DNA of 38,150 bases from Syntrophobacterales bacterium (GTDB lineage: Bacteria; Desulfobacterota; Syntrophorhabdia; Syntrophorhabdales; Syntrophorhabdaceae). Location: assembly GCA_031274925.1 (NCBI GenBank), contig JAISPL010000054.1, positions 1 through 38,150 of the forward strand. Direction: 5' to 3'. The notes under the pieces were generated by a model. That model had not been told where the DNA came from and searched no databases. It was given only the letters and a program-made list of their open reading frames with translations. Numbering within the stretch: the stretch's first letter is position 1; each line of letters starts with the position of its first letter. A program made the position numbers and the translations under genes. Below, one piece after another: positions 1 to 38,150 of this stretch.

Positions 1-75
1 AGGAGCCTTACCCTTGATTACTGGGTCATAGGGAGAATCCTGGAGGAACCTAAAGGTAAGATTGTTCTGCGGTGA
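1..75 (+). CDS. Possible 3' end of a gene entering from the left edge
   Basis: Frame 1 is open from the first base to a TGA at 73-75 and reads as 24 plausible residues ending in ...PKGKIVLR. Nothing identifies a family and the piece is too short to test. It could be the tail of a plus-strand gene or chance. Confidence 0.25.
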   Translation, partial: RSLTLDYWVIGRILEEPKGKIVLR

Positions 76-1083
76 CCGTATTCAGTCCCGGTTGACCTGC
101 CGGCAATAGTCCCGGAAATAGTATAAAGAGTCAGTTGCTGACAAAGGATGACGGCAGGCACTGGTCAGACCACGATCCAGCATTCCTGAAGAGGACTATT
201 ATCTCCAGTTAAATCAACCGATAGAAACCGTTGCCGGGGAAAATTACCTGCGGGTTCACCTTTCTCGGTGTGCCTTTCCCGTTCCTCCACCACGCAGTAA
301 ATCCCTTTACCCTCGAATCCAGGCTCAAAACAGCCATTGCCAGAAGCGCACCTGGCAGGACGTCGGTCGCCTGATTTCCACCGGTTCATAAGGTCAGACC
401 TCATGATAAGGGTCTAGCACAGTGCAATTATCCACCAGCTCGCGGCCGTGATACCCTCTTCTGTCTCAACCGGGGGCGTCAGGCGCATGATCACCGGAAC
501 TCTCTGCCTGTTTATCTCCCTCCATTATTGTGGCAATATTAATGGACTTGTCAAGAAATGGAGCTGCAAAGGATCATTTTAATCAATCCCTCTGTCCCGT
601 AAGAATAGGTCGGGCGCCGAAGAGGAGCCAAGGAGGAGCCTTCCCCCCCTCCCATTGAACCTCATGTGCGGCATTTGATGCGGGGAATCCGCAATTTTGA
701 ACATTATAATAATATTTACGCTAATTTTAGATGGATGTCTGGCGAAGAGACGAGGGCGCCATTCAACGATGATCTCACATAATTAATTACAGCAGTTGTT
801 TTCCGGCGACGCCTAAGCGACAAAATCCTGCACATCATAATAGGCAGAAATTCAACACGGAGGATGTTTTTCTTGGATAATGTCCGGGCCGATGTGGCAG
901 AGATTCCTAAGTTCCCGCATGCCTTACCAGGGACCATTTCTCTTCTCCCGTCCCCGGAGAAGGCATGTCGTTTATATGTTATTAACCCCCACTACCTTCT
1001 TGCAAAGCATATTAAAATGCCATAAAAACCGAACTAAGTGTCCCACCCATCGGCCTCGGTTATATTCTATGCTTGAATGAATC
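76..1083. other. Long region with no recognisable gene
   Basis: About 1 kb in which the open frames are short, lack a convincing ribosome site and resemble nothing I know. A TTGACA-like box on the minus strand (549-554) is followed by a purine-rich stretch. The short frames after it are interrupted and look like decay. I see no tRNA, CRISPR or clear repeat. Confidence 0.5.
1022..1061 (-). terminator. Possible terminator of the NuoEFG-like operon
   Basis: On the minus strand AACCGA (1061-1056) can pair with TCGGTT (1032-1027), followed by a short T run. The loop is long (about 23 nt), so this is a weak intrinsic terminator. Its position just beyond the stop of the large subunit is what makes it credible. 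Confidence 0.35.
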
Positions 1084-4000
1084 TTATGTCCTTAACCTTC
1101 CTTTTACCTGGTTCTCGTAATACTTTTCCGAATAGAGGTACGGTTTCTTTGCCGTGTTCTCCGGCGTCGTATCTGCCGGCAAGGCCATGAACCTGCCTTT
1201 GCCGTCCACTGTAAGGAATGCTTTCTTCAGAAAATCTTTACCCCAGAAAGAGCCGATCACGACTGTTCTGTATGCAGGATTGACCTTTTTTATCTCTTTG
1301 AAGACGTCCTGAGAGGTCTTATAGGTTCCGGGCATTCCAAATTTTCCGGCGAGCTTCGTGATGATCTGCCAGGTCTCAAGGCCCGTGAGGGACGGGAAGA
1401 CTTTTGTTACCTTCTGAACCCTTCTGTCGCAGGCCGTTGTCGTGCCGCTCGTCTCAACGGGGAGCGATGCAGGCAGGACCACGTCGGCTTTTGCGACGGT
1501 AGCAGTCCTGGCCGTGTCGACCACAAGTATGAATTCAGCTCCTGCGGCGAGGGCCTTGTTTGTCTTCTCTCTCAAGGGGTCTTCCCCGAAAATCACCAAA
1601 GCTTTAAATTTGCCTTTCTCCATGGCGCCCCTTAGGTCCACAGGCTTGAAGACGCCCTTCATGTCGGTCCCCCAGAAAGCACCCACTCTCTTGATGCCTT
1701 CTGTGTCCTTTGCCCCGACATTGCCCGGTAGATATCGTGAATCGGCCCCCATGTCGAAGAGACCCTGGGAATTGGCGAAATCCCTGAGAATAACAATCCC
1801 GTTGCCGGGCTTTCCGACACGGCCGGTAAGCATAAGGAGATTCGCGAGGGCTTTGAGGTCGTTCTTTGATTTCTCAGTCGAAGAATCAATGCTGTAAAGG
1901 ATGACAACGTTATGTTTCCTGTTTGCTACAAGGTCAAGAAGCTCGGTAAGCTTTCCTGCGGTCACACCTGTTATGGCGGAGATTCCGCTCACATCCGCCT
2001 TTGAGAGGGATTTCATAAACGCTTTGAAGCCTTCCGTCCTTTTCTCCACAAATTCCTTATCCTGGGAGCCTGCATTGATCACGGCCTTGCTGATGCCGTT
2101 GATGAGGACTGTATTCGTTCCTCGCTTCGGTTTAATCCAGAGGTTTGAGGTCCTCGCGAGCGGGGTGGCGGCAGAGCTTACCGTTGCGAGGCGGGTTCCC
2201 GTCTTTTGAGCCTCTTTCACTTTCAACCCGGCAATGAGATTATCCTCAGAGAGATTTGAGTTGATCACAACGACCACATCGGCCTTTTTTATATCGTCCA
2301 TGGTGGCGGTGGAGGCAGTGATCCCAAACATGCCGTCCAGAGCATCTTGACCTGCACCGTTCATAATGTTGGTGAAGCTGCCGATATTATTGGTCTTGAG
2401 TCCTGTCCTCACAAACTTCTGGAGGAGGTAGAGTTCTTCGTTGGTCATCCTGGGAGAACCAAATACTGCTACCGATTGGGGCCCGTGGGCCTTGATGACC
2501 GATTTCAGCCTGTCGGCGGCGTACTCAAGCGCCTGGTCCCAACCCGCCTCCCTAAGGGTTCTATTTTTCCTGACCATTGGTTTGGTCAGTCTGTCAGATT
2601 CCAACATGTAGCGGTATCCCCATCTCCCCTTTGAGCAGAGATAGCCCTTATTGTGAGAACTGCCGTTCAGGTTCTGAATCGTGAATGTGTGGTCTGCAAA
2701 GACTTTATAGCCCACATTGCAGCCTACCGAGCAGAATGCGCAGACCGACTCCACTTTTTCCGACGCCCACGGTCCCGGCTTCGGGAAGGGCAGTTTTTCC
2801 GATATTGCACCTGTAGGGCATGCGGCGATGCAGTTTCCGCAGGAGATGCAGGTCGTCTCTAGAAGTTTCTTCTCCATGGCCGGTTTCATTACAGACTTGA
2901 AGCCCCTGTTCACGAAGCCCAGGGCCGAAGCCTGTATCACTTCGGAGCAGGTCCTGATACAGCGGCCGCAGTTGATGCACTTGTTTGGGTCGAGGGTGAT
3001 AAAAGGATGGGTCGTGTCGATCTTGTGCCGCCTCACGTCACCCACAAAACGGGTGATGTTGACGCCGAATTCGGACGCGTATTTTCTGAGCGCACAGTCA
3101 AAGTACTCGGAGCATCCACACTCGAGGCAACGCGAGCATTCGTTGGCCATCTGTTCTTCCGTGAAGCCGAGCTCCACCTCTTTGAGCGACTTTATTCGCT
3201 CTGCCACGTCCATCTCGGACATTTTTTCTTTCTTTATTTTCGCGAAATCGGTAAATTCAGACTCGGGGATCTCCCCGTAGCTGTCTTTCCTGCTGATAAA
3301 GCCTTTGGGCTGCTCTTCCGGGGAACCCGAGACAATGTACCTCTCGATTGCGTCGGCGGCGATCTTGCCGTGGGCTATGGCGTCGATGGCGACTGCGGGT
3401 CCTGTGATCACGTCTCCACCGGCGAAGACGCCGGGGATTGATGTCTCAAGGGTGCCTTCCTTTGTTACAATCACGTTTCCCCACTTTGTCTTCAGATTTC
3501 CGTTCCTGTTTATAGCGCCGAGGTCAATATCCTGGCCGATGGCGGAAATGGCGAAGTCTGCCTTCAGATTATACTCAGAACCCTTCTTTGCCACCGGACT
3601 TCTCCTGCCGCTTGCATCCGGCTCACCAAGTTCCATGCGTATACAGGTAAGGGCTGTAAGACGGCCGTCTTTCTTCTTTACAATGCCTACCGGCGCTGAG
3701 AGTTGGATCAGTTCCACGCCCTCTTCAAGGGCCGCGTCAATCTCCATCTCATGAGCGGGCATTTCCTTTTTCGTACGACGATAAAGGAGGGTGACTTTAT
3801 TCGCTCCCATCCTCATGGCCGAGCGGGCCGCGTCAATGGCTGTATTGCCTCCGCCCACCACCACCACGTTTCCGTATATTTCAGGAACCTTCGTTCCCTG
3901 GAGTTGCCTCAGGAAATCTGCGCCGCGAATGACGCCGGGGGTCTCATCCTCTCCCTTAATACCCATGGCCTTTCCTGCCTGGGCGCCCAGGGCGAGAAAG

Positions 4001-4848
4001 ATCGCGTCGAACCCGTCCTTTTTTAAGGACGCTATTGTGAAATTTTTTCCCAGGACCGATTTTGTCTTTACCGTAACCCCGAGGTCGGTAATCCACTTAA
4101 TCTCCCGGTCCAGGGTCTTTTTAGGAAGACGGTATTCAGGAATGCCATAGCGGAGCATGCCCCCGAGATGGGGAGAAGCCTCGTTAAGCGTCACGCTGTA
4201 GCCCTTCAGGGTGAGAAAATAGGCGCACGTGAGACCAGCCGGGCCACCACCCACGACGGCCACCTTCCTGCCGTTTGCGGGCGCTAATTCAGGCGTCCAA
4301 GGGTGTTCAAGGTCAATATCAGCCGCATAGCGCTTCAGGTAATCGATACCTACCCGCTCATCCACCTTGTTTCTGCGGCACGCGGCCTCGCATTCCCTCA
4401 CGCACACCCTTCCACAGACGATAGGGAGGGGGTTTGTCTCTTTTATCAGTTTCACCGCCTCTGTGAACTTTCCCATTGCCATGAGGGCGATATATCCCTG
4501 TACATCGACGCCCGCAGGGCAGGTCTGGGTACAGGGGCCGAGGCAGTCGGCATAGTGGTTTGACAGAAGAAGTTCCAGGGCCGTCTTTCTCGATTCCCTG
4601 ATCCTGGCGTTATCGGTCTCCACGACCATCCCGTCTGCGGCCGGGCTTGAACACGAGGGCACGAGTTTTTCGAGACCCTTTACCTCGACCACACATAGGT
4701 AGCATGATCCGTATGCAGGAAGCTTTGGGTCCCAGCACAGGGTCGGTATGTTGTCAATCTGATTCGCCCGCGCCACATCAAGTATGGTCTGACCGGGGCT
4801 TGCCGCATATACATTACCGTTTATTGTTATCTTGAAGTTTGTCGTCAT
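1084..4848 (-). CDS. NuoG/FdhA-like large subunit with an inserted GltD/NfnB-like flavin domain
   Basis: A 1254-residue iron-sulfur flavoprotein. The start at 4848 is preferred because GGAGAG precedes it and the upstream gene stops 16 nt earlier; a longer reading to 4914 would overlap that gene. Domains in order: NuoG-type [2Fe-2S] (Cys38, 49, 52, 66); a His-Cys region (His98, Cys102, Cys106) running into a GltD/NfnB-like FAD-NAD(P)H module with GGGPAG near 200 and GGGNTAID near 332; a Cys-rich linker (571-585); two [4Fe-4S] motifs (624-634, 667-677); and a molybdopterin-oxidoreductase-type domain with Cys703, 706, 710 and 738. Formate dehydrogenases have a Cys or Sec after the NN-containing helix; here 818-845 contains neither. 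The C-terminal dinucleotide-binding domain is also missing. I infer an NAD(P)H/ferredoxin electron-transfer subunit of the NfnABC/Bfu-like kind, not a formate dehydrogenase. The exact reaction is unproven. Confidence 0.85.
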   Translation of the reverse strand: MTTNFKITINGNVYAASPGQTILDVARANQIDNIPTLCWDPKLPAYGSCYLCVVEVKGLEKLVPSCSSPAADGMVVETDNARIRESRKTALELLLSNHYADCLGPCTQTCPAGVDVQGYIALMAMGKFTEAVKLIKETNPLPIVCGRVCVRECEAACRRNKVDERVGIDYLKRYAADIDLEHPWTPELAPANGRKVAVVGGGPAGLTCAYFLTLKGYSVTLNEASPHLGGMLRYGIPEYRLPKKTLDREIKWITDLGVTVKTKSVLGKNFTIASLKKDGFDAIFLALGAQAGKAMGIKGEDETPGVIRGADFLRQLQGTKVPEIYGNVVVVGGGNTAIDAARSAMRMGANKVTLLYRRTKKEMPAHEMEIDAALEEGVELIQLSAPVGIVKKKDGRLTALTCIRMELGEPDASGRRSPVAKKGSEYNLKADFAISAIGQDIDLGAINRNGNLKTKWGNVIVTKEGTLETSIPGVFAGGDVITGPAVAIDAIAHGKIAADAIERYIVSGSPEEQPKGFISRKDSYGEIPESEFTDFAKIKKEKMSEMDVAERIKSLKEVELGFTEEQMANECSRCLECGCSEYFDCALRKYASEFGVNITRFVGDVRRHKIDTTHPFITLDPNKCINCGRCIRTCSEVIQASALGFVNRGFKSVMKPAMEKKLLETTCISCGNCIAACPTGAISEKLPFPKPGPWASEKVESVCAFCSVGCNVGYKVFADHTFTIQNLNGSSHNKGYLCSKGRWGYRYMLESDRLTKPMVRKNRTLREAGWDQALEYAADRLKSVIKAHGPQSVAVFGSPRMTNEELYLLQKFVRTGLKTNNIGSFTNIMNGAGQDALDGMFGITASTATMDDIKKADVVVVINSNLSEDNLIAGLKVKEAQKTGTRLATVSSAATPLARTSNLWIKPKRGTNTVLINGISKAVINAGSQDKEFVEKRTEGFKAFMKSLSKADVSGISAITGVTAGKLTELLDLVANRKHNVVILYSIDSSTEKSKNDLKALANLLMLTGRVGKPGNGIVILRDFANSQGLFDMGADSRYLPGNVGAKDTEGIKRVGAFWGTDMKGVFKPVDLRGAMEKGKFKALVIFGEDPLREKTNKALAAGAEFILVVDTARTATVAKADVVLPASLPVETSGTTTACDRRVQKVTKVFPSLTGLETWQIITKLAGKFGMPGTYKTSQDVFKEIKKVNPAYRTVVIGSFWGKDFLKKAFLTVDGKGRFMALPADTTPENTAKKPYLYSEKYYENQVKGRLRT

Positions 4849-4864
4849 TCTCGGCTCTCCATAA

Positions 4865-6637
4865 TTAGTTTCTTTCCACCGCACCGAATTTGCAGGTTTC
4901 AAAACACTTGCCACACTTTACACACAGGGCCGGGTCAAGGGCGTGCGGTTTCTTCTTTTCTCCGGTAATGGCTTCCGACGGGCATGCCTTGGCGCAGAGC
5001 GTACAGCCTTTGCACTTGTCGGACAGTATCGCGTAGGTGAGGAGGGCGGAGCAACTATGGGCCGGGCATTTCTTGTCTCGGATATGCGCCTCGTATTCCT
5101 CAGGAAAGTATTTGAGGGTGGTGAGCACGGGGTTCGGCGCCGTCTGTCCGAGGCCGCAGATCGTATTGTTCTTGATTTCATAGGCCAGCTTTTGCAGGAG
5201 GTCGATATCGCCCTCCGCCCCGGCCCCTTCCGTGATCCTCGTCAGGACTTCAAGCATGCGCTTTGTCCCGATGCGGCAGAACGTGCATTTTCCGCACGAT
5301 TCCTCCTGGGTGAAGGTGAGGAAAAATTTTGCCATCTCCACCATGCAGGTGGTCTCATCCATGACCACGAGGCCGCCGGAACCCATGATGGCACCCGTTT
5401 TGTTGATCTGCTGGTAGTCGATCTGCAGGTCGCCCATGGAGGCCGGTATGCAGCCGCCGGAAGGACCGCCCATCTGAACCGCCTTGAATTTCTTGTTTTC
5501 CGTTATTCCGCCGCCTATATCAAAGACGATTTCGTTGATCGTGATCCCCATGGGGACTTCCGCCAAGCCGCCCCTGGCGATCTTTCCCGCCAGAGCAAAG
5601 ACTTTTGTTCCTTTGCTGTCGTTCGTTCCCATGGATGCAAACGCCTCGGCCCCGTTCAGAATGATCCATGGGAGGTTGGCGAAAGTCTCCACATTATTGA
5701 TATTGGTCGGTTTTCCCCAGAGACCGCTGTTGGCCGGGAATGGCGGCCTGAACCGCGGCATTCCCCGCTTGCCTTCTATGGAGGCAATAAGGGCTGTTTC
5801 TTCGCCGCAGACGAAGGCGCCAGCCCCTTCCTTGATCTTGATAGTGAAGTTCATCTTTGAGTTGAAAATATTCCTGCCCAGGTATCCTTTTGCGATGAGG
5901 TTCTCTATGGAGTCTTTCAGACGCTTTACCGCTTTAGGATATTCCGCTCTTACGTAAATGACCCCCTCGTCTGCGCCGATGGCGTACGCGCAGATCATCA
6001 TGCCTTCCAGCACGGAATGAGGGTCACTCTCCAAGGTGCTTCTGTCCATGAATGCACCGGGGTCGCCCTCATCGGCATTACAGATGATATACTTTTTGTC
6101 GCCTGGAGCCTGCCGGCAGAATTTCCATTTCAAACCGGTCAGGAATCCGCCGCCGCCCCGCCCTCTGAGGCCGGAGTTCGAAATGATCTCAATGACTTTT
6201 TCAGGGGTATACTCGGAGAGGACTTTCTGAATTGCCTTGTAACCGTCCGCTGCGATATATTCGTCCAGGGAGGTGGGATCAATAATACCACAATTTCTGA
6301 GCACTATCTTTTTCTGTTTGGCCAGGAAAGAGTCGTCTTCCGAAGGCTGGGAATTCTTGATTACCCACTCCCTGACGGGGGTGCCTCCGGCGATGTGCTC
6401 GGAAATAATCCTTGCCGCTTTTTCCGGGGTTACATCACCATACAGGAAGGAATGATTTCTCTCATCAATAATCTCCACGAGGGGCTCGCGGTAGCACATC
6501 CCGTTGCAGCCGGTCTCCTTGAGGTTGACCTTTATCTTCTGCTTGGCTATCTCCTTCTTTATGGCGTCGTAAGTTTTGTCGCCGCCCGCAGATACGCCGC
6601 AGGTTCCAAGTCCGACCTTTATCGTCTTCATCTTCAT
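4865..6637 (-). CDS. NuoF/HydB-like NADH-binding flavoprotein subunit
   Basis: A 590-residue FMN protein expected to oxidise or reduce NAD(H) in a soluble complex. Residues 1-90 form a thioredoxin-like [2Fe-2S] domain (Cys13, 44, 48). The FMN/NADH site shows GRGGGGF near 158 and NADEGDPGAF near 187. An N3-type [4Fe-4S] motif (Cys447, 450, 453, 493) follows, then a CPAHSC motif at 523-528 and a two-cluster ferredoxin domain (541-581). The N-terminal and C-terminal additions and the CPAxxC motif are typical of NuoF homologues in bifurcating hydrogenases and related enzymes, not of respiratory complex I. Its ATG overlaps the stop of the NuoE-like gene, so the two are translationally coupled. Confidence 0.92.
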   Translation of the reverse strand: MKMKTIKVGLGTCGVSAGGDKTYDAIKKEIAKQKIKVNLKETGCNGMCYREPLVEIIDERNHSFLYGDVTPEKAARIISEHIAGGTPVREWVIKNSQPSEDDSFLAKQKKIVLRNCGIIDPTSLDEYIAADGYKAIQKVLSEYTPEKVIEIISNSGLRGRGGGGFLTGLKWKFCRQAPGDKKYIICNADEGDPGAFMDRSTLESDPHSVLEGMMICAYAIGADEGVIYVRAEYPKAVKRLKDSIENLIAKGYLGRNIFNSKMNFTIKIKEGAGAFVCGEETALIASIEGKRGMPRFRPPFPANSGLWGKPTNINNVETFANLPWIILNGAEAFASMGTNDSKGTKVFALAGKIARGGLAEVPMGITINEIVFDIGGGITENKKFKAVQMGGPSGGCIPASMGDLQIDYQQINKTGAIMGSGGLVVMDETTCMVEMAKFFLTFTQEESCGKCTFCRIGTKRMLEVLTRITEGAGAEGDIDLLQKLAYEIKNNTICGLGQTAPNPVLTTLKYFPEEYEAHIRDKKCPAHSCSALLTYAILSDKCKGCTLCAKACPSEAITGEKKKPHALDPALCVKCGKCFETCKFGAVERN

Positions 6638-7137
6638 TCGCTCTCCCTTCCTTTATATTCCTTCAAGATCTGCTGAACTTTCTTCGGATTCAACCGGCCG
6701 TGCGTTTCGTCATTGATCATGAGCACCGGAGAAAGGGAGCAGCAGCCCAGGCACGCAACTTTCTGCACAGTGAAGAGTCCGTCATCCGTCGTCTCGTCAC
6801 CGTCTAAGTTAAGCTCACTCTCCAGGGCCCTGATAATGCCTGTCGAGGAATTCACATGACAGGCGGTGCCGTCGCAGACCTTGATAATGTTTTTGCCCAT
6901 CGGCTTCAGGCGGAACTGGGAGTAAAAAGTGACGACTCCGTAGATGTCGGCGGTAGGAATGCCCACCGCCTTACTGATAAGGTTGATTGCCGATTCCGGG
7001 ATGTAGCCGTAAGTTTCCTGGGCGGACTGAAGGAGCGGAATGAGCACCCCTTTGCCGTCCCGGGACTTCAGAACCTCGGCTTTAAATTTGGAAAAACGGT
7101 CCATTCCCTGTTTTTGTTTTGCGTTCTTTGGCGCCAT
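6634..7137 (-). CDS. NuoE/HydC-like [2Fe-2S] subunit
   Basis: A 167-residue thioredoxin-fold ferredoxin, first gene of the three-gene complex operon. The [2Fe-2S] ligands are visible as Cys88 and Cys93 (KVCDGTACH) and Cys129 and Cys133 (CLGCC). The length matches the NuoE family (about 150-170). In homologous complexes it docks on the NuoF-like subunit and relays electrons. AGGAG lies just upstream of the ATG, and the 3' end overlaps the next gene by 4 nt. No membrane or quinone-reducing Nuo subunits lie nearby, so a cytoplasmic complex is likely. Confidence 0.93.
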   Translation of the reverse strand: MAPKNAKQKQGMDRFSKFKAEVLKSRDGKGVLIPLLQSAQETYGYIPESAINLISKAVGIPTADIYGVVTFYSQFRLKPMGKNIIKVCDGTACHVNSSTGIIRALESELNLDGDETTDDGLFTVQKVACLGCCSLSPVLMINDETHGRLNPKKVQQILKEYKGRESE

Positions 7138-7144
7138 TTTCAGT

Positions 7145-7190
7145 CTCCTAAAAGATGAATAATTATATACTCTATTGCTCTATATCACGA
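7145..7190 (-). promoter_or_regulatory. Possible promoter of the NuoEFG-like operon
   Basis: A perfect TATAAT lies on the minus strand at 7167-7162, about 25 nt before the NuoE start, with AGGAG at 7149-7145 as ribosome site. No good -35 box is seen at 17 nt, so it may be activator-dependent or accidental. Confidence 0.4.
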
Positions 7191-7803
7191 TCTCCTGCCG
7201 CCGGGCCACGGTTCGGTTTCGGAACACAAAAGAAAAAACGTTCCCAAGTCGGGCCATAGAAGACGGGCAGTCAATCGTTGACCGCACCACGTTCCACACA
7301 GCGCGACTGACCGTGGGCAGCTTCCTTGATTCTTTAAGACGCCGCACAAGCGGTTTGAGCTTGCTTGTGACGGTATTTAATCCCTTTTATATAATCAAAA
7401 TACACGACTTGTCCATCAAAGTAAAGCGTTGGATCGCCCGCTACCACTCTTTTTCTTTGTATGCGCCAGACAATGGGTGAAGGGGCGGGAGGGAAGCCAT
7501 GGTCATGGCCTTTTTCGGCTGGTCTTCATTATTACCATGGGCGAGGAGCATGCTCGCTTAATCAAGGTTTCCCCTGACGGCCTTGTGGAATATTTGCGTA
7601 ATGTATCAATATGTTGCGTAATATACAAGATATGTACACAAAACAGCCTATCATTAAAAGATTAGGATAACACAGGGAACTTTGGAACACAGTTCCCTGA
7701 TGTCCACCGCCCAGGCGAAAGACCCTATCGCAGAAAGGAGACCCAAGAGGCGACCCATCTTTGTTCTCTCTCGGTCTTTCAGCATTCCAACTATTCTAAT
7801 TTC
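7190..7803. other. Divergent intergenic region between the two large operons
   Basis: About 600 bp between the minus-strand electron-transfer operon and the plus-strand housekeeping operon. Short frames are present but none has a recognisable product or good ribosome site. It contains a tandem direct repeat (7594-7634), listed separately, and no obvious RNA gene. Confidence 0.5.
7594..7634. repeat. Two adjacent imperfect direct repeats of about 20 bp
   Basis: Unit 1 (7594-7613) and unit 2 (7614-7634) both begin TTGCGTAAT, continue with a TA(T)-CAA core and end in ATATG. Tandem 20-21 bp units place copies on the same DNA face, as expected of an activator site, but no regulator gene adjoins them. 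Confidence 0.5.
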
Positions 7804-7831
7804 TTGACTATTCCATTCATGGTGGTATCAT
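7804..7831 (+). promoter_or_regulatory. Candidate promoter of the ArsA-coaD-htrA operon
   Basis: TTGACT (7804-7809), a 16-nt spacer and TATCAT (7826-7831). If it is used, transcription would begin after the ATG at 7833, and the ATG at 7848 (or 7890) would be the true start of the next gene. Confidence 0.4.
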
Positions 7832-7832
7832 T

Positions 7833-8810
7833 ATGGCGGGCAGGCAAATGGGACTTATCAATATTACCGGCGGACATGTAAAACTGATCATGGTGGGAGG
7901 GAAAGGCGGGGTAGGGAAGACTACCTGCGCCTCTGCAATGGCCCTTAAAATGGCTGCGGATGGGAAAAAAGTCCTTATCGTATCAAGCGACCCTGCGCCG
8001 TCCCTCGCGGATATTTTCGAGGTTCCCATTGGGAACGAAGCAGTGAAGGTTTCTCCGGAACTTAATCTGTGGGCCCTTGAGATATCATCCGATGCAGTGT
8101 TGCAAAAATGGAAGGAACGGTTCGGGCCTGAGATCTATGAAGTGGTGCGGTCCTTTGCCGACGTGGATTACGATTTCGTCGACTATATCGGGACGGCGCC
8201 GGGCATTGAAGAAGAGTACATGCTCAACTATATCAGGGAACTGACGGAGAGCGGAAAATACGACGTGGTGGTATGGGATACGGCGCCTGCAGGCCACACA
8301 CTCCGACTGCTAAGGCTTCCCCACCTTTTTCTCAAGCACATGGAGGCGGCGACGAAGTTTTACATGAATATTTACGGCTATCTGGAGAAGCTGAAGGACA
8401 CGATCAGGTTTAAAGGATCAAAGAGGACGCTCCTTGAGGTGATAGGGGGCTGGGAGGCCCTCTCCGGGCAGATAGTTGAGTTTATAAGGAACAGGGAGAC
8501 TACGAAGTACGTGATCGTTACCATACCCGAAGCCCTGGGAGTAAAGCTGACGGGCAGGGTGATCAGTGAGTTTGAGAGAAATCAAATCCTTGTTGAGAAC
8601 ATTATCATCAACCACGTGATAAAGGAAGCGGATTGCGATTTTCACAGGATTCGCATGGAAATGCAGGAGCAGTACATCGCTTTCATCAGAGATGTCTATA
8701 AAAATATGAATATCGTCACCCTCTGCCTCGCGCCACGGGAGATCAAGGGCATGGCTCGTATCATGGAGGTCTCCCGCGCCCTTTTCGATTCCGGGGAGAG
8801 TGGCACGTGA
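7833..8810 (+). CDS. ArsA/Get3-family P-loop ATPase
   Basis: An anion-transporting-ATPase-family protein of about 325 residues, single-domain like Get3 rather than the double-domain plasmid ArsA. It shows the deviant Walker A GGKGGVGKTT, a switch I-like SSDPAPSLADIF and the family signature DTAPAGHTLRLL. No arsenic-binding Cys pair is evident and no ars genes adjoin it, so arsenite efflux is not supported. The cellular role is unknown; such proteins may chaperone clients or act as dimeric switches. The start is uncertain: 7833 has only a weak ribosome site and sits against a possible -10 box, so 7848 is an alternative. Its stop overlaps the GTG of rsmD. Confidence 0.85.
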   Translation: MAGRQMGLINITGGHVKLIMVGGKGGVGKTTCASAMALKMAADGKKVLIVSSDPAPSLADIFEVPIGNEAVKVSPELNLWALEISSDAVLQKWKERFGPEIYEVVRSFADVDYDFVDYIGTAPGIEEEYMLNYIRELTESGKYDVVVWDTAPAGHTLRLLRLPHLFLKHMEAATKFYMNIYGYLEKLKDTIRFKGSKRTLLEVIGGWEALSGQIVEFIRNRETTKYVIVTIPEALGVKLTGRVISEFERNQILVENIIINHVIKEADCDFHRIRMEMQEQYIAFIRDVYKNMNIVTLCLAPREIKGMARIMEVSRALFDSGESGT

Positions 8811-9376
8811 AGCGGATACGGATTACCGGAGGGAACCTCAAAGGAAGATCCATTCAGATTATGGAGCGCCACGAGGCGCGCTACACCCCGTCGAAGGTAC
8901 GTAAAGCAATATTCGACATAATCGGGAGCATGGAAGGGAAGCGCGTCCTCGACCTGTTTGCGGGCGCAGGGTCGTTCACGATTGAGGCGCTTAGCAGGGG
9001 GGCAGCCTCTGGAATATGCGTGGAGCGGGACAGGGAGATGTGCGCCCTCATCCGGAGAAATCTCGAATCCCTGTCCATGGCCGGGTTCTGTGAGGTTTTG
9101 AACATGGAAGCCATGCGCGCCATACCTTTTCTTTATAAAAAGGGATTCGCTTATGATATAATTTTTATGGATCCCCCCTACGACAAAAAATATGTGGAAG
9201 CAACCATTTCTCTGTTTAGAGACCATGCAGTTTATAGTGCAAATACGCTCCTGGTGGTAGAGCATTCCAAGAGAGAGGTATGTGGCGCTCAGGAATCAGG
9301 ATGGAAGGAGTCTGTACTGACGACAAGGCGCTATGGCGACACATGTATTACCATATTGAAACTGCAGCGATTTTAA
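8807..9376 (+). CDS. rsmD: 16S rRNA (guanine966-N2)-methyltransferase RsmD
   Basis: A 189-residue methyltransferase that uses S-adenosylmethionine to methylate G966 of 16S rRNA. It begins RIxGGxLKGR, followed by TPSKVRKAIFDII, the SAM-binding loop LDLFAGAGSFTIEALSRGA and the catalytic DPPY. All are standard for RsmD, and the length is normal. The start is GTG at 8807, overlapping the previous stop (GTGA). It lies directly before coaD, the most common RsmD neighbour in bacteria. Confidence 0.95.
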   Translation: MKRIRITGGNLKGRSIQIMERHEARYTPSKVRKAIFDIIGSMEGKRVLDLFAGAGSFTIEALSRGAASGICVERDREMCALIRRNLESLSMAGFCEVLNMEAMRAIPFLYKKGFAYDIIFMDPPYDKKYVEATISLFRDHAVYSANTLLVVEHSKREVCGAQESGWKESVLTTRRYGDTCITILKLQRF

Positions 9377-9396
9377 CCAATAATAAGGAGTCTCCG

Positions 9397-9885
9397 ATGA
9401 AACGTAAAGTAGCGGTATACCCCGGTTCTTTTGATCCCATCACAAACGGTCACCTCGACATCCTGAACAGAGGGCTTGAGCTCTTTGACAAGGTTATCGT
9501 GGCCGTGGCTCTCAACATTGAGAAAAAGGCGCTCTTCAGCGTTGAGGAAAGGATGGAATTGATAAGACTGTCCGTCAACCATAATGAAAATGTGCTTGTG
9601 GATACCTTCAACGGACTGCTGGTGAACTATGCGAAGAAGGTGAATGCCAGATTTGTGATCAGGGGGCTTAGAGCCATGAGCGACTTTGAGTACGAATTCC
9701 AGATGGCATCCATGAACAGAAACCTCAATAAAGATATGGACACCCTATTTATGATGACCAGTAAGGATTATTATTTTATCAGCTCCAGAACCATCAAGGA
9801 GGTCCACCAGTTCGGCGGATCTGTGAAGGGGCTTGTTCCGGAAATCGTGGAGCAGAAACTGAAAGAGAAGCTCGCTTTGCTATGA
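9397..9885 (+). CDS. coaD: Phosphopantetheine adenylyltransferase
   Basis: A 162-residue enzyme of coenzyme A synthesis that transfers AMP to 4'-phosphopantetheine to give dephospho-CoA. It starts YPGSFDPITNGHLDI with the nucleotidyltransferase HxGH-type motif (TNGHLD) and carries the ISSRTIKE motif near the C-terminus. The frame stays open upstream, but AAGGAG at 9385-9390 and the family start place the initiator at 9397. The stop overlaps the next gene (ATGA). coaBC, the preceding enzyme pair of the pathway, is five genes away in the same array. Confidence 0.96.
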   Translation: MKRKVAVYPGSFDPITNGHLDILNRGLELFDKVIVAVALNIEKKALFSVEERMELIRLSVNHNENVLVDTFNGLLVNYAKKVNARFVIRGLRAMSDFEYEFQMASMNRNLNKDMDTLFMMTSKDYYFISSRTIKEVHQFGGSVKGLVPEIVEQKLKEKLALL

Positions 9886-11171
9886 ATAGACCCGTGCTTT
9901 TTGCCGCGCTGGCTGCCGTATTCGTGTTTGCGGCTTTTTCTGTCCAGGCGGGCGATGTGTATACGGCGAGGGTGCAGGGCGTCATAAGCCCAGCGACCGC
10001 AGGATTCATATCTGAATCAATTGCCAAAAGTGAAGAGAAAGGCGCAGAGGGTCTTGTCATTCTCCTTGATACCCCCGGCGGTCTTGACACATCCATGAGA
10101 GATGTCGTCAAGGATATCATGACATCCAAGGTCCCGGTGATAGTCTATATCTATCCTCCCGGGGCGCGCGCCGCCTCGGCGGGGTGCGTTATTCTCCTTT
10201 CAGCCAATATCGCGGCCATGGCGCCTGGTACCAACGTGGGAGCAGCCCATCCGGTGAGCATAGGTAAAGCGGGCACGGAAGACAAGGTAATGATGCAGAA
10301 AATACTGAAAGATGCCGAGGCATACGTGAGGAGCATCGCAAGAAAGAGAGGGCGGAACGAGGAGTGGGCCGCGAAGGCCGTGACTGAGAGCGCCTCCATT
10401 CAGGCGTCAGAGGCCCTGAAACTGAACGTCATTGATGTGATATCGGGAAGCGTTGACGAACTGCTCAAGGCTATAGACGGAAAGGCTGTGGAGACGAGAA
10501 GCAGTGTGGTCACCCTGAAGCTGAAGGGAGCGAAAAGGGTTGACTTGGAAATGTCTTTCAAATACAGGCTCCTCGCTTTCATAAGTGATCCTAATGTTGC
10601 CTATATCCTCATGATGATAGGTATTTACGGGATACTTTTCGAGATCTTCAACCCGGGGGCTGTCTTCCCCGGGGTGATGGGGGGAATAGCCATACTCCTC
10701 GCCCTTTACGCTTTCCAGGTGATACCGATCAGTTTTGCCGGAGTCTTTCTCATACTCCTGGGCATCATATTCTTCATACTGGAATTAAAGATTATAAGCC
10801 ACGGCATATTGGGAGTTGCGGGTGTAATATCTATTGTGATAGGCTCTATCATGCTTATCGACCTGCCGTCAGGGGGCATACTCTCTATTTCATGGAAGTC
10901 GATCTTGGCGGTGGCCCTGCTCTCCACCCTGTTTGTTTTTGGGGCGCTGTCCTACGCGATCAAGGCTCAACTGGCAAAAGTGAAGACGGGGAAAGAGGGT
11001 CTTTCCGGAGAAGAAGGGACGGCAAAGACGGATATTTTTGAAACGGGGAGAGTCTTCCTGCGCGGCGAGCTATGGAATGCGACCAGTGAAGAGCCGATAA
11101 AGACAGGCGCGAAAATCATCGTTGTGGAAGTCAAAAATCTGACCCTGAAGGTCAGGAGAAAAGGGGGCTGA
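9882..11171 (+). CDS. NfeD-type membrane-bound serine protease (ClpP-like)
   Basis: A 429-residue protein with a signal peptide (cleavage probable after VQAG), a ClpP/crotonase-fold protease domain (DTPGG near 64, nucleophile Ser99 in AASAG, and a general-base Lys near 150 in RKRG), four or so hydrophobic segments (about 230-350) and a soluble C-terminal NfeD domain of OB-fold type. In characterised relatives the protease cleaves hydrophobic tails of the partner slipin; that partner is the very next gene, 1 nt away. A role in membrane quality control is an inference from the pair. Confidence 0.92.
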
Positions 11172-11172
11172 A

Positions 11173-11928
11173 ATGATCGGATTACCAGTATTGTTGTTCG
11201 TGATTGCAATCATCGTGTTCTTTCTCACGAGCGCGATCAGGATTCTTAACGAGTATGAGCGCGGGGTTATTTTCAGGCTTGGACGGGTCTTAGGCACCCC
11301 GAAGGGGCCTGGACTCATCATCCTTATCCCCATGATTGATAAGATGACAAAGGTAAGCCTTAGGACGGTGGTGCTTGATGTCCCTCCTCAGGACATCATA
11401 ACCAGGGACAATGTGTCCATAAAAGTGAATGCGGTCGTCTATTTCAGGGTAATGGATCCTTTGAAGGCGGTCATTGATGTGGAAAATTTCCTCTATGCCA
11501 CGAGCCAGCTCTCCCAGACGACGCTCAGGAGCGTTCTCGGACAGGCCGAGCTTGACGATCTCCTCTCTCACAGGGAGAAGATCAACGAGAGGCTCCAGGA
11601 AATCCTCGACACCCATACCGAGCCTTGGGGCATCAAGGTGTCGAATGTGGAAGTGAAGAACGTCGATCTTCCCGCAGAGATGCAGAGGGCGATTGCGCGT
11701 CAGGCGGAGGCGGAAAGAGAGAGAAGGGCAAAGGTGATAAGCGCGGAAGGGGAATACCAGGCATCTACAAGGCTGTCGGAGGCATCTGACATACTCTCCA
11801 GGAACCCCATGGCGCTTCAGCTCCGTTACCTCCAGACCCTTATCGAGATATCCACGGAGAAGAATTCCACAATAATCTTTCCTCTTCCCATTGACCTCAT
11901 TAAAGTTTTCACGGAGAAATTTAAATGA
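11173..11928 (+). CDS. Slipin / SPFH (band 7, stomatin-like) membrane protein
   Basis: A 251-residue protein with one N-terminal membrane helix followed by an SPFH domain ([13 protein letters not shown], then [17 protein letters not shown]) and a charged, probably coiled-coil stretch ([20 protein letters not shown]). The C-terminal hydrophobic tail ([10 protein letters not shown]) is the part cut by NfeD proteases in other organisms. Slipins oligomerise and scaffold membrane domains. It begins 1 nt after the NfeD gene, and its stop overlaps the next start (ATGA), so the three genes are coupled. Confidence 0.94.
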
Positions 11929-13124
11929 AGAAGTGGTGGATCCTGATACTTGCCATACTGATGTGCATAGGCTCCACCCATGCGCGGGCAGCGCAGAAAA
12001 AGCACATACTCCCCAAGCAATCTAAGCAATCGGGCAAAGGGGTGGCAGCAAAAAAAAGCGAAGAGCCTTTTAAGTCCTTCATCGTGGTGGAGTCAACCAC
12101 AGGCGCGGTCTTAGACGGTGAAAACGTCCATGCACGGCGGGCGCCTGCAAGTGTGACAAAGATTATGACGGCCCTGGTTGTCCTTGAAAAGGTTTCCAAA
12201 GGCGAGAACACGCTCGCGGACCAGATTACCGTGACGCCCGACGCGGCACGGATTGGAGGGAGCCAGGTCTACCTGGAGGCAGGCGAGGTCTTCACCCTTG
12301 AAGAAATGATGAAGGCGGTAATGGTGGCATCGGCAAACGACGCGGCATATGCGGTGGCGGAGCATGTTGCCGGCAGCGCGGACGCCTTTGTGGGACTCAT
12401 GAATGAAAAGGCCAAGGAACTCAATATGGCGGACACCGAGTTCCATTCGGCCCACGGTCTTCCTCCCTCAAAGGGACAGAAGGAAGACTTTACCTCCGCA
12501 AGCGACCTTGTCATCCTTGCCCGCGAAATCCTGAAATACCCGAAAATCATTGAATGGACATCCATAAAGAGCGAGGGCTTCAGGGACGGCAAGTTTATCA
12601 TGCATAATCACAATAAGCTTCTCACGAAGATGGCGGGCATAGACGGCCTGAAAACAGGGTTCTACCGGGAGACCGGATTTAATGTGGTAGCTACCGTGAA
12701 GAAAGGCGATTTACGGTTCATCGCCGTGGTAATGGGCAGCCCTTCGGCCCCGATCAGAGATAACGTGGCAATGGAGAAACTGAAGAAGGCGTTTGGCCAG
12801 CTCAGAATGTTGAGCATCGTGAAGAAAGGCGAGTTCGTGGATAAAGAGGTAATGCTCCTGGACGGAAAGCAAAGGAAGCTGAAAGGAGTGGCTAGCGCGA
12901 ACTTCCTCTACCCTGTTGCTGTCGATAAAAAAGGGACGATAAAGAAAGAGATAGTGATGGCCGACAAGATCAAGGGAGATGTGAAAGAGGGCCAGAAGAT
13001 TGGCGAAATGATCATCACCTTCGATAACCGGCAGGTGGGCAAAGTCGACGTAATTTCTCCCGTCCATGTACCCACTGCAAACCTTTTTACGAGATTTATC
13101 AGGAGATTGGGGCTTAATATCTAA
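11925..13124 (+). CDS. dacA: D-alanyl-D-alanine carboxypeptidase (DacA/PBP5 family)
   Basis: A 399-residue exported class of penicillin-binding protein that trims the terminal D-Ala of peptidoglycan stem peptides. A signal peptide (1-22) precedes the catalytic domain with SxxK (Ser76-Val-Thr-Lys79), SxN (Ser-Ala-Asn in VASAND) and KTG (LKTGF). The C-terminal third is the beta-rich PBP5 stalk domain (from about 285), although the terminal amphipathic anchor is not obvious. The start overlaps the slipin stop. The gene symbol is by family; other DacA-like paralogues may exist elsewhere. Confidence 0.92.
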
Positions 13125-13144
13125 AACGAGAGGATTTAAGGGTT

Positions 13145-14374
13145 ATGTTGAGAAATAAAGAGATCGTGGTGGGAATAACCGGCGGCATCGCAGCATACAA
13201 AACCGCCGAGTTGGTACGGTCATTTATAAAAAAAGGGGCGAACGTCCATGTGGTCATGACCAAAAACGCGATGGAGTTTATAACCCCTCTCACACTTCAG
13301 ACCCTTTCGGGTAATCCGGTGGTCCACAATATGTTTGAGCTCCTCACAGGTTCTAAAATCGGACATATTGCCCTGTCAGACATTGCCGATCAGGTGGTGA
13401 TCGTTCCCGCCACGGCGAATATTATCGGCAAGGTAGCAAACGGTATTGCCGACGACTTCCTTACCACCATGATAATGGCCATCACGGTGCCGGTCCTCTT
13501 TGTGCCCTCCATGAATACCAAGATGTGGGAAAACGCCGCTGTCCAGGAGAACATTCAGAAACTGAAGGACAGCGGATTCCAGTTCATTGAACCGGGAAGC
13601 GGGGACCTTGCCTGCGGCACCACGGGGAAAGGCAGGCTTCCGTCAATCGAAGAGATTATTGAGAGAATGGAAGATATTTTTACAGAGAAGGATCTCACAA
13701 ATGAGCACATTCTTATCACCGCAGGCCCTACAATGGAATACATTGATCCGGTGAGATGTATTACCAACAAGTCGTCGGGTAAGATGGGATACGCCATTGC
13801 GAAGATTGCAAAGAGAAGAGGCGCGGAGGTAACATTGATCACGGGAAAGACATATCTGTCTCCGCCGAGAACGGATATGTCCGTTATCGAAGTGGTCACC
13901 GCCATGGAGATGAGGAGCGCCGTGATTGAACATTACAAGCGGGCGACCATCATTATTAAAGCCGCTGCAGTGGCGGATTTCAAGTGCAGGACCGAAAGCT
14001 GCCAGAAGATAAAGAAGAAAGGCGACGCCAAATACATTGCCCTTGATTTGGAAAAGAATCCCGATATAATCAGCGAGCTTGGCCGGGTAAAAGGCGACCG
14101 GATCCTGGTCGGCTTTGCCGCAGAGACGGAGAATATGCTCGCCCACGCCCAAGATAAGTTGACGAAGAAGAACTTGGATCTCATTGTGGCGAATGACGTT
14201 TCCAAAGAAGGGATCGGGTTCGGATCGGATATGAATGAAGTCTCCATAATCGATAAGGCAGGAAACATTCGGCAGGTGCCCATGCTAAGCAAGGACGAGA
14301 TCGCCCACATTATCCTTGATGCCATAAAGAAGGTGATCAAAAAGAGAAAAAAGGTCAAGAAAGATCGGCTGTAA
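13145..14374 (+). CDS. coaBC: Bifunctional phosphopantothenoylcysteine decarboxylase / phosphopantothenate-cysteine ligase
   Basis: A 409-residue CoA-pathway fusion enzyme. The N-terminal CoaC half is a flavin decarboxylase (GITGGIAAYK, the histidine in IGHIALS, and PSMNTKMWENAAVQEN, the substrate clamp). The CoaB ligase half starts near 185 with ITAGPTMEYIDPVRCITNKSSG, contains KAAAVADF and ends with a Lys-rich tail. Both catalytic halves look complete. AGAGGA lies upstream of the ATG. It makes 4'-phosphopantetheine, the substrate of CoaD encoded 3.3 kb upstream. Confidence 0.96.
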   Translation: MLRNKEIVVGITGGIAAYKTAELVRSFIKKGANVHVVMTKNAMEFITPLTLQTLSGNPVVHNMFELLTGSKIGHIALSDIADQVVIVPATANIIGKVANGIADDFLTTMIMAITVPVLFVPSMNTKMWENAAVQENIQKLKDSGFQFIEPGSGDLACGTTGKGRLPSIEEIIERMEDIFTEKDLTNEHILITAGPTMEYIDPVRCITNKSSGKMGYAIAKIAKRRGAEVTLITGKTYLSPPRTDMSVIEVVTAMEMRSAVIEHYKRATIIIKAAAVADFKCRTESCQKIKKKGDAKYIALDLEKNPDIISELGRVKGDRILVGFAAETENMLAHAQDKLTKKNLDLIVANDVSKEGIGFGSDMNEVSIIDKAGNIRQVPMLSKDEIAHIILDAIKKVIKKRKKVKKDRL

Positions 14375-14444
14375 ATATTTCCCGGGGAACATTAGGACAG
14401 GATTGAAGCAAGAAGTGAATTCCAAAGAAACACACAGGGGATGA

Positions 14445-15773
14445 GTGGTGAAGATTCCGGCACAAGCGATGCTGATTATGTTGCTGGTCTCCTACATCCT
14501 TCCTCTGCACGCCGCCGATGAAGAAGATAAAATTGTAAGAGTCGTCGAAATGGCGAGCAAGGCGATCGTCAATATAAAAACAGAGGAATGGTCGAAAACC
14601 CCGGAAGAGAACAGAAAGCCGAGCATATTCCAGAGATTTTTGGGCGAAGAAAATGAGGCGGAGGCTTTTGAAAACCAGGGTTCCGGCGTGGTCCTTGACC
14701 CCAAAGGCATCATAGTCACGAACGAGCATTTGATATCGAAGGCCTTCAACATACGGGTCAAATTCATGAACGGTAAGGAGTACGAGGCATACGTGTTGGG
14801 AAGTGATCCCGAGTTCGACATTGCGCTCCTCAAGGTGACGGACAAGGTGGACTTTCCCTGTCTAAAGGTCACCAAACCGCATAACATAAGGGTAGGCCAG
14901 AAAGCGATAGTCATCGGCAACCCCTTCGGCCTGTCAAGCTCCATTTCGGCGGGGGTTGTGAGCGCTCTCGACAGGAATCTTAAGATTGATGGAAGAGTCT
15001 ATGCGAACCTCATTCAGACCGATGCGGCGATAAATCCGGGCAATAGCGGCGGGGCTCTTCTCGATATGGAGGGCAATCCCCTGGGGATCGTTACCGCCAT
15101 ATACGGCGAAGGCAAAGGCATCGGCTTTGCCATACCCATGGATGACGTAATGCGCATGCTGTCGGAGTTTCTAGAAAGCGGCATAAAAAGGCCTATATTC
15201 GGCGTTTTTACGGAAAAAAGGAGAGATGAGCGAGGGTCCTACTTTTACGTGGCGAAGGTCATCCCCGGCAGCCCGGCCGACAAGTACGGCGTAAAGCCGG
15301 GAGACAGGGTCATCGAACTGAACAGGAAAAAGATTAAAGAGGGTATGAAGCCACACAGCGTCCTAAGGAGCATGAAGGTCGGCAGGGTTGTCCAGTTCAA
15401 GATTGTGAGGAATTCAAAGCCCCTGTTTCTTAATATTGACGACAGTTATGTAGAAGGCTATCTCCCGCTCCCTGTGGACCAAAGCCTGTGCAATATGCGG
15501 GTAGCGGATATCAGAGGTTACCCAAAACTCAAGTTCAAACTCAAGGAAAAAGAGGGCGTGGTGGTAACTAAGATTTACAGCAAGAGCGCGGGGGACAGGT
15601 GCGGGCTCCTGCCGGGCGACGTGATCCTCAAAGTGAACAATAATGCGGTTTCCGGTACGAAAGATTTCGAATCTTTTATGGTGGAAGGTTTGAAAAGGAA
15701 TTATATTTTATATCAGGTAAAGAGGAACGAGGAAATCTTCTTTGCTCCGGTTAAGCTTGATACTCTGCTTTAG
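14445..15773 (+). CDS. HtrA/DegP-type periplasmic serine protease with two PDZ domains
   Basis: A 442-residue trypsin-fold protease. The N-terminal hydrophobic stretch ending LPLHAADE is a signal peptide. The triad is His95 (TNEHLIS), Asp125 (DPEFDIALLKV) and Ser201 (NPGNSGGALL). Two PDZ domains follow (about 245-320 and 355-435). Its role is expected to be degradation or chaperoning of misfolded envelope proteins. The start is GTG at 14445 (a second GTG is adjacent), with AGGGG just upstream. The second PDZ begins in an unusually divergent linker, otherwise the layout is standard. Confidence 0.93.
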   Translation: MVKIPAQAMLIMLLVSYILPLHAADEEDKIVRVVEMASKAIVNIKTEEWSKTPEENRKPSIFQRFLGEENEAEAFENQGSGVVLDPKGIIVTNEHLISKAFNIRVKFMNGKEYEAYVLGSDPEFDIALLKVTDKVDFPCLKVTKPHNIRVGQKAIVIGNPFGLSSSISAGVVSALDRNLKIDGRVYANLIQTDAAINPGNSGGALLDMEGNPLGIVTAIYGEGKGIGFAIPMDDVMRMLSEFLESGIKRPIFGVFTEKRRDERGSYFYVAKVIPGSPADKYGVKPGDRVIELNRKKIKEGMKPHSVLRSMKVGRVVQFKIVRNSKPLFLNIDDSYVEGYLPLPVDQSLCNMRVADIRGYPKLKFKLKEKEGVVVTKIYSKSAGDRCGLLPGDVILKVNNNAVSGTKDFESFMVEGLKRNYILYQVKRNEEIFFAPVKLDTLL

Positions 15774-15782
15774 GGGGGTTTT

Positions 15783-16160
15783 ATGGACGATGAAAAAGGA
15801 TTCACTGTAAACGACAGAGAGAAAAAGTCAGATCGTAACGACGCGGCAGGGGAAGCAGGCAGGCGGCGTGGGGCACCCAATGATGCGCCAAAACACGAGG
15901 ATTTCGTCACGGGACTTACCTTCTCGACGCTGCTGCTTTCTTTATCCACGTCGGTCTTGGTAAATCTCGGAGAATTGCCGGATCCCATATCAAAGGAAAA
16001 AACAATCAATCTTTCCCTCGCAAAACAGACCATAGGCATCATTGAAGTGCTGAAGGATAAGACCGCAGGCAATCTGAACAATGACGAGGACAGGCTGATT
16101 AATAACATGCTCTACGATCTTAGAATGAAATATGTGGGCATGAGTAGCACAGAAAAATAG
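15783..16160 (+). CDS. DUF1844 family protein
   Basis: A 125-residue protein of unknown function. It has a charged, low-complexity N-terminus (1-38), then the conserved block DFVTGLTFSTLLLSLSTS, LGELPDP and IGIIEVLKDKTAGNL that defines DUF1844, a family common in Desulfobacterota and relatives. It starts 9 nt after the htrA stop with a G-rich ribosome site, so it is probably the last gene of the operon. No catalytic residues can be named. Confidence 0.88.
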   Translation: MDDEKGFTVNDREKKSDRNDAAGEAGRRRGAPNDAPKHEDFVTGLTFSTLLLSLSTSVLVNLGELPDPISKEKTINLSLAKQTIGIIEVLKDKTAGNLNNDEDRLINNMLYDLRMKYVGMSSTEK

Positions 16161-16179
16161 AGAGATTCTCTCCACGACA

Positions 16180-16216
16180 ACAAAACCCGACCCTTAACGG
16201 AGGACTCGCGTCGGGT
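16180..16216 (-). terminator. Second intrinsic terminator downstream of purB
   Basis: On the minus strand ACCCGAC (16216-16210) pairs with GTCGGGT (16191-16185) and is followed by TTTGTTGT. The loop is 18 nt. There is no T tract on the plus strand, so it serves minus-strand transcripts. Confidence 0.5.
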
Positions 16217-16271
16217 GGCAGTATGGTTGCGCTTTAGTCCGGCAGTATATCGGCCACGAGTCCTGCCCGGA

Positions 16272-16313
16272 TGTGTAAAAAGAGACGGGTAAAGCGCGCC
16301 TCCCGTTTACCCG
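16272..16313 (-). terminator. Intrinsic terminator of purB
   Basis: A perfect 8-bp stem CGGGTAAA / TTTACCCG (16286-16293 with 16306-16313) around a GC-rich 12-nt loop. On the minus strand it is followed by TCTCTTTTT. The orientation fits transcripts from purB. Confidence 0.65.
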
Positions 16314-16574
16314 CCGCGCTACGTATTGCCTTCGGGGCCGGTCAGCTATTTTTTACTTGCCGCCTTGACCTCGTTTAGGAGACTCTCCGTCCGTTTCGTA
16401 CATTTACCGCGACTCCGTTAACGGAGATGTTCGCGAAGAGCTTCTTTGGGCGGGCGAAACCAGATAGTACCGGCAACTCCTGCAGGCGGACCATGGTAAA
16501 CCGGAACACCGTACAGCTTTTGCAAATCAGTTCGTCCGGGTGTACATTCTTACCTGACTGTTTGTCTGGATTAC
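16314..16574 (-). other. purB 3' region with a possible unannotated small ORF
   Basis: About 260 nt separate the purB stop from its terminator. One minus-strand frame is open from within the purB 3' end to a stop near 16375 and includes HPDELICKSC, a CxxC-bearing stretch, and NISVNGVAVNV. No ATG or GTG with a ribosome site begins it. A second frame is also open over part of the span, so chance cannot be excluded. A perfect 14-bp palindrome, CTCCGTTAACGGAG, sits at 16413-16426. Confidence 0.25.
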
Positions 16575-17867
16575 TTAGTGAAATACCCTTGTAAAAATAG
16601 TATCCACATGATGGAAATAATGCTCGTTATTGGTAGTGCTCACGACCTCTTCTTCCGTAAGATATCGACGGATCTCTTCGTCCTTCCTCAGCTCCGCCGT
16701 AAAATCGAGATCCTGCTCATAGCACATCATAGCTACCCTCTGGGTAAGCTTGTATGCTTCCTGTCTTGTGAGCCCTTTTCTGATGAGGCTTAGAAGTATC
16801 GCCTCCGAGTGGTGAAGTCCTTTCGACATTCCCATGTTTTCCGCCATCTTCTCAGGGTAGACGATAAGGTTTTTATACATGTTCTTCAGCCTCTCAAGCA
16901 TGTAGTCGAGAAGGATTGTGGCGTCAGGACCTGTGACCCGTTCCACTGATGAATGGCTGATATCTCTTTCGTGCCAGAGCGCTATGTTTTCGAGTGAAGC
17001 GACTGCATAGCCCCGTATCAGGCGGGCAAGGCCGCAGAGATTTTCGGAGGCTATGGGGTTTCTCTTGTGAGGCATCGCGGAGGAGCCGGTCTGTCCTTTC
17101 TGGAAAAATTCCTCAGCTTCACCCACTTCCGTTCTCTGGAGATTTCTGATTTCCAGGGACATCTTCTCAATTGATGAGGCTATTATCGCGAGGGCGGCAA
17201 AAAACTCGGCGTGATAATCCCTGGGCACAATCTGCGTGGAGATGGGAGTTGGCTTGAGATCCATTTTCCGACATACATATTCCTCCACGAAGGGAGGGAT
17301 ATGGGCGAAGGTGCCTACGGCGCCGGAGATTTTAGCATGGCTGATCCGCTCCCTGGCAACTTTAAGGCGCTCAAGGCTTCTTCTCATCTCGTCATAGAAA
17401 TGGGCCATCTTGAGGCCGAACGTAATTGGCTCCGCATGGATTCCGTGAGTTCGTCCGATCATGGGTACTTCTTTGTATTTGTAAGCGTTTTCTTTGAGGA
17501 CCGCCATGACGTTTATGATGTCTTCCATGAGGATGTCTGACGCTTCCTTAAGGAGGCAGGCGAACGAGGTGTCCAGTATGTCTGACGAGGTGACGCCCAT
17601 GTGGATGTACTTTGAGGAAGGGCCGACGAATTGGGCGACGTTCTCTATGAAAGCGACCACATCGTGTTTGGTCCGCTTCTCAATCTCAAGGATTTGGACT
17701 GTGTCGAAGGCGGCTTTCGCCTTGATGACGGCTACATCCTCAGTCGGGATGAGTCCGAGTTCCCCGTAGGCCTCGCAGATACATATCTCTATTTCGAGCC
17801 ATTTTTGGAACCTGTTCTGGTCCGTCCAGATGCGAGCCATGCGGGGCAGCGTGTAGCGTTCAATCAT
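16575..17867 (-). CDS. purB: Adenylosuccinate lyase
   Basis: A 430-residue enzyme of the fumarase/aspartase superfamily acting twice in purine synthesis (SAICAR to AICAR, adenylosuccinate to AMP) with release of fumarate. The signature loop GSSAMPHKRNP is present, as are the catalytic His region GRTHGIHAEP and the substrate-binding TSSDILDT. The length is standard for the short bacterial form. No strong ribosome site precedes the ATG. The upstream DNA is an eroded insertion sequence, so the original promoter may have been displaced. Confidence 0.96.
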   Translation of the reverse strand: MIERYTLPRMARIWTDQNRFQKWLEIEICICEAYGELGLIPTEDVAVIKAKAAFDTVQILEIEKRTKHDVVAFIENVAQFVGPSSKYIHMGVTSSDILDTSFACLLKEASDILMEDIINVMAVLKENAYKYKEVPMIGRTHGIHAEPITFGLKMAHFYDEMRRSLERLKVARERISHAKISGAVGTFAHIPPFVEEYVCRKMDLKPTPISTQIVPRDYHAEFFAALAIIASSIEKMSLEIRNLQRTEVGEAEEFFQKGQTGSSAMPHKRNPIASENLCGLARLIRGYAVASLENIALWHERDISHSSVERVTGPDATILLDYMLERLKNMYKNLIVYPEKMAENMGMSKGLHHSEAILLSLIRKGLTRQEAYKLTQRVAMMCYEQDLDFTAELRKDEEIRRYLTEEEVVSTTNNEHYFHHVDTIFTRVFH

Positions 17868-17929
17868 GAGTCTATCTTACATTACTTGGCAGGTCCGTGT
17901 CAATTTGGAATATGACGCCGTACATGGGA

Positions 17930-18625
17930 GTAGTAGTATGCCGGTCATCTGTCTCTTAGCCCCTTTAACATAAAGCAAGGCATCAACGGTCAATGCCAGT
18001 AAAACAAATGTAGCAAACATAACATCTAACTTATCATACCATGTGAACACTCGCCGGAAGCGTTTAATTCTGCGGAATAGACGCTCCACATGATTGCGCT
18101 TCTTGTAGAGTTCTTTATTATACTTCCAAGGTCTTATCCGGTTTCTCTTTGGCGGCACTACGGGTGAAAAACCAAGTAATACTGCCAAAGAACGTATTTC
18201 ATCGCCTTCATATGCATGATCAGAAAAGTTTCTTCTGAAACTGCACCTTATGACGTCAAGAGCATAGCGGTGTATCTCCTGATGAAACTACGGCGTTCCT
18301 ATCGGATGCGGCAATTTTTGTGTTCCAACCTCCAATAGACTGGGGTCAAACTCCCGTACTTTGATACTTGTGGAATCAAATACGTTAATCTCAATAATCC
18401 CTCGTTCCTGAAGCAATCGAACAGTATTGAACAAGCAGAGTATAGATTGTATGCCAATTGCCGTATCCCTCCATTTACACCCATTATTGAGAACATAAAT
18501 ATAAGGCATTCAATACTTGCAGGTTGCTTATATCTTAAGGACCTACTGTGCTTTGGAAAACAGCTTGATATCAGTGCATATTGAGCTTCGCTAATTTCTA
18601 TATAGATAGTATATATATATTTCAT
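17930..18625 (-). pseudogene. Decayed IS5-family transposase
   Basis: Three frames carry consecutive parts of one DDE transposase. The N-terminal part (EISEAQYALISSCFPKH, GCKWRD, then FDSTSIKV with the first catalytic Asp) lies in 18300-18625. The C-terminal part (ERLFRRIKRFRRVFTWYDKL, carrying the catalytic Glu region) lies in 17950-18188. Frameshifts and stops separate them, and the middle (18190-18290) is badly eroded. I could not define terminal inverted repeats. Confidence 0.8.
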
Positions 18626-18650
18626 CTTATAGTGTTAACAAGGCCTATGT

Positions 18651-18687
18651 AAAACAAAGCCCATCAGGACTTTTAATCCTGACGGGC
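18651..18687 (-). terminator. Intrinsic terminator of the RCC1-repeat gene
   Basis: On the minus strand GCCCGTCAGGA pairs with TCCTGATGGGC (11 bp with one G-U pair, loop of 7), followed by TTTGTTTT. The plus-strand reading would have an A-C mismatch, so the minus strand is the functional orientation. Confidence 0.8.
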
Positions 18688-18726
18688 ATCTTATTTTAAG
18701 CGTTAAACCGGCCGTTTGCTCATCAC

Positions 18727-20756
18727 CTACTTAGGGATACTGCGCATTTTAGTCGGCCCGTCTCCCAACTGACCGTTGCCATTCCCTCCCCAGGTCTTCA
18801 TCGTGCCATTATCTTTAAGGGCAAGAGAATGACTGCTTCCTGCGGTCAGAGCCGCAACATCGGATAGCTCAACCTGTACCGGAATAAGGCTGTTCTTAAT
18901 TGTACCGTCTCCCAACTGACCATTATTATTCCTTCCCCATGCCAATACATCTCCGTTATCTTCAACAGCGAGAGAGTGGTACCATCCGGCGGTAAGAGCC
19001 TTAGCGGTCAGATTCACAACAGGCGTTGGGATTAAGCGGTTAATCTTTGTACCGTCTCCCAACTGACCGAATTTATTCCTTCCCCAGGCAAGCGCCGTGC
19101 CATCCTCTTTGATAGCTAAAGAATGATCGCCTCCCGCGGCAATTGCAGTTACAGTCACACCGGATAATCCCTTAACTTGAGCGGGGGCAGTACGATTAGT
19201 CTTTGTACCATTACCTAACTGACCGCTAGAGTTCTTTCCCCAAGCCCATACAGTACCATTACTATCCAAGGCTAAAGAATGGTAGCTTCCCGCGGTAAGG
19301 TGGGCTACAGTTACATCGGATAGCCCCGGCACCTTAACGGGGGTGCGGCGACTGGTCTTTGTACCATCTCCAAGCTGACCGAAGCTGTTCTTTCCCCAGG
19401 CCCACACCATGCCGCCTTTGTCCAGCGCCAGGGAGTGATAGCCTCCCGCAGCAAGTTGAGCTGCGGTTGAGCCCAGATTTAAATCATCCACCAAGCGCCC
19501 TGCGCCGCCTTCCATCACTTTGACGGGGGTAGGACTCTGATAATAGCCTCGTTGCCCAACTCCCCGGCATAACCACTTCCCCACGCCCATACTGAGCCGT
19601 CATTTTTAACCGCGAGGGAATGATAGAATCCCCCGGCCAGGGCCGCTACATCGGTTAAATTACCCACACCGTCTTCATCCACCACCTTAACGGGGACATT
19701 TTTAGTAGAAGCAGTGGACCCATCTGTTCCATCGCCCACCTGACCGAAAAAATTCCCTCCCCAGGCAAGCACCGTGCCGTCATTTTTAACCGCAAAACAA
19801 TGATGGCCTCCTGCGGCAATGGCCTTAACATCGGTTAAATTACCCACACCGTCTTCACCTTTTACCTGTGCCGGTGCCGGGCTGTTATCGTTGGTCCCGT
19901 CTCCCAACTGACCGTTACCATTCCATCCCCACGCCCACACCGTACCGTCCTCTTTTTTAAGGGCGAGGGAATGATAACCTCCCGCGGCAATGGCCGCCAC
20001 ACCGGTTAAATTACCCAATACCTTAACGGGGGTATTTCTACTGGTATAGGTCCCATCGCCCAACTGACCATTATCATTATTTCCCCACGCCCACACCGTG
20101 CCGTCTCTTTTAAGGGCAAGAGAATAAACAGTTCCTGCGGCAATGGCCTTAACATCGGTTAAATTACCCACACCGCCTTCACCCTTCACTTTGACGGGGG
20201 TAGGGCTGTTATCAGTGGCCCCATTGCCCAGCTGACAGTAATTATTATATCCCCACGCCCATACCGAGCCGTCATTTTTAACCGCAAGGGAATGAGAGTA
20301 TCCCGCGGCAATGGCCTTAACATCGGTTAACCCCACCACCTTAACGGGGGTATTTCTATCAGTAGTGGTCCCATCTCCCAGCGAACCGACACTATTACCT
20401 CCCCAAGCGAACACTGTACCGTCATCTTTGATCGCAAGGGAATGAAAGCCTCCTGCAGCAATGGCCGTTACATTGGTTAAATTGCCCTTACCGCCCTCAC
20501 CCTTCACCTGCACGATAGCAGGGCCAAAAGCATCGGGGCCGCTCTTCCCATCACCCAACTGACCGACATTATTAGTTCCCCAACCCCACACCGTGCCGTC
20601 GTCTTTGAGGGCAAGAGAATGAGCGTATCCCCCAGCCACCATGGGCGCTGTGGTGAACTTTGCCGCAGATGCATAAGTCGCCATAAATGGCGTCATAGTG
20701 AGCATAAGCGCCGCTGAAACGAGTACGGCTAAGCACATGTTTCTGCTTTTCATCAT
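18727..20756 (-). pseudogene. Secreted RCC1-repeat protein interrupted by one frameshift
   Basis: A Sec signal peptide (MMKSRNMCLAVLVSAALML..., cleaving near YASA) is followed by twelve RCC1-type repeats of about 50-60 residues, each built on AGGxHSLALKxDGTVWAWGxN and GQLGDGT. AAGGAG lies 6 nt before the ATG at 20756. The frame breaks in repeat 7 near 19550, where adding one base restores LGN-GGYYQSPTPVKV and joins 6.5 repeats upstream to 5.5 downstream. The last repeat stops abruptly at RSIPK. RCC1 repeats form seven-bladed propellers; twelve would give one full and one partial propeller. The function is probably extracellular binding, but the partner is unknown. The single-base break may be a real mutation or an assembly error. 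Confidence 0.8.
18760..20640. repeat. Tandem DNA repeats underlying the RCC1 blades
   Basis: Units of about 150-180 bp share long near-identical stretches, for example the GTTAAATTACCCA block recurring near 19656, 19833, 20000, 20155 and, changed, 20317 and 20472. The similarity is higher at DNA level in the N-terminal half (19590-20640) than in the C-terminal half, suggesting recent expansion or gene conversion there. Confidence 0.75.
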
Positions 20757-20909
20757 GAAGATCTCCTTTTCCGGGAAGTGAACCCCGGACATTGTGTATT
20801 TTTCTGGTGGAACCCTTCTTGGGGAACACGGCTTCTTGCTTCTACTGTATATAGGGATAAAAGCGCAGCTGGAAACTGTTTTAGTACCCCCCCGTGCAAT
20901 TATAATCAC

Positions 20910-21240
20910 GATATATCAAAAAAACAAGAAATTGAGGTGGAAAATGTGGAAATACAGCCTGCCCCCGCTTCCCGTGTGCCCCCCACAGAGTGGTCCGAGG
21001 GGCATGCCCCCCTTTTACGAGGGGTCCCCGCTCCTGCGAGGGATTCGAGGGATACTAAAGTATTTGTCCTCGTTTACCCCTGCTTACTCGTCCCCGATTC
21101 CACAGAGTATACGAGGGATTTGAGGAATCCCGATTATACGATGGGAAGAGTCCCTGGCCTGCAGAGCGTTTGTTCCTATTTTTCCGAAAGATATGAGGGT
21201 CTGCCCCGATCCCTTGCCCCGCGAGGAATTCGATCCATTT
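20910..21240. other. Intergenic region with recurring GAGGGATTC-like motifs
   Basis: GC-rich, skewed DNA in which CGAGGGATTCGAGGGAT, ACGAGGGATTTGAGGAAT and related words recur in both orientations (about 21000-21240). No gene is recognisable. It resembles dispersed extragenic repeats seen at island borders. Confidence 0.4.
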
Positions 21241-21244
21241 TTTC

Positions 21245-21296
21245 TTGACAATAATAAAGTTAGTGTCAGACAATATGACTAACAGATAGTCTGAGT
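21245..21296 (+). promoter_or_regulatory. Promoter and GntR-type operator before the hydrolase region
   Basis: TTGACA (21245-21250) with a GACAAT-like -10 18 nt away. The palindrome TGTCAGACA (21264-21272) overlaps the -10, and a further inverted pair GACTA/TAGTC lies at 21277-21291. The GTCnGAC core is shared with two other promoters of this island (22666-22676, 23715-23723). The same TTGACAATAAT start is repeated at 22635. Confidence 0.55.
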
Positions 21297-21299
21297 AAA

Positions 21300-21566
21300 G
21301 TGAACTTTAAACTTGAAGAACGTGGCTATGAAGAAAATGACGCATGAAGCTTCATTGTAAAGTATCGACCGCCTCGGTCAAGAATAGACTGGCTTTATCG
21401 GGAGCTTTGGGACTGCCTGGTATCGCAGGTTTTGGTTTTTCAAGAAAAAAGGGTCCTTGTACAAAAATCTCCGCTTACAGAGACATTCCTCGACAGCAAC
21501 ACAGGCGTACAGGCGTGCTTTGGCAGGACTCTCGTGGAAGCGCTCCATGACCATCTCATAAATTGA
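21300..21566 (+). pseudogene. Short broken reading frame of unknown family
   Basis: A GTG at 21300 opens 15 codons (NFKLEERGYEENDA), then a TGA at 21345, then 72 sense codons in the same frame ending ...LVEALHDHLIN. It lies immediately downstream of the promoter/operator, so it may be the remnant of the island's former first gene. The C-terminal part faintly recalls the end of Rieske-type ring oxygenases, but this is too weak to name it. Confidence 0.35.
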
Positions 21567-21648
21567 AGGAGAAAACAGAAAAACCAGCATGGCTTCTCGT
21601 AACGGACAAATAGATAAAGGAACAAATAATGATTACCGGAGGTCAAAA

Positions 21649-22353
21649 ATGAAAAAGTGGATGATTGTTGGAGCGTTGATAGTCGCAGTCTTCGCTGTGA
21701 TCCTTTTTTGCGGGATAGCGCAGGCACAGGCGAATAAAGCGGATCTCGATAAATTACGCGCAAAGGTAGCTTCGGATCGCACAGCTCTCATTGTCGTTGA
21801 TATGCAGAAGGATTATTTGCTCAAGGGAGGCGTTCTCGATAAACTCGGTTTCGATGTGATCGACGGCCAAAACTTGGCGCCCCGTCTTGATGATTTTGTC
21901 AATAAGGCGCGAAAACATGTTAAAGCTGTCATTCATCTCAAATTTACTCTCTTGCCCCATCTTCGTTCTCCGGCAAATATTGAACATTATCAAAGGGTAG
22001 GCCTCGTGCGCAAGCATGATCCTGTTTTCTCGGAGTTTTATGGGGTTATACCGCAGGAAGGCGACATCATAGTTCCGAAATACCGGTATTCCGGATTCAT
22101 TTCAACTTACCTTGATCAAACGTTGCGTTCTCTCGGGATAACAACTCTGATAGTTACCGGGGTTGCGACAAATGTGTGCGTTGAATCAACGGTACGCGAC
22201 GGGTTCATGCTTGATTATTCCATTGTAGTTCCATCCGATATGACTGAAGGAACGAGCCGTCATGCAAAAGAATGGTCCCTGAAAACCATGGGTGTTTTTT
22301 TCGGTGAAATAGTTGATTCTCAAGACCTTCTGACAGGCTGGGGAGTAAAATGA
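21649..22353 (+). CDS. Exported isochorismatase-like cysteine hydrolase (RutB-like)
   Basis: A 234-residue amidohydrolase of the isochorismatase fold. The ATG at 21649 is chosen because GGAGG lies at 21640-21644 and an N-terminal signal peptide (MKKWMIVGALIVAVFAV..., cleaving near AQA) follows. The triad is Asp51 (VVDMQKDY), Lys144 (VPKYRYSGF) and Cys177 (GVATNVCVEST). The family hydrolyses amides, ureido acids, nicotinamide and similar C-N bonds; the best motif likeness is to ureidoacrylate/N-carbamoyl-type members. Most relatives are cytoplasmic, so the signal peptide is unusual. Together with the solute receptor encoded downstream it suggests periplasmic release of an acid that is then imported. 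Confidence 0.88.
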   Translation: MKKWMIVGALIVAVFAVILFCGIAQAQANKADLDKLRAKVASDRTALIVVDMQKDYLLKGGVLDKLGFDVIDGQNLAPRLDDFVNKARKHVKAVIHLKFTLLPHLRSPANIEHYQRVGLVRKHDPVFSEFYGVIPQEGDIIVPKYRYSGFISTYLDQTLRSLGITTLIVTGVATNVCVESTVRDGFMLDYSIVVPSDMTEGTSRHAKEWSLKTMGVFFGEIVDSQDLLTGWGVK

Positions 22354-22365
22354 CCATCCATACGT

Positions 22366-22530
22366 CTGGAATTTGTCGAAGCGGGCCATCTTTTAATTGG
22401 AACCGATGATGCCCCCGGATCCTGATCGGCGACGCCAATCAAGGTCATGGGTTTCGTGAGTGATCTTGGTTTGAGCCGGAAAGATAAGGAAAAGATCTGT
22501 GAAGAAAGATTCAATATTTATAAACCGTGA
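22366..22530 (+). pseudogene. C-terminal remnant of an amidohydrolase-2 family gene
   Basis: The frame after the hydrolase stop reads LEFVEAGHLLIGTDDAPGS, a TGA, then IKVMGFVSDLGLSRKDKEKI and ends INIYKP-like at 22530. It aligns with the C-terminus of the intact amidohydrolase encoded at 26763-27764 (LEFMGPDHLLLGTDYAHP; EKVAEFVNRLGLSQEDNEKI), including the catalytic Asp of GTD. The rest of the gene is deleted. Confidence 0.75.
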
Positions 22531-22634
22531 TAAAAAAGGTCAGGCGCCATGGAGCCATATGTCCGACCCTAAAACAGTTCAATGCCAGCTATATTATGGC
22601 AGGTGCAGATACAAGATGCACTTGGACTTAATGG

Positions 22635-22676
22635 TTGACAATAATGAAAGTTTTGAATAGCATGATAGTCAGACAT
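22635..22676 (+). promoter_or_regulatory. Promoter and operator of the GntR regulator gene
   Basis: TTGACA (22635-22640), a 17-nt spacer and TAGCAT (22658-22663), followed by the operator-like TAGTCAGACAT (22666-22676) at the expected start of transcription. This suggests autoregulation by the regulator encoded 65 nt downstream. A weaker core, GTCCGAC, lies at 22561-22567. Confidence 0.55.
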
Positions 22677-22741
22677 TTAGCAAGCGATGAGGTTGATCGT
22701 TACCGCGACTTAAGAAAGAAAAATTGAAGGAATAACTCGCA

Positions 22742-23512
22742 ATGGAAGAAAAGGCTGTGTATTTTAATCCGATCAAGAGCAAAAGGACTTTTGACGAGAT
22801 TGCTATCGAGATAAAGAAAATGATCGTTGGCGGAGTCTTGAGGCCGGGAGACAGGCTTCCTTCTGAGGCGGAAATAGCCAAGCAATTCAATGTAGGCAGG
22901 CAGACGGTCCGTGAAGCTTTGCGATTGCTTGAGCTGTCCGGTTTCGTGATGGTCCATAAAGGCGGCGGCGGCGGCGCGATCATTACCAACACGATCATTG
23001 ATACTATTAGAAAATCTTTCATGGACGCCGCGCAAATGCGTGACATATCGGTAGCTGAACTTACCTATGCGCGCGCCGAGATTGAAAAGCTTGTGATCTG
23101 CCGTGCAGTTGAGAATTCAACTGACGAAGACATTGCGGTACTCAACGAAAACATCACTCAAGGGAGGAAAGCGATCGCGTCTGGTGTTCAGGCGTTTGAG
23201 GAGAACATGGATTTTCACGTACTCCTCGCGAAGGCCTCGAAAAATGCAATTTTTGCGATAATCGTGGAATCGCTCATGGCAATTGTATCCGATCTCTTAA
23301 GCCGGATCCCTCAGTCTCTTGAGATATCGAAAAAAATCCTGGAAGAACATAAGCAAATGGTGGACGCCATAGCGGGGCGGGACAAAGACCGTGCCATTGA
23401 CCTCCTGGACAAACACCTGGACTTTGTAGGCAAAAGGTTTAATTCCTCCTTTGAAGAATTAGCGAAACAGAACAGAGTAGGCACGACAGGTGAAAGAGCC
23501 ACACAACGTTAA
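22742..23512 (+). CDS. GntR-family (FadR/FCD subfamily) transcription regulator
   Basis: A 256-residue regulator. The N-terminal winged helix shows GGVLRPGDRLPSEAEIA, then the recognition helix GRQTVREALRLLE and the wing GFVMVHKGGGGG. The C-terminal all-helical FCD ligand domain carries the usual metal/ligand positions (Asp and His in MDFHVLLA, His in EEHKQM, His in DKHLDF). FCD regulators bind small carboxylates and usually act as repressors released by the ligand. It sits between the hydrolase and transporter genes, and GTCnGAC palindromes occur at all three nearby promoters, so it probably controls this island. The Gly-rich wing (five Gly) is somewhat unusual. Confidence 0.93.
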   Translation: MEEKAVYFNPIKSKRTFDEIAIEIKKMIVGGVLRPGDRLPSEAEIAKQFNVGRQTVREALRLLELSGFVMVHKGGGGGAIITNTIIDTIRKSFMDAAQMRDISVAELTYARAEIEKLVICRAVENSTDEDIAVLNENITQGRKAIASGVQAFEENMDFHVLLAKASKNAIFAIIVESLMAIVSDLLSRIPQSLEISKKILEEHKQMVDAIAGRDKDRAIDLLDKHLDFVGKRFNSSFEELAKQNRVGTTGERATQR

Positions 23513-23674
23513 ATCGTCGGATTTAAAGACCCCGTTACCAAAGCGGTTGTAACTCCACGATGATGTTTCTTCAGATCCCTTAATATCTTTAACGCAATAA
23601 GATAATCGTCAATTCCTGGCCGTCGCATCAATATGACAAAGAAGATTGAGAAGTAACAATTTTTCACTTTTTTC
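23513..23674. other. Short intergenic spacer after the regulator
   Basis: About 160 nt with no gene. I see no strong terminator; the regulator transcript may read through to the transporter genes. Confidence 0.4.
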
Positions 23675-23723
23675 TTGACTCAGTAAATCGGAGGGGCTAT
23701 CATCATGGTCAGATTGTCTGACA
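23675..23723 (+). promoter_or_regulatory. Promoter and operator of the TAXI-TRAP-amidohydrolase operon
   Basis: TTGACT (23675-23680), a 17-nt spacer and TATCAT (23698-23703) form a good sigma70 promoter. Just downstream lies GTCAGA-TTG-TCTGAC (23708-23722), a perfect 6-bp inverted repeat containing the TGTCTGACA core, placed to block initiation. Because transcription begins near 23710, an upstream in-frame ATG at 23705 cannot be the start of the next gene. Confidence 0.65.
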
Positions 23724-23824
23724 TTCAGAAATTAGTACTTAGCAACGGAAAAGCATATGAATTCTTAAATGCAGAAAGAAAGAGTCAAGGCATGAGAGAC
23801 GAGAATTTCAAGGAGGTATTTGCC

Positions 23825-24790
23825 ATGAGATTAAAAACGATATGTGTCTTGTTTTCCGCAATCGGACTATTGTTCACGATGTCGACAGGTTCACAGGCGG
23901 CCCAGGATTTAACCCCGCTTTACACATTGCCGGCGGGTGGCACTGTTTATGTCCTTGGCGCAGGCATCGTCAGGGTTAGCAATAAATACATGTCTTCTAA
24001 CAAATTCGTCCAGCAGGCATCGTCAGGCACCCTCGATATTATCAGGAAGATGATGCAAAGGGATATGCAGGGAAAGGATGCCTTTGGCATCTTTGCCACA
24101 GTGGACGGCTATAATGCCTATAAAGGCAACAACGAGTATACCGGTAAGCCTTTTCCAAATTTGCGTGCCGTGACTTTTATCAACAACACCGATCTCTATC
24201 TTGTTGTGCGTGCCAATTCTCCGATCCAGTCGTACAAAGAGTGCAAAGGTAAAAGGATAGGCATCGGAGCCGCAGGGAGTACGATGGCAAATACCGCCGT
24301 GTTTCTGCTGGAGCGGCACGGTGTTCCAAAAAATGACTTTAAGCCGCAATTTTATTCCTACAGGGAGATCGTGGAAGGTATCCAGGATAATAGTCTGGAC
24401 GGCGGTTTTCTTGCAGGCGGGTTCCCTATTGCCGCCTACACAGAACTCGCAACAAACTTTGATGTCCGTATCGTACCGGTAGATGAGGATGTGCTGAAAA
24501 AACTTCCCGCGTCTTATTACCGCAGCGTTGTCAAAGCGAAATCTTACAAAGGGCACGACAAAGATGTCCCCATCATGGGATTCTCCGTCGGTCTGCACGT
24601 GAATGCAAATGCGAACCCTGACCTTGTATATGAAATGGTAAAAAATCTTTACGAGCACAAGTCTGATTATTATGTCATCCATTCATCTGCGAAAGAGCTC
24701 ACGGTCCAGAATGCAAGCCAGGGATTTACGATCCCCTTTCATCCGGGAGCCGAAAAATACCTGAAAGAGATCGGGGCATTAAAGAAGTAG
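23825..24790 (+). CDS. TAXI-family TRAP transporter solute-binding protein
   Basis: A 321-residue periplasmic receptor. The ATG at 23825 has a near-perfect AGGAGG at 23811-23816 and begins a signal peptide (MRLKTICVLFSAIGLLF..., cleaving near SQA). The mature protein shows the TAXI features: a conserved LRAVTFINNTDLYLVV strand, the GKRIGIGAAGSTMANTA loop and a C-terminal lobe ending FHPGAEKYLKEIG. TAXI receptors deliver organic acids to fused TRAP permeases; the next gene encodes such a permease. The ligand cannot be read from sequence; an aromatic or dicarboxylic acid is a guess from the amidohydrolase downstream. Confidence 0.92.
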   Translation: MRLKTICVLFSAIGLLFTMSTGSQAAQDLTPLYTLPAGGTVYVLGAGIVRVSNKYMSSNKFVQQASSGTLDIIRKMMQRDMQGKDAFGIFATVDGYNAYKGNNEYTGKPFPNLRAVTFINNTDLYLVVRANSPIQSYKECKGKRIGIGAAGSTMANTAVFLLERHGVPKNDFKPQFYSYREIVEGIQDNSLDGGFLAGGFPIAAYTELATNFDVRIVPVDEDVLKKLPASYYRSVVKAKSYKGHDKDVPIMGFSVGLHVNANANPDLVYEMVKNLYEHKSDYYVIHSSAKELTVQNASQGFTIPFHPGAEKYLKEIGALKK

Positions 24791-24808
24791 TGCAGGCAAG
24801 GAGGAGTC

Positions 24809-26740
24809 ATGGCAGATTTGGCTGATCCAAAAATCTCTGCCGCTAAAATCTGGGGCAGGTCTTTACGAAGCATAATCATACTCATAACCGCCGTGGGGAT
24901 GACTGCCTTTCAGATCTATACCGCAGGCGTTCGCCCTTTCCCCGGAGTGATACAGCGTATCGTCCATCTGGCGTTTGTCATGGTACTCATTTTTCTCATG
25001 TATCCTCTAAAGGCGAAAACCACTGATAAGGAAGAAGCGAATATTCCCGTTGAGGACCGGCCCCTTTCATTTGTTGATATATTGTTAGTCCTTGTATCCG
25101 TGTTCATGGGCGGCTACGTATTTGTCGAATACGAGGCGTTGAGTTTCAGAACAGGTATGCCGAATCTGTTGGATTCGTGCGTAAGTTTCGTCGGTATACT
25201 TCTTGTACTCGAAGCCACGCGGAGGATGATTGGCTGGCCCTTCATAATCATCTGCCTTCTGGGATTCCTGTATGTCGGAATCGGGCAGTACCTGCCCTCT
25301 TTTTTGTCCCATATTGGTTATACTTTTGAAGAAACGATCAATTTCAATTTTTTCAGCACGGAAGGCGTCCTTGGCCTGCCTTTAGGGGTTTCCTCGACGA
25401 CCATAGCATGTTTCATCATATTCGGGGCTTTTTTGAATGTGTCGGGCGCAGGAACTCTGTTCATTGATATTGGTCTCGCCCTTTTTGGAAGATTTCGCGG
25501 GGGCCCCGCGAAGGCAGCGATCCTGGCATGCTGTCTTTTCGGCATGATTACCGGAAGTCAGGTGGCGGCTGTTGCCGCTGTCGGGGTATTTGCCATTCCC
25601 CTTATGATACGTACAGGATATCAGCCCATGACTGCCGCATCCATCACCGCGCTTGCTGGAACGGGCGGGATGCTCGTGCCGCCCGTTATGGGCGCCGTGG
25701 CGTTCATTATCCCGGACATGATAGGCGGAACCTATTGGGACGTGTGCCGCGCTCAGCTTATCCCCGGGCTTTTCTTTTACGTGGCGGTTTATATGCTTGT
25801 AGAGCTCCAGTCCGCAAAACTCGGACTCAAAGGCGTTTCAAAATCAGATCTGCCCAGGATTGGTAAAGTCTTGAAAGAGCGAGGCTATATGATTTTACCG
25901 ATCATCGTCCTGCTTTTTGCTATATCCGTCCTAAAGCTCTCGCCGGTGAAGTCGGGATTTTGGGCAATCGTCTGCTGTGTTCTTGTCAGCTATATCCGTC
26001 AGGAAACGCGGATGACATTCAAAAAGATAATGACTGCGTTTGAGAAGGGGGCCAAGGGATGCCTTATCGTGGCAATCTGCTGTGCCTCCGCCGGGCTTAT
26101 CACCGGCGTTATCAGCATGACCGGAATGGGTGAACGGTTTTCGGACATTCTCATCATGCTTTCCGGCGGAAGTCTCCTTCCTCTGCTTTTCCTTACCATG
26201 ATCGCATCCCTTGTAATCGGTCTGCCCCTGCCGCCAGTAACGTGCTATCTGATCCTGGCCGTCATTGCAGCCCCCGCGCTCATCAAAGCTGGCGTCAACC
26301 CCATGGCTGCCCACCTTTTTGTGTTCTTTTTCGGCGCTCTGGGGAACATAAGTCCGCCTGCGGCCCCGACATCGTTCGCCGCGGCGGGTATTGCGGGGAC
26401 GGACCCCATGAAAACGACAAATATCACCTTCGTTTATTGTTTGCCGGCATTCTTCGTTCCTTATCTTTACGTCTTCAGGAATGAATTGTTGCTTATGGGA
26501 ACGCCTATGAACATCGCAGCAATAATTATCGCTTCTTTCTTAGGGATAAGTTGCATGGCCGTTGCCTTTAACGGCTATCTTTTCAAGAGGACGAGCCTCC
26601 TTGAACGTCTTGTCTTTGTGATCACCGGCATTGCCCTGATATATCCGAACCGGATGATCAATATGGTCGGGATCGTGGGCGCCGGCGTCCTGGTAGCGAT
26701 ACAGTTCATTTTTGCGAAACGACAGGCCGTTACGGCCTAA
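24809..26740 (+). CDS. TRAP transporter fused permease (DctQ-DctM type)
   Basis: A 643-residue inner-membrane protein. The first 180 residues hold about four hydrophobic helices equivalent to the small DctQ subunit. The remainder is the DctM-like transport domain with the conserved FRGGPAKAA, GTGGMLVPPVMGAVAF and GNISPPAAPTSFAAA segments. It uses an ion gradient to move the solute bound by the TAXI receptor encoded 18 nt upstream. The single-chain architecture is the rule for TAXI systems. GGAGG precedes the ATG. The C-terminal 100 residues add further membrane helices, as in many TAXI permeases. Confidence 0.94.
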   Translation: MADLADPKISAAKIWGRSLRSIIILITAVGMTAFQIYTAGVRPFPGVIQRIVHLAFVMVLIFLMYPLKAKTTDKEEANIPVEDRPLSFVDILLVLVSVFMGGYVFVEYEALSFRTGMPNLLDSCVSFVGILLVLEATRRMIGWPFIIICLLGFLYVGIGQYLPSFLSHIGYTFEETINFNFFSTEGVLGLPLGVSSTTIACFIIFGAFLNVSGAGTLFIDIGLALFGRFRGGPAKAAILACCLFGMITGSQVAAVAAVGVFAIPLMIRTGYQPMTAASITALAGTGGMLVPPVMGAVAFIIPDMIGGTYWDVCRAQLIPGLFFYVAVYMLVELQSAKLGLKGVSKSDLPRIGKVLKERGYMILPIIVLLFAISVLKLSPVKSGFWAIVCCVLVSYIRQETRMTFKKIMTAFEKGAKGCLIVAICCASAGLITGVISMTGMGERFSDILIMLSGGSLLPLLFLTMIASLVIGLPLPPVTCYLILAVIAAPALIKAGVNPMAAHLFVFFFGALGNISPPAAPTSFAAAGIAGTDPMKTTNITFVYCLPAFFVPYLYVFRNELLLMGTPMNIAAIIIASFLGISCMAVAFNGYLFKRTSLLERLVFVITGIALIYPNRMINMVGIVGAGVLVAIQFIFAKRQAVTA

Positions 26741-26762
26741 TCAGAATTCAACAGGAGGTTTT

Positions 26763-27764
26763 ATGAAAACGATTGATGTACATAATCATCTTTACCCGAA
26801 AGAATGGATGGCATACCTTGACGGCAGGGCCGGTTCGCCGACAATGCAGAGAACGGGCCCCACAAGCATGGTATTTTACAGCGATGGCATGCGTCTGGCT
26901 ACTGTTAGCAGGGCCGGACATTATGACCCGGAGCCACGCATGAAAGATCTTGATGAGTATGGTATCGACATGCAGGTGATAAGCCTCACCTGTCCTTCTG
27001 TTGAGCTGATTCCGGCAAAGGAAGGCGTTCTCTGGGCCAAGAAGATTAACGACTACATGGCGGAGGTTTGTGCGCAACATAAAGGACGGTTATATGCCTA
27101 CGCAACGCTTCCTTTTCAGGATGTCGAGGAATCCGTTAAGGAGCTCGAAAGGGCAAAAAACCTGGGCGTAAAAGGAGTGATGCTCTTCTCAAACCTGGCC
27201 GGCAAGCCTGTCTATGCGCCGGAGTTCTATCCTATATATGAGGCTGCGGCTGAATATGACATGCCGATCTTTATTCATCCTGCCGCGCCGGTTACCGCCG
27301 AAGCAATGAAAAAAGTAAGCATGCCGCTGCCCCTGTATGGGTTTATTATGGATACCACCATGGCTATTACGGGATTGATTTTTACCGGAGTTCTTGAAAA
27401 ACTTCCCAATTTGAAGTTCATTCATGCCCATCTTGGCGGAGTATTTCCATACATGGTTGGCAGAATAAATGATTGCTACAAAACCTATGCCGGGGATCAT
27501 GGGTATTATTCCCTTCCAAGGCAACCGTCTGATTATTATAAGGAACAGGTATGGGACGATGCGATCTCTTTTCATATTCCCGCAATGAAGTGTGCGCTTG
27601 AGTTCATGGGACCCGACCATCTTTTGCTAGGGACGGATTATGCCCATCCAATCGGAGGTCCTGAGAAGGTTGCTGAGTTCGTTAACAGACTTGGTCTCAG
27701 CCAGGAAGATAATGAAAAAATATTCTACAAAAATGCAGCAAAACTTTTCCATATGGAAGATTAG
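26763..27764 (+). CDS. Amidohydrolase-2 (ACMSD-like) family metalloenzyme
   Basis: A 333-residue TIM-barrel enzyme. The ATG at 26763 has AGGAGG 5 nt upstream and begins with the metal motif DVHNHLYP (His7, His9). Further ligands are His in FIHPAAP, His in FIHAHLGG and Asp in LGTDYAHP. The family includes aminocarboxymuconate-semialdehyde decarboxylase, resorcylate and other hydroxybenzoate decarboxylases, and some hydratases. In this operon it should act on the imported compound, so a non-oxidative decarboxylase or hydrolase is plausible; the substrate is unknown. A broken relative lies at 22366-22530. Confidence 0.9.
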   Translation: MKTIDVHNHLYPKEWMAYLDGRAGSPTMQRTGPTSMVFYSDGMRLATVSRAGHYDPEPRMKDLDEYGIDMQVISLTCPSVELIPAKEGVLWAKKINDYMAEVCAQHKGRLYAYATLPFQDVEESVKELERAKNLGVKGVMLFSNLAGKPVYAPEFYPIYEAAAEYDMPIFIHPAAPVTAEAMKKVSMPLPLYGFIMDTTMAITGLIFTGVLEKLPNLKFIHAHLGGVFPYMVGRINDCYKTYAGDHGYYSLPRQPSDYYKEQVWDDAISFHIPAMKCALEFMGPDHLLLGTDYAHPIGGPEKVAEFVNRLGLSQEDNEKIFYKNAAKLFHMED

Positions 27765-27772
27765 CTTTCCGT

Positions 27773-27834
27773 GGGTGGTTAAGGCCATATCTCCCGGGCG
27801 GGGGCAATCCTGAACCACCCTATTTTGTTGTTTT
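27773..27834 (+). terminator. Intrinsic terminator of the transporter/amidohydrolase operon
   Basis: GGGTGGTTAAGG (27773-27784) pairs with CCTGAACCACCC (27809-27820), 11 of 12 bp, followed by TATTTTGTTGTTTT. It lies 8 nt after the amidohydrolase stop. The loop contains an additional GC-rich inner hairpin. Confidence 0.85.
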
Positions 27835-27934
27835 AACGGATAAGAACCCCTCGTGTGCGCTAATTTGTGGGCTATTTGATGAAGCTTGCTTTGAGGATTA
27901 TAAATATTTAGTATTAACAACGACTTGCGCTGAA

Positions 27935-28030
27935 TGGCGGAAGTGCATGGGAATCGAACCCACCCACCAGCTCGTCACCGGTGCACTGGTTTTGAAGACC
28001 AGGAGGCCCACCAGGCGCCTCGGCACTTCC
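27935..28030 (-). tRNA. selC: Selenocysteine tRNA, tRNA-Sec(TCA)
   Basis: A 96-nt tRNA read on the minus strand. It has an 8-bp acceptor stem (GGAAGTGC with GCACTTCC), a long D stem, anticodon TCA (27995-27993) in the loop CTTCAAA, a very long variable arm, the T loop GTTCGATTCC and an encoded CCA. The long acceptor and extra arm together with TCA are diagnostic of tRNA-Sec; the layout matches E. coli selC. It shows that the organism decodes UGA as selenocysteine. selA, selB and selD are not in this window. Confidence 0.96.
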
Positions 28031-28040
28031 ACTATGGATA

Positions 28041-28069
28041 AGTTAACGGAGTTGGTTCGCTGTTGTCAA
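28041..28069 (-). promoter_or_regulatory. Promoter of the tRNA-Sec gene
   Basis: On the minus strand TTGACA (28069-28064), a 17-nt spacer and TTAACT (28046-28041) lie 10 nt before the tRNA 5' end. Spacing and position are right for a constitutive promoter. Confidence 0.6.
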
Positions 28070-28159
28070 TGGCTAAATGCGGGTGATCTGCTCAATCTGC
28101 CCGGTTCGGGCAGACTTCCAATTGTATGCAGACATTTTCTTGTGGTTTCCGAAGCTTGC

Positions 28160-28325
28160 CACCGCTGGTGCCGGCATATTAAAAATCAGAATTACCTTGC
28201 CGTCGCTCTGAATCGTAGCTCCTCCCACGCCTGTTATATTGCCAGGAATTCCACCAGAGGCTTTCTTCCCCTAGAAAACATACAACGGAGGGAACCATAT
28301 CATTATCGAAATCTATGATGACGGT
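28160..28325. pseudogene. Two inverted fragments resembling CheA
   Basis: On the minus strand 28264-28160 reads SGGIPGNITGVGGATI and SDGKVILIFNMP, like the CheW-like C-terminal domain of CheA (IPGxAGATILGDGxVxLILD). On the plus strand 28284-28325 reads GGNHIIIEIYDDGN, like the ATP-binding box of CheA (GGNVVIEVSDDG). The two are in opposite orientation, so if both derive from one gene it has been rearranged as well as truncated. Confidence 0.45.
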
Positions 28326-28407
28326 AACTGCTTAGCCCCACATTGATATTTGGGAAACATGCCGAACATGAATTGATTTTACCAGGGGACAGGCAGGCGT
28401 CCAGGAT

Positions 28408-28620
28408 TTAGGTCGACTTATTTATCATAAACAGGTAGGCCATATTGGGGACCATGGAGGACTTGCCAATCCCCCCCTTTCTGCTTGTTATGGTAACAGT
28501 GCGCTTTTTTGGTTTTCCTGTATTACCCTCGATAAGTATTTTGTAAAGCGAATCATTGTTCGGGGTCAGAATATCCGTCCCCGTGGTCAGGAAATAGAGG
28601 GGCAGGCCGGCAGGACCATG
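28408..28620 (-). pseudogene. Fragment of a ParA/MinD-type P-loop ATPase
   Basis: A minus-strand frame reads LYKILIEG, then KKRTVTITSRKGGIGKSS, a deviant Walker A (28482-28455), then MVPNMAYLFMI and a stop at 28410. It resembles the start of the ATPase domain of FlhG/MinD or Wzc-like ATPases. The rest of the gene is missing. Confidence 0.5.
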
Positions 28621-28794
28621 ACAAGCTTCGGGGCGGCAGGCTTTTCAGCGACATTCCTTTGCAGGGCCAAGGGGCCGGAGAGATCAATGATTTTTCTTGT
28701 CCTCGCCGGCTGGAGGCTTGATACGGCGTTCGCACTACCAAAACCGTTTCTCATTCATTTTGTCGAAAAATATCCGCAGAGGAAGGGGGTACGT

Positions 28795-28941
28795 CCTGAT
28801 CCTGTCCCGAATCATTTCCGTCTCCATGTCACTTATAAATCGGATGACGTAACCCCATACATTCTGATTTTTTGATAAAGCAATATATACGCCAATGGCA
28901 TAAACAGTGATATTACAGAATGTTACGTAATCAATGGCCGA
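28795..28941 (-). pseudogene. Possible fragment of a serine recombinase
   Basis: The minus-strand frame contains NITVYAIGVYIAL and, 15 residues on, ISDMETEMIRDRIR. This recalls the resolvase catalytic-domain end (GVxVYAIK... AEIERDLISQRTK). No start, Ser nucleophile region or DNA-binding domain can be found around it. It may be an eroded mobile element or a coincidence. Confidence 0.3.
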
Positions 28942-29552
28942 TAATAAGACATGTGAAAGATGTCGTAGTAAAGAAAATAAGGGAATGGTATTGGCAGGAG
29001 TGTCAGGTAATTGACATGAATCTATTTGTTGGTGCAGTGTGGCGGACCTCGAAAGAGCAAATATTAAAGAGCCGACAAAATGGGTTGGCTCACAGATTTT
29101 TGTCCGAGCAAGATTTCCCCGTCCCCCCACTGGTCAGCCGACAGTAACGCGCTTTAGGCAGCGAATTGTAAACCCTACAGACAGATCAACCAAAGGGAAT
29201 TTGGCAGACTTACGTAAAGAAGAGAATCGGAAGCGATCCTTGCATTTTTTTGTATACCCACTTTAGGAAGATATGTCTCCACGCAACCTTTTCCGGACAT
29301 GCTCGTTGGGCGGCCGGCGCTTCCGGCGAGCCATCTTCTTTTATGTGAACGCCCCCAAGGCACAGTTCAAACCGGAAACAGCGCCTGGTCATGAATTTTT
29401 CTCTGCGGCGGGGTTTGCCGTCAATCGGACATCAGCTTTTCCACAGCGTTAAAAGTCTCCGTAACCTTGCTTACCACCACGGTGTACCTTCCAATTCATC
29501 TGAGGCGTTGATTTAGATCTGATCACCCAAAAGCTGTGATAAACAATAGTTT
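28942..29552. other. Region with no recognisable gene
   Basis: About 600 bp of short interrupted frames on both strands with no ribosome sites or known motifs. Together with the fragments at 28.1-28.9 kb it looks like decaying DNA. Confidence 0.5.
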
Positions 29553-30461
29553 TCAAGGAGGACATTTGGCGCATACCGACCTGAACTGCATTGTGCTCAG
29601 GTATCGGTCGCCCCGGTCGGGCAGAATCACTACGATCGTCCCTCGCTCCATCTCCTTTGCCTTTTGCAGCGCCACAGCGACGGCCGCGCCTGCGGACGTG
29701 CCAACGAAAAGCCCTTCCCTCTGAGCGAGAAGCCGGGTCACTTCGAAAGCCTCCCCGTCGGCAACTATCACCTTCTCGCTCAGCTCTTCGGGATGGTAGA
29801 TGCCGGGAACCATTGATTCCGTCATGTTCTTGAGACCCTGTATGGTGTGTCCCATGGCGGGCTCAACCCCCACTATCTTGATTTCCGGTTTCACCGACTT
29901 GAGATACCGGCCCGTTCCCATGAGTGTGCCTGTCGTACCCATGCCAGCTACAAACATGTCGACTTCCCCGTTTGTCTGGCGGAATATCTCCGGCCCTGTT
30001 GTTTCAAAGTGGGCAAGGGCATTATCGCTGTTATCATACTGATTGGGCATAAAATACTTGTCAGGTTCTGCTTCGAGGAGGCTTAGTGCCTTGGTTATAG
30101 CTCCGTCGATATTTTCTTTCGCCGGGGTAAGGAAGACCTGAGATCCGAGGCCTTCGAGAATCAGTCTGCGCTCGGTACTCACGCACTCTGGCATGCAGAG
30201 ATCCACTTTGTATCCTTTTGCCGCCCCGATCATTGCGATGGCAATCCCTGTATTTCCCGATGTAGGTTCCAGTATTACCTTATCCTTCGTGAGCTCCCCC
30301 CGCTCTTCGGCTTTAGTTATCATGTAGAGAGCGGGCCTATCTTTTATCGAGCCGCCGGGATTGCATCCTTCGAGCTTGCAGAGAATCTTCACCTCAGGAT
30401 TTTGGTTAATGTTTATGAGCTCAACAAGGGGGGTATTCCCTATGGCCGATAATACGTTCAT
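29553..30461 (-). CDS. cysM: Cysteine synthase (O-acetylserine sulfhydrylase family)
   Basis: A 302-residue fold-type II PLP enzyme making cysteine from O-acetylserine (or a related activated serine) and sulfide. Visible motifs are the PLP lysine in NPGGSIKDRPA, the substrate loop EPTSGNTGIA, the phosphate-binding GMGTTGTLMGTG and the C-terminal GTSAGAAVA. GGAGG lies 7 nt before the ATG. It is shorter than typical CysK and closer in layout to CysM; the distinction between the two is not firm. The gene stands alone between decayed regions. Confidence 0.92.
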   Translation of the reverse strand: MNVLSAIGNTPLVELININQNPEVKILCKLEGCNPGGSIKDRPALYMITKAEERGELTKDKVILEPTSGNTGIAIAMIGAAKGYKVDLCMPECVSTERRLILEGLGSQVFLTPAKENIDGAITKALSLLEAEPDKYFMPNQYDNSDNALAHFETTGPEIFRQTNGEVDMFVAGMGTTGTLMGTGRYLKSVKPEIKIVGVEPAMGHTIQGLKNMTESMVPGIYHPEELSEKVIVADGEAFEVTRLLAQREGLFVGTSAGAAVAVALQKAKEMERGTIVVILPDRGDRYLSTMQFRSVCAKCPP

Positions 30462-30636
30462 AATGCCGCCTCCAAAACTATACTATACTAACAAGATACA
30501 CTATTTAAAAGATTATCAGAATAACGGCCGTGAAACAAGGGCTATTTGACTCCTTGACAACCACCGGCGTTTAGGTTCTCTATAGCCGTAATATCTACTG
30601 AAATCCATAATATAAATGGCAGGGAGTCTGGACTCA

Positions 30637-31095
30637 TCAGGCAGACTCATCAGGCATCGCCGTGCAGACTCTTTCGGCGTCATACCCCTCACCTTGTTCC
30701 ATATTGAAATCTGGGAAGCCGATTGCTTTTAGATGATGCCGAGTGCACGGCAAAGTAAATATACCTTTGCTGTGGGGAGGTGAAGTGGTTTTAGGATCTA
30801 TAAGGATCGGCAGGTTATAGCGCGAACATTGCATCGAAACCATAAGAACTATACGGCGGACCCGGCCTGATTTTCTGTCGCACACCCTTGGTATAAGTGT
30901 TTTTCTGCCATCAATGACTAACTTAATCTTGCCTTCAAGCGCAATTGCCCATGGGCTTTCGCGCGAATGTTCAGCCAAGCCAATATCCTCACCAAATCGC
31001 ATTGATTCGCTCTGAGAAAGGTATGCCTCATAGTCTATAAAAGACATGCCTGCCTTAGGCAAGCCTTTAGTCGGTTCAGGAAATATGCTCATCAT
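30637..31095 (-). pseudogene. Cupin-type protein, intact N-terminal half and altered C-terminal half
   Basis: The first 65 residues read like a small cupin (AGMSFIDYEAYL, then GLAEHSRESPWAIALEGKI and LVIDGRKT), with the first cupin motif recognisable. After this the expected GDRYFIPxGVxHSG block is absent and the sequence becomes Arg/Cys-rich and unlike any cupin, so a frameshift or replacement near 30900 is likely. A second cupin piece holding the missing half-type is found at 37708-37800. Confidence 0.5.
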
Positions 31096-31264
31096 TTTCT
31101 CTCCCTCGTTTCTGTTTACGGTTAATGTAACCTAATATAAATTAACCCGATAATCTGCTTCATAGTCAGCAGGCTACACTAACGATACTAACCCGCGTTG
31201 CCTTTGCCGCTGTTCGGCGGCATATCGAAAAAAGGGAGTGTGATTGTTTATCGCAGTTATAGAT

Positions 31265-31517
31265 GCTGGCTATGGGACTGTGCCATGACCGCCGCTTAAG
31301 CAAGATCGCATTGTCTAACGAGAGATCAGCGACGATTTTCTTGAACCTAATGTTTTCCTTCTCAAGCTCCTTGAGCCTCTTTCGCCTGGTTCGTAAGCGG
31401 CAGCAGTCTAGGCCGGTGTCACCGAGCTTCTTTGAGGCCTCTCCTGCCGTGCTTCTGCGCTTCTGCCTCCTTTAATATCGCGATGACCTGTTCCGGCGTG
31501 AATTCTTTCTTCTTCAA
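31265..31517 (-). pseudogene. IS3-family orfA remnant
   Basis: From a TTG at 31517 with GGAGG upstream, the minus strand reads KKKEFTPEQVIAILKEAEA, the helix-turn-helix start of IS3 OrfA. After a frameshift it continues LKELEKENIRFKKIVADLSL and DNAIL, the leucine-zipper end of OrfA. The middle is shortened and orfB is absent. Confidence 0.75.
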
Positions 31518-31655
31518 TATCCTGCCTCCATCAAATTAAGCTCGGAGTATAATTTATCATCTGGACCGGTTTTTTTGGGCAGGGCAGGCAGAGTAACGCA
31601 CAATTAAGCCGGGCATTCAATCGTTGTGCTGATAAGGCCGAAGTGCATTCATCTG

Positions 31656-31698
31656 TACCAGGCGCAACTTGACTTTGCGCCGTACCAGCATTTATAAT
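31656..31698 (+). promoter_or_regulatory. Promoter with overlapping inverted and direct repeats, ahead of the surface-modification cassette
   Basis: TTGACT (31669-31674), an 18-nt spacer and TATAAT (31693-31698). A perfect inverted repeat GGCGCAA (31661-31667) / TTGCGCC (31675-31681) brackets the -35 box, and GTACCAG occurs as a direct repeat at 31656-31662 and 31682-31688. The arrangement looks like a repressor operator. Confidence 0.6.
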
Positions 31699-31755
31699 GT
31701 TGGGTTAGATTTACTTTGCTGGTTTGTGATTATTTGTGTAAGGGGGTATCTTAAG

Positions 31756-31908
31756 ATGTATCTTGATCCCGGTTTCGGCAGCATGGTAATACAGGCGCTG
31801 ATTGCTTCACTTGCAGCGGTTGCAACTATTTTCGGCATCTTCCGAACAAAAATCATGGCTTTTTTCAAAAAAGGTAAAAAATCCACCAAAGAAAAAACTG
31901 ATGGATAG
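31756..31908 (+). CDS. Small single-span membrane protein of the MYLDPG type
   Basis: A 50-residue protein. The ATG at 31756 follows a G-rich ribosome site and lies 58 nt past a good -10 box; an upstream reading would begin inside the -35 box. The sequence is MYLDPGFGSMVIQALIA, one hydrophobic helix, then a basic tail (KIMAFFKKGKKSTKEK). Short proteins beginning this way are, as far as I recall, found beside methyltransferase and phosphatase-superfamily genes in other anaerobes. The function is unknown; it may anchor or assemble the complex. Its end overlaps the next gene by 8 nt. Confidence 0.75.
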   Translation: MYLDPGFGSMVIQALIASLAAVATIFGIFRTKIMAFFKKGKKSTKEKTDG

Positions 31909-33292
31909 TGGCTCGGTTGCAAAGGCAGACCCCGGCTCATTCCGCGACCCGTCGGGAGTGGTATTTCTGCGCGGAGACAAGCTATATAGGCAGGTCAATC
32001 CATGTTACAGCGGACAATACAGTGCGTTGATGTCATCGGGGTTGTATAGTGAGCTGGTCAAACAAAAACTATTGATTCCTCATGATGAAGTTGACGTTCA
32101 GGGCAGTGATGCAAGCGCTTTCAAGGTGTTAGAGCCGGAGCGTGTGGCGTTGATTTCATATCCATATGAATGGTGCTTCGGGCAGTTAAAGGATGCAGCC
32201 CTCGCCACTCTGCGTATACATAGGCTGGCGCTTGAACGCGATATGATTCTCAAGGATGCTTCCGCCTACAATATACAGTTCGTGCGCGGTAACGCGATAC
32301 ACATTGATACGCTGTCTTTTGACTTCTACAAGGACGGTAAGCCTTGGGTTGCCTATGGACAGTTTTGCAGGCATTTTCTCGCGCCTCTGTTTTTGATGGC
32401 GTATACCGATGTCCGGTTGTCGCAGCTTCTGAGGGTATATATTGATGGCATTCCGCTTGATTTGGCGAGCAAGCTGCTAGGCAGAAAGGGTGGATTTGCC
32501 GCAAAAGCGCACATCCATTGGCATGCGAAATCAATCGCGAAGCATGGACGTGCGGGGCAATCGGCAGGGGCTTCATCACGGCAGGCGTTAATCAGCAAAT
32601 TCAAAATGACTGCCATGATTGATTCCCTTATCCGCATTGTAGAGAAATTACAGCTTCGCGGTGTGCAAACCGAATGGGGGGATTATTACACCCGAACCAA
32701 TTACACGGATTCGGCGGTGGACAGCAAGAAAGCGATCGTTGCGAAATATCTGGCAAAATTATTGCCGCTTGTAACATGGGATTTTGGCGCAAACGATGGC
32801 TCATATTCGCGCTTAGCCTGTTCGGGTGATGACGGCTTTGTCGTTGCGTTTGATATTGACCCTATAGCAGTAGAGCGCAACCATGCAGAGGTACGGCGCA
32901 CGAGGGAAAAAATGCTGCCGTTACTGCTGGATTTAACGAACCCCAGCCCCGCCATCGGTTTTGCTAATCGTGAGCGCGGCACACTTGATACACGGCAAAA
33001 GCCTGATTGTATCCTCATGCTTGCGGTGATCCATCATCTGGCAATTTCAAACAATCTACCGCTCGGTATGATTGCGCAGTGGCTGGCTAAATTATGCAAT
33101 AATCTGATTATTGAGTTTGTGCCAAAAGCCGATTCGCAAGTAAAGATACTGCTCACCACCCGGGACGATATATTCCCGGACTACATACAGCAAGGTTTTG
33201 AAGAGGCGTTCAGTGCTTATTTCAACGTGGTTGAGAAGCAGTCTGTTGCAGATAGTGAGCGGACGGTATATTTGATGGAGAAGATACGGTGA
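31901..33292 (+). CDS. Two-domain protein: kinase-like N-terminus and SAM-dependent methyltransferase C-terminus
   Basis: 463 residues from the ATG at 31901, which overlaps the end of the small protein. The C-terminal half is a class I methyltransferase: motif I DFGANDGSYSR (294-304), the acidic AFDIDP (Asp318), DLTNPSP and AVIHHLAISNN (375-385). It resembles NoeA-type methyltransferases. The N-terminal 200 residues contain LKDASAYNIQF (118-127) followed by IHIDTLSFDF (133-142), which mirrors the catalytic D...N and metal-binding D of the protein-kinase/aminoglycoside-kinase fold. Whether this part is active is unknown; a Gly-rich loop is not obvious. The GTGA overlap couples it to the next gene. 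It may modify a glycan or lipid-linked substrate. Confidence 0.8.
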   Translation: MDSGSVAKADPGSFRDPSGVVFLRGDKLYRQVNPCYSGQYSALMSSGLYSELVKQKLLIPHDEVDVQGSDASAFKVLEPERVALISYPYEWCFGQLKDAALATLRIHRLALERDMILKDASAYNIQFVRGNAIHIDTLSFDFYKDGKPWVAYGQFCRHFLAPLFLMAYTDVRLSQLLRVYIDGIPLDLASKLLGRKGGFAAKAHIHWHAKSIAKHGRAGQSAGASSRQALISKFKMTAMIDSLIRIVEKLQLRGVQTEWGDYYTRTNYTDSAVDSKKAIVAKYLAKLLPLVTWDFGANDGSYSRLACSGDDGFVVAFDIDPIAVERNHAEVRRTREKMLPLLLDLTNPSPAIGFANRERGTLDTRQKPDCILMLAVIHHLAISNNLPLGMIAQWLAKLCNNLIIEFVPKADSQVKILLTTRDDIFPDYIQQGFEEAFSAYFNVVEKQSVADSERTVYLMEKIR

Positions 33293-34974
33293 AAGATAAA
33301 CCAATAAATCAACTCGGCGGGAACATCCTGTTATGTTTCGCCGCTTTATTTATGCCAAATATCTTTTTATTTTTTCTTTTTAACAACAATAAGGTTATGA
33401 ACAATCTGCATTTTAGCCACTTTGTTGTTCTGGCTGTAGTTTTTTCAATTATCAGCGTTTGCATATTCCTGGTTTATCGAAAAATATCAAATAGCATCGA
33501 AGGCGCTTTTGTGACATTGTTGATATCTTGGATATTCTTCTGGCTATTTGAAGCGATTTTATCTATTGCAGTAAGGCGTTCAGCTTCACTGGGAAGGGTG
33601 ATATTGTTAGTATGCATGGCAGGGGGAATTGCAATCCTGCTTCGGATATTTCATCAATATCATTCTGCCATACAGAAATATCGAAGCGCTTTTTTAGTGC
33701 TTGCTACTACAATATGCGTTCTCTTTTCTTACAACTTTATTCCTGCACTACACTCCGAGGTTCTTATCGGTAAGGCTAATCCGCCACCTACTAAAAAGCC
33801 ATATAATATTAAAACAGAATTTGTCGTTGATCATTCATTGCCGAGTCCAGATATATACTGGTTTCACATGGATGAAATGGTCGGATTCCGTGCCGTTGAG
33901 AAATATTTTGGAGATGCGCAAGACAAGCTGAAAGCAGAGCTGATAAAGCGTGGCTTTGTCTTGAATGAAAGTGCGGAACTACGTGCAGGCTATACTCAAG
34001 TTGCGGTTCCGGCGTTATTGTCGCCAACCTTTTATGACAGTTATTTAAGATTGCAACTGGCAGAAGCAGCTCATTTATTGCGCAATTCACGACAACGCCA
34101 GTTGAATGAAAGATTTCGAGCAAGCGGTCTTATCCCGAAAGATGTATTTACAGTGTCAGGTGACATTGCTTCTGGTTTTGAAATGTTCCGGGCATTAAAA
34201 ATGAAAGACTACTCAACAATACTCATAAGTACAAATCTAGTTACAATTAATTGGGGATTGATTGATCGACTTTATCGCGCTAATGATGAATATCCGCTGT
34301 CAGTTCATTCTAATTCGGTTCGGGTTAATGTGTTGGAAGAAATCAACGACTTAAAGTATCTTCTAATGACCACAACACCCTTCTCTCTGGCTGATAATAT
34401 AATAACCAATTGGATCGAGCATCTCAAAAAAGATTGGCTTACCGTGCCGGCATATGAGGGGGTCGTTAATCAGTTAACCTGTCAAACGCTTGGAATTATC
34501 GAGGAAAGGCGTCTTTATAGAAGATTATACGATGCGCTTTCTGTTCCGTCTCCAAAAATAATTTATATGATGAATTTCCTTGCTCATAGGCCATATAATA
34601 GAGTCTATGAAACGGACAAACTGGAAAACCCTTATCCGGATAATTTTGATGCTGTTGATTTGTTATATTTGCCGCAGTATAAATACGCCGCTAAAGTGAT
34701 GCTCCTTGCGATAGACATGGTGTTAGAAAAAAATCCTGATGCGATTATTGTGCTGCAAGGTGATCACGGCATTCATCATCACCTTGTGCAGGCGTATATG
34801 GTAAATAAAGGATTTTCAGATAATCAGATTCTTTCCATGAACCATTCTGTAATTAGCGCCTTAAGAATACCGCCGCAATACGGCGGATTAGACAAGCCGG
34901 TAGACCCCTTGAACATATCTAGACTGTTGGTTAACCGCTTTGTAGGCCAAAACTATGAATTGCTGGACAAATAA
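33289..34974 (+). CDS. Membrane alkaline-phosphatase-superfamily (sulfatase/LTA-synthase-like) protein
   Basis: A 561-residue protein starting with GTG. Five hydrophobic helices (about 14-34, 43-63, 73-93, 102-121, 133-152) precede an extracytoplasmic catalytic domain. Metal and nucleophile positions of the superfamily can be matched: Asp195/Glu196 (FHMDEMVG), Thr236 (AGYTQVAVPALLSP), His433 (FLAHRPY), Asp492-His493 (QGDHGIHHH) and His519 (MNHSVISALRIP). Relatives transfer phosphoglycerol or phosphoethanolamine, or hydrolyse sulfate or phosphate esters on surface polymers. The gene is visibly AT-richer than those at 8-16 kb, suggesting transfer. It shares an A with the start of the next small gene (TAATG). 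Confidence 0.82.
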   Translation: MKDKPINQLGGNILLCFAALFMPNIFLFFLFNNNKVMNNLHFSHFVVLAVVFSIISVCIFLVYRKISNSIEGAFVTLLISWIFFWLFEAILSIAVRRSASLGRVILLVCMAGGIAILLRIFHQYHSAIQKYRSAFLVLATTICVLFSYNFIPALHSEVLIGKANPPPTKKPYNIKTEFVVDHSLPSPDIYWFHMDEMVGFRAVEKYFGDAQDKLKAELIKRGFVLNESAELRAGYTQVAVPALLSPTFYDSYLRLQLAEAAHLLRNSRQRQLNERFRASGLIPKDVFTVSGDIASGFEMFRALKMKDYSTILISTNLVTINWGLIDRLYRANDEYPLSVHSNSVRVNVLEEINDLKYLLMTTTPFSLADNIITNWIEHLKKDWLTVPAYEGVVNQLTCQTLGIIEERRLYRRLYDALSVPSPKIIYMMNFLAHRPYNRVYETDKLENPYPDNFDAVDLLYLPQYKYAAKVMLLAIDMVLEKNPDAIIVLQGDHGIHHHLVQAYMVNKGFSDNQILSMNHSVISALRIPPQYGGLDKPVDPLNISRLLVNRFVGQNYELLDK

Positions 34975-35153
34975 TGGTGATTGTTGCGCTGCTTATGCTG
35001 CTTGTACCCGGCTTGATTGCTGTGCATATTTACTGACACGAGCGTGAAATAGATAAAGCAGATTACAAGCATTTGGTTGCGATTATTTTGTTTACACATT
35101 CGCTTTTTCCTCCTCTTTGGCCAGCCTTTCCGGGCAGCCTGATCCTTCCATGA
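34974..35153 (+). pseudogene. Small membrane protein interrupted by an in-frame TGA
   Basis: The ATG overlaps the previous stop (TAATG). It reads MVIVALLMLLVPGLIAVHIY, then TGA at 35034-35036, then HEREIDKADYKHLVAIILF and on to a stop at 35151. Replacing the TGA by Trp gives a natural VPG...HIYW-HEREI hinge, so a TGG-to-TGA nonsense change is the simplest reading. The end (PPLWPAFPGSLILP) may be foreign sequence. A selenocysteine reading is possible in principle because tRNA-Sec is present, but no SECIS-like hairpin is apparent. Confidence 0.55.
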
Positions 35154-35157
35154 CCGT

Positions 35158-35617
35158 GTGTTCATGGAGCGATATTTAAGAGGTGGTAAACATGGATCAG
35201 ATAAATATGCGTTGTTTGTGAAAGTCGATGACAAATGGGCTGAAGGGGATAATAAAACCGCGTTCCTCATTTTCCGTAAACTGGCATTGGCGGGCGAATC
35301 ATCAGTTTATAATAACTTAGGTTTCTGCCCTGATGAAGGAATGGGTACCAGCAAGAATTTTAAGAAGACCATTTACTGGTACAAGTTGGCATTGCGCATT
35401 GAAAGGGACGTAGGCGCTTGTACAAATATATCAAGCATATGAATCACGAGGAAACCGCCGCCAGGCCATATGCTGGCTCTTAAAGGCTGTAGAAAAAGAA
35501 GATGGCGGCGCAACGTTGGACCTTGCAAAACTCTATCTGAAACGACCTGGAAAGAGATATAAAGATAAAGCCATATTACTTCTCGAGAAAGTTAGACAGA
35601 TGAATTACCCTTTATAG
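35158..35617 (+). pseudogene. Sel1-repeat (TPR-like) protein with a frameshift
   Basis: The first frame gives a Sel1-type series: KWAEGDNKTAFLIFRKLALAG, NNLGFCPDEGMGTSKNFK, then KTIYWYKLAL. Near 35425 the frame breaks; the continuation in another frame reads IYQAYESRGNRRQAICWLL, KAVEKEDGGATLDLAKLYL and ends KDKAILLLEKVRQMNYPL at 35617. Together they make a complete-looking small Sel1 protein of about 150 residues. Sel1 proteins usually mediate protein-protein contacts. A single-base change or assembly error would explain the break. Confidence 0.7.
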
Positions 35618-35942
35618 ACCTCCGAGGCATATGCGAAGAGGTAGAGCGGTATTCTTCATTCTCTCTGGGAGGCAAAAGGAAGGCGCGAGAGCTTGGTCCC
35701 GGAGGTGTTCTATCCTGGGCGGCACTCCGGCCAATATATAGACTGATTCGGGGGATACATGGGATTACTCGCACGGAACGGACGGTTCATCATATTAGCG
35801 ACGGATCCACACGGCAAAAATGATGACTCCATGGTTACCGGGAATTACGTTTTTTGGGTAGGTTTTGCCGAACACGCGATGCCAGAGTTGCATGAATGCC
35901 TTTGGCCGGCTCTTGCGGCGGTCGGCTGGCGGAGGTAAGTAA
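35618..35942. other. Intergenic region with no recognised feature
   Basis: About 325 nt with short frames only. The last 20 nt carry the GGAGG (35930-35934) ribosome site of the following gene. Confidence 0.5.
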
Positions 35943-36209
35943 ATGTCCGTACATATCATTCCCATTGATAGATTAAGTCCCCAAGCCTTGAGGGGCGTTA
36001 TAGAAGAATTTATCACAAGAGAGGGTACCGATTACGGTGAGGCGGAGGCTTCCCGGGAAATGAAATTCGGACAGGTAAAGCGTAAACTTGAGGCCGGACT
36101 CGCAGTCCTCGTCTTTGACGATAAGACCGAAACCACCAATATTTTTCCGGCTGACAGCCCTGTCTTGAAGAATATCAGGACGTTGACGTTTTTCTCACAA
36201 TCCGATTGA
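35943..36209 (+). CDS. YheU-like (UPF0270) protein with a C-terminal extension
   Basis: An 88-residue protein starting at an ATG preceded by GGAGG. It matches the YheU family over its first 70 residues: IPIDRLSPQALRGVIEEFI, TREGTDYGE, VKRKLEAGLAVLVFDD and TETTNIFP. The usual family length is about 72; here 15-18 residues (SPVLKNIRTLTFFSQSD) are added. The function is unknown. The family is best known from gammaproteobacteria, and this copy belongs to the wider set. Confidence 0.85.
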   Translation: MSVHIIPIDRLSPQALRGVIEEFITREGTDYGEAEASREMKFGQVKRKLEAGLAVLVFDDKTETTNIFPADSPVLKNIRTLTFFSQSD

Positions 36210-36267
36210 CAGCGCCGTCCACCGATAATAACATTTATATAGGGCGCGAGCGAGCAATTAAACTTAA

Positions 36268-36885
36268 GTGGTGAGGATGCGCTTGCGGGCATGCGGGTTG
36301 ATGGGCAGATTCTACATAGACAAAAAATACTTTGCCAGGAAACAATCGGGAAACTGGGTAAGCTTCGAAACAAGCCCTGAACTCAAGAGGACTAAGAGCG
36401 ACATTTACGGAAAGTGTGTTCCGTGCATGACGAACCTGTATGAACAGCTCAAAGAAGGAAAAACAAAAATTGAGTTGGGGCCGGCGCATCAATGCTGGAA
36501 AGTGGTGGTACCCCTCAGGGGTATGGAAGAATGCATTCAATTCCTTTCCGAATTTGAGCGAGATTTTCTTGAAGACCTTGACGTGAAAGGACGATTTGGA
36601 TCAACAAGCGACCCCGCAAGGGACACAAAGGTGATTGTTTGCGGCGCAGAAAGTGAGACGAAACAGGATCGGTTATTCGTCAGGCTAAAGGCATGCGCGT
36701 CGTATATAAACCTTGAGACGCAGGTTTTTTACCACAGAGGATGTGCGGAACTTTACCATGAGCTTTTTTTTGGAGATTGGCGGAAATGGAATGAGACTGA
36801 ATCAGTCAAAAATCAGGCAATGGTCGGAGTTGTGCTCGAAAAAATAAGAAAAGCTCTTTTTTGGGTCAATGGGGGACGTCCATAA
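36268..36885 (+). CDS. Hypothetical protein of unknown family
   Basis: About 205 residues from a GTG at 36268; ATG codons at 36277 and 36301 are alternative starts, and MGRFYIDKKYF at 36301 looks the most natural. No ribosome site decides. The protein is soluble, mixed alpha/beta by appearance, with scattered Cys (KCVPC near 48-52, later single Cys) but no recognised motif. The C-terminal 70 residues are helical (AELYHELFFGDWRKW, VLEKIRKALFW). The neighbours (YheU-like, greA) do not suggest a role. Confidence 0.65.
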   Translation: MVRMRLRACGLMGRFYIDKKYFARKQSGNWVSFETSPELKRTKSDIYGKCVPCMTNLYEQLKEGKTKIELGPAHQCWKVVVPLRGMEECIQFLSEFERDFLEDLDVKGRFGSTSDPARDTKVIVCGAESETKQDRLFVRLKACASYINLETQVFYHRGCAELYHELFFGDWRKWNETESVKNQAMVGVVLEKIRKALFWVNGGRP

Positions 36886-37008
36886 GATGACCCCGATTTG
36901 TCAAGAACCTGTGTGCGAAGTGAAAAGAGACATGCGCAGGACAAATCTGTTGAATTGGAGGAAAAAAAAGTAGTATTTTTATAAGAAGCACAAGGCACAG
37001 GAGAAACC

Positions 37009-37473
37009 ATGAAAGTTCCAATCACAAGAGAAGGTTACGAAAATCTTAAAAAAGATCATGAGTTCCTGCTCAATAACAAAAGACCGAAAATACTGAAGGC
37101 CATTGAAGAGGCAAGGGCTCACGGAGATCTATCCGAAAATGCCGAGTATGACGCTGCCCGGGAGGAATATCAGTTCCTTCAGAAGAAAGTCGCTGAACTT
37201 GAAGAGATGATGAAGAATTCCGAGATCGTGGACGTCAAGAAGAGGGACTTTGATTCCGTGGAATTCGGCTGCAGAATTTCCCTCAGGAACCTCGACACAG
37301 ATGAAGAAGTGGTGTATCAACTTGTCGGCCCATATGAATCGGACATACAAAAAGGCATGATTTCCATGACTTCGCCCTTGGGAAGAGCGCTCATGGGGAA
37401 GTCTGTCGGAGATGAGGTAAATTTTTCCGCACCTGGGGGACAAAGGACCTACGAGATTGTCGCAATTATATAA
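37009..37473 (+). CDS. greA: Transcript cleavage factor GreA
   Basis: A 154-residue protein that enters the RNA polymerase secondary channel and stimulates cleavage of backtracked RNA. The N-terminal coiled coil (1-75) carries the catalytic acidic tip in HGDLSENAEYDAAREE (Asp41, Glu44). The C-terminal FKBP-like domain shows VEFGCRISL, YQLVGPYESD, ISMTSPLGRALMGK and VGDEV. AGGAG at 36999-37003 fixes the start. The length is typical of GreA. It stands alone. Confidence 0.96.
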   Translation: MKVPITREGYENLKKDHEFLLNNKRPKILKAIEEARAHGDLSENAEYDAAREEYQFLQKKVAELEEMMKNSEIVDVKKRDFDSVEFGCRISLRNLDTDEEVVYQLVGPYESDIQKGMISMTSPLGRALMGKSVGDEVNFSAPGGQRTYEIVAII

Positions 37474-38119
37474 TACCCCACGAGAAATATGAGGCGGTTC
37501 ACTTTCTCCGGTTCTTTATCTGCTATCTGAAGGTCCATGGAATTTTTATTGGATTGATTTTGTTTTGGGTGCAGAGGTGACCGTAAGACCTGACCGTTGC
37601 TGGTTGGCAGGGGTGGCGCCCAAGCGATTTTTATATCACTTAGAAAATTAATATTGAATATCCGTGTATATTCTGTAGTTGGTGAATGGGTGCTTTACCC
37701 GCCGAACGGCGACAGATATTATTTTGGAAAAGACGTAAAGTATTCGGGGAAAATATTTGCTGGCTATGCAGATTTAACTTTTTTAATCAAAAAGATAGAT
37801 ACAGCTTTGTCCTTCATTTTTATCTGCTCTCATACATATAATTCCGTTGATATTTACGATTGTACTCCAGCAGCTTTTCGTTCCTATTTTCCCGATAGCG
37901 ATTATAGCTTTCCTGTTCTTCCGTAGTTGACGGTATGCCCTTTCCCCCCCTCCATCTTGGGCTGTCTCACCCGGTATCCCCCGTACATCACCGGGACTCT
38001 CCTGTTTTGCTGCCATACGCTTACGGGCAGGAGCACCCTCCCCCAGGCGTCAAACCTTATCAATGGTTCACATAGAGACATCTTCCCTATAAGCGCTTGG
38101 TCAATAATAGCTTTTACCC
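37474..38119. other. Region after greA, mostly without genes
   Basis: About 650 nt with no complete gene I can recognise. It contains the cupin fragment at 37708-37800. A minus-strand open frame of 76 codons (38132-37902) has no known likeness and overlaps the promoter below. Confidence 0.45.
37708..37800 (+). pseudogene. Fragment of a cupin gene
   Basis: The plus strand reads GDRYYFGKDVKYSGKIFAG then YADLTFLIKKID, matching the second half of small cupins (GDRYFIPxGVxHSGKIYxGYADITFFxxKDR). Upstream sequence does not contain the first cupin motif, so it is a fragment. It is the half missing from the cupin-like gene at 30637-31095. Confidence 0.5.
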
Positions 38120-38147
38120 TTGACAAACACATTCTGCTTGCTATACT
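38120..38147 (+). promoter_or_regulatory. Strong promoter reading out of the right edge
   Basis: TTGACA (38120-38125), a 16-nt spacer and TATACT (38142-38147). It should drive a gene just beyond the window. Confidence 0.6.
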
Positions 38148-38150
38148 TAC

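Follow-up and report, generated by a model that had tools for sequence, protein, structure and literature searches.

What does an operon do in which a tiny membrane protein precedes relatives of NoeA and NoeB, and how did it come to lie in the genome of a Syntrophobacterales bacterium? The host-range role of NoeA and NoeB has been known for thirty years, and no biochemical activity is assigned to either protein in the literature that we found. In the alfalfa symbiont Sinorhizobium meliloti, nodL-noeA-noeB has been tied to an oligosaccharide signal (PMC9758233, PMC9048898). The locus analysed here lies in a stretch of 38,150 nucleotides (contig JAISPL010000054.1, hereafter the window). It makes an old symbiosis question testable: which glycan, secreted or of the envelope, is the target, and whether the small protein controls the enzyme or not.

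The window holds an intact three-gene operon encoding the small protein, the NoeA-like protein and an alkaline-phosphatase (AP)-superfamily enzyme (table 1). The original prediction described a four-gene unit behind one promoter, with overlaps of 8, 4 and 1 nt. Re-deriving the coordinates returned the first two, between the stop of the small gene and the start of the kinase-methyltransferase gene (8 nt, identical in the nearest relative, locus L003) and between the latter and the AP gene (4 nt, GTGA). The third (TAATG) leads into an ORF that we do not count as a gene, since only 20 codons precede its TGA and no homologue of the ORF or of its read-through adjoins the module in any related locus; the supposed second small membrane protein is therefore dropped. 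A tRNA-Sec gene is present in the window. Selenocysteine read-through at this TGA is not supported, because the bases 3' of it fold no better than shuffles (z -0.93). The single promoter was located as a strong sigma-70-like site, which by its sequence is the probable promoter of the whole operon; sites with at least 11/12 matches occur only twice in the window, both strands counted.

Table 1. Features of the operon and the adjoining short ORF, in window coordinates.
Feature	Position	Strand	Description	Basis
Sigma-70-like promoter (probable)	31669..31698	+	TTGACT-18-TATAAT, 57 nt before first start codon	11/12 consensus match
Small single-helix membrane protein	31756..31908	+	MYLDPGFGS...Q, 50 aa	ORF, family alignment, locus counts
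NoeA-like protein	31901..33292	+	463 aa; N-terminal kinase-like domain and C-terminal class I SAM methyltransferase (about 255-463)	alignment, structure model
NoeB-like AP-superfamily membrane enzyme	33289..34974	+	561 aa; five helices and catalytic domain	alignment, hhalign, model
20-codon ORF, not counted as a gene	34974..35036	+	predicted earlier as second small membrane protein	TGA stop, no homologues

The methyltransferase had been called NoeA-like, and it shares 34% identity with S. meliloti NoeA over 97% of the query. Residues R30, D119, N124 and D136 are invariant in an alignment of 62 sequences and agree with the kinase-like residues described for the Lani_1194 family (PMC9758233). 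Judged by sequence, the protein belongs to the NoeA/Lani_1194 kinase-methyltransferase family and its N-terminal domain appears kinase-like. The structure model is confident (pLDDT 94.5); the Foldseek and VIA-align lists of the full-length model are filled by its methyltransferase part and have no bearing against a kinase fold. Residues 255-463 match many methyltransferases at Z 16-18 over about 165-190 residues. Among these many tied matches is MePCE (Z 17.6, 3.4 Å, 190 aligned), which methylates an RNA phosphate; WbdD appears in the sequence-match list (E 0.0055) and in the Foldseek list, and both resemblances are at the general methyltransferase level. WbdD of E. coli O9a, which is not known to have an AP-type partner, likewise carries a kinase and a methyltransferase in one chain and acts on a lipid-linked glycan. 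It phosphorylates and then methylates a glycan end, and its methyltransferase precedes the kinase and a C-terminal coiled coil (PMC3482155), whereas the order in the window protein is reversed.

The AP-superfamily enzyme had been credited with an LtaS/EptA-like layout, and both residues and structure agree. D195, T236, H433 and D492 are invariant in the alignment, so that the Thr nucleophile and metal ligands are kept, and H493 is present in the window protein. The model shows five long N-terminal helices followed by the catalytic domain, and its best matches are YejM, EptC/MCR, EptA and LtaS (Z about 17-20; 3.3-4.3 Å over 244-285 residues of the catalytic domain). EptA/MCR, LtaS and YejM share the five helices and exported AP domain, and EptA and LtaS the Thr nucleophile and metal ligands, although identity to the window enzyme is about 10%. 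No Pfam or NCBIfam family matched it, EptA/MCR models included. S. meliloti NoeB is very divergent from the window enzyme but matches the AP family alignment by hhalign (probability 98.4, E 6e-15), which, together with the position downstream of NoeA, places the enzyme in the NoeB family; single-sequence tblastn on plasmids returned no AP homologues even where NoeB is present, because the family is too divergent for such a search.

These matches raise the question of whether a lipid, rather than a glycan, is the target. That is, NoeA could make a methylated phospho-compound which the AP enzyme transfers to a membrane lipid head group, as EptA or YejM-type enzymes do. YejM and EptC/MCR rank first among the AP model matches, the structures matched by the methyltransferase include phosphoethanolamine and phosphatidylethanolamine N-methyltransferases, and most genomes carry the module outside any consistent glycan cluster. 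We nonetheless consider a lipid target quite unlikely, given that the closest relative lies within a polysaccharide cluster and that nodL-noeA-noeB is linked to an oligosaccharide signal.

The arrangement has known counterparts. In the S. meliloti nodL operon on pSymA, a small YLDPGTGS ORF, noeA and noeB follow one another in the same order, the small ORF lying unnamed between nodL and noeA. The window differs in lacking nodL, in a small protein without a signal peptide, and in organism and context. A second counterpart is Lani_1192-1195 of Legionella anisa, with the Lani_1194 kinase-methyltransferase family: of 816 neighbourhoods, 38% contain an AP-fold gene and 65% another conserved neighbour, Lani_1193 (PMC9758233); host-targeted or envelope action was proposed for Legionella in that work. 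Lani_1193 probably corresponds to the small protein, although the paper's main text leaves this unsaid and describes neither the motif YLDPG nor the register of the signal peptide nor pairings outside NoeA. Since this kinase-methyltransferase family and its conserved neighbours were already described in 2022 (PMC9758233), the module is known but uncharacterised. The earlier view that the set has no assigned function was nearly right, and overlooked that the set itself, with its host-range NoeA and NoeB, had been reported.

The original prediction proposed to look elsewhere for co-occurrence in a fixed order; both turn out to be conserved well beyond this genome, the opposite of what would have refuted it. 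Of 72 NoeA loci from many phyla, 68 have the small gene immediately upstream, and in 40 of 62 an AP-family gene follows NoeA immediately downstream. NoeA and NoeB can thereby be placed in a module of three genes that spans phyla and has the small membrane protein as its constant partner. AP-superfamily ORFs make up 53 of 259 ORFs near NoeA, compared with 1 of 199 more than 4 kb away. Within the family, relatives G015, G018 and G020 also carry the full set, and most others lack the module. Roughly one locus in three has no AP gene beside NoeA, and the divergence of the two is not significantly correlated (Mantel r 0.14, 380/2000); the AP enzyme is therefore exchangeable or optional. As for genomic context, L003 lies inside a polysaccharide cluster with a Wzx-type gene (PF01943), glycosyltransferases, methyltransferases and an epimerase. 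No glycan neighbourhood common to the NoeA loci was found: the most frequent Pfam family matched only 3 of 111 flanking ORFs.

On balance, we lean towards a complete, acquired NoeA-NoeB-type module that modifies a cell-envelope glycan. The order across phyla, the match to the nodL operon, the AP density near NoeA, the structure matches of the AP enzyme, the likeness to WbdD and MePCE, the polysaccharide cluster of L003 and the gene content of other small-protein loci favour it; the lack of a consistent glycan neighbourhood, the frequent absence of the AP gene, structure searches that gave no kinase-fold match, the merely general level of the WbdD and MePCE similarity and the position of the window copy outside a glycan cluster weaken it. 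Modification of a surface polymer or lipid-linked glycan had been proposed from the outset, and the L003 cluster fits that proposal. In such a pathway, the kinase-like domain of the cytosolic NoeA-like protein would phosphorylate a sugar or lipid-linked sugar, and its methyltransferase domain would methylate the phosphorylated product, much as in WbdD. The small protein, anchored in the inner membrane, would expose its Y-L-D-P-G N-terminus on the outer face and keep its basic tail on the cytosolic side, and may couple this enzyme to the five-helix AP enzyme. In the periplasm, the AP enzyme would pass through a covalent Thr-phosphate intermediate and transfer or trim a phospho-group on the exported glycan. 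A surface or secreted glycan would thereby gain a different charge or terminal group, an effect comparable to that proposed for Nod factors in S. meliloti.

The role of the small protein can also be read differently. It could be the substrate rather than an adaptor, with NoeA modifying its cytosolic tail or the AP enzyme its exposed YLDPGTGS N-terminus in a regulatory or signalling unit. The extreme conservation of the motif would suit this (Q13 55/55, G8 53/55 and S9 54/55 in a 55-sequence alignment, in which conservation of Y2 and D4 is partly due to sequence selection), as would the fact that no other partner accompanies NoeA as regularly (68/72, and 27/30 when counted from small protein to NoeA) and the correlated divergence of the two (Mantel r 0.28, 0/2000). 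Three loci carry a fusion of a relative with a phosphodiesterase-type AP enzyme, and in others relatives pair with AP-superfamily enzymes in the absence of NoeA; this speaks for a structural partner more than for a substrate of NoeA, and we regard the substrate role as unlikely. The same fusions and pairings lend independent support to the membrane adaptor role suggested for the first of the two predicted small proteins, the second being no gene.

Beyond the adaptor role, the small protein points to an unannotated family. In most loci, the YLDPGTGS..Q motif starts exactly at the predicted signal-peptidase site; the window protein, like Bacillota relatives, has no signal peptide at its start. 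It is matched by no Pfam or NCBIfam model, and a literature search for the YLDPG motif found no paper. The signal-peptidase register and the NoeA-independent pairings are apparently new. Elsewhere, relatives pair with phosphodiesterases and sulfatases; some that lack NoeA sit in sulfotransferase operons, and other loci contain sulfotransferase, APS kinase, O-antigen ligase, CDP-glycerol transferase-like and phosphonate genes. Tentatively, the family may comprise widespread, tiny inner-membrane partners of envelope phospho-/sulfo-transfer enzymes. On the periplasmic side, signal peptidase would uncover an N-terminal Tyr-(Leu/Ile)-Asp-Pro-Gly-Thr-Gly-Ser that would recruit, gate or activate AP-superfamily (perhaps sulfotransferase-linked) enzymes, and the basic tail would dock a cytosolic enzyme such as NoeA. 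If so, S. meliloti would carry an unrecognised host-range gene in the neglected ORF that separates nodL from noeA.

How the module arrived is suggested by its phylogeny and flanks. The window NoeA groups with termite-gut Bacillota in the tree, and the host genome belongs to a Desulfobacterota-type phylum. The neighbouring cysM gene, 1.3 kb upstream, is native (88-90% identical to the same genus); horizontal acquisition is therefore probable. Misbinning of the contig is an unlikely source of the Bacillota signal, because the same genus is matched both by cysM and, at 61% identity to a genus mate, by the gene at 36268. The three genes include no mobility gene, so mobility by means of its own is not supported for the module.

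The module sits between cysM and decayed DNA. Its flanks had been read earlier as IS remnants and a Sel1 pseudogene, and the decay is real: on the minus strand at about 31.28-31.54 kb, inspection by eye shows the remnant of an IS3-OrfA-like frame broken by a frameshift, and positions 35158-35439 give a weak Sel1 match whose E-value of 3.8e-4 falls short of the Pfam cut-off. Such flanks, and the absence of the module from most family relatives, would suit remnants gathered by insertion sequences without a common function. We hold this to be highly improbable: the three ORFs are intact with their catalytic residues kept, and the order conserved across phyla and strong purifying selection already contradict it (against L003, pS 0.65 and pN 0.17 for the small gene, whose product is 64% identical, and pS 0.78 and pN 0.17 for NoeA). 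The cassette had also been called AT-richer than the 8-16 kb operon. The small gene (40.5% GC) and the AP gene (39.3%) are indeed AT-richer, the methyltransferase gene (49.3%, against a window mean of 49.0%) is not; a single AT-rich island is rejected because GC differs between the genes. The GC fraction of NoeA exceeds that of the AP gene by 0.10 in the window, a large difference compared with 30 other pairs, where it lies near the top of the range (mean 0.034, sd 0.044).

The three overlapping genes of the window (Table), coding for a small membrane protein, a NoeA-like kinase-like/methyltransferase and an alkaline-phosphatase (AP)-superfamily enzyme, recur together in many genomes. Scanning the NoeA-like protein against 84,980 species genomes returned 72 loci, whose neighbours were counted with profiles run on all reading frames (the window and Sinorhizobium meliloti included). 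The small protein lies directly upstream of NoeA in 68/72 testable loci, an AP gene follows within 3 kb in 40/62, and all three are present in 36/60, so the co-occurrence in fixed order envisaged by the original prediction extends well outside this genome. AP-superfamily ORFs account for 53 of 259 within 2.5 kb of NoeA versus 1 of 199 beyond 4 kb. Conversely, when 30 small-protein loci from an Acidobacteriota sample were examined, 27 had NoeA next to the small protein. S. meliloti encodes the small protein too, in an ORF without a name that separates nodL from noeA. Four loci in other genomes (L004, L037, L059 and L074) have the AP gene just upstream instead of downstream. The order also differs in L207, where NoeA is followed by the small protein and then the AP enzyme.

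Coordinates of the module, related loci and other features
Feature	Position	Strand	Remarks
Small protein, 50 aa	31756-31908	+	ORF reading
NoeA-like protein, 463 aa	31901-33292	+	ORF reading; 8-nt overlap with small gene
AP-superfamily protein, 561 aa	33289-34974	+	ORF reading; GTGA overlap with NoeA-like gene
Selenocysteine tRNA gene	27935-28030	-	Rfam E 2e-12 and ARAGORN
Two adjoining RCC1-repeat ORFs	18727-20909	-	PF00415, E 3e-77 and 2e-65
L117 fusion	6-2189		N-terminal YIDPGTG/YIGPGAG membrane segment
L122 fusion	6434-8614		N-terminal YIDPGTG/YIGPGAG membrane segment
L124 fusion	1185-3314	-	N-terminal YIDPGTG/YIGPGAG membrane segment
L003 NoeA and AP genes	9382-14500		One NoeA, then three tandem AP-superfamily genes; polysaccharide cluster
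L207 module	52-3163		NoeA, small protein, AP enzyme

The conserved neighbourhood itself is prior knowledge, since a 2022 paper already gave Lani_1193 (65%) and Lani_1195 (38%, AP fold) as conserved neighbours of the Legionella anisa kinase-methyltransferase (PMC9758233). Judged by gene order, Lani_1193 is likely the small protein, a point on which the main text of that paper is silent. The locus belongs to a kind already known but uncharacterised; what appears to be new is the motif register of the small protein and the observation that, away from NoeA, this protein pairs with AP and sulfotransfer systems. Divergence of NoeA correlates with that of the small protein (Mantel r 0.28, 0/2000 permutations) but not significantly with that of the AP enzyme (r 0.14, 380/2000), so small protein and NoeA form the stable core, with an exchangeable AP partner.

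Across 55 aligned sequences, the small protein has the core Y-(L/I)-D-P-G-(T/S)-G-S-x-x-x-Q, with a hydrophobic helix next and a basic tail at the end. All sequences share Q13, and G8 and S9 are kept in 53/55 and 54/55 (Y2 and D4 were partly demanded by the search pattern used to collect the sequences). Among the 46 proteins with an N-terminal extension, Ala directly precedes Tyr in 43 and occupies -3 in 39. Because this pattern is of the classical signal peptidase I type, the mature protein should begin with an external Tyr. Nine proteins, the window's among them, start at or near this Tyr and have no signal peptide. The window's protein matched no Pfam or NCBIfam model, and none of the papers searched contains the motif.

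A small-protein profile run on 247 genomes of the window's phylum revealed nine NoeA-less sites, seven of which touch an AP-superfamily gene, although the genomes are partly related and represent fewer than nine independent cases. In L117, L122 and L124 the segment forms an N-terminal fusion with Type I phosphodiesterase AP enzymes, and in L116, L118 and L121 it adjoins Sulfatase and/or Phosphodiest genes. In L119 its fusion partner is a CDP-glycerol transferase-like protein, with an AP gene alongside, and in the remaining two it lies inside sulfotransferase operons (L123 and, with an arylsulfotransferase, L120). Elsewhere, a Daviesbacteria genome (L166) pairs a second small protein with an AP gene alone, and an Elusimicrobia copy (L168) sits between O-antigen ligase and PEP mutase/cytidylyltransferase genes. 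What these settings have in common is the chemistry of phosphate, sulfate or phosphonate esters. A variant small protein, AYVGPGLG/AYIGPGLG, adjoins Sulfotransfer_3 genes in three separate genomes (L120, L123, L171), with arylsulfotransferase genes also nearby in L120 and L171.

As anticipated, the second protein is homologous to NoeA (34% identity to S. meliloti NoeA over 97%), and it is mostly about 50% identical to homologues spread over many phyla. Structure searches with its confident model (pLDDT 94.5) place a class I methyltransferase at residues 255-463, and this part filled the match lists. R30, D119, N124 and D136 in the N-terminal part are kept in 62/62 aligned sequences and agree with residues described for the kinase-like family of Lani_1194 (PMC9758233).

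The LtaS/EptA-like layout proposed for the third protein holds: five helices precede an AP domain nearest YejM, EptC, MCR and LtaS (Z about 17-20; 3.3-4.3 A over 244-285 catalytic-domain residues). D195, T236, H433 and D492 are invariant across 31 homologues, and hhalign places S. meliloti NoeB in this family as well (probability 98.4). Since Thr occupies the nucleophile position and the metal ligands are kept, we infer phospho-ester chemistry rather than a formylglycine sulfatase. In a subgroup (L034, L035, L050, L070), the metal-ligand motif is DEG, not DHG, with Glu replacing a His that is usually a metal ligand.

On balance, we favour envelope-glycan modification, in which NoeA would phosphorylate and methylate in the cytosol, the small protein would couple at the membrane and the AP enzyme would perform phospho-transfer in the periplasm. 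That the product carries a methyl-phosphate is a more doubtful suggestion, drawn from analogy with WbdD (PMC3482155) and weak fold/profile kinship.

In the window, a sigma-70-like site (11/12 consensus bases) lies 57 nt 5' of the first start codon. The overlaps between the three genes were confirmed by direct ORF reading. The predicted flanks are also real, a frameshifted IS3-OrfA-like remnant on one side and a Sel1 fragment on the other. A fourth gene, predicted as a second small membrane protein, was rejected: from its TAATG start the frame closes after 20 codons, none of the related loci examined has a homologue next to the module, and weak genome matches fall on unrelated frames. Unlike the decayed flanking DNA, the module is not decayed, since against its nearest relative (L003) synonymous differences are near saturation versus 0.17 non-synonymous per site, in the small gene and NoeA alike.

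In a quick-search NoeA tree (SH-aLRT), the window copy joins Oscillospiraceae L003 (97) and two other Bacillota (98), apart from copies of its own family relatives. The isolate name of L003 points to a putative termite-gut source, the Oscillospiraceae assignment following its title. The gene cysM, 1.3 kb upstream of the module, is native (88-90% to its genus). The module is missing from both genus mates and from most of the family, which fits horizontal acquisition, presumably by this genome. The L003 copy sits in a Wzx/glycosyltransferase/epimerase cluster, where its tandem AP genes suggest diversification of the AP partner.

Elsewhere in the window, the RCC1 ORFs, whose repeat arrays are long, encode eukaryote-like beta-propellers in a bacterial genome and are possibly one broken gene. 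Given the selenocysteine tRNA gene, this genome can probably insert selenocysteine, and in-frame TGA codons elsewhere deserve care.
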